Assembly: GCA_002917775.1 (NCBI GenBank)
Contig: KZ627150.1
Coordinates: 674,954-738,953 of the forward strand
Direction of reading: 5' to 3'
From: Glaciozyma antarctica PI12
Lineage: Eukaryota > Basidiomycota > Microbotryomycetes > Kriegeriales > Camptobasidiaceae
DNA length: 64,000 bases
Part shown: positions 1-64,000 of the stretch, piece after piece
How the letters are laid out: each line of letters opens with the position of its first letter
How positions within the stretch are numbered: position 1 is the stretch's first letter
Translations under genes and position numbers: made by a program
Notes under the pieces: generated by a model
Told to the model about the DNA's origin: nothing
Seen by the model: only the letters and a program-made list of their open reading frames with translations
Database searches by the model: none

Positions 1-99
1 TCAAGATCTTCCTCGAGAGTGAGTCGCGCGCGCGTTGTTGTTTGAGCGAGGGACGGGAGCTGACTCGCCTCTCCACTCGCAGACGTTATCCGTGATTCG

Positions 100-131
<32 letters not shown>

Positions 132-201
132 GGTCACCTCCCTCGACGTCGTCTACGCTCTCAAGCGCGCCGGCAAGACCCTCTACGGATTCGGCGCGTA
201 A
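1..201 (+). CDS. HHF1: Histone H4, 3' part (5' end outside window)
   Basis: This is the C-terminal third of histone H4, which pairs with H3 in the nucleosome core. Bases 1-18 are the end of an exon encoding KIFLE. An intron from 19 (gtgagt) to 82 (cag) follows, and the last exon (83-201) encodes [20 protein letters not shown] and then a tail ending in TLYGFGA and TAA. The Asn codon is split across the intron. The sequence matches the nearly invariant H4 C-terminus, so the identity is secure. The start lies to the left of the window. The H3 partner is not beside it here; the only H3-type gene in the window is the CENP-A variant near the right end. Confidence 0.97.
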
Positions 202-1307
202 TCCTTTTTCGGGAGCACGACGGCGGCGGGAGGTGTTCGTTTTCTTTTGTTGTAGTTTGTTCCCACCAATTGAGTGCCGCAGCGCATCGCCATCATACCT
301 CGAGAGAGCTGCGTTTGAGCCCGAGTGTTGGTTCTGCTTCTCTGCGCGCGCCCGCCGAGCTTGACGCACGCGAAAGCGGAGGCCTGCGTGAAGCGCTCCT
401 ACTTAGCTGAGCAGGAACAAGGAGCAGTCACGTTCAGCGAGCGAAGCAGCGTCGGCGAGCGAACGAGAGAGCAGGGTGGTCGCAGGTCGTAGCGAGAGCT
501 GGAGGCTGTTCAGGTCCAGCTCGTCTCCTCTGCAGTTGGTCTTCAAGCCTAGCAATCATTCATAGAAGCAGTGGGCCACCTGCCCTCCCTCGCGAGCTCC
601 CAAAAGCCTCCCTGAGGCCGCACTCTCCGGAGACGCCGGACTCGAACGCTGAAGGCCTCCCTTTCAGCACCTCCTCCCGGAGCATTCAGGACCAGAGATC
701 ATTCCATATCTAGGCCCCCCGTCTTCCCCTTCCTCCGCCACCACTCCAGGATAGGACGTCGTGCTGCCATCTGAAGTCCTCCTCCTCAGCAGCGCGCTGC
801 ACCCTCCCCGTAGCCCCAACAACTAATGCCCGCTCCAATTACAGCACCAGCTCCCGTCAGTGGTTCCGCGCCCCCACAGCTACTCACCGTGCAATCCAGC
901 CGCCCAGAGAGAGACCGCAAAGCACCTGGTTCGTAATCCGCCCGTTCTCATCACCTGACCTGCTCCGTCGATAGTTCGACTCGGTCAAGTACTCCGATAT
1001 CTCCATAAGCTTCTTGACGCGTGTTGTGCTGTCCTTGGCGAGCGTGGTAGGGGCTTGGAGCGACAAGGTCGTGTTGATGCGGAGAAGTCGAGGGGAAGCT
1101 GGTGGCGAAGCGGGGGGTGGTCTCGGGTGTGGCTGGCGGTGGAGAGGGAGCTCGCTGGAGGTGTCGGCGTGAAAGGAGCTGCTGTCGCTCTTCGAGAGGG
1201 AGAGTGAGAGGATAAGAGGCGGAGACACCCGCGCTGTCTTTGGCAGGCGCGCTAGCACTCCTCCTCCCTTGGCTCTCGACCTTCTCCCCTCCGCACACAA
1301 TCGATCA
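202..1307. other. Intergenic: H4 3' UTR and transcription-factor promoter
   Basis: No gene is supported here. Open frames occur on both strands, but they lack family resemblance, convincing splice structure and ATG starts, as expected in GC-rich DNA. The segment should hold the H4 3' UTR and the promoter and leader of the Zn2Cys6 gene at 1308. Confidence 0.5.
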
Positions 1308-4300
1308 ATGGAGTTCCCTAGCGCCCTCTCTACCCCAGCTTTCTTCGATCCCAGTCCCACTCCCTCCTCGGACTCGAAGCCCATCGTCGACGACTTTCAA
1401 GCCGGAGGAGCTGCCTCGACCTCCCAAGCGATGGCGGTTCATACGACGAAGCGCCCTGTCGAACGCGCAGGACAGCTTCCTTCTACGGGAGCCAAGAAGC
1501 GTGCGAGCAAGCCGGTCAAGCCTCTCCCAGCGGACGCGATCGTGACGGACAAGAGCTGCCTGCGCTGCAGGATTCGAAAGGGTGAGCTGGCGCTGGCGAT
1601 TGGCGCGGTTCGTGAGCTGACGGCTGCTGCACGATATAGTCAAATGCGATCGTCTCTACCCCGTGTGCTCCCACTGCGTTCTGCGGAAGGAGGAGTGCGA
1701 TCTCTCCACGTTCTCACCGAACGGCAAAGCGTGCGTCCTCTCAGTCTTGCGGGGGAGCTTCGTCGGCGAAAGCTAACTCTTGCAATTGCTCGCACGCAGA
1801 ACTGGACCTTCGAACCTTCATCGAAAGCAAGTAGCTCGTCTCGAGGAACGCCTGGGTGAGTCGTCCCAGCTCCACGAAGCGTTCGGTCGGAGCTAACGCC
1901 GACTCCTACCTAGCACAACTGGAGAAGCAGATCGCAACCCGGAACGGAGTGGAGCCCGTTGGCAGCGAGAAGGTGCCGGTCCTCAACTTTGCAGACCTTG
2001 GACTCGATCCCATGGAGCTCGAATTCGGCTACGCACCGGAACTCCTCAGAGCTTCCAACTCGCCAGAGACGAACGTCGATATCGGCGAGAACTCGTTGGA
2101 CTGGCGCCTTGCGACTCCCCAGATGGCATCCTCGCTTTCTCAGCATCTCTGCGAAGGTGAGCTCCATGACTCGACAATGTACCTCGCATTCGCTGATCCC
2201 CGTCTCCTCGGCAGCTTTCTTCGATTCGTGCTGTGCGCTTCTCCCGCCAGTCGCCTACTTTACCACACGGAAAGAAGCCTTCCGCGGGGATCTTTCTGCC
2301 CTCAATGGAGCTTCGAAGGTGCGTTGCTTCCTACACTGCCCTACGATTTCCCAGCTGACGATCTCGTCAACAGGTTGCCGTCGCTGCCTTCTGTGCCGTT
2401 GGTGCCCGAGCAAGCGTGCACTCCGTATGTCTCCTACGTATCCCGAGCTGCAAAGATCGCCTAACTTTCTCTTTCAGGCGGGAATCGCGAACTCGCGACC
2501 TACCCAGACGACTCAATCGACCACCCCGAAGCTCCTCTCCTTAACGCCGGGACTCGACGCCAAAGCGCTTGCGATGCTCTCGTCGCGCAAGCTCTCACTC
2601 TTGGCTACGAGGAAGGGATCGTCGACGTGCCGACCCGCGACAACCTCGCTGCTCTCCTCGCTCTGATTCAGATGGTCATGTGTGAGTCCTTCCAATGCAT
2701 CTCCTCGCATCACCTTCCTGACGTTTTCCTTCTACAGTCATCGAGCTGTGCGAATCGCTTTGTCCTTGTGCACGATCAGCCTGCTGATCCCCCGGTCTCA
2801 ATCGTAGGAACCCGAAGAAGTCAAGGTCCTTCCTGCGTGCCGCAGTGGGTCACTTCAAGGAGCTGCAGGATGCCGCTGCGACGGAGGAGGAGAAGGAGGA
2901 TATCAAGCGATCCTTTGCTCTCGCAATCTACGTGAGCCTGCTGTTTCGGAATCGCCTTGGACCACGCTGACCACTTGTCGCAGTACGCCGATTCTGGTAC
3001 CTCCGCATGGGGCCGGAAAGCCTGCGTTATCTCACCCGAGGAGCTGGAGGCCTACTTCGGCGGCGCTGGCATCGTCGTCCCTCAGCTCCCACACGACGAC
3101 CTCCTACCCGTCCTCGAGAACCTCCTGGGCGCAGCGCAGTCGAATCCAACCTTTCCGACCGCCGTTCACCTCGTCTCGTGCTGGACATGCCAGTGCCAGC
3201 GCATGTTTGCTGCCATGTCTTGCTCTCGTACGTCAATTCGGTTGAACTCGCTGCTGTACAGCGAACTGACGCAGTTTGTCTATCGCAGCCCGCAAGTCGC
3301 TTGAAGCACATGCCGCGAGCATCATGGAGCTCTGGACCGTGCGCGAATATTCGCTCGTGGTGGAGGCGCCGACGAACTGACTCTTCGCTTCGCAGGTCAT
3401 CGACCAAACGCGCGCTGCGATCCAGTACGCCGAGACAATGATCTACATTTCGGAAAGCTCCGTGGACGACAGCGCTAGTCCCGCGTCTTCGCACCGCCAT
3501 TCGCACGAGACCGACTACGTCTCCCAGATCATTCGCTCGGATCGCGACCTCCTCGACCTCATCTCAATGCTCCACACCTTCATCCTTAGGCTCCCTAGCC
3601 CAGGCCTTCCGCACCTTGTCGTCGAGTCCGAGTCCCGCGTTCGCAAGGGCCTCAAGGTTCTCGCTTACTACGCCAAGGTGAGCTCCCAGCTGCGTTTGAT
3701 GCGATAACCGCTGACCCCGCTCCTCCCAGCTCTACACCTCTGGTGCCGACTTCCACATGATCTTCCACCACACTTTCCAGCTCGAGCATAACCCGGAATG
3801 GACCAAGATGGCGCTTCAGCGAGTGGGAGATATCGGAGGACATATCACTGTCGAGTAGTAGGTTTCGGAGGCAGAGCTGGGCTGGTGAGTTGTTCTGGAT
3901 CCGCTCCGCGTGACCTGTTTCTGATGTTTGCTCGCTATGCAGGCTTGTCGACGGACTTCAGCACGCCTGCTTCTACGCATCGGCGTGCGTTCTCTCTCCG
4001 TCGCTCCTCAAAGATCACGGCACTTACGCTCCTCCCTCTTTTCGCAGCCCCGAACAGCGCCTCGCGGAGCTATCAGCTCGACCTCCTCCCGTCGTCGCCG
4101 AGCCGAGTCCCTTCCCCACCTGGGAGCCCTGGCCCGCACCAGCAGGTAGCCCCTCTCCGCCACTCTTCGCGTCCGAAGCTGACGGCTCCTATCCTGCAGC
4201 AGCAGGTCCCGCAGCCTCGGAGCTCACAATCGACGACCCTCTCAATGCTCTCGACTTGTCGACGGTGCTTGGCTCGGACACGTATGCGAGCATGTTTGCG

Positions 4301-4378
4301 GACGGATTGGCGCGCGAGTGGGATGCGCAGGCGGCGAAGGTGGTGTTTGAGGAGCGGGGAGCGCCGGGTTTTTCTTGA
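1308..4378 (+). CDS. Zn2Cys6 fungal transcription factor
   Basis: This is a fungal binuclear-zinc-cluster transcription factor, expected to bind DNA in the nucleus. After a Ser/Pro-rich N-terminus (MEFPSALSTPAFF), two exons join to give the cluster CLRCRIRKVKC...CSHCVLRKEEC, with the six-Cys spacing C-x2-C-x6-C-x6-C-x2-C-x6-C. A basic linker (SNLHRKQVARLEERL) and a short coiled-coil stretch (QLEKQIATRN) follow. The rest is spread over many short exons and resembles a middle homology region, with a Pro/Ala-rich acidic C-terminus ending in FEERGAPGFS. The start is the first ATG in the frame. The exon junction near 2750-2810 is uncertain. The frame meets two consecutive TAG codons at 3856-3861 and then continues, still in frame, into well-spliced exons (see findings). 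I cannot name the regulon or orthologue. Confidence 0.8.
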
Positions 4379-5498
4379 TGTCGTTTTTGTTCAATTGCGT
4401 AAGGAATAGCTGTGCCGATGTAGGGAGGATGGGATGGGAGACGTCCGCGGGACTGCTCGTGCGAAGCTGGCTTTCCGGCCTGCTTGTGGCTGGGTTTTAG
4501 CTCTGCTCACAGTTCTGGCATTCTCCCTGCCGCGAAAGCGAAGACGGGACGAGGCGGCAATCTCTGAGCATCGAGTAACGCAGCTGGCAGACGTGGCAGA
4601 CGTGGCAGACGCGAGGCACGTCGTCTTCAGCGATGCGACGCCGGACTTCCTCTCTCTTTCCCATCACCTCCCTGCTCTCGCTTCCTCTCCAAGACCTCTG
4701 ATTCTCCCAGCTTTGCAACCAGCTCAAGTACAACCCATCATCAGGAGGAAGCCCCACGCCCTGACGTCCCCCTTCGCGCGTGTCCCGACGTCCCCCTTCG
4801 CGCGTGTCCCGACCTCACCAATGTCGCAGCGACGCAGGAGGGGCGACTGATCCCGCGGTGCGCTGGTCCCTGGTATGGCGCGAGATCGCTGTGCATGTGG
4901 AGTGGAGTATTATGCGCGGGGTAGGAGGCGTGCAGTGGGGTTGGTGAGGGAGGTTGGGGGAGAGGGGTACGAGGGGGGTGATTCGTTCTTGCCCCTGAGA
5001 GAGGCTGGCTTGGTCTAGATATGTGCGAAAGACTGTGGAGGAGAACTGGAGGGAGCTGACACCGCAGGAGTTGAGTCGTTGCTGCTCGCGCGAAGAGCGA
5101 GGCGCCAGCTCAGGTGCTCGAGGAGCGGCCTCACCAGAGTCCCCTCGTGCGACCTTGGAAGCTCTCCCCTCGACTCGTCGTCCTCCCGGCATTCCTCAAG
5201 AATCGCCAGGAATGATTCAGCTGCTGTGAATACCAGCAAAGTCCCGACATTTCGAGCAGTCGCGCCAGATCAAACTGCGGCGGGCTGAGAATGTCGCTGA
5301 GCGAGAATGGCGACGGAGGCGAAGGTGAAGACAGTGGGAAGGCGAGACTGGAGCAGATGTGCTTTGTCGGCGTTGAGCGAAGCGATGAGAAGAACCTAGC
5401 AGTAGATTGAGCAGTGCGGAACGAGAACCTCATCTTCGCACAGCCATCGCGCTCCCAGCGCTCAGACGATCCCCCCGCTCGCAAGCACAACATGATTC
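4379..5498. other. Convergent intergenic region with small tandem repeats
   Basis: This lies between the 3' ends of the transcription factor (+) and PAF1 (-). It holds a 9-nt unit ggcagacgt repeated nearly three times from about 4585, and a 24-nt unit duplicated at 4763-4786 and 4787-4810. An ATG frame on the plus strand (4434-4850, 138 codons) spans both repeats. It has a hydrophobic stretch WVLALLTVLAF and a repeated TSPFARVP motif, but no recognisable family, so I do not call it a gene with any confidence. Nothing else is supported. Confidence 0.4.
4763..4810. repeat. 24-nt perfect tandem duplication
   Basis: Two adjacent identical 24-nt copies occupy 4763-4786 and 4787-4810. Each starts gacgtccccc and ends gcgtgtccc. 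The unit length is a multiple of three, so the repeat is frame-neutral in the plus-strand ORF that covers it. Confidence 0.9.
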
Positions 5499-7336
5499 CT
5501 AATCCAGCCTTCTACTCTTTCCCGGCACCGTCATCTCGTTCTCCAGTCCCTCACGATCCTGCCGGTCCTCCTCCGGAAGAACGTCCAGCCCAGCGACCTT
5601 GATGCTGATGCCGTCCCAGAACTCGATCCCCTCGGCGACGACTTCAGCCGGGAAGAGAGTGGGGTCCTCGTTGCGCTGCAAGAGTAGGTACGTCAGCTGG
5701 GAAGCGAGCGAGCGAAGGGAGAGAAGGCGTACCCTCGGTCGTCGCTTCCTGAGCGTCTGCGACTCGCTCAGCGTAGCGTAGTAGGCTCCCTTGGCGCGCT
5801 TCGCCGGTCGGTCGTCGGATGTTGCGTCGTCGGTTGAGGGCGAGCCATTGTCGAAGCAGAAGACGTATTCCTTCTGCAGCCTCCGCGACGTCGCGATCTC
5901 GTAGTCGCGGACGTATTTGAACTCAAAGCTCTGCGCAGTCAGAGTTAGCGTCAGTGGCAAGGACGAGGACGATACGCTAGACGCTTAGAAGCCGGAGAGG
6001 AGGAGTCGAAGACCGGAGGGCGGAGAGTTGGAGGATCGGGGAGGGGAGGAACGGAGAAAGGAACGAACCTCTTCTGCACTCGTCCCCTCAGCCCCAGCCC
6101 GCCTTCGCGCCTCGTACACCTCGGCCGTCTCTTTATCCCTAGGGAGGTAGTAGCCGATGCGATTCTCCTCGCCGGGAATAATGACGGGGCGGAACATGGC
6201 GCGTGGGAGGCGGGGGTCGGGACCGCCGTGTGCAAGGCCCTGAGTACGAAAAGGTTAGCTTGAGCTCTCTAGCGGGAGAGCGAATTGGAGAGGAGTGGAG
6301 GAGCGGAGGGAATGGGCAGGCGCGGGAAGGGGGAGGGGGAGGGGACACCGGAGGGAGCGGGAGATTCGACGTACCCGTCCTTCGCTAGGATCTTCGCCAA
6401 ACTTGACGAGAGAAAGGTCGTTTGCCCATAGCTCGCCATCGGGAAGGACACTCCAGGACTCTTCGGCGTGGAGGTGCGGCTTGGTGGGATGGCGGAGGGT
6501 AGAGAGAGGAGTCGAGGCGGCGGCAAAGGTTGACGCGATGGCGTTGCAGCGGGTGTCGCGCGTAAGCTCGATGACGGGCTTCGCTGTTGGCTGCTTCGTG
6601 CTGAGAGGGGAGAGGATTAGCTCGCTCGAGTCGCCGGAGGTAGGGGAGAGTTGGGGTGGACGAGGGGGAAGAAGTGAACGCACCCAAGTCCTCCAGTCCC
6701 TCCAGTGACCTTGTTGCCTGCTTCGGAAGAAAGGTACTCCGTTCGTCGCAGCCAGCTCACGTCGACCTTCTTGCGCTCCCCCACCGTCGCGCCGCCGAGA
6801 GTCGAAGGCAAGAGCCCAGGTGCAAGAGAGGACGTGACGGCGTCGCCGAGTAGAAAGAGATCCTCATCGTTTGCTGCTGGAGGTGGTCCTTTGGGTGCGA
6901 TCCCTGTGCGCATGCCGGTGATCAGCTCGTGCAGTCGCGGGAGGAGAGGAAGCGACGAACCACTGCGGTGCCCCTGCCAGTACTCTCCGTCTCCAAACTC
7001 TCCCTCCCGGATCTTTCCCAGCTCTAGCGGCAGTCCCAGCTCTCCGTCCAAGATCATAGGGAGCTCGCGCTCGTTGTTGAGCGGGGTGAGGAAGTCGTAA
7101 GTTGCATACCGATGAGGCGTGGTCTCGATGTGGAGGAGGCGAGGGGGGAAGGGTGGCTGCAGGCTTGGTCGTTAGCTACGGCTTTGCTGCGCGCGAGGAG
7201 AGACTGACTGGGGGCAGGGGGTTCTGGTAGCGAACGCGAACGAGGAGGTCCGTCTTGCTGTGGGCGGGAGGGCGAGTCAGCTCGTTGGGGCGGGGCGAGG
7301 ACGGCTGAGCTCTTACCTCTGTCTTCCGCTGGCCAT
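5499..7336 (-). CDS. PAF1: RNA polymerase II-associated factor 1 (Paf1 complex)
   Basis: PAF1 is the core subunit of the Paf1 complex, which travels with RNA polymerase II and supports histone modification and elongation. A short first exon encodes MASGRQ. It is spliced to SKTDLLVRVRYQNPLPP and PPFPPRLLHIETTPHRYATY, the conserved N-terminal Paf1 region. Later exons carry VSWLRRTEYLSSE, another family hallmark, then PVIELTRDTRCNAIASTF, ESWSVLPDGELWANDLSLVK, MFRPVIIPGEENRIGYYLP and FEFKYVRDYEIATSR. The order matches the family. The start is the ATG at 7334-7336, just upstream of a gtaaga donor. The C-terminus (GKSRRLD, stop 5499-5501) is short, without the long acidic tail of some homologues. 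Confidence 0.92.
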
Positions 7337-7960
7337 CTTGAAGCTGTGTTCGTGCCTTGCTTCCTTCTGATGGAGTGGGGAGAGAGAGAGGTGAACGACG
7401 AAGCCCGGGGGCAGGTCTGCCTCGCCAAGGGCCAAGGGTTGGCCCTGGGATCGCGGACTCCTTGCTTTCCCTCCGAACCCTGTAACGCTACTTGAAAGAG
7501 ATCAGCTCCATTCGAAGCTATCGCCAAGTAACTCAGCTGGATTTGCAGCCGGAGCAAAGACGAGGGAGAACGAAGGGTTTGCTGGGGTTCGCTAGCGAGA
7601 AATTGGCTCTTTCGTAAGGTAGATCGCTCTAAGCCATACAAGCTATCGCTTACGCCAAGTGTGATGATATGAAGCCCTCCAGGAGTGAGACGAGAGAGAC
7701 TCCAAAGGCAACGCTGAGTCCGCGGCGACGACAAGTTTCGGTTTCGCTCGTGCAGCTCCTCTCCCTCCCGCCACCCGCTTGCCTACACCTCGACAACGCC
7801 TTCGACCTAGTCCAGCTTGCAGAGACCTCCGCCTCAGCTTCTCCAACACCTCCCTCAAGCCCGCTGTCGCCGTACCACCGAACGACTCGCTGCGTCTCCT
7901 ACAGGTGAGGCAGCTCTCCCTGCGCTTCCCTAGCTGTGTAGAGCTAAGGAGAGACCTCAG
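7337..7960. other. Divergent promoter region, PAF1 / MYND gene
   Basis: About 620 bp separate the divergent starts of PAF1 (-) and the MYND-finger gene (+). No further gene is visible; the ORFs here have no family features. It should contain both promoters and 5' leaders. Confidence 0.5.
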
Positions 7961-9004
7961 ATGGAATCTAAAGCTGTCAACGACCTGATCGCCTGCCAGA
8001 ATTGTTCTCGCAAGCTGGGCGAAGGCACGCCGTGTCGCCCCCTCTTCTGTTCGGCGTGCTTGGAGTACGCGTACTGCTCCACCACTTGCCAGGTGAGCTA
8101 TCTGCGCTTGACCAAAGAGCTCTTAACGGGCGCTGACATCCCTCCGACGTAACAGAAGCAGGACTGGAAGGAGCACCAGCAGATCTGTCGTCCATCCGAC
8201 CTGAGCGATTCAATCCGCGACCGAGTTCTCCCTCCGGTCACCACGACACCATTCTCCGCCGAAGAATTCACCGCGTTCGAACAGCTCGTCGGACAGGAAC
8301 TTTGCATCGCCCTTCGCTCCGCCTACCGCTTCGGTCACCCCGACGACCTCCACGAATCCCACCTCGTCCAGTTCTCGTTCGACTACGACCCCAACGCCAC
8401 TTCCCTCCGCCATCGCTACATTTTCCGAACCGCCACTCTAGAGCCCTATTCTTCCTTTTTTTCACAGCCGGAGAACGAGTTGAGGGACGTGATTGCGAAG
8501 CGAGTTTCGCCGGAGCAGCTCCGCAAGGACGCCGCACGACTGGGAGGTCCTGCGACGCGACAGCTCGTCTTCGGATACCTCATCTCCGCCTCTCACACTC
8601 TCTCCGCCGACGAACTCTCGGACGCCGTTCCCTGCAGCTGCGACCCCCACGATTTCGAATCCCTCCTCCCTCTCGCCGTTCGCAAGCTCAACCCGAACTG
8701 GATCGAGCACTTGCGGGAATCGCTCGCGGGACCTCCGAGGACGTGGGAGGAGCTCGATCGTGCGGATTTGGCGGCGTGCGAAGGGCTGGAACGGGTGAGC
8801 GAGGTGGAGAAGCGGCAGAGCGAGGAGTTTGCGAAATTTCTCGCAAAGTATGCACCGGGGTTGGCGCGCAGGAAGGCGATGGGATTGCAGCCGCTCGAGG
8901 AGATGGAGACGGTGGGAAAGATCGTGAGGCGTCAGCTGGTTGAGAGGGAGACGAGGGAGGAGAGCTGTGAGTCGTCCGTCCTGGCAGGTTTGGAAGCTCG
9001 CTGA
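7961..9004 (+). CDS. MYND zinc-finger protein
   Basis: The protein opens with a MYND-type zinc finger: CQNCSRKLGEG, then FCSACLEYAYCSTTCQ, and after one intron (8093-8155) KQDWKEHQQIC. This gives the paired Cys and terminal His/Cys ligands of the fold, which usually mediates protein-protein contacts. The remaining ~290 residues are mostly charged and helical, with no SET domain that I can recognise. So this is not an obvious SMYD methyltransferase. The start is the ATG at 7961. Near the 3' end there is a possible intron at 8966-9022, but using it brings an immediate stop, so the protein end differs little. The reading given stops at 9002-9004. Function is unknown beyond the finger. Confidence 0.75.
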
Positions 9005-9541
9005 TCCTTCTGCCATTCCAAGGAATGTGCGCGGAGCTGTCGCAGACTGCTTGGGAGGGATTGCGGAGGTTGAGGAATGTCGCCCGAGCAGGCCTGGTTG
9101 AATGGACTCACAGTTGGGTTGATTGCGCCGTCCTCGTTCCTCTCTTTTCCTTGGGGTAGCGGGGCAAGGCTGCCTGACCCACTCCCTGTGTTCCTCTGTA
9201 CAGCCAAGTAGCCAAGCGTGGCCAGACTGTTGACCTTCGCAAAGAGGATGAAACGGGGAGAGATGTCGTGCTGATCGAGTTCGCCCCAACAATTCTCTCG
9301 AGGCCGATCCTCTACGGAGACACCCGCGTTGTTGAGTGCTCCTTCTCTTTCTCCCTTCTCCCACACCCCCCGACACATCCAGACCTCTCCTCCCACCATC
9401 TTCTCCTCCTTCAAGTCCTCCCTCTCCTCCCTTCTGCTCGCCGCCCCACCTTCAGCGCCGAGCGAGCTCCCGCTACCCCACACCAGCACCTCCCCCTCCC
9501 CCAACCCTTCGAGCTCGAGCTACAGCCAAGCTCCCGACAGC
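9005..9541. other. ACC1 promoter and leader
   Basis: This is the 3' UTR of the MYND gene and the leader of ACC1. From 9275 to the ACC1 ATG at 9542 the ACC1 frame stays open with no stop and no ATG (see findings). The leader is rich in C and T. No separate gene is supported. Confidence 0.5.
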
Positions 9542-12500
9542 ATGCCTTTCACGGCTCACGGCACCAACGCGGCCCCTGAGGTCGCAGCGCCCGAAATCGT
9601 CGTCCCCGCTCCGACGCCCGTCGTCGCAGATGTGGACGCTCCGGACCACAGCAAGGTTCAACACTTCATCGGTAAGTCCTTCGAGCTTGTTGGGAACGGT
9701 ATGGAGGGCTGCCGGTGCTTGGTCGGAGCTTGGGGGAGTCGAGAGGAGCTCGCGAGAGTGACCAACTGACGTTGGGGTTTTTTGGTTTGCAGGAGGCAAT
9801 TCTCTCGAGACGGCAGCGCCTGGACGTGTGGCCGACTTTGTACGAGCATGGGGAGGACACTCGGTCATCACCAAGGTACGTTCGTCGCCTCCGCGCACCT
9901 GTACAGCTTCTCATCTCGCTCCCCAACCAGGTCCTCATCGCCAACAACGGTTCGTGTCGCGCACCTTCTTCCTAGGAGCTCCTTCTGACGCCCCTTCGTG
10001 AACAGGTATCGCAGCAGTCAAGGAGATCCGCTCCATCCGCAAGTGGTGCTACGAGACGTTCGGTTCGGAGCGCGCCGTCGAGTTCACGGTCATGGCTACG
10101 CCCGAGGATCTCAAGGTCAACGCAGACTACATTCGCATGGCCGACCAGTACGTCGAGGTTCCCGGAGGAACCAACAACAACAACTACGCGAACGTCGATG
10201 TTATCGTCGACGTCGCTGAGCGCGCCGGCGTGCACGCCGTTTGGGCTGGATGGTGAGTGTGCAGCTTCGTTTGCGCGCTGGGGTTGCGGGGGAGGAACGA
10301 GAGCTAAATTTGCTCGTTCTACAGGGGTCACGCTTCCGAGAACCCTCGCCTTCCCGAATCCCTCGCCGCCTCCAAGCACAAGATCATCTTCATCGGTCCC
10401 CCTGGCTCCGCCATGCGTTCCCTCGGAGACAAGATCTCTTCGACTATCGTCGCGCAGTCGGCTAAGGTCCCCTGCATGGACTGGTCCGGAACAGGCATCG
10501 ACGAGACAGTCCTCAGCGCCGACGGATACGTTACCGTCGCCGACGACGTCTACCAGGAGGCCTGCGTCAAGAGCGCAGAGGAAGGAATCATCAAGGCGGA
10601 GCGCATCGGCTACCCCATCATGATCAAGGCGTCCGAGGGAGGAGGAGGAAAGGGTATCCGCATGGTCCGCAAGGCCGAGGACTTCAAGCAGAGCTTTGGT
10701 GCCGTGTTGGGAGAGGTCCCAGGTACGTCCTTTTCGCGTCGGTGACCTGAGGTAAGAGCTGACGTTGCGAGCCTTCCAGGATCCCCCGTCTTCATCATGA
10801 AGCTCGCCGGCGCCGCTCGCCATCTCGAGGTCCAAGTCCTCGCCGATCAGTACGGCAACGCCATCTCCCTCTTCGGTCGTGACTGCTCCGTACAGCGTCG
10901 CCACCAGAAGATTATCGAGGAGGCCCCCGTCACCATCGCCGGGCCCGAGACGTTCGAGCAGATGGAGAAGGCCGCCGTCCGCCTCGCCAAGCTCGTCGGC
11001 TACGTCTCCGCAGGAACGACCGAGTTCCTCTACTCCGCCGCCGACGACAAGTTCTACTTCCTCGAGCTCAACCCTCGTCTCCAAGTCGAGCACCCTACCA
11101 CCGAGATGGTTTCCGGCGTCAACCTCCCCGCGGCCCAGCTCCAGATCGCCATGGGAATCCCTCTCCACCACATCCGCGACATTCGTACTCTTTACGGCAA
11201 GAGCCCTCACGGTCGCAGCAAGATCGACTTCGACTTCGAGAACCCCGAGTCGAACAAGACGCAGCGCAAGCCTCAGCCCAAGGGCCACGTCGTCGCCGTC
11301 AGGATCACGGCCGAGAACCCCGACGCAGGCTTCAAGCCTTCGAGCGGAACGCTCCAGGAGCTCAACTTCCGTTCGAGCACCAACGTCTGGGGATACTTCT
11401 CCGTCGGAACGGCGGGAGGACTTCACGAGTTCGCCGACTCGCAGTTCGGTCACATCTTCGCGTACGGCAGCGACCGTAGCGAGAGTCGCAAGAACATGGT
11501 CGTCGCGCTCAAGGTTCGTCTTTTCGTGTTTTTCGACGCAGCCTGGGCTTGAGCTGACGTTCTTCTCGCTTTGCAGGAGCTCTCCATTCGAGGAGATTTC
11601 AGGACGACCGTCGAGTACCTCATCAAGCTTCTCGAGACCGAGGCGTTCGAGCAGAACACGATCACGACCGCCTGGCTCGACAACCTCATCTCGGAGCGCC
11701 TTACCGCCGAGCGACCCGACACGACGCTCGCCATCATCTGCGGAGCCGTCACCAAGGCCCACCTCCACGCCGAGGCCCTCACCGCCGAGTACAAGCGCAT
11801 CCTCGAGAAGGGACAGTCCCCCTCCCGTGACCTCCTCGCCACCGTCATCCCTCTCGAGTTCGTTCTCGAGGACACCAAGTACCGCGCGACCGCGTCGAGG
11901 AGCTCCCCCACCTCGTACTCGATCTACGTCAACGGCAGCTCGGTCGCTGTTGGGCTTAGGCCTCTCGCCGACGGAGGATTGCTCGTCCTGCTCGATGGGA
12001 GGAGTTACACCTGTTACGCCAAGGAGGAGGTCGGGTGAGTCCTCTAGACCCTCCCGCGATCAACATTCACTAACGACCTCGTTCTCGCAGAGCATTGCGT
12101 CTTTCGATCGACTCGAGGACCATCCTCGTCGCCCAAGAGAACGACCCGACCCAGCTCAGGAGTCCCTCTCCCGGAAAGCTTGTTCGCTACTTCATCGAAA
12201 GCGGCGAGCACGTCAGCAAGGGTGAGGCGTACGCCGAGATCGAAGTCATGAAGGTTCGTTGGCGTTCTCCTTCGTCGTCGTTTCGAGCGGTCGTTGACTC
12301 TTTTTCTCGCTCGCAGATGATCATGCCCCTCGTCGCCGCCGAGGACGGTATCGCTCAGTTCATCAAGCAGCCGGGAGTCACCCTCGAAGCCGGAGACATC
12401 CTCGGCATCCTCTCCCTCGACGACCCCAGCCGAGTCCACCACGCCACTCCTTTCGACGGCCAGCTCCCCTCCCTCGGCCTCCCCAGCATCATCGGGAACA

Positions 12501-15500
12501 AGGCTCACCAGCGCTTCGCCTTCCTCAAGGAGATCCTCGCCAACATCCTCGCCGGTTACGACAACCAGTCGATCATGCAGAGCACCATCAAGGAGCTCAT
12601 CTCGGTCCTCCGCGACCCCGAGCTTCCCTACGGCGAGGCGAACGCCGTCCTCTCCACCCTCTCCGGCCGTCTCCCTCCCAACCTCGAGTCGCAGATCCGC
12701 ACCGCGGTCGACAACGCCCAGGCCAACCCCGCCGCCGAATTCCCCTCCGCACGCCTTCGCAAGCTCGTCGACGCCTCTCTCGACCCCCTCCGCCCCGCCG
12801 AGCGCACCTCCTTCCAGGCGGCCCTCGCGTCCCTCGAGGACGTCATCGAGCGCTACAAGTCGGGCCTCAAGCAGCACGAGTGGACGACGCTCGCCAACGT
12901 CATGGTCGCGTACACGGAGACGGAGCTCATGTTCTCCGGAAGGGAGGACGACGTCGTCCTCGAGCTTCGCGAGACGTACCGCGAGGAGCTCGACACGGTC
13001 GTCAAGCTCGTTCTGTCGCACTACAAGGCGGCTTCCAAGAACAGCCTCATCCTCGCCCTCCTCGAGATCGTCAAGGAGAGCGACTCGCTCGCCCTCGTCG
13101 AATCGACCTTCAGCCCCGTCCTCAAGGGCCTCGCCGAGCTCGACTCCAAGGCGACGACCAAGGTTTCGCTCAAGGCGCGCGAGGTCCTCATCCACTGCCA
13201 ACTCCCCTCCCTCGACGAGCGCCTCGTCCAGCTCGAGCAGATCCTCAGGGCGTCGGTCACGCAGACCGTCTACGGCGAGTCGGGTCGCATCGATCGATCC
13301 CCTCGCCAGGACATCCTCAAGGACGTTATCGACTCGCGATTCACGGTCTTCGACGTCCTCCCCACCTTCTTCGGCCACAAGGACCCCTCCATCGCCCTCG
13401 CCGCCCTCGACACCTACGTTCGCCGCGCCTACAAGTCGTACAGCCTCATCAGCATCGACCACATCGAGGCGGACGAGTCGGAAGGCGAGCCTCCCGTCGT
13501 TACGTGGACGTTCAGGATGCGCAAGGCCGCCTCCGAGTCGGGCCCCACGACGCCTTCGGGCGCTGGACCGACCTCGCAGCGCACGGCGTCCTACTCGGAC
13601 CTCACCTTCCTCCTCTCGCGCGGTCAGGACGAGCCGATTCGCTACGGAGCGATGTTCTCGATCACCCACCTCGAAAACTTTGCCGACGAGCTCTCGAGCG
13701 CGCTCCGCCAGATCCCCGATGCCGACAAGGGACGTCTCGCCCCCGCTGCCAGCCACAGTCAGGCTCAGTGGAACGTCATCAACGTCGCCCTCACCGTCCC
13801 CAAGTCGACCGGATCCGTCGACGAGGACGCCCTCCGCACGCGCTTCGCCGAGCACGTCAACGCGCTCAGCGACCAGCTCGATCGTCGCGGCCTTCGTCGC
13901 CTCACCCTCCTCATTTGCCGCGAGGGCGAGTACCCCTCCTACTTCACCCTCCGCAAGCAGGGCGGCATCTGGAAGGAGATCTCCACCATCCGCGACATCG
14001 AGCCCGCTCTCGCCTACCAGCTCGAGCTCGCCCGCCTCTCCAACTTCACCCTCACCCCCTGCCCCACCGAGAACCGCCAAGTCCACATCTACTACGCCGT
14101 CGGCAAGGACAACTCTTCCGACTGCCGCTTCTTCGTTCGCGCTCTCGTGCGCCCTGGACGCCTTCGCGGGAGCATGAAGACGGTCGACTACCTCGTTTCG
14201 GAGAGCGACCGCCTCGTTACCGACGTCCTCGATACGCTCGAGGTCGTCAGCGCTTCTCGTCGCGCTGCTGATGGAAACCACATCTCCGTGGGTCGCTCCC
14301 TCCTCCTCCAACGATTGCAGATCGCTAACACTTCTCTTTTCGCAGCTCAACTTCCTCTACTCCCTCCGCCTCGACTTCGAGGACGTGCAAACCGCTCTCG
14401 CCGGCTTCATCGACCGCCACGGCAAGCGCTTCTGGCGTCTCCGAGTCACGGGCGCCGAGATCAGGATCGTCATCGAGGACGCGCAGGGCAACATCCAGCC
14501 CATCCGCGCCATCATCGAGAACGTCTCCGGCTTCGTCGTCAAGTACGAGGCGTACCGCGAGGTCGTTACGGAGAAGGGCATCACCATCCTCAAGTCGATC
14601 GGTCCTCAGGGCGCCCTCCACCTCCAGCCCGTCGACTTCCCCTACCCGACCAAGGAGTGGCTCCAGCCCAAGCGCTACAAGGCCCACGTCGTCGGCACCA
14701 CCTACGCCTACGACTTCCCCGACCTCTTCCGCCAGTCCATTCGTCGCCAGTGGAAGGCTCTTGGCAAGACGGCGCCCGCGGAGCCCCTCGTCGCGAAGGA
14801 GCTCGTCCTCGACGAGTTCGGCAAGCCCCAGGAGGTTTCGAGGCCGCCGGGAACGAACAACATCGGCATGGTCGGCTGGATCTACACGATGCACACGCCC
14901 GAGTACCCCGGAGGGCGTCGCGTCGTCGTCGTCGCGAACGACATCACGTTCAAGATCGGATCGTTCGGCCCCGAGGAGGATCGCTACTTCTTCGCCATCA
15001 CGGAGCTCGCGCGCGCGTTGGGACTCCCCCGCATCTACCTCTCCGCCAACTCGGGAGCTCGTCTCGGCATCGCAGAGGAGCTCGTCGACATCTTCAGCGC
15101 CGCCTGGGTCGACAAGGGCCGCCCCGAGAAGGGCTTCAAGTACCTCTACCTCACGCCCGAGCGTCTCGGCGAGCTCAAGAACAAGGGCGAGCGGAGCGTT
15201 ATCACCCAGAAGATCGTCGACGACGGCGAGACGCGCTACCAGATCACCGACATCATCGGTCTTCAAGACGGCCTCGGAGTCGAATCCCTCAAGGGTTCCG
15301 GTCTCATCGCCGGAGAGACGTCGCGCGCCTACGACGACATCTTCACCATTACGCTCGTTACCGCACGATCTGTCGGCATCGGAGCCTACCTCGTTCGTCT
15401 CGGTCAGCGCGCCGTCCAGGTCGAGGGACAGCCGATCATCCTCACCGGAGCGGGAGCGCTCAACAAGGTCCTCGGTCGCGAGGTCTATTCGTCCAACCTC

Positions 15501-17171
15501 CAGCTCGGTGGCACGCAGATCATGTACAAGAACGGTGTGTCGCATCTCACCGCCGCCAACGACCTCGAGGGAGTCCTCAGCATCGTCAAGTGGCTCGCCT
15601 TCGTCCCCGAGTCTCGCGGACGACCCCTCCCCATCGCTCCTTCGGCCGACCTCTGGGACCGCCCCATCGACTACACTCCCATCAAGGGCGCGTACGATCC
15701 TCGCTGGTTTATCGCCGGAAAGACGGACGAGGTCGACGGTCGCTGGCTCAACGGCTTCTTCGACAAGGGCTCGTTCCAGGAGACTCTCTCGGGCTGGGCT
15801 CAGACTGTCGTACGTGCTTTTCCCTGCTTCCCGTTTTGAGTCGCGCTAACCTCGACGCTTCTTCAGGTCGTTGGACGCGCTCGCCTCGGTGGAATCCCCA
15901 TGGGAGTTATCGCCGTCGAGACTCGCACGATCGAGCGTATCGTTCCCGCCGACCCTGCGAACGCTTCGTCGATGGAGCAGAAGATCATGGAGGCTGGCCA
16001 GGTTCGTCGTTCTCTGCCGACTCCTCTCGCGCTGGACTGACGCTTTCGCTTTCTACAGGTCTGGTACCCCAACTCGGCTTTCAAGACCGCGCAAGCCATC
16101 TTCGACTTTGATCGCGAGGGCCTTCCCCTCATCATCTTCGCCAACTGGCGTGGATTCTCGGGAGGACAGCAAGACATGTTCGACGAGATCCTCAAGAGGT
16201 GCGTTCCGAGCTCGCTCGTCGTTTTCGAACTTGACTAACGCTTCGCTCCAGGGGATCTCTCATCGTCGACGGACTTTCGACCTACAAGTCGCCCGCCTTC
16301 GTCTACATCGTTCCCAACGGAGAGCTCCGTGGCGGAGCTTGGGTCGTTCTCGATCCCTCGATCAACAAGAACGGCATGATGGAGATGTACCTTAACCTTT
16401 CCTCGCTCTCCCTTTGCCCTCGCTGACGCGCCATTCTCCTCAGGTACGCCGACGAGACCGCTCGCGCCGGAGTTCTCGAGCCCGAGGGTATCGTCGAGAT
16501 CAAGCTCCGCAAGGACAAGATTCTCGCGATGATGGATCGCCTCGACGAGACGTACCGCACCCTCAAGGCGAAGAGCACCGACCCCACTCTCTCCCCCGCC
16601 GACGCCGCTTCCGCCAAGGCTGAGCTCGGCGCACGCGAGAAGGTCCTCCTCCCCCTCTACAGCCAGATCGCCCTCCAGTTCGCCGACCTCCACGACCGAC
16701 CGAACCGCATGAAGGCGAAGGGAACGATTCGCGAGGCGCTCGTCTGGTCCGAGAGTCGCAAGTGCGTTCATCTCTCGTTCGTTTCCTCCTGCGCCGTCGC
16801 TCACGTCCGTTCCCGCTCGCAGGTACTTCTACTGGCGTCTCCGTCGTCGTCTCCAAGAGGAGGAAGCTGGCAAGCGCCTCGCCCTCGCCGACCCCTCCCT
16901 CACTCGCGAAGCCCGCATGGCGATCGTCGAATCCGCCATCTCCTCCGGCTCTCTCGACCTCTCCAACGACCAAGCCGTCACTCTCGCGCTCGAGCAGTCC
17001 AAGGCCGCTATCGATGGCTACGTCAAGGACGCGAGGTCCAACTCGATCTCCGAGACCATCTTGGCCATGTCGAACGAGGACCATGCGGCCGTTGTCGAGG
17101 CGCTCAAGAGGGTGTTGGGCGAGAGGTTGAGTGGCGAGGATTTGGCGACGGTTTCTCGGATTCTCTCATAG
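9542..17171 (+). CDS. ACC1: Acetyl-CoA carboxylase (multidomain, cytosolic type)
   Basis: ACC1 makes malonyl-CoA from acetyl-CoA, the committed step of fatty acid synthesis. Fifteen exons and fourteen short introns give roughly 2,230 residues. Domains in order: biotin carboxylase ([22 protein letters not shown]-grasp loop [27 protein letters not shown]); biotin carrier with EVMKM, whose biotinylated Lys codon is 12251-12253, the last codon of its exon; the long central domain; and the carboxyltransferase pair ([63 protein letters not shown]). The start ATG at 9542 gives [14 protein letters not shown]. The stop is 17169-17171. The frame is clean throughout, unlike several neighbours further right. 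The long minus-strand ORFs opposite it are shadows. Very secure call. Confidence 0.98.
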
Positions 17172-17999
17172 AGCTCTTCGCAGCATCACACTCCTTTGTT
17201 TACTCTCCCTTCCCCCCTCGCAACCTTTGTTTTCAATACCCTCCTTTCGTGGGCCTCGTCTCTTGGAATGGACGAATGATTTTAGATTCAGCTGTCGAGG
17301 AGAGAAGACATTTGGGAGAGCAGCGAGAGTTGAGCCCTGCTCGAGAGAAGCGGGCTGAGAGCTCGGTAGCGAGGTTCGGCTTTAGATGGCCACGGCGTGC
17401 TGAATCGTTCAGTGCTGTGCGCTGAGCTGTTCCTCTTCTGCAGTGCGAGCGGGAGGAGAGTTAAGCCTGAGGAGGTTCCTTGAAGGTGCCTCGAAAGCGG
17501 AACTCGCGCGAAGCGACGAGCGAGGTTCAGCACCGCGGCGAAGGGGGAAGCGAGAGGCGTGATGGAAGTTTTGATAGTGTTCATGTCTGAAGCTCGCTGA
17601 AGAGCTCACGAGAGCAGGGCTGCACGTAGGCCAGCTTTGAGCAGCGTGTTGAAGAGCATTATGGCCGTTGCGATGGAAAAGAGAGCGGTGCAGTGAGCGG
17701 TGTTTGGAGAAGCCAGTGCTGAAGATTATGGATGGAGTCGGAGGAACGCGATAGATCGACGTGAAGAGAGCGGTATGCGCAAGGGACGGCGAGGGCGGAG
17801 GGATCGCGAACTGGAAGAGGGAACCCAGAGAGCAGCTCAACGAGCAGAATCCAGGCACTGCGTGCGTCGACGCTCCCCTCGCAGTACGCGTGAAGCTTGA
17901 CCGGTAAAAAAAATGCGCATTGACTGCAGCTGTTCGTTCAGAAAGTTGGCGAACGAGTCGAAGGGCGGGAAGGTTGTTGTTACATCTCCCCGTTCAACG
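17172..17999. other. Convergent intergenic: ACC1 3' UTR
   Basis: About 830 bp lie between the stops of ACC1 (+) and the DUF1764 gene (-). ORFs on both strands are short and unremarkable. I see only probable 3' UTR sequence. Confidence 0.5.
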
Positions 18000-18672
18000 T
18001 TAGAAGCCTATGGAATGCGCATGTCAGCCAAGTATTCTTCCTCTGGATAGCTGATATCGAGATCTTACAGCAATCGCAGTCGAAAGGACAGAGTGGCGAA
18101 TCTACGAACAACAATCAGCTCTCCCACTCGCTGCGAACGAGATGAACGTGGACTCACCTCCTCCCAAGCCAATCTTGAGCTCTGAAATATCGTAAATAGC
18201 CAATCCATCGTCCGTCCGCCGCCCTACCAAACCAGCACGTCAGCTCCCGCCGCCACCAGACCCCACGAAGAGCGAAAGACGCACGATTCGTCCCCCTGCT
18301 GTCCATGAACCTATCCTCCTCCTCCATCTCCTTGCACGCCCCCTCCCCAGAAGCACCCACTCCATCCTCTCCCGCTTTCCGCTTCTTCACCACAGGCGCC
18401 GCGACCCTGTAGCTATCGATCCCCGCCGAAGTATCCATGATCGTCTCGGGCGCCTTGCCCTTCTTGACCGGCTTCTCCTCTGGTGCTGGCGCAGCTTTTC
18501 CTTTGCCCTTGTTCTTCTTGGCTGGTTCGGCGGCGGGAGGAGGGACGGTGGAGAGCTTGGGCTTCTTGGAGAAGATGTCGTCGATTTCGGCGGAGGCGAG
18601 GGCGCGCTTCTTGGGTTGAGCTGGGGCTGGAGCTGGCGTTGCTTTGGAGGAGGAGGCTACTGGTTTTGCCAT
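18000..18672 (-). CDS. DUF1764 family protein
   Basis: This is a small Lys/Ala/Pro-rich protein with a conserved C-terminus typical of the DUF1764 family, whose function I do not know. Exon 1 starts MAKPVASSSKATPAPAPAQP, is highly basic (KKNKGKGKA, VKKRKAG) and runs to DRFMDSRGTN. Splicing then gives RRRTDDGLAIYDISELKIGL, and the last exons give GDSPLCPFDCDCCF and a stop at 18000-18002. The DSRGT motif, the LxIYD stretch and the CPFDCDCCF end are the family signature. Recovering the last motif needs three introns, the last splitting a Cys codon. The basic, disordered N-terminus suggests a nuclear or nucleolar protein, which is only inference. Confidence 0.88.
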
Positions 18673-19131
18673 CGTTCAAGTTCGCTTTCGTGTCGTGCAG
18701 GAGAGCAGGAGCAAGACGACCTTTTGCAGGGGACTCAGCGAAGGAAATTGAATTCTCTAGCTGCTCTAGCCTCTCCGGCTCGAGGAGCTCTTCCTCCTCC
18801 CCGTCTCCTCGACAGAAGTCAAGGCAAGAAGAAGGAAGGTAAGCAGACTCGGCTCACTGGAGAACAGAGAGCCACGCTGACGCAAACTCTTCTCGAACGT
18901 GCAGCAAGTTAGCGTGCCGAGCGTCTCTTCCTCCTCAGCTCGCTCGACTCGCTCAACAACTTCACCCAGTCAAGACTTCGAGGCGATTATACCAGCAGGA
19001 TAACAATACTCAGCCGATCCCCCTCAGCAACCACGCCGAGCTCTCCGTCTCCTCAATCCATCGCGTCATCTTGAGGAGGACTTCCCCACTATCGGTCGTC
19101 CACCTCCTCAACTCAGCAGTTACCAGCCAGG
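18673..19131. other. Divergent promoter region
   Basis: About 460 bp separate the divergent starts of the DUF1764 gene (-) and the CCCH/Smr gene (+). No additional gene is visible. Both promoters should be here. Confidence 0.45.
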
Positions 19132-22100
19132 ATGTCACTCCCCTCCCCCAACCCCTTGTCTCACACGCGCGCGCTTCTCCATTACCTCTTCACGACTTAC
19201 TCCCTGGCGAAAGCGTGTTCGATAGCCAGCCGGGCCAGCAGCGGCGCGAGCTCCGCGACTTCCCCGCTCCTGCTCAACGTCGCGAACCTAGCGCTCGAGG
19301 GCGACTCTTCGTCCGCCCTATCGACCGGTACGGCAAGCGAGGACGAGGGTGATGCAGATGGGAGTACGGCGGCCAGTACGGATGGATCGGACGTGGTGAG
19401 CGATGAGGACATGTGGGTAGTTCCCTCTTCCGCGTGATACTTGAAGTGGAGCTGATGTGGGATACTTGCAGGATCGAGAGTGTACTTGATTTGCTCGAGG
19501 ACGACAGCATCGACGACGAGGACATGCCCGAGGCGCTCAAGGACCTCCTCTCCTCCCTCCTCACCTCGAACGACTCTGTACGTCTCCTCCCTCTGCTCCA
19601 CCCACCCAGCTGACCCTTGCGTAGGGACCGATCAACTTTGATCCCCTGATCCTCTCACTCCTCCATCGCCACCGCGAAGACCTTCACCCTTCCTCCACTC
19701 CCGTCCCTCCCCTCCCCTCGAACGGCTCCACGACTCCAGGCCGCGAGCGAGCGACCCTCTCACGCTCCTCCTCGTTCCTCCGCGCCTTCCCGCCTAACAC
19801 CCCGCTCAGCATGACCTCCGTCCGCCCCTCGGGCACCTTCTCCTCCTCCGCCTCTTCCTCCTCCCTCTCGGCGCCCAACTCCCCCTCCCTCCGCTCCGCA
19901 CACCACACCCCCTCCCACTCCCCCTGGTCTTCGCCCCGCCCTACGCCTCTCTCCCTCGCAGCCCTCTCCGCCTCAGCCGTAGAATTCAAGTTCTCCGGCT
20001 CGGCCTCGGAATTCCGTCCCTCCCCCTCCTCGAACCACGGTAGCGTCTCAGGCCACAACACGCCTATCCGTTCGCGCAGTCCTGTCAACGCGCATCAGGC
20101 GCAAGCGACATGGGCTTTCACGTCTTCGCCGCTCGGAACGCCCAAATACGGCGGAGGACTGAGTGGTGGAGGATCTCTCAGCGCTGCGAGTAGTCCGGGG
20201 TACTTTGCCAGACACCTTGAGCCTGGGGCGCTGGGGAGCTTGGGGGGGAAGGAGAGGATCCCGAGGTTGCCGTGGGCGGATGCGACGGATTCGAGCGGGG
20301 AGAGCGAGGACGTCGTCGAGGAGAACGACTGGGCGGAAGAACCTTCGTACCCGAGGCTTGATGAGCAGCCGGCTCAAGCGATGGGAGGAGGGTGGGATCC
20401 GTTTGAGATGAATGAGGAGGGGGAGAGCGCGTATTGGAATGGGGAGAATGGGGAGCAGGGTAGCGAGAACGAGTTGGCGGGGACGCTGGCGGGCCCACCG
20501 GGGTTGGGAGGGATGGGAGCGTACTCGATGACGCCGTTTGATGTCTTGTATTCCGTGTTTGCGGGGTCGGAGGTCTCGGCGGCGGTGTTGGAGGAGGCGC
20601 TTGTGATGACTGGGTGGGATGTGGACGCTGCGATCGAACGTGCGTTCAGTTCTCTTTTCTCTCTCTCCCGTGGTTTCGTTGCTGACTATCCCATTGCTCG
20701 ACGCGCAGACATCATCGACACTCAGTCCAACCCCGATCGTCCTTCTCCCTCCTTCCCCTCCAGTTCCCCTAGTTCCCCTCCCCAGCTCCCCCGAATCATC
20801 AGCGCGAGCGGTTCTCGACCGCTCGTCATCTCACGAGGTTCGATCGACGGGTACGTGGGCGGCAACGGGGGACGAGGGTCGCCGATGGGTGGACAGAAGT
20901 GGGCGAGTGGTAGTAGTACGCCGACGGGGAGTAGCGGGGATGCGGGGAGGGGCGTTGGAGGAAGGGTGTGCAGGTACTACCTCGCGGGGCAGTGCTTGCG
21001 AAGCGATTGCAAGTTCTCGCACGATGTGGGCAAGGCGGTCTGCAAGTACGTCGTCTCTCTTTGCTGGGCAATTATATCGGAGCTGACGCACACACCCTCT
21101 TCTCCTCTCTCCTCTTCTTACTCCCCCTTCCCAGGTTCTGGCTGCGAAACTACTGCTTGAAGGACGGGAACTGCGATTTCTTGCACTCGATTCCTCCTGT
21201 ACGTACTTTCCCGCACCTTGCCACAAGCCAGGACTGACGATGCCTACAGATTATGCGCGCGGACTACGAGCAGCGAGCACAGCGTCGCTCAGCCCCGGCG
21301 CCGGGCTACGACGAGGAGGTCGGCCGCGACGAAGGTCCCGATCTCGACTTTCCCACTCTCGGCCAAGCTCCCCGTGCTCGCCGCCCTCAGAACCAACAGC
21401 AAGTCACTCGGAACGTCGCTCTCGATCCTACTCGCACTCGCTTCAGCGGCGCTGTCAAATTCGGCCGACCGGTCCCCTTCCTCCTATCCCCTCCCCCTCC
21501 TCCCCTCTCCTCAAATGCAGTCGCGCGACTCCCAGCCCCGCTACTCAGCCCGGATCAACCTCCGTCCTCCCGCCCTCCTCCCTACCCTCCCAACCGGCGC
21601 AGCTCTCGCAGCTCTCTACGTGCGTTACCGCTCTTCCTTCCTCGAGCTCGGCGCGAACAGGAACAAATGCCTCGCGCGCGCTTCGCAAGCCTGGCGTTCT
21701 GGAGATGGAGCCGCAGCTCGGAAATGGTCTCGCGAAGCGCAGGATTGGAACAAGCAGGTGGCGATTGAGGGACGGGATTCGGCGAACCGAATTGTGGAGG
21801 AGAGGAAGAAGTTGATTCGCGAGGCGTTGGGGAGGAATGAGGGGAGGATGGGATCGGCGGATGACGCGCCGGATAGGAGGGCGAGAGGGAGGGAACAGGG
21901 TGGGGGAGTTTGTTTGGGAGTCGTGGCGCAGCAGGTCCTGCCCAGGGGGGAGAGGGTCCTCACGGCTGATGAGAGGACGGAAGTCGCGTTGGATTTGCAC
22001 GGTCTTCACCCCGGTTCGTCCCTCCCTCTCACCACCATCATCGCTAACTTCGCACTTCTTAGACGAAGCCGTCTCCTTCATGGGCGACTTCCTCCAATCC

Positions 22101-22283
22101 CTCGAACGAGACCGATTCCCCGGTCTAGCCTACGTCGTCATCGGGCAATCGAAGCATACGGGGGCGTCGGATCAGGATAGGGGAGCGGCGGCGGGGAGGA
22201 TGAGGTTGGAGGAAGCGTGCGCTGGGTTTTTGGCGGATCAGGGGTGGGCGTTTGCGTCGTTTGGGGGGATTTTTGGCGATTGA
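19132..22283 (+). CDS. CUE-like / tandem CCCH zinc finger / DUF1771 / Smr-domain protein
   Basis: This large cytoplasmic-type RNA-binding protein is assembled from about nine exons. The N-terminus (MSLPSPNPLSHTRALLHYLF) leads to a Ser/Pro-rich low-complexity region. Then comes a CUE-like segment (MTPFDVLYSVFAGSEVSAAV, then LEEALVMTGWDVDAAIE), two CCCH fingers (CRYYLAGQCLRSDCKFSHDV and CKFWLRNYCLKDGNCDFLH), a DUF1771 helical segment (ARASQAWRSGDGAAARKWSR) and an Smr domain with the motif LDLHGLHPDEAV. An intron splits the Asp codon after LHGLHP. The Smr end is FGGIFGD, stop 22281-22283. Smr domains can act as RNA endonucleases, and CUE-plus-Smr proteins (yeast Cue2, animal N4BP2) cut mRNA at stalled ribosomes. 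A similar role here is inference. A 49-nt intron at about 21474-21522 has a weak gtcccc donor but restores the frame. Confidence 0.85.
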
Positions 22284-22566
22284 TGCGCTGAGGTAAAGGC
22301 GGGGAATGTAGCTGCATTGAACAGCGTAGTTGTATAGAGGCGTCGTGGCGAGAGAGATGGTTCTCGGGAGCGAGCGAACAATCTCTGCGGTCGTTTCGAT
22401 TTCTCCTTCCTCGTTCTCCACCCTCTGCTTCCATTTGTTCTTCTGGGTAATCTGGCACGAAGCTTACCCTGTCGTCCTGAAGCTCAGTCAGCTCACGCTG
22501 ATCCGCTTGCTCGATAGCCGACTGGGGGAACTAGCTGACTGACCGTCGCTGAACCAGTCCTCAACG

Positions 22567-23821
22567 ATGGCCGCACTCCAAACCATCCAAGTTCAATCCT
22601 TCACACGGACACACCGTCTCCTACCGCCGCGCCCAGAGTGCTTCCCCTCTCGCCCTCCACACCGCGCTCGCTGACCCCTCCACAGCTCCAACCCCTCTGC
22701 TCCCAACTCTGGTTCTCCTCCATTCGTTCTCTACCGATGGACAGCTCTACGAGTGCGTTTATGTAGAGAGAGGGGAAGGGGGGAGAGCTAACGCGGGAGC
22801 AGGCCTCAGTTTGGGAATGCGAGACTGACGAAGACGTGCAACCTCCTCGCTATCGACGAATTCGGACACGGCGGAACAGCGGGTCTAGTCCCTGTCCTGA
22901 CGTACTGGGTCCGTCCCTCCTCGCGCTGGAAGGAAGAGGCTAACGAAGAGCGAAGGACCAAGCGAAGATGGTGCTGGAGGTGATGGAGGCGCTAGGGGTG
23001 GAGAGGGCGTTTGTGCTAGGGACGAGTCAGGGGGGTTTCATTGCGGCTAGGATGGCGCTGTTGCAGCCTGAGAAGGTGCGCTTTTCCTTTGGATGGAGGT
23101 GCGGTGGGACTGATGCCATGCGAAGGTCTTGGGAATCGTGCTGTGCGGGACGTCGTTGTACGCTGAGACGAACGCTCACGGGTGTTGGGATATCAACGAG
23201 GTGCGTTCCTCATCCCAACCAGTGGAAGGAGGAGAGCTCAGATCGCTATACAGATCTTCAAGCTTGCTCTCCCAATCCTCGAATCCACCGAGCCTACGCC
23301 AGACTTCATCCTCCCCCAGCCTTTCACGGATGATGTAATCGTCTCTGGCTTTGGGACCGCGGCGTCGGAGCATCAGAAATTGCAGATCCGGAAGCTGCAT
23401 GAGCAGGTCTACGTTGGAGATGAGGGTAGGCAGAGGTACCTCATGATCACCAAGTGAGTCCTGCCTTCTCCTCGATTTAATTTGGAGCTGATGGGTGCTG
23501 CTTGTAGGTGCTTGCGCGATCGCGATAACCTTAGCAGCGAGCAGCTCGGGTCTATCAAGTGTCCTGTTCTCGTCTGCCACGGAACGGGCGATATCGTGCG
23601 TTCTTCCTCCTCTCACTTCGCCCACACAGCTGATTCCCAGTGATACGCAGGTCTACTCTGTTGCCTTGATGCGAGAGTGGACGAAAGAGCTTTCTGGTTC
23701 TGCTTCGCTTCAAGTGGAAGTTGTTGAAGGAGGAACTCATTTCTTGACTGCTTCACACCCTGAGCAAGTCGACGAGTTTTTCCTCTCCTTCTTGAACAAG
23801 TCAATCACTTCAAAGATGTAA
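22567..23821 (+). CDS. Alpha/beta hydrolase
   Basis: This is an alpha/beta-hydrolase fold protein, enzyme substrate unknown. The nucleophile elbow is GTSQGGF (G-x-S-x-G) within VERAFVLGTSQGGFIAARMA. The acid is probably Asp in CHGTGDIVY and the base His in EGGTHFLTASHPEQV. The oxyanion strand LVLLHSFSTDG lies near the N-terminus. Seven or so short exons join cleanly: the Glu codon before PQFGNARL is split by a gtgcgt intron. The stop is 23819-23821. The start is a problem. The ATG at 22567 (MAALQTIQ) is one frame off from the downstream exon frame (KFNPSHGHTVSYRRAQ), and no upstream ATG lies in that frame. Either one base is wrong near 22589 or the true first exon is elsewhere. Confidence 0.75.
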
Positions 23822-23970
23822 TCGATCGAGGGGGGAAACCACTTGAACTTTGAAAGAGAGAAAAGAAGAGCGCCCGGGATAGGGGTTAAAGCTGTGGCCC
23901 GAGCTCAAAGAGTCTTCTCCTCGACTTTTTGCTCGCCGTCGTCGTCTTCCAAACTCAAACGACGACAACG

Positions 23971-26318
23971 ATGGCAACAAAGACAGCGCCAACAGCGTTC
24001 GCCACTTTAGAACCAACTCTCCACCCTCTCCTCCTCCGCGCTCTCTCCTCCCTCCAATTCCCCACTCCCACTCCCATCCAATCCACCCTCATCCCTCTCG
24101 CCCTCTCCTCCTCCCGCGACATCCTAGCGCGCGCCCGTACCGGATCCGGCAAAACCCTCTCTTACGCGATCCCTATCGTTCAAGGGATCCTTCAGCGAAG
24201 AGATCGTGGAGAGACGGGGGGGACGAGGGCGCTGATCCTGGTGCCGACGAGGGAGTTGGCGGAGCAGGTTAGGGGACAGGTGGGCAAGTTGGTGGATGGA
24301 TTGGGGCTGAGAGAGGGAGAGGGAGAGGGGATTAGGGTTGTGAATGTTGCGGGGAATGAGGGAGGGAAGAAGAAGAGGAAGAATGTGGGTGGGGAGCGAG
24401 TGGAGAGGTGCGTTCCTTTGGTGTACGGAGGAGGGACTGGGAGAGAGCTGATGGTTTCTTCTGCGTAGGATGCAGCTGGCTGATCGTCCTGAGATCGTTG
24501 TTGCGACTCCTTCGCGCGCACTCGCTCACCTTCGCTCCGAGGTACGTTTCCTCTCGACCCTCTCCAACGCGGTAGCTCATTAAACGCCCCCACAGGCCCT
24601 CCACCTCGAGCATATCGACTACCTCGTCATCGACGAAGCCGACCTCATCCTCTCTTACGGCCACTCCTCCGAAGACATTCGTTCGATCCTCTCGGGTCCT
24701 TGGAACCTTCCCAAAGTCTACCAGAGCTTCCTCATGAGTGCCACGATGACGGGAGAAGTTGAGGAGCTCAAGGGTGTTGTTCTTCGGAACCCTGTGAGTT
24801 GTGACGAGGATCAAGGAGGAGGAACGGAGCTGACGCGGGCGCCGTGCGACAGGTGGTTCTCAAGCTCGAGGAGGACGAGGATGAGCTCGCCAACTTGTCT
24901 CAGTACTGCGTTCGGTGCGTCTACGTTTCTGTAGTACCTCGATACGCGAGCTGACGAGCCTACAACGCAGCTGCTCCGAGGAGGACAAGTTCTTGCTCCT
25001 CTACGTTATCCTCAAGCTCAAGCTCATCAAGGGCAAGTGCCTCATCTTTGTCAACGATACCGATCGCGGATACCGCGTCAAGCTCTTCTTGGAGAAGTAC
25101 GGCATCAAGAGTGGTGTCCTCAACGCTGAGCTTCCGTTCAACTCGAGGTGCGTTCTTCATCGCTGCGAGTTTCGTTGAATACCAGCTGACGAGCTTGATT
25201 GCAGGTACCATGCTGTCCAGGAGTTCAACCGAGGAGTGTTCGATTACCTTATCGCTACCGACGAGAGTGGACTCGAGGGACACGATCGCGACACGGTCGA
25301 GGAAGTCGCAGAGGAGGCTGCTGAGGGATCCGGACCTACTCGTCAGTCCTGCGTTCCTCCCTCTTCAGGATTTCCAACTCACCTCTTTTCTACAGTCATC
25401 GCCACCCAACCTACCGCCGAAACGACCGTCGAAGGCATCGAAACTCCCGAAGTCGCTCCTCCCCTCTCCAAGAAGCGCAAGCGCAAGGAAGCGAACGTCA
25501 AGTCTTCGACGACCGAGTACGGCGTCTCCCGCGGTATCGACTTCATCGACGTCGCCTGCGTCATCAACTTCGACCTCCCCTTCTCCTCCCGCTCCTACAC
25601 TCACCGCGTCGGCCGTACCGCCCGCGCAGGCCGTACCGGCACCTCACTGTCGTTCGTCGTCCCCCGCGAACTGTGGGGGAAGAAGAAGACGAACGACATT
25701 AGTTTGCCGACGGCGAGGAGGGACGAGAGCGTTTGGACGAGGATCGAGAGGGATCAGAAGGCGAAGGGAGGAGAGGTCAAGGAGTACAAGTTTGATATGG
25801 CCCAGGTCGAAGGGTTCCGGTACCGTATGGAGGACGGATTGAGGGCCGTTACGAAGGCTGCGGTGCGCGAGGCTCGAGTGAAGGAGATCAAGAACGAGGT
25901 CGTCAATTCCGAAAAGCTCAAGGTGCGTCCTTCTCCCTCTCTCTCATCTCGCCTCGCTGACCAGTCTCTGCGCAGGCCCATTTCGAAGACAACCCCCGCG
26001 ATCTCGCTTTCCTCCGACACGACAAACCTCTCCACCCCGCCCGCGTCCAGCCTCACCTCAAGCACGTCCCAGGGTACCTAATGCCCTGCATCGCCGCCGT
26101 CGATTCCACCGCCTCATCCGCAGAGGCATCGACATCCGAAGCGACGAAGACGGAAGTGACGGGGGAATTGAGTAGCTCGAGAGTACCGTTCCATAAGCCT
26201 GGGCGGGGAGGACGGGCGAGGGGCGAGGCGAGCGAGTGGGGGGGCGTGGGGTGGGAGGGGTGGGGCGGGAAAGAGGAAGGATCCGCTCAAGGGGGGGACG
26301 TTCAACTTTGCCAAGTAG
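23971..26318 (+). CDS. DBP9: DEAD-box ATP-dependent RNA helicase Dbp9 (DDX56-like)
   Basis: DBP9 is a nucleolar helicase needed for 60S ribosomal subunit assembly. Motifs in order: Q-motif region ([16 protein letters not shown]), Walker [31 protein letters not shown], the DEAD box [19 protein letters not shown], the C-lobe [46 protein letters not shown] and [13 protein letters not shown]. The Dbp9-specific acidic and basic insert between YLIATDES and SRGIDF is present. The tail contains [11 protein letters not shown]. The expected ending [15 protein letters not shown] with TAG at 26316-26318 is encoded, but one frame over from the upstream exon. The switch falls in a G-rich run around 26240-26275. 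The original frame would instead run to 26353. Confidence 0.9.
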
Positions 26319-26485
26319 TCTGTTTAACCGATATTTTGTACACCCCCGCTTGAATGGCGCAAGGAGAGAAGTTGAGGAGGAACGACTTGGTCCGCGGTCG
26401 GAGGGTCTTGTCGCGCCGACTTAGAGGCTCTCGGATTGACTCTCGCCCTCTCACTCTCACTCCACTCCGAAGCGCCTTGCACCAA

Positions 26486-28077
26486 ATGTCTTCTTCCGCC
26501 GAGCAGATCGCACGCGTAGCCAAAGAGTCCTTCAACGCTTCCCAGGCCCTTGACTTTTCCGAACGACACAACGCTCTCGTCGCTCTCAAAGCCGCTCTCA
26601 CCTCCTCCAAAGCCGAGATCCTCGCCGCAAATGCTCTCGATATCCAGGTGCGCTTCCTTCCCAGCTGTCGACGCGCCTGCTCCCGCTGACGCTCCGCTGC
26701 CAGGCCGCCAAAGAGCAAGTCGCAGCTGGCACCATGTCCTCCACCCTCCTGAAACGAATCGACATCGACTCCTCGGCCGACAAGTACGATTCGATGCTCG
26801 CGGGTATCATGGAAGTGGACCAGCTGGCGGACCCAACGGGGCAAGTCACGTATGCCAAGAAGATGGACGAGGGACTCGAGTTGTACCGCGTTACGTGCCC
26901 TATTGGAGTCTTGCTCGTCATCTTTGAGGCGAGACCGGAGGTGATTGTTAACATTACTGCTTTGGCGATCAAGTCTGGTGAGCCTGGGAGCTTGGGAGGG
27001 AGCGCGCGGGAGCTGATGCGACTGTGGGCGCAGGGAACGCTGCTATCCTCAAGGGAGGGAAGGAGTCTCTCCAGACGCAGAAGATCATGTCTGCCGTCAT
27101 CCAGCGCGCACTATCTACCACCGCCCTGCCACCAGCCTACATCCAAACCGTCTCGTCGCGCGACGAGATTGCTTCTCTCCTCTCCCAGGATCGCTATATC
27201 GACCTCGTTATCCCCCGCGGAAGCAACAGCCTCGTCAAGAGCATTCAGAACGCTTCGAGGATTCCGGTGATGGGGCATGCGGATGGGATTTGTGCGGTGT
27301 ATGTGGACGAGAGCGCGAGAGCGCAACAAGGCGGTTCGAGTTGTGCTGGATTCCAAGGTATGCCGCTCGTCCCAGCTGCGAAAGAACAGAGACTGATCCT
27401 TCGCAGCTCACCTACCCCTCGGCTTGTAACGCAGCCGAAACCCTTCTCATCCACGAAAGCCTCCTCACCACCATTTGGCCCAAACTCGCTTCGGCCCTCA
27501 TCGCCTCCTCCGTCACCCTCCACTGCTGCCCAACGACCCTCTCCGCCCTCTCCTCCTCCACCACCTCCTCTCTCCCGGCCTTCTCCACCCTCGTCGTTCC
27601 CGCCACAGCAGAAGATTTCAATACCGAATTCCTCGAGCCTGACCTAGCCGTCAAGGTCGTCCCCTCCCTCTCCGCCGCCATTACCCACATCAACAACCAC
27701 TCCTCCCACCACACCGACAGTATCGTCACCGAGGACGATGCGAACGCGAAGGCGTTCTGCCGAGGGATCGATAGTGCGGGAGTCTTCGTGAATGCCAGCA
27801 CGAGGTTCGCAGATGGGTTCCGGTATGGATTCGGAACGGAGGTGGGAGTGAGCACGGGGAAGACGCACGCGCGCGGTCCTGTAGGACTCGAGGGTGTACG
27901 TCCCAGCTCCTCTCTCGTCGTCGGAGCTCGCTGACCCTGTGCTCGCAGCTCGTTATTTACAAGTACCAGATCCGGAGCTCAGGTCCTGAGGGACATATCA
28001 CGGCGGAGTTTGGAGCGGGGGAAGGTCAGCGAGCGTACCTGCATACGCCGCTGTCGATGGAGAAGGCGCCCTTCTGA
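26486..28077 (+). CDS. PRO2: Gamma-glutamyl phosphate reductase
   Basis: PRO2 reduces gamma-glutamyl phosphate to glutamate semialdehyde, the second step of proline synthesis. The protein runs MSSSAEQIARVAKESFNASQ ... CPIGVLLVIFEARPEV ... NAAILKGGKES ... DLVIPRGSNSLVKSIQ ... ASRIPVMGHADGICAVYVD, then LTYPSACNAAETLLIH with the catalytic Cys, and GIDSAGVFVNASTRFADGFR with FGTEVGVSTGKTHARGPVGL near the end (stop 28075-28077). About six exons are used. Between CAVYVDESA and NKAVRVVLDSK (27300-27335) the frame changes by one base, with no possible intron. An in-frame ATG at 26354 would add 44 Arg-rich residues. It lies only 36 nt after the DBP9 stop, so 26486 is the conservative start. Confidence 0.92.
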
Positions 28078-28201
28078 GAATGAAGCTCGTCGTCTCTCCC
28101 GACCAACATGGATTCTCTCATCTCGCACAAGCCGCTTCTGTTAAACGATCTACTCTACTGCTCAAACCCTCCCAGCCAACCTCCGCTCCTTCCCGCAAGC
28201 T

Positions 28202-29573
28202 CTACCTCCGCGCGCTCGACGACCTCCTCATCAACCCCGCGTCCGCTCTCTGAACCAAATCTCGCGACAACGAAGGAGCCGGCATGATTGCTTTCTGCTC
28301 GTAGTCCTCGCGCCAGGAAGGCGTCGCCGGCATGGTCGCTGGAACCTGCGCGCGAGCCTGCCGGGATGGGAGGGCGGTGTAGGGAGACCTGCTCGCCGAG
28401 AGTGCCGGAGCGTAGGGGAGGGAGGGGTAGTCGGTCGTTTGCTGAGGTGTGGCGCGAGGGGCGGGTTGAAGGCGATCGTGTGAAGAGGAGCGGTGCGAAC
28501 GAGAGTGGCCCTGCTGGCTTCGTTAGTGGCGCGTAGCTTGAGATGGGAGAGGGCGTACGTACGTAGGTGTAGGAGATTTCGACGCTGCTCATGCTCCATT
28601 TGAGTGAGCCGTCGGAGCCTTGCTCGACCGTCTGCTCCGAGTTCCGAACCTGCTCGACGAGAAGCTTGCCATCAGCTTCCTCTCCATTCGGCAGCGAGCG
28701 AACTCACATTATAGTCGCCATTCCGAAACTTCTCCCCCTCCCGCAAGCTCGAAGTCATCCTTCTCCCGCTCCCCCCGCTCGCCGGTCGCACCTCCCCCTC
28801 AAACCTCCTCCCCCACCGGCTCCTCCCCGACCCTATCCGGCGCAGCTCCTCTCCCTCGGTCGTGCTCGCGCCCGATATTGCGAAACGGGTCGACAGGAGG
28901 GAGCATCGCGTTGATCCTATACTGGTGTGATCCGGCGTTCCCAATTCGGGACTTGTACTGCTCCTCGAGACGTCCTTTCTCCGAAGCGTACCGCTCGAAC
29001 CCCTGTGGCTTCATCATCTGCTCCGCGTGAGCGCAGACGGATTCGAAGAGAGCATAGGGGTCGATCCTAGGTTCGCTGGAGCGGAAGGACCGAGAGGGGT
29101 AAGAAGGGGAGTCGAAGCGGAGGGGTCGGGAGTACGGAGAGGGGGAGGGAGGTCGGAGCGGGACGAGTGCGGTGGATTGGGCGACGAGAGCTGCGTCGCG
29201 GAGGGAGCGGTCGTACGCTTGTCGTTTTGTTGGGTCGGCGAGGACGGCGTAGGCTGTACAACAGTCAGCTCCACTCTTGCTCCTCGCTCGACCCCCAACG
29301 CACCTTCGGCGACAGCTTGGAACAGCGCCTTGCTCTCCTCCTCCTTCCCTGGTGGAGCACGATCCGGATGGAAAGTCATGGCCTACTCGACACTCATCAG
29401 CTGCTCCCACTCACTCGGAGAAGGGAACGACGCACTGCCTTCAAGTCTGCAAACAAGGGTGTACGTCAGCTGCGCATTCGTCCCCGGGGAAAGGAGAGCT
29501 CACAAGCTTTCCTGACGTCCTCAGGCCCGCTGTGGGAGCTGAGCCCAAGCGTGCTGTAGTGACTGGGTGACAT
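28202..29573 (-). CDS. J-domain protein (first of tandem pair)
   Basis: This is a co-chaperone-type protein with an N-terminal J domain. Exon 1 encodes MSPSHYSTLGLSSHSGPEDV, then RKAYLKA across a short exon, AMTFHPDRAPPGKEEESKAL with the essential HPD, and EAYAVLADPTKRQAYDRSLR. The remainder is Ser/Pro/Arg-rich, with SVEISYTY and a low-complexity tail ending in RRSSSARR (stop 28202-28204). There is no Cys-rich zinc-finger or class I/II substrate domain, so it is a class III type. J domains stimulate Hsp70 ATPase activity; the client here is unknown. It lies directly downstream of a second J-domain gene on the same strand. Its 3' end converges on PRO2 with 124 bp between. Confidence 0.8.
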
Positions 29574-29837
29574 TCGAGGGTGAGAGCAGAAGCAGGAGCT
29601 GAAAGCGAAAAGTCGAGCCGGGACAGGACTCCGCGGAGAAAAACGAACTCCGGTTCTGCTGGAGAGGGTCCTCGACAGCTTCTCAATGAGTGCAAGCAAG
29701 CTCTCGTTAAGATTGCACGCACTCCGTACTCAGTCTGCCAGGCCGCCGTTGTCACCAGAACAAACGCCTACCTCCTCCTGCGCACGAAAGGACTGCACCA
29801 ACTCGTCAGCTCCCTCTCCCTCTCCATCCTCCCTCAC

Positions 29838-30653
29838 TCACCCCTCAAATGCCTCGTCAAACTCCCTCCTCCTCTCCCCAAACCCAATATCCTCCTCCCA
29901 CACCCCCCTCGTGTCCTCCCCAAAAAACTGTCGCAGCATCTCCTCAGGACTTGGCGTCGCACGCGGTCGACCTCCCGAGAGGATGCCGAGCGGGTCGTCG
30001 ATGGGGACTCCGGCAGATGAGTGTGGTGCAAAGCTCGAAGATGGCTGCTTGCGACCGAAAGGCGAGGTGGAGAAGGGAGTGGTGAAGGGGGAGGCGCCGA
30101 AGGGAGGAGTGGCGAAGGGGGAGGTACGGGAGAAGGGCGAGGAGCTCGACGGGAAGAAGGAGGTGAAGAATGGGTCGTCAAAGGGATCGCGGTGGGAGTG
30201 GGAGAAGAAGGAGGGAGAGGGGTGGCGGTGGCGGGAGCGTGGGCGGGTGTGTTCGTAGGAGGACTCGGGGGTGCGTCGACGACCTCGGTCGAGGGAGCGG
30301 TCGTACTCCTTTTTCGCTTCGGCTGTGTAGAATCGAGTGAGCAATGTACGAATGAGGAGAGAAGAGCGACTCACGGTCTGAGAGAACTTGGTTCGCGTGA
30401 GCGTACTGCTGGAATCGCTTGGTGGCCTCCTCCTTCTCCGAGTGAGGAACACGATCAGGATGCTCCGTCTTTGCCTGCGGGGAAAGTCAGCGTTGAGCGA
30501 TGGAGGCACGGTGAAGCGAGCTCACCTTCTTGCGGTACGCCTGCTTGATTTCAGTCGGGGTCGAGGCTCGGTGGAGTCCCAGGGTTTCGCTGAGGGAGAG
30601 CGTCAGCCGGGAGTCCTGCAGAGCGGCAATAGTGAGGCTCACTAGTGATCCAT
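29838..30653 (-). CDS. J-domain protein, DNAJB6-like (second of tandem pair)
   Basis: The start codon exon is short (MDHY, ATG 30651-30653). It is spliced to ETLGLHRASTPTEIKQAYRK, then AKTEHPDRVPHSEKEEATKR with the HPD motif, and QYAHANQVLSD joined to PEAKKEYDRSLDRG. After the J domain comes a Ser/Phe/Pro-rich region full of SPF repeats (SPFSRTSPFATPPFGASPF), resembling the linker of DNAJB6-type chaperones. The C-terminus (FGERRREFDEAFEG) stops at 29838-29840. The J domain shares its layout and intron positions near the N-terminus with the gene just downstream. This suggests an old tandem duplication, though the two tails are unrelated at the level I can read. Confidence 0.82.
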
Positions 30654-31138
30654 CTGCGGTGAAGTGAGTGGAAGGAGGAAGAGAACTGAGCTGGCGAAGT
30701 TCAGTTTCAACCGCGACGAGTTGACCTCTCTCCTCCAGGTTTCCGCTGTCTGTTCGCTCAGCACGGCGACCAGCTTTGAAGAGTGATGGAGACTAACACA
30801 CAGGTATCGAGCTCGGAGAACAACTGTCCACCGAGTAACAGCTCATCACCGCACTTCCGCCCTCGCAACGTCTCTGCAAGCTCCCCGCCCCTGCTACCCT
30901 TGAGAAGTGAGACGAGAAGTTAGAGAGCAGATTCGAAGCAGTGCCGGCCTTCGCAAGAGAAAGATTGAGAGCACGGCGGCGGCTGGCATCGAGCAGAAGG
31001 CGTTCGCCTCTCCTCCTCCTCCTCCCCTCCTCGCTCGATACTCCCCCGCAGGTTATATCATAATAATCAGTGTGATTCAGTTGATACATCTTCCGCCTCA
31101 ATACGCGCGTACGGTAGGCCGTTCGTGGAGCCAGCCGC
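30654..31138. other. Intergenic: RDS3 3' UTR and J-domain gene promoter
   Basis: About 485 bp between two minus-strand genes. I see no gene. It should carry the 3' UTR of RDS3 and the promoter of the second J-domain gene. Confidence 0.45.
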
Positions 31139-31941
31139 CTATCCCTTCGTGAACGCTCCCCTGCACAACCTCATCGTCAGCTCCGCAACCCGACCTCGAA
31201 CCAAAGATACGCACAACTTCTTCCGCTCGTAGAAGAGATCCGTTCGTGACGCTGCGAAGGGTGGGCGTGAGTAGAACAGCTAGCTAAAGGGGAGCAGACT
31301 ACGCACCTCCAAGGTTGACGATCTTGGGGCAGCCGTCCCTCGACTTTTCAAGCCGTACGCACTCCTGCAGTGTGAACAGCAGTCAGCACACACTTTCCCA
31401 CCTTCGCTGGACCAGCATCAACGCACAGTGCAGTAGTACGCGTCCGAGATTCCTGCGTCAACCTCATCAGCTCCTCCTCTTCCACCAGCAACAGGAGAGA
31501 CGCACCTTGGCCACCACAGATGATACACCGTCCACCATACGTTCCAAAGTTGCACTCGTCGCAGATCCTCACGAGCTCTGCAGGTCGAACGTAGGAGTCG
31601 CAAATGGGGCTGGGTCAACACAAGGTGCTGTTAGCTGGGGTCCTGGGCGGGAAGCGCTGGGATGGGACGCACCACTTTCCGTCACACTTCTCGCACATGC
31701 GTCCGATAGCTGTGAGAGGAGAGGCGGGTTAGCGGTGGAGCAGCATGGAGGCAGGAGTCAGCACGCACCAATGCCGGTTTCTGAGTGGCAATGGAAGGAA
31801 CGCGGTCAGCTGGGATCTCTACAGGATGCTTGGTGGAACTCACGCTTCCGGCACATGACAAGATCCGTGTGATGGCGCGACACTGTGGAGGTGAGCGCGG
31901 TCAGTCGAGGATGGGAGCAGCTGGATGGGAGCGGGCGTACT
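31139..31941 (-). CDS. RDS3: PHF5A/Rds3 splicing factor (SF3b subunit)
   Basis: Rds3/PHF5A is a small zinc-binding subunit of the U2 snRNP SF3b complex. Eight coding exons encode about 110 residues, the family's usual length: [88 protein letters not shown], and [17 protein letters not shown] (stop 31139-31141). All the conserved CxxC pairs are present. The start codon is split by an intron: A at 31941 ends one exon and TG at 31882-31881 begins the next (donor gtacgc, acceptor cacag). Some exons are very small, such as the 12-nt exon for QTGI. Identity is very secure despite the fragmentation. Confidence 0.95.
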
Positions 31942-32234
31942 GTTGGGTCTAAGCTGTTCGTTCCTGGGCTAGTTATGAGCTGCAGTGATCCTGTCAAGGT
32001 CTCGAGCGTGTCGGAGAGTGTTGTAAGAGGGCAAGTGTTGAGCCAGCCGTCGTCGCCGTCTTCTCTCACCTCGGATTGATTGCACCATCCGCCTTGCTCG
32101 ACCTTTGACTCCTCTCTTCCTCTCTCACCATCACCCGCAAGACTTTTCTCAACCAAGAGCACACCCACACAACCAATACAAAGACACCGCTACAACACTC
32201 GTGCTTCCCCATCCCCTTTCCAACCTCTACAATC

Positions 32235-35200
32235 ATGTCAGCCGCCGATTCAGGTCGCTCCACTCCTTCCGCCCACGCTCCCTCCGAAGGCGCAGCGTCT
32301 CTCACCGCTTCCCTCCTCCGCGTGCGTTCCCCGTGCTCACCCTCAGCAAGGACCGCAAGAGCTGACGCCGAACTTCGCATCCTCAGGCCCGCCCTTACCG
32401 CTTCGCGACCCAGTGCGCGACCGTCGAGAACCCGGACGCCAGCCACAAAGACCAGCATGGATCGTCCTCGGTTCCTATCTACCAGACCGCGACGTTCAAG
32501 GGCATGGGAGGGCAATACGATTACTCGAGGAGCGGGAACCCGACCAGGAGCCATCTGGGTGAGTGGGGAAGCTGCGGAGTATGGTGTATAAAGGCGAAGA
32601 GCTAGAGGGAGAAGACGAGGAAGATGGGCATGATCGTGTTGGAGGAGACCAAGCCCCGAAAGGATTGGGGAGGATCTGAAGAGGCGGGCGGCGGTGGCTT
32701 CGAGGCGAGCTGCCTTCGACGTTCTCGCTGCAGCAGGCAGTGAAGCAAGACCAAGAGCTGACTATGCTCTCCGCGCAGAGCATCACATCGCAAAGATCTC
32801 CTCGGCTCAGCACGCGTTCGCCGTCACGTCCGGCATGGGCGCTCTCGATGTCATCTTCCGCCTGCTCAAGCCTGGAGAGGAGATCATTGCCGGCAACGAC
32901 CTCTACGGTGGGTCGAACCGACTTCTCGGCTACCTCAAGACGCACAACGGAATCCACACCCACCACGTCGACACGACCGTCCCCTCCTCCCTCCTCCCCA
33001 TCCTCACCAACCCCGACTCCAAGGTCTCCATGGTCCTCCTCGAAACTCCTACGAACCCTCTCCTCCAGATTGCCGATATCGCCGCCATCGCAGATCTCGT
33101 CCACCAGTACAAGCCTGACGCGCTCGTGGTCGTCGACAACACGATGATGAGCCCGTACCTCCAGCGACCTCTGGAGCACGGCGCAGATATCGTTTACGAC
33201 AGCGGAACCAAGTACCTCAGTGGCCACCACGACTTGATGGCTGGAGTCATTACTTGCAGTCGCGCCGACGTTGCCAAGGTCCGTCCTGGAGCTCTCCCCT
33301 CCCTTCGCAAGCCAAACTGACCTCTGCATTTCAGGGAATCGCCTTCACCATCAACTCGATCGGAAACGGTCTCCCTCCCTTCGACGCCTTCCTCCTCCTC
33401 CGCGGAATCAAGACCCTCGCACTCCGTCTCGACCGCCAGCAGGCGACGACCCAGCTCGTCGCAGAGTACCTCCACGCCCTCGGTTTCAAGGTCAACTACC
33501 CTGGTCTCGCTGGGCACCCTGGCAAGGAGATTCACGATCGTCTGGCGAGTGGAGCTGGAGCGGTGCTTTCGTTCGAAACGGGGGACAAGGCGATGAGTGA
33601 GCGGATCGTTGGAGCTGCGAGGCTCTGGGGAATCAGTGTCAGTTTCGGCTGCGTCAATAGTTTGATCAGTATGCCTTGCCTCATGTCGTACGTTCTTTCT
33701 CCTGGCTGGATCTGTGGTAGCGGTAGCTAATCTCCGCCTGCAGGCACGCCTCCATCGACCCCGCCGTTCGCGCCGCCCGCAACCTCCCCGAGGACCTCAT
33801 CCGCCTTTGCGTCGGAATCGAGGATTCGGAGGACCTTATCGACGACCTCGAAGCGGCGCTCCTCGAAGCAGGCGCCGTTCGCGTCGTGGACGAGGGGGGA
33901 TCGCGAGCTCTTCTTGAGCGCGTGCTGAGTGAGGAGGAGATCACCAAGGATGGAGTGGTCGCGGGACTCGAGGCGCTCAAGATCGATGGAGTGCTGCAGA
34001 GCCTTATCGTTTCTGCGCCTGGCAAGGTCATCTTGTTCGGCGAGCACGCCGTCGTGCACGGAATCGTAAGCTGCTCTCTCCCCCCGGACGCGAGCAGTTC
34101 TGACTTTGTCGCTTTTGCAGACCGCCATCGCCGGCTCCGTCGACCTCCGCTGCTACTGCCTTGCAGAAGCTCGCCGCGACGGCAAGATCAGCCTCAGTCT
34201 CCCCGACATCGCTTTCGAGGCGACTTGGGAGATCGACGACCTCCCCTGGGACCTCGTCGAGCCTTCCTCAAAAGCTCCCCGCGCCGACTCTGTTCCCGAC
34301 GCGGAGCTCCTCGCGCTTTTCGCGGACAAGTACGTCGAGAACGTTCAGCCCGCTGCCGTTCAGGCTGCCCAGGCGTTCCTCTACCTCTACATGAACCTCT
34401 CCGAGGGCAAGCGGCAAGTCCTTTTCTCCGCTCGTCTACCGCACTCTAACTAAGGTATTTTCTCTCCAGCCCTGCCCAAACCTTCACCCTCCGCTCCGCC
34501 CTCCCCATCGGCGCCGGCCTCGGCTCCTCCGCAGCCTTCTCCGTCTGCATCGCCTCCGCCCTCCTCTACACCCACTCGCACCTTCCCCTCCCTCAAGTCC
34601 CCGTCTCTGCAACTCTCCACCACGGTCGTCGAGCCATCACCGCCGAGCAAGCGGAGATCGTCAATGCGTGGGCGTTCACGGCCGAGAAGATCAACCACGG
34701 AACTCCCAGTGGCGTCGACAACACGGTTTCGACGCATGGAGGAGCGATCGGGTTCACGAAGGCGGTCAAGGGCAAGGCGGGAGGACTCGAGGGACTGCAT
34801 GGCTTCAAGTCGATCAGGTTCCTCCTCACCGACACCAAGGTTCCTCGCGATACCAAGACTCTTGTCGCTGGCGTCGCGCGCCGAAAGCTCCAGGTTCGTG
34901 CCTCCTCCTCTTCCCACTGCTCGAGCTCAACTGATGATTGTGATCGTTTGTAGGAGCCCGACCTCGTCAACCCCATCCTCAAGGCCATCCAAACCATCTC
35001 GGACCAAGCTCGTCGCTGCCTCAGCGACTCGGACATGGGACGTTCGACGCAGATCGCCACGCTCGAGAGCCTCATCGACGAGAACCATCGTCACCTCGTT
35101 TCGCTCGGCGTTGGGCACCCCGCGCTCGAGGCGGTCAAGGCGAAGGCTGGAGAGGCGCCTTGGGGACTTCACACGAAGTTAACGGGTGCGGGAGGAGGAG

Positions 35201-35522
35201 GGTGCGCGGTGACGATCATTCCTGATGGTGAGTCCTTTCCTCTCGTTTCTAGTGGATTGTCGGCTGACTCTCTTGCGCAGACTTCCACGAGCCGGCTCTC
35301 ATCGCGCTCAAGGCCGCTCTCGCAGACGACGGATTCGAGACGTACGAGACCACCGTCGGCGGATCGGGCTTTGGAGTCCTCCTTACTCACCCTAGTGCGA
35401 CGTGCGCATCGGCCGAGGGAGGAGCGGAGCGTACGACGGTCCCTGATCCTTCGAGGTTCAGGGAGGCGACGGCGGGAGCGTTAGTGGCGTGGGCTGCGGG
35501 AGGACAGTGGGGGTTCGTGTAG
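32235..35522 (+). CDS. STR3-ERG12: Fusion: cystathionine beta-lyase / mevalonate kinase
   Basis: One gene encodes two complete enzymes. Nine exons (32235-32321, 32387-32558, 32779-33278, 33335-33687, 33744-34065, 34121-34413, 34470-34893, 34954-35227, 35281-35522) sum to 889 codons with the stop. The N-terminal half is a PLP-dependent Cys/Met-metabolism enzyme of the cystathionine beta-lyase type: SVPIYQTATFKGMGGQYDYS, SSAQHAFAVTSGMGALDV, VVVDNTMMSPYLQRPLEHGA and the PLP Lys in DSGTKYLSGHHD, ending RLCVGIEDSEDLIDDLEAAL. A linker of about 45 residues leads straight into LIVSAPGKVILFGEHAVVHG, the start of mevalonate kinase, then PIGAGLGSSAAFSV and TKLTGAGGGGCAVT. The junction lies inside exon 5 with no stop and no in-frame ATG before the kinase. 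Intron 6 is GC-AG (gcaagt, 34414-34469). Roles are methionine/cysteine interconversion and isoprenoid synthesis. Confidence 0.9.
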
Positions 35523-35675
35523 ATGCTCGGGTTTCCTTTAATACGATCACTTGTAACTTGTCCATTACACGCCTTCGTTTCGAAAGAAAGGAAGCGATTC
35601 GAGGAGAAGCCCGAAGAGCGAAGCCGCAACGCACGGACCTCTCCCCTCTTTCCCTCCTCCCACTCACCCCGCAAC

Positions 35676-37226
35676 ATGGACGAGGACGAGCTTGACCCTG
35701 CCTTCCTCGATATACCTTCCTACGAAGGCGGCAACGGCCTAGGAGAGCTAGGTGGCGGCTTTGGCTACGAGCTACTAGGAGCTGGCTTCGGTTCCGCCCT
35801 CGACGACGACGATCCCTTCTCCCCCTACTCCACACCTCTACCACACCTCTAGATCCCGCCACTCTTCTTCTGAATCATGGCGCGGTGAAGGTGGGAATGG
35901 GAGCCTGGCGGATGCGCTTGGACGGGAGGATGAGGACGACCCCCTTTCGACTCCGCTTCGGCGCTCACGAGGAGCTGGGACGGGCCCGCCGGGGTCGAAT
36001 CGAATGAGTTTGGCGTTCGAGCTGGCAGCGGTTACGCCGGGGAAGGCGTCGAGTCGGGATTTGATGAGGGAGTTGGGGATTGAGGAGGGGGAGGATGACG
36101 AGGGGGACGAGGAGGGGGAAGATGGGGAGGACGAGGATGGGTACGAGGGGGAGGAGGACGACACTTTCTCTACACCACGAGCTGTCGAGATCAACGAGCC
36201 GCAGGACGACTTGTCCCCCTCGTCGACCCCTCTCCGCCGCGCGCAGGCACGCGCTTCCTCCGGCTCCCTTGCGTCCTACGACAACCCCTCCTTCCTCGAA
36301 TCATCGAATTTCCGCGCAGCGAGAAGAGCTCGACGCGGCGCAGCTCCGGTCGTTCGAGAGCTCGCTCGAGACGACGGGCCTCTTCCTCTCCCACCTCCGC
36401 CAACACACTTCTACCGAAATCGACCCTCACGCCTCTCCTAATCCTTCACCTACCACGACGGGCCTCTTCACTTTTATCGAGCCGAAACCTATCGACTATA
36501 CGGATCGTCAGCCGCTGGTTGAGAAGGCTGCGACGGCGGTCATCAAGTCGATGTACGAGGCGGCTAAGCAGCGGGAGGGCCAGGTGCGGGAACTCGTCGA
36601 GATGGAGCGACTGGTTTCGAAGAACGAGGTGGGGTGGCAGACGGCGTTGGCGTCGCTGGAGGAGCTTCCGCGGGACGAGGAGGAGGCCACGCACAAGTTA
36701 GACGTCGTCGAGAACGGGGTTTCGCACGAGGACGAAGGCGAGGAGCCTAGAAGTCCCCTTCTCGCCTTCAGCAGAAGAGGAAGACCCCTTCAGCCTTTCG
36801 ACAAACCACACCCGCAACCCTTCCTTCCTCGAACCCCCACCCATTCCCCCAACTTCCTCCCCCAACTCCCCCTCACTCGCTCGCTCGGAGCTCACCCACC
36901 TCCGCACCATCACCACCTCTCTCATCTCAGCCCTCTCAGCAATCAACGAAGTGACTCAAGTCCACCGCGCCTCGACAGGCGAAGCGGGTCGCAAGCTGCG
37001 CGCCCTCCGGGGCCACCTCGTCACGGTCGAGACGGACCTACAGGGCCTCGCGCGGTCGGAAGAGTTTATCGCGGCGCACGAGGCGAAGGAGTTGAAGTTG
37101 CTTGGAGTGGGCGGGGAGAGGAGGAAGGGACGGTTTGCGGAGGAAGCGAGGGAGGTGATGAGGGGTGTTGAGGTGGAGTTGGAGGAGGGGTGGAGTAGAG
37201 CGCAGGCGGTGCTGGCGGCGGCGTAA
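35676..37226 (+). CDS. Unrecognised acidic, coiled-coil protein (frame interrupted)
   Basis: I do not recognise this protein. The start ATG at 35676 gives MDEDELDPAFLDIPSYEGG, a Gly- and Asp-rich opening. The middle has a strongly acidic run (EEGEDDEGDEEGEDGEDED) and a conserved-looking segment EELDAAQLRSFESSLETTGL. Later parts (VEKAATAVIKSMYEAAKQRE, LARSEELTH-like helices, EVMRGVEVELEEGWSRAQ) look helical or coiled-coil, ending AQAVLAAA and TAA at 37224-37226. The reading frame must shift by one base about three times: near 35850 (at CTC-TAG), 36325 and 36752. No gt-ag intron explains them. A vesicle-tethering or golgin-like role is imaginable but has no direct support. Confidence 0.5.
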
Positions 37227-37383
37227 AGCTCCTAGAAAGGAGGAGTAGAGCATTCCACATCGTTATACCCCCCTCTTCGTTTTATCCCATTCGCACCCAC
37301 TCCCCATTTATGACTTTTATAGGCAACGATACCCTATGCGCATCGATCCCAATGAATGCCCAACACGCGTTACAGATCATCCT

Positions 37384-40257
37384 TCAAGCCCAGTAGAACG
37401 CCCGCTCCTTGACCGCCCTCAAGCCCAACGCTTCCCAATCCTCCCTCCGAATCCACAAGTCGTGCGCCGCGTCGAGCTTGCTGAGCACCGAGATTCCCTT
37501 CCATGCGAGAATGCGAGGATCGATCTCGCGCGGCGGAGGGACTATGGCCATTTGGTTGCTGAGCGCAGGAACGCGAGCTGCGAGGGCGGGAGAGACGCTG
37601 AGTTGCACAGAAGCTTCAGCAAAGCGCGACGAGGGGACGTGAGCGAGGGAAGGACTCACCGACTCTCGATCGCGAACCCAATGTTGTGGATCAAGCCCGT
37701 CCCACCGACGATGAGGACGTTCTGGCAGACCTTCTTCATCCGGTCCTCCGTCCCCGCCGCGATGATACTCTCGACGACCGCAACGTCCAGAGGGAGCTTG
37801 CTCGACTCGAGCCTAACGTCCAGCACCGGGCCCTCCTTGACGGGCGTGCTCTGCCTTGTGGGAGCTTTGGTGCCAGGGAGGGTGGCGGGTTCGGCGGAGG
37901 CTGAGGCAGCGGGAGCGGGGCTGGTGGTGGCGGCGAGGAGGGAGTCGGCGGCAGCGAGGGAGGGGGTACCTTCGGCGTGGGTTTCGGTGGGGAGTGCGGC
38001 GTGGACGGGAGGAGGAGGAGGGAGGAGGTGACGAACGCTGTTGCGCATCGCGTTGGTCTGGGAAGAGGTAGACGTTAGATGGCGTAAAGGGAGGTCATGC
38101 AGCAAGGACGACACACGGTGACATTCCCGCCGATGTCGACAATGTCCTCGACGTTCTTGGACCAAAGCTCGATCTGCGGGATGATCTTCTTTTCAAAGTC
38201 GACGACGCGAGGAGCGAACAGTGCCTGCGAACAGCAAAATCAGCGCGCTGAACAGACTGAGGGGAGTAGTAAACGCACGTAGGGAGCGAGAATGACATCG
38301 TCGTAAGAGCGCAGCGTGTACTTGCGCGTCGGCTTTCCTGGTGCGCGAACGTAGAAGTCGTAGAGGTTAAGACCAACGTCCGCCTGTCCATCGAATCGAG
38401 ATCAGCGTCTACTTCTCTGAACGAAAAGAGAAACGCACCTCGCTAAGAACGACCATGCGCTCCTTCAGCTCTTCCATCAGAGTGTAGTCGGCCCAGCGAG
38501 ACAGATCGGCGTCGCGGTAGGGGAAGTTCGTGCGAATGAGAAGAGTGTGAAGGAACTCGGTGATGTCGTCGCCACCAAAGTCGAGAAGCATCCTGCGGGG
38601 GGCGAAAGTCAGCGTAAAACTGAGAGCGAGGGCCGAGAGACGAACCGAGTCTCAGTGAGGACCAATCCTTCTTCGATGCAGGTGATGCTCGTCTTCTTCG
38701 CTCCGATGTCGATCACGCATGCGTTCGATATCCCAGCTCCGAAGGTCGCGCAGATGCTTTCCTGAAGACGCTGCAGAGTCAGTTCAGGAGCTCTGCGTCG
38801 AAGAGGCTCGACGCACCTGCTGAATGCAAATCTGCTTGAACCCAATCCACTTGAGCACGAGATCGGTCATCTCGCGGACGTAGATGTGGTCGTAGAAGTC
38901 TGGGATGATCAGAATCGCCGAATAGTCCTGTGAGGGTCCTTGGGTTAGAATGCCAGTACGGCGAAAGACGAGCGAGCGAGCGCACCTTAAGCTCCATTTC
39001 GGTGATGCCCAGCTCTTCCTCGAGAGTCGTCAGCCAGATCTGCTTGAGGTCGCCCAGAAGCTCTTGCGAAGACGTGTAGCCGGCCGTGTTGAACATTCCT
39101 CGGTCGTAGGGTCTTCGTAGGACGTAGCCCGAAGCCTCAGCGTCGGGAATCTTGAGCGCCTGCGTCACTCGAGCATCAGCAAAGGCCTTACTCGAATCCA
39201 GGCGCGCTCGTTACGCACCTTCATCCCCACATACACCTCCTGCGCCGCCGCTCCCGTGACATCCGTCCACTCGACTTCGTTCGGATCGTTATAGTCGGCC
39301 GTAGGTTCAGGAGTCACAGTCGCATTGTACGCCGCCGCCTGGCTGTTCCCGTTCCCCTGCCCACGCAACTTGAACGCGCGCATCCTCGCCCTCAAATCTC
39401 CTCGAATCGAGCTGATCTTGGCCGAAACCGGATCCGTCGGTACCGCAGGATCCACCGCATCCTCGTCCTCGTCTTCGTCGTCCTCCTCATCCATGTCCTC
39501 GTCTCCGTCTGCGTCCCGCGCGCGAGGGAGACTCGGAAGGAAGGGGAATGCGGGTGCAGGCACCGCGGGCTCCTCGCGCTGCTTGCCTTTCGAGGCTGAA
39601 GGGACGTAATTCTTGGCGCGTCGGGCGATGACGTGAGGGACGGTGGTGGGGAAAGGGTCGGAAGCGCGGCCGATGCGAAGCCAGCGAGAGCCGGGGTGGA
39701 TGATGATCGTCTTGGAGAGAGGGTCGACCGTGACTTCCGCGTCCTGAGCCTGCAAAGCACGGGGTCAGCTTGAGTGCGGTGATAAGCGTAATAAGGACTA
39801 ACGACAGCTTCCTTGACGACTGGAGGACGAACCAAGCCCGGGGATGCGGCGGTGAGGACGTTGACGAGGAGCTTCTCCCCCGCACCCTCGGCACCAGCCT
39901 CCACGCGCTTTGCCTCCTCCTCCTGTAGCACCTCCTCGCTCCCCATCATCTTGCACCGCTTGCTCTCGCGCTCCTTGTCCCACTCCTCGTCGGACATTCG
40001 GCGGCCAGGGCTCCACCAGCTCTGCGCGTCGTTCTTGACAAAGTTGGCCGCGACGTTCTTTCCGCTGTTCAATTGGCGAGTTAGTGGTGGGGTCCCTAGA
40101 AAGGCTGGGAGCAGCGCACTTGAGGAATCCTATCACGTTGAAGCTGGTGAACTTGAGCGGCGGAGGGCCGTTGTCTGCTTTGCGGGATCCTTTTGGCGGC
40201 ACTGCAGGTCGTCACTTGGGTTAGCTGAGCTCTCTTGCTGCTGTCAATCTCAGCACT
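37384..40257 (-). CDS. ARP8: Actin-related protein Arp8 (INO80 chromatin remodeller)
   Basis: ARP8 is a nuclear actin-related subunit of INO80 that binds nucleosomes or DNA. The N-terminus (MPPKGSRKADNGPPPLKFTS) leads to VTVDPLSKTIIIHPGSRWLR and IGRASDPFPTTVPHVIARRA, the Arp8 nucleotide-fold start, followed by an acidic insert (DEDMDEEDDEDEDEDA). Further blocks are MFNTAGYTSSQELLGDLKQI, AILIIPDFYDHIYVREM, CATFGAGISNACVIDIGAKK, MLLDFGGDDITEFLHTLLIR and NVLIVGGTGLIHNIGFAIES. The last exon ends AVKERAFYWA (stop 37384-37386). The start codon is split by an intron: A at 40257, TG at 40201-40200, with donor gtgctg, branch ctaac and acceptor ctgcag. Without that intron no in-frame ATG precedes PPKGSRK. 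Confidence 0.93.
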
Positions 40258-41180
40258 TGCTTTTCGGTTCGTGTTTGGTGTGCAGCCAGGGGAAGGCGCG
40301 GCCGCTGCTGGGGTCTCACGTCGAGCCTCGCGCGATTCGTCCCGTCGCCCAGATCTCCTCAGCACACAAAAACCGTCGGAAGTCGAGCCGAGCTTCCTTG
40401 ACTCCGTACACCTCACCGGACTCGACTCGACTCTCCAGGACGACGACGACGAGCACTCAGTTCTACAAGTTAGTCGACAGTCCAAGCTGACCCAGGGCAT
40501 TGATGATCCGAGGCATTTGGCTTTAGTTGTAGTCTCCGCCCCAAACGTCCTTCTACAACGCCCGAATCGGAACAGATGGCAACGTCTCGACCCTACTAGG
40601 ATGGCGAGGGGGATGTGCGGGAACGGGGAGGACCAGCGCTGCAGAAACTTTCTCGCTACCTTCCCAGCAATGGGCCTTTACTGAGCTCTTTCCTTTCAAC
40701 ACAAACTTTTTCGCGCTCTGCAAGAACCGGTCGCTGACTCTCTTCGTCCTTGCGCAACAGATCATCTTCGGTGTCGTAGGGAGGAGAACTGCTGGTGGGA
40801 ACCGGGAGGGGGAGCTGCAGGATGAAGGAGGGGAGGTGCTGGTCAAATTTATCGTTCTTCATTCACGGTTCTTCATTCACGTTGCCGTTCCTCTGCTCCT
40901 TCTCCCTCTTTGCTGCTTGCTCAACACACGTTCTGGCATGTGTCGTATACAGAGAAGAGCATGGAGAGCGTTCTGCGTGGCGAAAGTTTTCCTAGGCACG
41001 TCTTCAGGGCAGCGTTCCAACTTGGCTCGCCTGTCGCTCATCATGCCGGCGCGTACGCCGCGCTACGCGAGAAGCTCAACAAGCAGATGCACCAATTCAG
41101 CAACTCGAACGAGAGCAAGCCTCGTCGCCCTCCCAAGTCTCGCGCTCGTCGCACTCTACATCGCACATCAATTGCATCCC
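40258..41180. other. Intergenic: TYR1 3' UTR and ARP8 promoter side
   Basis: About 920 bp between ARP8 and TYR1, which are both on the minus strand. TYR1 ends at 41181 and ARP8 begins at 40257, so this is the ARP8 leader and promoter plus the TYR1 3' UTR. No other gene is supported. Confidence 0.45.
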
Positions 41181-42798
41181 CTACTCCTTCAGCAACAAGT
41201 CAAACATGGCAGCATTCTGCTTCCTCGACTCTGCAAACCTCGGCTCAAAGAACTTTGCCGTCTCCTCGAACCTCGAGCGGTACCACTCGAAATCTCCATA
41301 CGACACGCACTGACTCCACCCCCTCGCCGCGACCAAGAACTCTGCGTCGTCCGACCTATGCCCCTTATCCCACACGGCCGCCTTGATCGCCGAATTGAGT
41401 CTCGCCTCGCTACGAAAGAGGTACTCTGCGACGCCGATCCAAAGCCGAAAGACGGGAGTGGCGGCGAGTGCGAGGTGGTCGAACGGCCGGATTTGGAGCT
41501 CGTGCCAGCAGTCGACCATGGCGAGGAGGGCGAGGTGGGAGTTGGGAGGAGGAGGTGGGGAGGAAGGGTCTCGAGTCCCGACTGTGAATTGGTCGAGGAC
41601 TGAGTCGGAGAGGAGGAGGGGCGGTCCGCGCGAGGAAGGGGAGGAAGGGTCACCGAAGACGAAATCGCGAGCGGCGAGGACGCGGGCGCGTAGTTCGGGT
41701 TCGCGCTCCTCGATCATGAGCTTGAAGAGGTCCGACACGCTGCGCGCGTACTGGTCGATCTGCTTCTTGGCCGCTGGGTTGAGGATCGCAAGGCCGGCGT
41801 AGACGTGCCATTTCGCGGCGTAAATTCGGAGCGTGATGTTGATCTTGACGACTTCGATCCCGCCAATGTAACGTCCCGTCTCCCATGGAAACCGTTCCAT
41901 GCAACGCCAGGCCATGCCCATGCTGCGAAGGGAGGATGAGCGAGCAGTTCGCAGGGAGAGAAGGGCGCAGACGCACCTCAGGAAAGCGGCGTGAGTCACG
42001 GCTTGAGTGTTGGCCGTCACCTCGTCGTGCTCCTCGTAGGTCATGTGCACGAATCGCGACTTGAGAGGCTGGAGGATCCGCTCGACCAGTCGCATCTTCT
42101 CGTCGGGTGCGCGATGCTGGATGAGGATCTGCGACCGATAGAGGTCAGCTTCCAAAAGGTTACAGCAGAGACTGCGACGCACGAGGGCCTGGCCATCGGG
42201 AGCTACGCTGGGGCCGTGGAGAGAGTGGATTGAGATGATGTGGACGTCGGAGGGGAGGTACTTCTCAAACGCTCGTCGTTCAGGCGCCTTGACGGACGTC
42301 TGGCCAGACACAATCGCGCCGACCTTTGTAGCTGTCCGAGGAGCAAGAGGTCAGCTTTGTTGGAGGTGAGAGAGCAGTGAAGGAGACGCACAAGGTCCAA
42401 AGACCGCGACGACCTTGTCGAGGTACTCTGCCTCGACAGAGTAGATGATAAAGTCGCTCTCCCGAGAGACGAGATGTCCATCTCGCATCGCCGTAAGTCC
42501 AGTCCCTGCCAGCCCGCCGTCAGCTCGCACACCACCTCTCGGAGAGCCAAGGCAGCCCCACCTTTGCAGTCCTCCGCGAGCTTGTCGTACTTCTCCGGCA
42601 AGTCGCACACGTTAATCCTATCCCAGCAGCTCCGAATCAGCTCCTGTCGCTGCCGTGCTGCTGCCGCAACAGCAACCACACCGGCGGGAGACCGACGTAC
42701 CGCTTCCACCCTCCCTTGCTCAGTCGATCCGCGTACATCTTCCCCATCTCTCCCATCCCAATGATTCCGATCCGTACTGTCTCCTTCTCGTTGTCCAT
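41181..42798 (-). CDS. TYR1: Prephenate dehydrogenase
   Basis: TYR1 converts prephenate to 4-hydroxyphenylpyruvate with NAD(P)+, in tyrosine synthesis. The start ATG (42796-42798) gives MDNEKETVRIGIIGMGEMGK, with the Rossmann GxGxxG. Following exons carry INVCDLPEKYDKLAEDCKG, SDFIIYSVEAEYLDKVVAVF, VGAIVSGQTSVKAPERRAFE, HIISIHSLHGPSVAPDGQAL, MTYEEHDEVTANTQAVTHAA and ERFPWETGRYIGGIEVVKIN. The C-terminal dimerisation part ends AAMFDLLLKE (stop 41181-41183). About five introns are present. Motifs and length fit the fungal enzyme, which has no fused chorismate mutase domain. Confidence 0.93.
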
Positions 42799-44024
42799 GG
42801 CGTGCAGGCGGCGTGGTAGGGGTGGGTCGAGTCAAGGAAAGCGGGGGAGGGGGAGAGAGGGCTGGGAAGGCGGAGGTTTCGCTGCGCCGGTTCGAGCGGG
42901 GTGGAGAGATCGGCTGCTGGGAGGTGCTCTGCGCTCTGCTGGGGCTTTAGGTGGAGTTGCCTCGTGGGAGGGGAGGGGAGGAAGCGAGATCCGCGTCTTG
43001 GCAGCGGGCGCGTTGTCGCGCCTGTTCTCCAGTCTCAATTCTTGAGCAAGGCAGCGTTTCCAGAAGGGAGTTCAGGTTGACACGGAGGTACAGCAGCTTC
43101 CTTGCAAGCACCTGGACAGCCCCATCTCTCCAACTTTTGCACCTCTCTCTTCCTCGCCGCTCCGCCGGCACTCGCTGAGCTCCTTTCGCGCACAGCAGAT
43201 GCAAGACGGATGCGCGGTGCAGTCAGTCTGGCAAATCGTGCGCCTAAACCACTTCTCCGTGTGGCCTGAAGCTAGAGGCTGCGTCCAAATCGACGTGGGG
43301 CCTCTTCCAGACAGGAGTCCTACGCGGCGGCGTGACTGGCTCAAGGCCCGTTCTGGTTGCAGCTCGCTCAAGACGTGAAGCAGTGCAAGCCTGCAAGCCA
43401 GTTGCAGAGCGCCCGCATAGAAAGGAAGAGCAGCGAGGGTGGCGGAGAGCAGGGAGTCTTCGGAACGATGGCGAGCAGATCCTCCCTTCGACCTCGACGA
43501 CGGGCCTACACCACAATCTCTCTCGGCAGATACCTCTCCTCATAGCGAGTTGGCCAGCGTAATAGGTCGACACATGATGAGATTGCAGCTTCATGAAAAG
43601 AAAATCTTCTCGTCAGCTCCCCCCCATCGTCCTCGAAACGACTCCGCCGATGCAGCGCAACATGTAGGGACTCCATACCACGCGGAAGCCTGGATAGGAC
43701 TCCAACGCAATCTATTCTCACGTAGGGAAGAGGACCGGGTCGTTCTTGGCTCTAACCAGAACTTCGCGCTGTGATATGTTCGAAGCAACGAAGGCACTGC
43801 AAGAGAGAGGTTAGCTGGGTGGTGACGCTGGAGTAGGCGACGTAGGCGACCGTACGAAGGAGGCCGTCCCCCCGCGTACGGGGAGACATCAGTAATGGCG
43901 AAAGAGAGAAAGCCTCAGTCGCTGCTTAAGTAGGGCTGAGGAGGACACAACGAGATCTGAACGAGGTGCCCTTTCGTCGACAGCCAGAGTGGAACTCTCT
44001 GATCTCCTCAGCTCAGCGTCAACG
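42799..44024. other. Divergent intergenic region, 1.2 kb
   Basis: This separates TYR1 (-) from the DHODH gene (+) and should contain both promoters. A small minus-strand gene is possible between about 43895 and 43590: an ATG exon (MSPRTRGDGLL), a gtacgg-to-ttgcag intron, and an exon that could read as AFVASNISQREVLV. I could not find a consistent frame or a family for it, so it is not called. A 25-codon plus-strand ORF at 43468 (MASRSSLRPRRRAYTTISLG) is also present but unsupported. Confidence 0.35.
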
Positions 44025-46416
44025 ATGTTGAGACAAGCAGCCAGGCCTTTGATCCGCCGAGCTCTCGCAGGAGCACCGCCAGCGACCCGCTTCATCGCGA
44101 CCGCTCCTCCTCCTCTCTCCTCCCGCCTTCGCTCCGCCCTCTTCTCGACCGTCCTCGTCCTCGGCACCGGTGCTTTCCTCGTCTACTCGCACGATTCAAG
44201 AGCAGGAATTCACAAGTAAGCTCAGCTCGCTGGAACCAGACGCCGTGGAGCCCAGCTGACGAACTCCACGCAGATGGGTCTTCCTCCCAGCTCTGGGTCT
44301 CTTGACGGCGAACGATCCGGAGAAGGCGCACGAGGTCGCGGTGCGGATGATTGGGAGTGGGATTGCGCCTGTTGATCAGGGTGTGGACGACGAGATCTTG
44401 GCTTTGGAGGTGAGGCTTGCAAAGTGCTGGATGTGAGGAAGAGGTCGGGAGGACGCGGAGGTGCTGGGAGGGGAATCGTCCTGGGTGACAGGACTCTGGA
44501 GGAGACTTTGCGTGTGTGGATATGCTAGAGAACAAGCTTGAAGCAGCTCTGCTCGAGCCAGCTTCGCGTTCACGAAGAGGAGGAACTGACGCCTTGCTTC
44601 GCAGCTTTGGGGCAAGCAGTTCGCCAACCCTATCGGCATGGCTGCTGGCTTCGACAAGCACGGCGAAGCTATCGATGGATTGTTTGGACTGGGATTCGGC
44701 TACGTCGAGATCGGCAGTGTAACGCCTGAACCTCAGGTGAGTCTTTCTCCTCGCTCTCGATTCAGCATCTCCTGACGTCTGAGGTTGCAGGCTGGAAACC
44801 CCAAGCCTCGAGTCTTCCGCATTCCCGAGACCAACTCGCTCGTCAACCGCTACGGCTTCAACTCGGAAGGCCACGCGACCGTGATGGCACGACTCCGCTC
44901 GCGCGTCCGCCAATTCGTCGCCGACCACTCCAACTCTCTCCCCGCCTCCCTCTTCCCCACCCCTCCCGCGCACGCCCACCCCTCCCACGACGTCGTCGCT
45001 CAGCTCCTCGCTTCTCCCGCTGGCAAAGACGCCCTCGTCCCCGACGCCCTCGGCCTCCCCCGCTCCCTCCACCCCGGTCGCGTCCTCGCCATCAACCTCG
45101 GCAAGAACAAGTCGAGCGACCCCGACTCGATCGACGATTTCGTCAACGGCGTGTACTCGCTAGGACCTTACGCCGACGTCCTCGTCATCAATGTCTCCTC
45201 CCCCAACACCCCCGGCCTCCGCAACCTCCAACGCAAGGGAATGCTCGAAGAGCTCCTCTCTGGCGTCGTCGCCGCGCGAGACTCCCTCGTCGCATCCTCA
45301 TCCTCCTCCTACAAGCCTCCCGTTCTCGTCAAAGTCGCGCCCGACCTCGACGAGGAGCAGCTCCTCGACATCGCCGCCGCCGTCCAGTTCGCCGGGATCG
45401 ACGGCATCGTCGTTTCCAACACGACCATCTCGCGCCCCACGTCAGCAGGAACGAACGCTTCTCTCGCCGAGATGGGTGGTCTTTCGGGTCCCCCCGTCAA
45501 GCCTCTCGCATTGGCGGCGCTTTCGGCCCTCTACAAGGCGACGGACGGCAAGGTCCCTCTCATCGGTTGCGGAGGGATTTCGTCGGGGCAGGACGCGATC
45601 GATTTTGCAAAGGCGGGCGCGACGCTCGTGCAGATGTACACGTCGTTCATCTACGAGGGCGTCGGACTACCGCGCAAGGTCAAGGACGAGGTCGTCGAGA
45701 TCCTCAAGAAGGAGAAGACGACCTGGGCCAAGATCGTTGGATCCGGAGTCCCCAAGCCCCTGCCCGTCGTCGTTCCTGCCCTCGTCGCAGTAGTCGAGGC
45801 ACCAGCAGCCGTCGAGGAGCTCAAGTCGCTCGAAATCGAACCCGTCGTCTCGACTTCGGAGGACGACTTTGAGTTCGGCCTCATCGAAGCGCAAAAGGAG
45901 CTCGAGGAACTCCTCACCCAGCTCTCCGGCGTCGAAACGACTCCAGAACTCGTCGCCGCCGTCGTCCAATCCTCTTCCGATCCCCCCATCGCCGTCCCCG
46001 CCCCCGTCGCCGAATCCCTCCCCGCTCCTACTCCCCTCCCCACCCCCGTCGCCGAAGCTCCTCCGGCCCCTCCAGCAGCTCCTCTCGACCCTCCGTCCCC
46101 TCCACCAATTACGGAATCGCCCTTGGCGATCCCGGCGGTAGCGTTGCTGGATGAGCAGTCGATCGCAGTCTTGCTCGACCCGGCTGTCGCACAGGTCGAG
46201 GCGTGGATCGCACCGGTTGCGGTGGTGGCACCAGTCGTGGAGGAGAAGGTTGTGGTGGAGGAGAAGGTGCCGGTCGTCGAGCCCGTCGCTGTCGTCGAGC
46301 CCGTCGTCGCGCCCGTTGCTGTTGTCGTCGAGCCCGTTGAGGAGAAGGTGGGGGAGAAGAAGGTGGAGGAAAAGCCCAAGCCTGCTGTGAGTGGGGAGGG
46401 CAAGCGATGGGTGTAG
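44025..46416 (+). CDS. URA9: Class 2 dihydroorotate dehydrogenase with long C-terminal extension
   Basis: This is the quinone-linked mitochondrial enzyme that oxidises dihydroorotate to orotate in pyrimidine synthesis. The N-terminus ([20 protein letters not shown]) looks like a mitochondrial presequence and is followed by a membrane segment ([17 protein letters not shown]). Core motifs: [80 protein letters not shown] (catalytic Ser class), [32 protein letters not shown] and [11 protein letters not shown]. The usual family end is reached near 45740, but the frame continues about 220 more codons. That tail is rich in Pro, Val, Ala and Glu and ends SGEGKRWV (stop 46414-46416). Four exons, with a long intron at about 44411-44605. 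Confidence 0.93.
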
Positions 46417-46993
46417 ACGGGAATACAACCGGCATATCGTTGGAGATGTCAGTCGCGAGCGAGTTTGGAGAGCGAGAGGTAGGAGAACTTGAGCAGAAAC
46501 GACGGTGCGAAGACGACTCGAGGTCATCGGCTTCGCTTCGCAGCTGAATCCATCTCGCTGTTCGAAGGTGTGCATACACTGCAGAGGAGCAGCCGGTGGT
46601 GGAAAACTGAAAGGCAGTGAGGAATGCAAATCTCGCAATGAGCGCTCTCTGGCCTCTCCCTTCGCCTTTACACCGCGGCTGTGGGTTCCTTCGGTGACCC
46701 TCCTTCAGGTTATCGTGCGGGGATCATGCCAGCACGACCCAGGCTGGGGGTGCTCGTCCCAAGTTGGCTTGATGTTGGCGCGCGCTTGCGAGCGAGGCGC
46801 TGACTATCTATCTACGTTCGGTCAGCCTGCTGGCACGGTGTGGTGATTGGCAGTTGCGCGTATCGAAGGCGGCAAACGCCCCTCAGGACGCGCTGTTTGC
46901 GCGGTCGCGTCCCCGGGCGCCGGCGCGCTGAGGCCTCTACTCTTTGAGTCGTCCCCTCCTCTCTTCTTTCTCTTTCTCCATCCAAACTTCGAT
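46417..46993. other. Intergenic: DHODH 3' UTR and amine oxidase promoter
   Basis: About 580 bp between two plus-strand genes. No gene is supported. Expected contents are the DHODH 3' UTR and the amine oxidase promoter. Confidence 0.45.
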
Positions 46994-49731
46994 ATGTCCC
47001 CCGCACACCACCCCCTCGACCCTCTTACCGCATCGGAACTCACCGAGGCGGCGGCGATCATCGTCGCCCACGTCGAGAAGGAGTTCCCCTCGCAAACGGT
47101 CTACTTCAAGGCTCTCTCCCTCGCACCTCCTCTCAAGGCCGTCCTCGCTCCGTTCCTCGACGCCGTTGCTGCTGGAGAAGCTCCCGCCCCTCTCCCACGC
47201 CAGGCAGAGGCACTCCTCGGCGTTCGTTCGTCTGTCTCCGCAATCGAGTACTACGAGTGCTTCGTCACGCTCGGAGCTGGGCCCAACGTCCCTGGAACGG
47301 TGGATCAGTTCTTCGGGATCGACAAGTCGTTCCACGTCGGCATTGATGCGGAGGAGATGGCTCGCGCGGAGGCAGCGATCCTTGCGAACGAGGAGTTCAA
47401 GGCCGCTATCGCTTCGCTCAGGCTTCCGGAGGGAGCCACCGTCGTTGCCGATACCTGGATCTTTGGTGAGTTGACGCGTGAGGTTGCAAAGCAGCGTTTG
47501 CTGACCTCCTCACGCTCCGCCAGGTGCCGACTCGTTCAAGCCCAACGTTCGCTCCATCCCCTTCATGATCTACTACCGCCTCTCCGACAAGACGGCCTCG
47601 AACCACTACTCCTTCCCTCTCCCTCTATTCCCCTCCATCCGCGCCTCCGACTACTCCCTCCTCGACCTCGGATGGACTGCCATCTTCGGAGGCGAGTCGA
47701 CCGACACCATCGCAGCTCTCCCCGCTGGCTCCTTCCCTTGGAACAAGCTGCAGGCCGTCGAATACGACCACCAGCTTCAGGCTGCTGTGGGTGTTGCGCT
47801 TCGATCGGACCTCAAGCCCTACCGCGTTATTCAGCCCGAGGGAGCGAGCTTTAAGCTCGACGGTCGGGTCGTGAACTGGCAGAAGGTTCGTTCGCGTTCA
47901 TTCGTCCTTCGTGGCGTGTGCTGACCTTTTCCTCAGTGGCAATTCCACATCGGATTCAACTACCGCGAAGGACCCGTCATCAGCGACGTCCGCTACGACG
48001 GTCGCCTCGTCTTCCACCGTCTTTCGGTCTCGGTGCGTTCCCTTCCCTACCTCAGCGATACTTGACGCTTACCTCGTCAATTTCGCAGGACATGACTGTC
48101 CCGTACGGAGATCCGCGCTCTCCCTACCACCGCAAGCAGGCCTTTGACCTCGGAGACGTCGGAGCCGGTCTTTGCGCGAACGAGCTCAACCTCGGCTGTG
48201 ATTGCCTCGGCGAGATCGAGTATCTCTCCTTCGACTTGGTTCGGCACAACGGAGAAGTTCAGCGATTGAACAACGTCGTCTGCGTTCGTGAGTCCGCTGT
48301 TCTGCCACTTCGCTGGCATCTCGCTGATTTTGCCGCTCCCCAGACGAGCAGGATGAGGGAATCGGATGGAAGCACACGTTTGTCTTTGCCTTGCTGCTCG
48401 CTCGTAGGATTCGCATCTAACCACTCGCGCTTCACAGCAACTTCCGTACCGGAGAAGCCTCAGTCACTCGCTCCCGAGTTCTCGTCGTTCGTGAGCCATT
48501 CTTTCTCTTCTTCGAGTCAGAACTTCCGCTAACGCTTGCACCAGAAACCATCATCACCGTCGCCAACTACGTGCGTCAATTTTACTCTCTGATGAGATTT
48601 GGGCTAACCTCGCTCTGTTCTCGCTCAGGAATACATCTTCGCGTGGAAGTTCGACCAGGCCGCTGCGCTCCACCTCGAGACTCGCGCCACCGGAATTCTC
48701 TCTACCTGCCTCATTCTCCCCGGCGAGACCGCCCCCTACGGCACCGTCGTCGCACCCGGAGTCTTCGCACCCAACCACCAGCACCTCTTCTCGGTCCGCA
48801 TCGACCCCGCTATCGACGGACACAACAACACGGTCGTGTACGTCGTCTCCCTTTTTCCGATCCCCTCTTGGCCCACTTTAGTATAAGGTATCTCCCACCC
48901 AGCCAGGTACGGTCGCGATGCATTTCGACNNNNNNNNNNNNNNNNNNNNNNNNNNNNNNNNNNNNNNNNNNNNNNNNNNNNNNNNNNNNNNNNNNNNNNN
49001 NNNNNNNNNNNNNNNNNNNNNNNNNNNNNNNNNNNNNNNNNNNNNNNNNNNNNNNNNNNNNNNNNNNNNNNNNNNNNNNNNNNNNNNNNNNNNNNNNNNN
49101 NNNNNNNNNNNNNNNNNNNNNNNNNNNNNNNNNNNNNNNNNNNNNNNNNNNNNNNNNNNNNNNNNNNNNNNNNNNNNNNNNNNNNNNNNNNNNNNNNNNN
49201 NNNNNNNNNNNNNNNNNNNNNNNNNNNNNNNNNNNNNNNNNNNNNNNNNNNNNNNNNNNNNNNNNNNNNNNNNNNNNNNNNNNNNNNNNNNNNNNNNNNN
49301 NNNNNNNNNNNNNNNNNNNNNNNNNNNNNNNNATTAGGTGGAAAGTACACGAACCAGTCGAGCGGAAACGCAAAGGGAATCCGCTCTTGGGTCGACCGCA
49401 AGGACAACGTCGAGAACACCGAGTGAGTCCTCTCAGTCTCTACTTTGTCGTACATCTGCTAATGACTGCTTACAGCCTCGTTCTCTGGCACACTTTCGGA
49501 CTCACTCACAACCCTCGCATCGAGGACTTCCCCGTCGTAAGCCTTCGCAACCTCGCCCTTCGGCCCCCTCGCTGACGTCCCTTTCGCCCTTCGCAGATGC
49601 CGTGCGAGGTTCACCAGATATCTCTCAAGCCCGTCGATTTCTTCAGCCTCAGCCCGGCGAACGACGTCCCTTCCTCGACGCAGGAGGTCAACCAGTCGAA
49701 GTTGGTGGAGAAGAAGAGCTGCTGCGCGTAG
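46994..49731 (+). CDS. Copper amine oxidase (primary-amine oxidase), interrupted by assembly gap
   Basis: This enzyme oxidises primary amines to aldehydes, releasing ammonia and hydrogen peroxide, using copper and a topaquinone made from its own Tyr. The start ATG at 46994 gives MSPAHHPLDPLTASELTEAA, the N2-domain type opening. The cofactor site is VANYEYIFAWKF (N-Y-E-Y, the first Tyr becoming topaquinone). Copper ligands include the His-x-His in PNHQHLFSVRID and a later His in VLWHTFGLTHNPRIEDFP, and MPCEVHQISLKPVDFF follows near the end. Stop at 49729-49731 after KKSCCA. Part of the catalytic domain is missing because 48930-49332 is all N. No C-terminal SKL-type peroxisomal signal is seen. 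Confidence 0.9.
48930..49332. other. Assembly gap (403 Ns)
   Basis: A run of undetermined bases inside the copper amine oxidase gene. It removes part of the catalytic domain between DGHNNTVV and the exon that resumes with IRWK. Confidence 1.
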
Positions 49732-49941
49732 ATTGTCGATGGTGGGTTCGAGCTGGAGGTTGGAGAGTGTTTATGGTGTCAATTGTCAATGAAAGGTTCT
49801 GCTGTATCGAGATGACTGCGACTTCGCAGGCGAGAGCGGTCCTTCGAGCGAATCGCGCGCTATCCGGCAGCCCAGCTCCTCGCCCTCGTCTCAGGTCTCT
49901 CTCAAGCTCGCAAAGGCTGCTAACGAGTAACAGGTACAGCC

Positions 49942-51890
49942 TCAAACCAAGAACTTTGCATTCTGGTAGCTGTCCACCATCGGGTTCGACCCATCCCTCG
50001 TCCTCGTCATCTCCACCTCTCCCCACCTCTCCAAGAACTCGCTATGGTCTAACACACTCAACCCTCTCACCGCCTTCCCACTCCGACGTTCTTTGCTCGT
50101 CCCGAGCGCCTCGATCGCAGGACTCGGTGCTCCGCGCCGGCTGTGCGGGGAGAAAAAGTCGGAACCGACGCGGGGGGATGAGGAAGAGGCGACGGAGGTA
50201 GGGGGGGGAGAAGAGAGGGAGGGGGACATGACGAGGGAGTAGAGGTCGCGGAGGAGGTGGAAGTCGGTTGGGAAGAAGATGTCGAAGAAGCCGGGCTGAA
50301 CGAGGTAGGTCGTGCAGGCCACAGTCTGCGCAATGTTGCTCGTCAGCTCGCTCGTCGCAGAGTGAACACGAACACGCACCTCTCCTTCGTATCGCGTCTG
50401 CACCACCGGCGCAGTCTTGCCAGGAATCGCGTCGGGGAGCGAGGAGAAGTCGGAGAAGAGGATGCGGTGGGCGGGGAACTTGTCTCGCAAGACGTCGAGA
50501 AGCATGAGCTGCTTGGTGGGGAGGAATTCGGGAGGTGTGAGGTTGGGAGCGAAGGGGACAGTGGCGAAGATCTTGCGAAGGAGAGGATATTGCGGAGAGG
50601 ATGGCGTTGAGGATGGGGTTCGAGCGTCGTCGACGAGGATCCGGTGTACGAGCTCGAAGTCGAAGGTAGCGTGCGATAAGGGGGTCGGTGACGGGTTCGT
50701 AGAGCTCTGTAAAGTCGCCAGTCGAATCGACAGAGACGACGCATTGAAGCGGTTCGTGGTCGAGAGTCGTGTACCGAATCACATCGTGCGAGAAGTTGTC
50801 CTGAGGTCGCAAGGAGCTATTAGCACTGGTGCCAGGCGCGAAGAAAGCACATGAACTCACCAGGACCTCGAGTGCGAGGAAGAAGCAAGGTTCCGGCACG
50901 ACGCGCTCCCAGTCAAAGATGCTTCCTCCCAGTACCTCGACCTTGCCCGAGTGTCCCTTCCGCTTCGCCGGGCCCTTCATCGACGCCTTTCCATCCCCTC
51001 CCTTCGCTCGTCCCCTCTGCAACCCCTGCAGCCGCTCGCTAATCTCCACAATCCGGTACCTCGTCCGGTCATACACCTCTGGCTCCTCCTCCGCGATGTA
51101 GTCGAGGATATCTCCCATGAGCGTTCCGTTTCCAGCTCCAATCTCGTAGATGATAAGGTCCTCATAGGGGTAGAGATTGAGCTTGTACTCCGCGACGATG
51201 TAGCGAGCGATCGCTCGTCCGTACCAAGGCTTCGCATGCTTAACATCAGCTGCCATTCGGCCCACACGCAGCAGGTACTCCAACTCACCTTGAACAGCTC
51301 CGTAGGCGTGTGCCAGACCTGGCGTCCAGGTCCCTTGCCGACCTTCCCATCCGTCGCCTCAAACTCCCCGTACCTCCTCGCAATCTCGTCCTCAAACTCG
51401 CGCGAGCTCCGCATCTGCGTAAAGTCGAAGCCCTCCGCCCGGTTCCGCAGGATCCCAGAAGGAGTCCCAGACCGCTCGACTTGCCAGGGATCTCGTCGGG
51501 GTCGAAGATGACGGCCTGAGTCGAGAAGTAGCCATCTATTCGCGCCGAGCATCAGTTCGTGCACTCCCCAGCTGGCAGCCACCACCACAGGCCGAGCTCA
51601 CAGTGCGGGTTGTAGAGGCAGTCGTCGATAAAGTCGCGCGCCAGCATCTTGACTCGTCGCGGCGGGGTAGAGCGGTTGGCGATATCCTTGGCCGTGACGA
51701 GGCGGTAGTTAGCCTGGTCTGGGTCAGGCGTAGAGTCGAACGGGTTGGCGACGTAGTTGTAGCGGGGCTCGTTGCGCTTCGTCGTCGGAGGACTCTTGGA
51801 GGAGGAGGGAGTCGTCGAGAAGGGGCGGAGAGGCTTGTAGGCCGTTGCTGTGAGCCGCAGAGCTTTCTGCCCACATCGTAGAGTCGCCAT
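49942..51890 (-). CDS. NDUFAF7: Mitochondrial NDUFAF7/MidA-type methyltransferase
   Basis: This family dimethylates an arginine of a complex I subunit and is needed for complex I assembly in mitochondria. The start ATG (51888-51890) gives MATLRCGQKALRLTATAYKP, an Arg/Ser/Thr-rich presequence-like start. Then come LARDFIDDCLYNPHCGYFST, VWHTPTELFK, PWYGRAIARYIVAEYKLNLY, the SAM motif IIYEIGAGNGTLMGDILDYI, EVLDNFSHDVIRY and DFTELYEPVTDPLIARYL. Later conserved blocks are FATVPFAPNLTPPEFLPTKQ, ILFSDFSSLPDAIPGKTAPV and YLVQPGFFDIFFPTDFHLLR. The stop is 49942-49944. The frame changes twice outside introns: between QAVIFDPDE and ILRNRAEGFDF (about 51440-51510), and after IARYL (about 50590-50670). 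Confidence 0.85.
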
Positions 51891-52074
51891 TAGGACTTGA
51901 GAGCGGTGAGGGTGTGAGGCAGAGGAAGAGGAGGCTCCGGCCGACGCGCTCCGTCCTCTTTCGAGCTTCGCAATCGACGTCTTTCCTTCTCCCAAGCGTA
52001 CATGCATGAGCTAGGTATGCATACACAAACTACAGCTGAGGCCCTCAAACCACCTGAGCACAACAGCTCCAGCC

Positions 52075-54285
52075 TCAAGCGACGCGCGCCTTCTTCCTAT
52101 CCCCTTCCACCTCCTCCCCTTCCGCCGACCTCGACCTTGACCTCGACTCAGGTGGCACCTGCAAGCTCTCCAATCCCTGCGACAGTTCCCCGTCCTCCTG
52201 CCCCTCGTCGTCCGACTCGGCGTACGCCCTCCTGACCGCCTCAACCCATGTTCCCCCATTCGCACCAGGGAAGAGCCACACGGGACTCGTCCCCACCCTC
52301 TCGGGAGTGATGGGAGCAGCTGGGGTGGGCGGGAGAGTCGAAGGAGGGTCGTGAGCGACTGTGGCTTGCGAGAGGCTGAACGAGTCGCCGAGTTGGTCGC
52401 AGAGGTATTGGACGATAGTGTCGCCGTCTCCGAGGAGGTGAATGTCGAAGTTGGCGTGGGTGATGGGGTCGCGGTTGATGAGGATTTGAGGAACCGAATG
52501 AGGGAGGTGGCCTGCGAGAAGTTTGCAAAATCAGTATCTGGGGGAGGTAACGAGGAGGTGGATTGACGCACTGACGATCTGAGAGACCGGAGAGACCTGT
52601 GAGCGTGAGGTGTGAGCACATACGACTATATCGAATAGCTTTAAGAAGGACGTACGCGCAGCGAAGTCCCAATCACGATCAAAAGGTCGACCTTCTCCCT
52701 GTCCTCCAATAATCGTCGATCAAACTCGTCCGAGAGCATCTCCCTGCGTCCCATAGCGTCAGTCACCGCCTTACTGATCAACTTGCTCGGCCCTCACCCA
52801 AAGAACACGATATCCGGCTTCACCAACGGCTTCCCCTCCCACTCGCCCTTAATCCCCTCATCGTCTTCCGTATCATCCTCGCCGTCCTTCCACTTCTGCG
52901 GCAGCTTCTTCTGCGGCAGTGCAGCGAGCGCGGTAGCCTTGGCTTCGTCCGCGGCGGTGCAGAGTGGGCACAAGGGGACGCGCTGGGCGTAGACGTCTGC
53001 TTCGATCGCTGAACCTGGGAAGGTCGTGCGGCAGCGCAGGCAGGAGGCGGTCGCAAAGGAGCCTGGTGCCAAGCATTAGTGCAGATTGGAGCGTGCGAGA
53101 AGCGGGACGAACCGTGACAGTTGAGCATGCGATGCACTCCGACCGATTCGAAGAGACCGTCGATGTTTTGGGCTGGAATGGAGGCCATCAGTACGTGCAG
53201 TCGTCGTCGAGAGATGAAAACGAGAGACGCACTGTAGTTTCGTAAGAGGCGGTCGTTGTTTTCAAGCACTTTGACGAAGCGATGGCAGGGCGAGGGGATA
53301 AAGTTACTGGGATAGATCTCCTGCAAACGTGCAACGCGGTTAGAGCAGTCACGGGACGACGATGAATAGACGCACCTTGGCAAAGGAGTAGAAGACGTTG
53401 GGCCTGGACGGGCAAATGTTAGGGTACGAGGCTTCTCCTGAATCGCCGACGACTCACTTGTCCTTGAAATACGTCAGATCAAACATCTCCTGAGGATCCT
53501 CGAGCTCCCAATGTTCCTCCTTGAGTCTCGCATACAGTCCAGTGGGAGACCGGAAGTCTGGGATACCGCACGAAGTCTGCGCAACGAATTAGCCTCACTC
53601 CGAGAGGATCAACGCGAGGACTCACCGAAACGCCCGCGCCAGTGAGGATGAGAATGTTCTTCGACTTGCGAATGAGCTCGACCGCGTCGTCGACGGTGTT
53701 GTACTCGGGAAGCTTGTCGCGGTTGCGAAGACTGGGGAGGGGAGGTCAGAGAGACGCAGCGGAGGGTTCAGCAGATGGGACGCACACGCGAGAGCAGGCA
53801 ATCTTGAGGAGACGCAGATGATCCGTATGAGAAGTGAGGTGGTGGGGCTGAGCACGAACAAGCGTCAGTTCAGGCTCACAAAGCGTGCGAGACGACGAAC
53901 CACTGCGACACCGAAGGCGAGGAGAAGCTTGGGTATCGGGATCGCCTCGACTTCGACGTAGTGCTTGACGAATGCAAAGAGTCCACGCTCCTTGAGAAAG
54001 TACTGCATCTCTTCGATATCCTCCTCCGAGAAGGCAGCCTCCGCTAGCGAGCGCAAAACAGCATGTCAGCGCGCGTGAAGAGCGAGGTGGGAGTCGCGTA
54101 CCTGCTGCAACGATAGCTTCCCAGTCTTGCTCCTCATCCGATGAATCCGTTTCGCTGTCGATATCCTGGAAAGAAGGGACGACAATGTCTCCAGGGGTCG
54201 ACGCGCTAAGCTGAGAAGGGGCGACTGTTACGAGGGTCGATTCGAACTCGCTCCTGCTCCCGCTCGTACTCGCCGCCTGGGCCAT
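52075..54285 (-). CDS. SIR2: Sir2-family NAD+-dependent protein deacetylase (SIRT1-like)
   Basis: This is a class I sirtuin removing acetyl groups from histones or other proteins, consuming NAD+. The N-terminus is acidic and Ser-rich (DIDSETDSSDEEQDWEAIVA), then KERGLFAFVKHYVEVEAIPI typical of Sir2/Hst2 and SIRT1 relatives. Catalytic motifs: ILTGAGVSTSCGIPDFRSP, YTQNIDGLFE, the catalytic His in MLNCHGSFATASC, zinc Cys pairs CLRC and CPLC, KPDIVFFGEMLSDEF, VIGTSLRVRPVSQI and QILINRDPITH. Between the zinc site and KPDIVFFGE is a charged insert. The C-terminal tail is Ser/Arg/Glu-rich, ending DRKKARVA (stop 52075-52077). The start ATG is 54283-54285. It shares a 189-bp divergent promoter with the complex I subunit gene. 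Confidence 0.93.
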
Positions 54286-54474
54286 TCTTCAGGCAGCAAG
54301 TTTGTGGTCCTTGGGCGAGTTCGGAGGAAGAGGAGCGCGTTCAAGAAGCGGCCAACTCTCGTAGGACAGCAAATAAATTTAATTTACTGGGCCGCCGTTA
54401 AGTACATAGTGACTTTATTTCTCCTGCTTGCTCTCGCTTCAGACGACGACAGCTCTCCATCCGCGCAAAACAGG
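54286..54474. promoter_or_regulatory. Compact divergent promoter, SIR2 / complex I subunit
   Basis: Only 189 bp separate the start codons of the sirtuin (-) and the complex I subunit (+). Around 54372-54415 is an AT-rich patch, including aaataaatttaatttact, that stands out in this GC-rich region and may be the core promoter element. Bidirectional regulation is inference. Confidence 0.45.
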
Positions 54475-55208
54475 ATGTCAAAAGTGAACGACTTAGCACT
54501 CCCCTTCCCCCTGATCGATGCCGACCCTCATGCGAAGCGAGTGATCAGCTACATGAGGGGGTCCGACTACGCCCTTTGGGCAGCAGGAACCGCCGCCGCT
54601 CCCGGAGCCATCTACGCCTTTGGTACGCTCCTCTCCGCGTGTGCAGGAACGAGGCAACTGATGCAGTGGGTGCAGAACTCGCCGACCCCACGAAGCTCGG
54701 TCGGGCAGGCCTTCGACCGACCCTCAAGTTGGCGACCTGGCTCGGGTTCTGCGGAGGGTTCCTCCTTGCCTACCAGTCCAGTTCCCGTGCGTCCATCCAC
54801 TATAGGAGGAGGTGGAACGGAGCTGACGGTTCGGCGCGCAGTGCGGTTGTGGGGATGGACTGAGAACGCGGCGGAGCAGAAGAGGGACCTGAAGGAGCTG
54901 TCGGCGTTGGCCAAGGCGGGCAAGCCTCTCTACGGCACCACCGACCTCCCAGAATACGTGCAGGGTGTTGCCCACCGCAACAGTCTCTGGAGTCAGCTCA
55001 AGTTTGGTGTCCTCCCTTGGTGCGTTGAGCGTTTCGCGGGACTTCGATCGGGAGGGCAGTAGCTAACGGGCCTTTGTGCGTGCAGGTTCAACCTCGTCAA
55101 GTGCGTTTAGGGGAGTGAATGGAGAGGTGCGAGAGCTGACGAAGTTCTTTCTGCAGCCACAACCACCACGGCGTTGACACCAGCAAGTACAACTCCTCCG
55201 ACGAGTAG
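54475..55208 (+). CDS. NADH:ubiquinone oxidoreductase 21-kDa-type subunit (fungal complex I)
   Basis: This small accessory subunit of mitochondrial complex I (NUXM/21-kDa family) should sit in the inner membrane. The start ATG at 54475 gives MSKVNDLALPFPLIDADPHA, then KRVISYMRGSDYALWAAGTA and a hydrophobic stretch. Next are ELADPTKLGRAGLRPTLKLA and TWLGFCGGFLLAYQSSS, a second membrane segment. The C-terminal part is RLWGWTENAAEQKRDLKELS, GTTDLPEYVQGVAHRNSLWS and FNLVNHNHHGVDTSKYNSSD, with stop 55206-55208. Five exons, several very short. Both halves of the family are present. The gene neighbours an NDUFAF7-type complex I assembly gene two genes away. Confidence 0.85.
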
Positions 55209-55311
55209 ACCTGGGGTCGTTCGGTGGATTGCGAGGGGTAGCTGTATAACGGGAGGATGGGGATGCAAGAAACGACTGCTTGCTCGAATAGGGTGCATTC
55301 CAAACTGCTCT

Positions 55312-56723
55312 TCAGATGATGAAGGGAATCATGGCCTTGCGCCCGCGAGGGTAGTCCTTTCCAAACTCCTTCTTGTACCTCGCATGCTTCTTGAGCGCCC
55401 AAGCGAACATCTGCGCTCCCGAGATGGCCAAGAAGAGCGCCGCTGCTCGCCACCTGCGTCAGTGACTGGCAAGAGCGAGGGGCGAAAAGAGACGAACCAG
55501 CGTAGTCGAGCGTGAGCGCCGTGAAGGCGGTCCAGGCGAGCGCTTCGAAGAGGTAGTTCGGGCACGAAACGAGGTTGAACCCGTATCCCCGAGGGATTGC
55601 GCGTACCTTGGATCCAGCAGGACGGAGGGAGCGGAGGTTGAGGTGCGTGATGGCGTTGCTGAGCTCGGCGAACTAATTCCAGCGGGTTAGTGATCGTCAG
55701 CATGAGTTGAGAGAAGGAACGCACGATCATGACGGCAGAGCAGCCGTAGATCCAGTTGTCTTGCGAGCGGAGAGTTCCTGCGAGAGCTCCGGCGCTGTTC
55801 CAAGGTCCGTAGAGGGGAGCAGCGAGGAGAGCTCCACTAAGGATCCAGTAGTGGGCCGAGCTGCGAAGGGAATGCGATGAGCTTAATCCTTTGGAAGGGA
55901 GGACGCGCCTCACTTCTTGAAGATGTTGAAGAAGGGCATGGTCGCCGACGAGAACCGGTGAACGCTGAGGAGGGGAAGGTAAGCATGGCGTCCTCCAAAA
56001 TCGACTGTGGACTCACAAGACCGTCTCAACCTCGCGCTTCAAGTAGTGAGCAAGAACAAGGCCCAACGCAGCCCTGCACACGAGTGGTTAGCAGGGAGAG
56101 GGCGTCAGGATGGAGGAAGCCGCACTTCTGCATCTTCGAGTGCTCGAACGCCTTGCCGTAGATGAGCTTGGGAGCAAAGTAGAAGATGGGGTGAATGAAC
56201 AAAGGTCCAAACTGCAAGCAGACAATGTCAGCTGTGTTCTCCGTCCAGCTCCTGTCTCCCAGCTCACGTATTCCACGAGGAACTGTACAGAGGAGCGTGT
56301 CAGCAGGAGCTCCACAGCCGGCAACACCAATACTCACCACCGTCCTCCAAGCTAACGTAGCAAGCCAAGCTGTCAGCAGTCTTCTTCAAAGCAGCTCCAG
56401 CAGGTCAACTCACAGATCTGAGGTCCCAAATCCTTGATCTCAAGCGTCTCCCCATCCGCCACGCCCAGCTCCTTCAGCGTCTTGCTCTCATCATCCAAGA
56501 CCTTCTTATCCGCCGTCGTGATCCTCTGCCTATGGATGCTAAGCTGTCCCTCACGCTCATCAGCAGCCTGCCAGGAGGAGAAAGGGAGCGAGCGCACCTT
56601 GGACTTGTTCGCGATGGCGGCTTTGAGCTCCCCGACGGTCGGCTCGGCGCTCAGGTCGAGCGTGAGGGGGAAACGCTTGCTAGTCGACTTGGCTGAGCGG
56701 GGCTTGACGGTAATCTGAACCAT
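55312..56723 (-). CDS. TSC13: Very-long-chain enoyl-CoA reductase
   Basis: TSC13 is the ER membrane enzyme for the last reduction in very-long-chain fatty acid elongation. The N-terminal ubiquitin-like domain is MVQITVKPRSAKSTSKRFPL ... QRITTADKKVLDDESKTLKE. It is followed by GPQISWRTVFLVEYFGPLFI, FYFAPKLIYGKAFEHSKMQK, LAHYLKREVETVFVHRFSSA (catalytic region), IYGCSAVMIFAELSNAITHL, PRGYGFNLVSCPNYLFEALA and the C-terminal KDYPRGRKAMIPFII. The stop is 55312-55314 and the start ATG 56721-56723. Seven or more exons. The steroid 5-alpha-reductase-type membrane segments are evident. Together with ACC1, which makes its malonyl-CoA precursor, it ties this window to fatty acid metabolism. Confidence 0.94.
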
Positions 56724-56859
56724 CTTCGACGCGTTGGGGAGAGGGAGAAAGACGAAAGGGCCGAAGCCCGCGAGCTGCAGGAGTCGAGCGGCGGAGTTGG
56801 CGTCGGGCCTCTCTTCACCCACGAACACGCCATCGACTCCGGACAGCTCAAAGACTAGA
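56724..56859. promoter_or_regulatory. Compact divergent promoter, TSC13 / KIN28
   Basis: Only 136 bp lie between the two divergent start codons, so both promoters and leaders must overlap. I see no clear TATA box. Confidence 0.45.
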
Positions 56860-58340
56860 ATGGCGGGATCAAGCCGGGCGGATGCAGGCGTCGAAGCAGC
56901 GGCGGAGGAGAACAGGAAGATCCAGCAGAAGTACTCCAAGGACAAGAAGGTGGGAGAGGGAACCTACGCCGTCGTGTACCTAGGTGAGCTACGTTCGTTG
57001 CTCTTAGGTGTACCCAGTGGCTCACCCGTGTGCTCAGGACGCGAGATCCTGACGGGGAAGAAGATCGCTATCAAGAAGGTGAGCTCGTCGTGCTGGAGCC
57101 ACGACAGCAGCAGCTGACGCGCCGCGCGACTGCAGATCAAGGTCGGGCAGTTCAAGGACGGTCTCGACATGTCCGCCATCCGCGAGGTCAAGTTCCTCCG
57201 CGAGCTGAAGCATCCGAACGTGATTGAGGTGAGTCGGCTTTACGACCTCTCGCTGCTCGCGCTGACGCCCTGTCGCAGCTCCTGGACGTCTTTTCGAACA
57301 AGGCCAACCTGAACCTCGTTCTGGAGTTCCTCGATACGGATCTGGAAGCCGTTATCAAGGACCGGGACCTCATCTTTCAGGGGGCGGACATCAAGAGCTG
57401 GATGTTGATGACGATGAAAGGGCTGGAGTTCTGCCATCGGAATTGGGTGCTGCACAGGGTACCCAAATCTCTTTGAAGGAGGCGAGGGGAGCTGATACAG
57501 ACGCCGCGTGCAGGATATGAAGCCGAACAACTTGCTCATCGCGACCGACGGGACGCTAAAGATTGCGGATTTCGGTTTGGCGAGGGAGTACGCAGACGAG
57601 GGAGCCAAGATGACCTGCCAGGTGGTGACCAGGTACTTCTTCCTCCCGTTACGAGGTCGAAGCTCCAGCTCACCGCAGCTCGCAGATGGTACCGTCCGCC
57701 GGAGCTGCTTTTCGGCGCGCGTTCCTACAGCACTGGAGTCGATAACTGGGCAGCGGGGTGTATCTTTGCAGAGCTCATGCTGCGAGTACCCTACATGGCC
57801 GGCGAGAGCGATTTCGAGCAGCTCAACACGATCTTTCGCGCGCTCGGAACGCCCACCGAGGCGGAATGGCCGGTGCGTGCTCGTCTCCTTCCTTGCGACG
57901 TGCTTTCAAGCTGACGCGAATACGAATAGGGCCACAAGAAGCTCGCGGACTTTGTCGAGTTCAAGAAGATGCCAAAGCAGGACCTCCGAGCTCTCTTCGC
58001 CGCCGCCTCTCCAGACGCTATCGACTTTCTCCAAAGCCTTCTCACCTACGACCCTCGCAAACGTCTCACCGCCAAAAACGTGCGTCCCTCCCCTCCGTAC
58101 AGCCCTCTCACAACTGACCGCTCCCTCTGGCAGGCTCTCCATCATCCCTACTTCCATTCCTCCCCCGCTCCGACCCACCCCTCCAAACTCCCCAAACCCG
58201 CTGGCGAACTCGTACCTCGCGCTCTTCCACCAGAAGAAGGCAGTGAGAAGAATGGGAAGAAGCGGAAGAGTGGGCTACTCGAGGGCGTCGAGGAGGGGCC
58301 GGGTGCGAAGAAGGTCGCGCGGAGGTTGGACTTTGGGTGA
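56860..58340 (+). CDS. KIN28: Cyclin-dependent kinase 7 / Kin28 (TFIIH kinase)
   Basis: This is the TFIIH-associated kinase that phosphorylates the RNA polymerase II C-terminal domain. Exons give [16 protein letters not shown] (Gly-rich loop), [40 protein letters not shown] (PSTAIRE-equivalent region), [20 protein letters not shown] (HRD), [20 protein letters not shown] and [20 protein letters not shown]. The activation-loop Thr lies just before the VVTRWYR block. [20 protein letters not shown] and [18 protein letters not shown] fit CDK7 rather than other CDKs. A Lys-rich C-terminal tail ends [10 protein letters not shown] (stop 58338-58340). The ATG at 56860 is the first in frame after a stop-free leader; upstream in-frame sequence lacks an ATG. 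Seven or so exons. Confidence 0.95.
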
Positions 58341-58452
58341 TGCGGGTTCTCGCTGGCTCAATGTATTCAGTATCTTTTTCGGCACAGATCGACTGCATTG
58401 TCCTTATCAACCGTACTGACTATCCTACAACAACAAACTATCGAAAAACTGC

Positions 58453-59792
58453 TCAATCCAAATCGAACCACTCCCTCGCCCAATACCCCTCCCCAGTCCT
58501 CTTCTCCTTCGCCACTCCCATCGCCCACATCCTATACTGCTCTCCCGCCCACACCGACCTCGCCCTCCTCCTCCTCTCCTCCCTCGGTACCCGATTCTCC
58601 TCCTTCGCAACAGCATTCCGTTCCCGACGCAAAAGCGCTAGGTCGACGAATCGAGCGTCGTACTCCTCTGCTTCGGGCTCCTCCATCTTCTCGACTGGGT
58701 GGAGAGAGGGGTGGGGAGAGGGAGGACGGGATTTGGAGCGGAGGCGGGAGGAGCGCGAGGGGGTGGAAGAGCGCGAAGGACGGTCGTCCTCGCTGCTGTG
58801 GGTGGAGGATGTGTTGCGGGGGCGGTGGTGGGTGCGGTGTTTCGGGATCGAAGGAGGAGGGCGAGGGGGGAGAAGAGGGATTGGAGTCGAGCGCGGGGAG
58901 CGGGGAGGAGGGAAGGTGGGAGGAGAGGCCCAGAAGGAGTCGTCGGTGGGGAGGTCCGAGGACCAGATGAAGGGGGCTGGAGTGAGGTCTTCTGGGATGG
59001 AAGCGGGTGGGGAGAGGGGTTGGGGGAGGTGAGGTGGAGGAGGTGGGGGGAAGGCGGTGGGTCGGAGAGAGGGGGGAAGGGTGAAGATTCGTGGTAAGGA
59101 GGGGAGAGGGAGGGGTCGAAGGGGTGGAGAGCGAGAGAAGGGGATCGTAGGGGCTCCAGGAATTCGGAGGGAGGCTGTTGGAAGATTAGCTGTAGGGAGT
59201 TGCTGCTGGTGATGTCGGTCGAGGAGGGCTGCTCCAAGCGAGCCACTCTACGACGTCCTCCTGCGGAGGTCGCACCTCTTCCTCCACCTATCCTCGATAC
59301 TGCTCCTTGCTTCCAAGCTCCCGCTGAACTCCGATCCCCTCTCGTTGCCCATCCATCACCGCCCCCTGTGCTCCGCCCTTCCTCGGCCTCGAGCAGCGCC
59401 ACCTCCTCGCACCCGATGACGGTGAAGATCTCAAGTATCCATGTCGGTAGAACGAAAGCGACGGCTCTCGACAGTGAAGGAGACAGTGGTGAGGTCTTGA
59501 GTGCGTTGGTCAAGGTGGGGAAGGTGGCGGACAAGTGGCGGCCCAGAACGGGGTCGACGCCGAGGGGAAGGGAGAGGTCTGCCGCCTAGTGTGAGGGTTG
59601 TGAGCTGGGTCCGATGCGTACGTCTAGAAGACTCGCCTTGCCTGAGAGGAATCCGAGAGAGTAGAACGCCAACCGGACGAGGAAGGTGGCAAGTCGAGTT
59701 GTTGGCCCCTGAGTCGACTCCGGCTTGGGCAGGGAGGAGAGAGGGATCGCAAGCAAGTCTCGCAATCCCTCTGAAGCTGTAACTGTGGCCAA
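58453..59792 (-). CDS. Unrecognised protein, Pro/Arg-rich with two hydrophobic segments
   Basis: I do not recognise this protein and its exon structure is uncertain. An N-terminal exon reads ATVTASEGLRDLLAIPLSSL, then FLVRLAFYSLGFLSG and, after a gtacgc-to-actag intron, AVAFVLPTWILEIFTVIG, two likely membrane segments. The 3' exon has one clean long frame: ASIPEDLTPAPFIWSSDLPT, many Ser/Pro/Arg residues, then VEKMEEPEAEEYDARFVDLA and a charged end finishing YWAREWFDLD (stop 58453-58455). No ATG precedes the first part in frame within about 130 nt, so the true start is probably in an unseen upstream exon. The coordinate 59792 is therefore only approximate. Confidence 0.45.
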
Positions 59793-60113
59793 GTTATCCA
59801 GAGTTGAGTCGGTGACTGTTTGACGGTGATGGTCGGAGGAAGAGAGGGATCGGCAGAAGTCCGAGGACTGACAGGAGCACGTGAACTGGGAGGAGCAACT
59901 CGTCCTCTTTCACGCGGTTCTTCTTCAAATACTCTCTAATGGGTGCTCGAGGGCAGAATCAGGCTGTACAACGTAGTAGGAGACTTGTGAAGGAGGCTCC
60001 TCAGCGAAGGAAGGAGGAAAGCCCCCTGTCCTCGACGTCGACGTCCGGCCAAGCGTCGTTCCTCTCTTCCCCTTCGTCCACACCCGCCGTCGCCGCCATC
60101 GCCGCCGCCCCCG
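59793..60113. other. Divergent region between two unknown genes
   Basis: About 320 bp, probably promoters and leaders. A plus-strand ATG frame from 59939 (MGARGQNQAVQRSRRLVKEA) overlaps the next gene's start in another frame. It might be an alternative upstream exon or a chance frame. Confidence 0.35.
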
Positions 60114-61809
60114 ATGCTCTGGGGAGCTCTATTCGCTCTGCTCGTAGCAGGAATTATCTTCACTCTCCTCCCAGCGCCCCCGTCACCTCTCAAACCCGAC
60201 TCGACTAGAGGAACGCCAGTCCAGACGCCCGGTCCTGTCCTCGCCGCCCTCACTCAGCAAGTCTCCCTGGACGGCTTGACTGTCATCCCCATGTACGCAC
60301 ATCTACTTCGCTGAACGAGGAACCAGCTAACGCCAGCGCAGCGTCCACCTTCCTCCCATCAAGTTCACCTTCTCTCTCCCCTTCCTCCAGCGAAAGATCC
60401 ACGTCCGCCTCGCCCTCTCCGCTTCCGAAGTAGTCTTCAAAACCCTCCGTCTTGGTTCCGCCTCTTTCCGCGCCCTCGACGCTGGCAGAGCGCCCATGGA
60501 CGTCCTGGTCGAACGAGTCGATACGGCATTCAGTGGGAGCTTCTCGCTCAAGCTGGTGGTATGGATGGGAAGGGATGGGAAGGCGTGGAGATTGGACGGG
60601 TCGGGGAGGATATCGGAGGCACGGTTGAGGGATTCGAAGCTCCGGCTGAAGCTACAGCTCGTGCAGACGACGGAGGGAACGGCGCCGCGATTTCAGGTTC
60701 TTTCGAGCGCGGTGGAGGAGGGAACTATCGAGGAGGCACGGATAGAAGGCTTTGGGGTGTGGGGAGGAGTGGTGACGAAGCTGCTGCCGTTCATCAAAGG
60801 GACCTGGGTCGTGCGGTGGCCGACGACGCTCGCAGGCGACTACTTTGTTCGCGAGATTGTCGAGGGATCGTTAATGGACGACTTGCTATCCGAAATCTTC
60901 ACCACCGCACAAGGACATATCGACCTCAGCTCGTACGGCGCCCTCGTCGACTCTGAGCGCGCACACGAAATAGCGACACCACTCGACGCCTCCTCCCTCG
61001 TCCCTCCCTCTCCCACCCCCAGCTCCTCGTCCTCTCCTCGACCCTCTCCCTCCAAATCCGACAACACCGCTCCTCTCCCCTCCGCCACCACCACTCCCTT
61101 CCGCCTCCACGCGCACCTCATCGGCCCAACCCTCCTCACCTCCTTCCCCCTCCCCGATTTCTCTCCCCAACTCTATCCCCCAGGCGGTACGCGCGCCAAA
61201 CTCCAATCCTTCAACCTCCTCACCTCCGAACTTCGCCTCTCCCTCTCCCGATCCTCCTTCTCCCCCCTCTCCTTCGAACGAGGTTCAATCGCCTTTGACC
61301 CTCCTACCTCGGGCACAGGACTAGGCGGAGAACTCGTCGTCACCGTACAAGAGCTTCAAGTAGTCCTCGAAAGCGCATTCAAGATCCACGCCGATACCTC
61401 CGGCGTCGTAGCCTTCGCCACGGGCCTCAGACGCCTCGGAGAGAAAGGAACGAGTAGGACAGTCGTCGAAGCTCGTTCGCTACAATTACGGTTTCTCCTC
61501 GTCCCCTCTCCGACGCGAAACGACGGCGCAGCCTACGTACTTAAAACCTCCTCTATCAGCCCTTTCACCACTATCACTCCTTCCTTCGAACTCGACAATT
61601 CCGCCTTACGACTAGGAGCAGAAGTCGTCAACCTCGTTACGAGGGGACTGAAGACGCAGATCGCTCAGGCGAGCAGTTTCGTCGTGCAGCAGTTTGTGAA
61701 GGATAGGGTGCGGTTGTATTTGCAGGGAGTGATGGATCGGGTGGAGGAGAGGTTGAGGGAGGCGGGCGTCGAGTTGCCGAGTGAACTGAGGGCGGGTGGG
61801 AGGGGGTAG
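60114..61809 (+). CDS. Membrane-anchored protein of unknown function
   Basis: Two exons encode about 545 residues. The protein starts MLWGALFALLVAGIIFTLLP, a single N-terminal membrane anchor. After an intron (at 60292, gtacgc to gcgcag) it continues IVHLPPIKFTFSLPFLQRKI and a mostly beta-type region (ASEVVFKTLRLGSASFRALD, GSFSLKLVVWMGRDGKAWRL). A Ser/Pro-rich insert follows, then another beta/hydrophobic region, and a helical end (EVVNLVTRGLKTQIAQASSF, FVKDRVRLYLQGVMDRVEER), stop 61807-61809. An anchor followed by long amphipathic strands recalls lipid-binding TULIP-like proteins at the ER. That is a guess from composition and layout only. Confidence 0.65.
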
Positions 61810-62868
61810 GAGAGTGGGAGGGAGGACGTCGTATCGTCGGTTTGGGTGGAGGAAAGATCGCGGGCTGCGAGGAAGGGAGCGAGGTGAGTCGGGTTGTGGC
61901 GTGCGAAGGTGCTTTGCTGATTTTCGCTCATGATGCAGTTCCTCAGTCGCGAAGTCGCCCACGAGCTCGTCGTGAACACACGCAGTCGACGACGGGGCCG
62001 GCCGTGCGAGGATCGATGTCTCGAGGAGAGCTGGGAAGGAGGGGGGTCGCGGGAATACAAGATGTCCACCTGCGCTCTTCGTTTTGCGTGCTCGAGTCTG
62101 CGCTCTGCTTCCATTCCTTTGCCTTCCTGACAGACAGTAGTTCCGTGGCTCATGGGAGTACTCCTGATGCGTCTCTCGCGAAGCTTGAGCTACTTTCCAC
62201 CTTCAACTGCAGCTTCGCTGTGTCGCAGCGGGATTCGTCGATTTGTCGCCTGTTCTGGGAGGTTCACTCGTTGGGTTATTACCTTCTGCTCTGCTTTTCG
62301 AGCACGAGTTGAAATCGGCAACGAAAGCGGGACTGGCTCGACGCGTTCCAGGACAGCTCTCGGGGAGCGACTGAGTTCGCTTCGCACGGCGTCTACGGGG
62401 CAATTACAGCTGCAACTTCTTGTTGTAGCAGCGCTCTTGCTGGCCTGTCACAGTCTCCTCATTGCTGCAGAAACGAAAAAAAGGGGAGATGTCAAAACGG
62501 GCGAGGTCAAAACAAGGAATGCTTCCTTCGCTCCTGCGACGCGTCAGTCTCGCGTAACACACTTTAAGAGTTGAGTACCAGACCGTAACCAGCAGGACGT
62601 ACTCTCCCCTTCGACTGGAAAAGCTCGACACGCTCGAGTCGATAGTGAAGTGGCACACGACCTTCCCCAACCTTCCCCCACGGACGGACGCTTCGACCTC
62701 GTCTCTCTCTCTCTCTCTCTCCTCCCACACATAAAGTGAGAACCTCTCCTCACTCTCCAAGCCCATCTCAAGCAACCGCACTATCTTCAGCTCTCTCTGC
62801 CGCTATCGGTGAGTGTCCCGTCTCCTCTCGTGGACCTCGTCCTCGCTGACAGCTGAGACTCGGTTCAG
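61810..62868. other. Intergenic: 3' UTR and CENP-A promoter/leader
   Basis: About 1 kb. Near 61885-61939 is an intron-like stretch (gtgagt ... gatgcag) that could be a 3' UTR intron of the preceding gene. A CT-dinucleotide tract of about 20 nt lies at about 62701-62721. A leader intron probably runs from 62811 (gtgagt) to 62868 (ttcag), ending exactly at the CENP-A ATG. No other gene is supported. Confidence 0.45.
62701..62721. repeat. (CT)n microsatellite
   Basis: An uninterrupted CT-dinucleotide run about 150 bp upstream of the CENP-A start. Pyrimidine tracts are common in fungal core promoters; a function here is not shown. Confidence 0.8.
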
Positions 62869-63625
62869 ATGAAGACCAAGGTTCGTCCTGCGCTCTCCCA
62901 GTATCAGCTCAGCAGCTGAAGCATCTACACATCCTAGAGCCATCAAGCACGCTTCCCAGAAGACCGTGCCCGGAGGGAAGGGAAAAGGCAGGGCGGGGAA
63001 GAAGGTACCGAGGAAAGGTGCGTCCACTCGCTTTCTCGTATAGCTCCCCGTGCTGACTGTACGGGATCAAAGCAGCTGGAGCAGTCAAGGAACCGCACCG
63101 ATGGAGGCCTGGAACGGTCGCCCTTCGCGAGATTCGTCGATATCAAAGGACGACGGAGCTCCTGATTCGCAAACTCCCGTGAGTTCGCCTGACTGCGAGA
63201 CGGGGAGATGAGAGGAGGAACAAGGAGGGAGAAGACGGGAGCTAATCGCGTTCATCCCCGCTCGCGCAGCTTCCAGCGTCTCGTTCGTGAGATCGCTCAG
63301 GACCTCCACCGTGGCTCTACCTATCGCTGGCAAGCCTCTGCTCTCCAGGCGCTGCAGGTGCGCTCTTCCGCTTCGTACCTCTCGCTATGCGAGCTAACCG
63401 CCTACTGGGGAATTCAGGAGGCCTCGGAGCACTACGTCCTCGACCTCTTCGCCGAAGCGAACCTGTGCACTCTCCACGGCAAGCGCGTGACGATGCAGCC
63501 TAAGGACCTCCTCCTGTGCGTAAGCCCTCCACTTTTGAAGATCCAAGGCTGACGGATTTGGCAGTGCCCGCCGTCTTCGGGGCGAGGAGTTCTCCCACCT
63601 GACTCCTCCCAACCGCCGAGGATAG
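62869..63625 (+). CDS. CSE4: Centromeric histone H3 variant CENP-A
   Basis: This H3 variant marks centromeric nucleosomes. Exons give a short basic tail ([17 protein letters not shown]), then [80 protein letters not shown] and [16 protein letters not shown], ending [10 protein letters not shown] (stop 63623-63625). Two features separate it from canonical H3. Loop 1 has two extra residues ([12 protein letters not shown] against QDFKTDLRFQ in H3), and Trp precedes Gln at the start of helix 2. LCTLH also fits CENP-A. Length is about 153 residues, with six exons including the leader. The start ATG at 62869 is in frame only if the next exon ends at 62900 and the intron is a very short one of about 37 nt (see findings). 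Confidence 0.93.
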
Positions 63626-64000
63626 ATCACGTCTATCTTGCCCCGTTTTCTCTGTCGCTTGACATCATATTTCCCCTGTACATCCCACTTCAGTCAATAC
63701 ATTCGCAACTTTCACCCGCACTGTCGCCACCAAGCTTCGCGACCGGTCGAGCGAGAGCTTTGCAGCCGCTGCTTCGTGCGAGATTCGCAGTTCCACACTG
63801 GGCTCCTCGCTCGCAAGTGTTCGCGTGCTATAGCCTATCATCCATCGACCCGGAGAGAAGGACAAAGACCTGCAAGCGAGCTTTCCCTCCTCCAGTCGGC
63901 GACTTTGCGAATTTCGGCCCCTCAGCGAGATCGCGCACGAGCTGGGGTAGGGAGACCGGTGGCGTATCCCCTCGTTCTCTACCTCATAACGAGCAGCGAG
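63626..64000. other. Right edge, no gene recognised
   Basis: CENP-A 3' UTR and unassigned sequence to the window edge. The ORFs present show no family features. Confidence 0.4.

What the first reader, a model, noticed from the sequence alone, without database searches (positions are those of the whole stretch)
32235..35522. One gene encodes cystathionine beta-lyase fused to mevalonate kinase
Exon 5 (33744-34065) runs without a stop from the end of the PLP enzyme (RLCVGIEDSEDLIDDLEAAL) through a ~45-residue linker into the mevalonate kinase start (LIVSAPGKVILFGEHAVVHG). No in-frame ATG precedes the kinase. All nine exons sum to 2,667 nt, exactly 889 codons. In well-known fungi these are separate genes (STR3-type and ERG12) in unrelated pathways: sulfur amino acids and isoprenoids. 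A bifunctional protein could couple the two pathways. It also raises a localisation puzzle, since cystathionine beta-lyase and mevalonate kinase can both be peroxisomal or cytosolic in different eukaryotes. I know of no description of this fusion.
Basis: partly seen in the sequence, partly recalled or inferred. Interest (0 to 1): 0.85.

Follow-up and report, generated by a model that had tools for sequence, protein, structure and literature searches.

The report
Known basidiomycete metC-MVK fusion gene
This fungal gene does appear to make one protein that joins a methionine-pathway enzyme to a sterol-pathway enzyme, but the same fusion has been reported from many basidiomycete fungi since 2012, so it is a known oddity rather than a discovery.

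Summary
Nine exons (32235-35522) join in frame to an 888-residue protein. Residues 48-414 pass the NCBIfam cut-off for cystathionine beta-lyase, and 462-804 the one for mevalonate kinase. Exon 5 runs unbroken through a 47-residue linker with no in-frame ATG. The novelty claim does not hold. Liu et al. 2012 (PMC3342255) reported this 'metC-MVK' gene, average about 886 residues, in 12 basidiomycetes but not Laccaria bicolor, as the only mevalonate kinase homologue there. PMC3468542 (2012) found it in all basidiomycetes examined except Postia placenta. PMC3720577 and PMC4129116 report it again. This is one more member. Most likely it is a two-domain protein whose two active sites work independently; that is inferred, not shown. 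No paper passage I saw explains why it was kept. One testable side-point: yeast Str3p is peroxisomal and ends in SKL, while this fusion shows no PTS1 and no N-terminal PTS2 pattern, so the fusion may have made the lyase cytosolic.

The parts
32235..35522 (+). whole coding span of the fused gene, 9 exons, 888 aa
   Evidence: splice chain, frame, length 2667 nt; 93.8 kDa
32441..33873 (+). cystathionine beta-lyase domain, residues 48-410 in Pfam PF01053 and 48-414 in TIGR01329 (the latter runs 4 residues into what is here called the linker); PLP lysine equivalent K231
   Evidence: introns lie inside this span; the role of K231 is family knowledge (recalled)
33744..34065 (+). exon 5: end of lyase, linker, start of kinase in one open frame
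33862..34002 (+). 47-residue linker (residues 411-457), no in-frame ATG; the two ATGs at 33950 and 33986 are out of frame
34003..35522 (+). mevalonate kinase part (TIGR00549 match residues 462-804), with APGKVILFGEHAVVHG, PIGAGLGSSAA, GTPSGVDNTVST and KLTGAGGGGCA motifs
34414..34469 (+). intron 6, GC-AG type in this model

Best explanation
The gene is the basidiomycete metC-MVK (STR3-ERG12) fusion: one polypeptide whose N-terminal half splits cystathionine into homocysteine, pyruvate and ammonia, and whose C-terminal half phosphorylates mevalonate with ATP. Shown here: one frame-consistent gene model, two family-level domains, conserved motifs. Reported by others: the fusion is widespread in Basidiomycota and was the only mevalonate kinase homologue found there. 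Inferred: both sites are active and work independently, the lyase half sets the oligomer (a tetramer in this enzyme family, recalled) and carries four kinases, and the fusion persists because the kinase has no other copy or start, so it cannot easily be separated again. Any benefit from linked expression (sterol C24-methylation uses methionine-derived SAM, recalled) is conjecture.
For:: nine exons in one frame, 888 aa. TIGR01329 cystathionine beta-lyase 520.4 bits (cut-off 487.5) over residues 48-414, and TIGR00549 mevalonate kinase 215.2 bits (cut-off 163.05) over 462-804; best solved relatives are a cystathionine beta-lyase (1ibj, E 3.3e-104) and a mevalonate kinase (2r3v, E 1.5e-77). PMC3342255 reports metC-MVK in 12 basidiomycetes, mean about 886 aa, only K00869 homologue and only gene whose best hit is K01760. 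PMC3468542, the same from STR3 orthologues of 81 fungal genomes, with no stand-alone kinase seen in basidiomycetes (called preliminary by the authors). PMC3720577, a mycelial unigene with the same domain order. PMC4129116, 918 aa, only mevalonate kinase match.
Against: No transcript or protein data for this gene, and no enzyme assay for any member in what I read. PMC8058980 gives transcript and protein levels for a mevalonate kinase in R. toruloides and does not say in the passages shown that it is fused. Exceptions are reported: Laccaria bicolor and Postia placenta. No genome is held for the window, so 'only copy' was not tested in this organism. Openness of the linker alone is not unusual (1521 of 5000 shuffles). 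PMC5922974 says several insertions mapped in R. toruloides STR3, 'suggesting non-essentiality', though strains were too rare to score. If that STR3 is the fusion, this is hard to square with it being the only, essential mevalonate kinase; I could not see where in the gene those insertions lie.
Confidence: 0.93

Rival explanations
1. Two adjacent genes read as one (gene-prediction artefact): the lyase ends inside exon 5 and a separate kinase transcript starts nearby.
For: 141 open bases are not improbable by chance (1521 of 5000 shuffles open); no cDNA was available; the PMC8058980 passages on R. toruloides mevalonate kinase do not mention a fusion.
Against: No stop in frame from lyase to kinase and no ATG start that gives a whole kinase; no AATAAA, ATTAAA or TATAA in 33700-34100 and no TATA[AT]A in 33300-34003; the same fusion published for other basidiomycetes and as an assembled unigene.
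Confidence: 0.03
2. A fused transcript whose protein is cut in the linker, giving two separate enzymes.
For: A 47-residue linker separates two complete domains.
Against: I saw no protease site or 2A-like peptide in the linker by eye; no search for such sites was run, and there is no experiment.
Confidence: 0.1
3. One half is catalytically dead and serves as a scaffold or regulator of the other.
For: Fusions of unrelated enzymes sometimes keep one half for regulation (general knowledge).
Against: Both halves score above curated equivalog cut-offs, the PLP lysine K231 and kinase K465, E648, D659 are present (roles recalled), and no other kinase is reported in the basidiomycetes examined.
Confidence: 0.05

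Closest known systems
metC-MVK fusion of basidiomycetes (Liu et al. 2012, PMC3342255; also PMC3468542, PMC3720577, PMC4129116)
   Same: Domain order lyase then kinase, length (888 here, mean about 886 reported), one polypeptide
   Different: No difference found, but no member's sequence could be fetched for comparison. The 16-residue kinase insert reported in 7 of 12 species could not be compared because the figure is not held
Cystathionine beta-lyase Str3 / MetG / met-2 of ascomycetes
   Same: Lyase half passes TIGR01329
   Different: Yeast Str3p is separate and ends in SKL; here the lyase C-terminus is internal and the fusion ends in GFV
Mevalonate kinase Erg12 / human MVK
   Same: Kinase half aligns with the human and rat enzymes over residues 4-379 of 396 and 4-378 of 395
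   Different: No start codon of its own; it follows the lyase

Membership tests
basidiomycete metC-MVK fusion | N-terminal cystathionine beta-lyase and C-terminal mevalonate kinase in one reading frame | tested here: met
basidiomycete metC-MVK fusion | length near 886 aa, half and half | tested here: met
   888 aa, boundary between residues 410 and 462
basidiomycete metC-MVK fusion | only mevalonate kinase homologue in the genome | not testable with these tools
   no genome held for the window
basidiomycete metC-MVK fusion | host is a basidiomycete | tested here: inconclusive
cystathionine beta-lyase (TIGR01329) | score above curated cut-off | tested here: met
   520.4 against 487.5 bits
cystathionine beta-lyase (TIGR01329) | enzyme activity | not testable with these tools
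   needs assay or complementation
mevalonate kinase (TIGR00549) | score above curated cut-off | tested here: met
   215.2 against 163.05 bits
mevalonate kinase (TIGR00549) | enzyme activity | not testable with these tools
   needs assay or complementation

The most novel reading that the evidence does not exclude
The ancestral fusion was a relocation event: joining the kinase to the lyase's C-terminus removed or buried a peroxisomal PTS1 of the kind yeast Str3p carries, so in basidiomycetes the lyase became cytosolic (or the kinase was carried to a new place), and homocysteine supply for SAM-dependent sterol methylation is physically tied to mevalonate use.
Probability: 0.2. Interest if true: 0.5.

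Novelty: already known. Interest (0 to 1): 0.15.

Why it matters
A widespread fusion of enzymes from two unrelated pathways is curious. It is also practically relevant, since a mutant of one function in a basidiomycete risks hitting the other: STR3 insertions in Rhodotorula, or kinase engineering for terpenes. The fusion itself has been in print since 2012. What remains open in what I read is why it was kept and where the protein sits in the cell.

Tried and rejected
Looked for the fusion outside fungi with the exon 5 peptide (107 aa). In viral contigs, 80 stretches matched a pattern and none encoded a relative. By the matched ranges printed, 0 of those 80 cover both the lyase end (query residues 1-39) and the kinase start (query residue 87 on); each matches one side. 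The other 95 relatives were not seen. No fungal relative could be fetched: the metagenome cap was 0 and no eukaryote collection is held. Two qPCR primers for R. mucilaginosa ERG12, copied from PMC6780508, gave 0 matches each with up to 3 mismatches; a primer lying across an intron would also be missed. Bacterial promoter and terminator scan of 33700-34100: 0 and 0, of little meaning in a eukaryote. Two R. toruloides terpene papers (PMC8058980, PMC13063562; passages only) and a 2026 mevalonate pathway review (PMC13412983, passages) did not mention the natural fusion in the passages shown.

Paper searches for prior description or follow-up: 183 papers, 30 listed; 47, 30 listed; 7; 2; 19, 15 listed; 0; 2,622, 5 listed; 7; 10, 9 listed; (23, 15 listed) was for peroxisomes. 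The library holds open-licence PMC papers only, so absence of a functional study there is not proof of absence. Papers seen: passages of PMC3468542 and its section 12 in full; passages of PMC3342255 and its section 10 in full; passages only of PMC3720577, PMC4129116, PMC5922974, PMC8058980, PMC13063562, PMC6780508, PMC9929924, PMC3716945, PMC12904895 and PMC13412983. The rest were search listings only.

Full report
Observation. The gene model was rebuilt from the raw sequence. Nine exons between 32235 and 35522 join in frame to 2,667 nt, 889 codons with the stop, 888 residues and 93.8 kDa. Exon 5 (33744-34065) carries the end of the lyase, a linker of 47 residues (411-457) and the start of the kinase. 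The last in-frame Met before the kinase is M370, inside the lyase; the next is M569, beyond the first kinase motif. Two ATGs in the linker are out of frame. One intron of eight, number 6, is GC-AG.

Strength. Openness of the linker alone is not rare: 1521 of 5000 shuffles are open too. Its codon-bias score lies above all 160 intron-derived windows, but reverse-strand frame 0 scores higher. The case rests on the domains and splice chain. Pfam finds Cys_Met_Meta_PP (residues 48-410) and the N- and C-terminal GHMP kinase domains. NCBIfam gives cystathionine beta-lyase (520.4 bits, cut-off 487.5) and mevalonate kinase (215.2 bits, cut-off 163.05), the only two of the 25 rows shown that pass their cut-offs (49 families matched, so 24 were not seen). 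The best-scoring solved structures are the cystathionine beta-lyase 1ibj and the mevalonate kinase 2r3v.

Already in print. Liu et al. 2012 (PMC3342255, section 10 read in full) report a fusion gene they call metC-MVK in 12 basidiomycetes, except Laccaria bicolor. Its mean length is about 886 aa, it is the only homologue of mevalonate kinase K00869 in the basidiomycetes analysed, and no such protein was found in the other species they analysed. A discussion passage places its origin in the ancestor of Basidiomycota. PMC3468542 (2012; passages and section 12) used STR3 orthologues from 81 fungal genomes. It reports the extra kinase region in all basidiomycetes examined except Postia placenta, no stand-alone kinase in basidiomycetes (a preliminary analysis, in its words), and separate, unclustered genes in ascomycetes. 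PMC3720577 (2013, passages) reports the fusion as a unigene in Pleurocybella porrigens mycelium. PMC4129116 (2014, passage) reports a 918-residue copy in Lignosus rhinocerotis. I did not see the species lists, so I cannot say whether close relatives of this organism were included.

How it works. The most likely reading is a two-domain enzyme: one half makes homocysteine from cystathionine, the other phosphorylates mevalonate, each at its own site. Both halves keep family motifs, including K231, K465, E648 and D659 (the roles of these residues are recalled, not tested). No activity data were found in the passages I read; the authors of PMC3468542 say the significance remains to be determined, and those of PMC3342255 that the study is going on. 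A coupling of methionine supply to sterol synthesis is conjecture.

Two open points. First, location: yeast Str3p is called a peroxisomal PTS1 protein with an SKL tripeptide (PMC9929924, passage), and a 2026 review says that fungal mevalonate kinase is mainly cytosolic (PMC13412983, passage). The fusion ends in GFV, has no PTS1 by a simple pattern and no PTS2 pattern in its first 80 residues; the only PTS2-like string (465-473) is internal and part of the kinase's first motif (patterns recalled). Second, essentiality: PMC5922974 says multiple insertions mapped in Rhodosporidium toruloides STR3, suggesting non-essentiality, with abundance too low to score. If that gene is the fusion and the only kinase, this needs explaining. 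I could not see the insertion sites.

Limits. Verdict: real, correctly read at the sequence level, already known; interest low, apart from the unexplained reason why it was kept.

Noticed in passing
window 34414-34469: Intron 6 is a GC-AG intron in this model (donor GCAAGT); the GT four bases downstream would shift the frame with this acceptor.
   Followed up: yes
window about 31500-31600, minus strand: A cysteine-rich stretch reading [33 protein letters not shown] looks like the splicing factor PHF5A/Rds3 (name recalled, not searched), on the strand opposite to the fusion gene.
   Followed up: no
window 12074-17422, plus strand: Acetyl-CoA carboxylase central, biotin and carboxyl transferase domains in two open frames.
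   Followed up: no
window 44776-46413 plus; 48421-49572 plus; 50045-51358 minus: Pfam matches to dihydroorotate dehydrogenase, a short part of copper amine oxidase, and Methyltransf_28.
   Followed up: no
window 9975-12056 minus, 19625-21157 plus, 36068-37168 plus, 41184-42350 minus, 60331-61806 plus: Five of the ten long open frames scanned have no Pfam match at E 0.001; the first overlaps a plus-strand open frame at 10801-12225 and may be just an open shadow frame.
   Followed up: no
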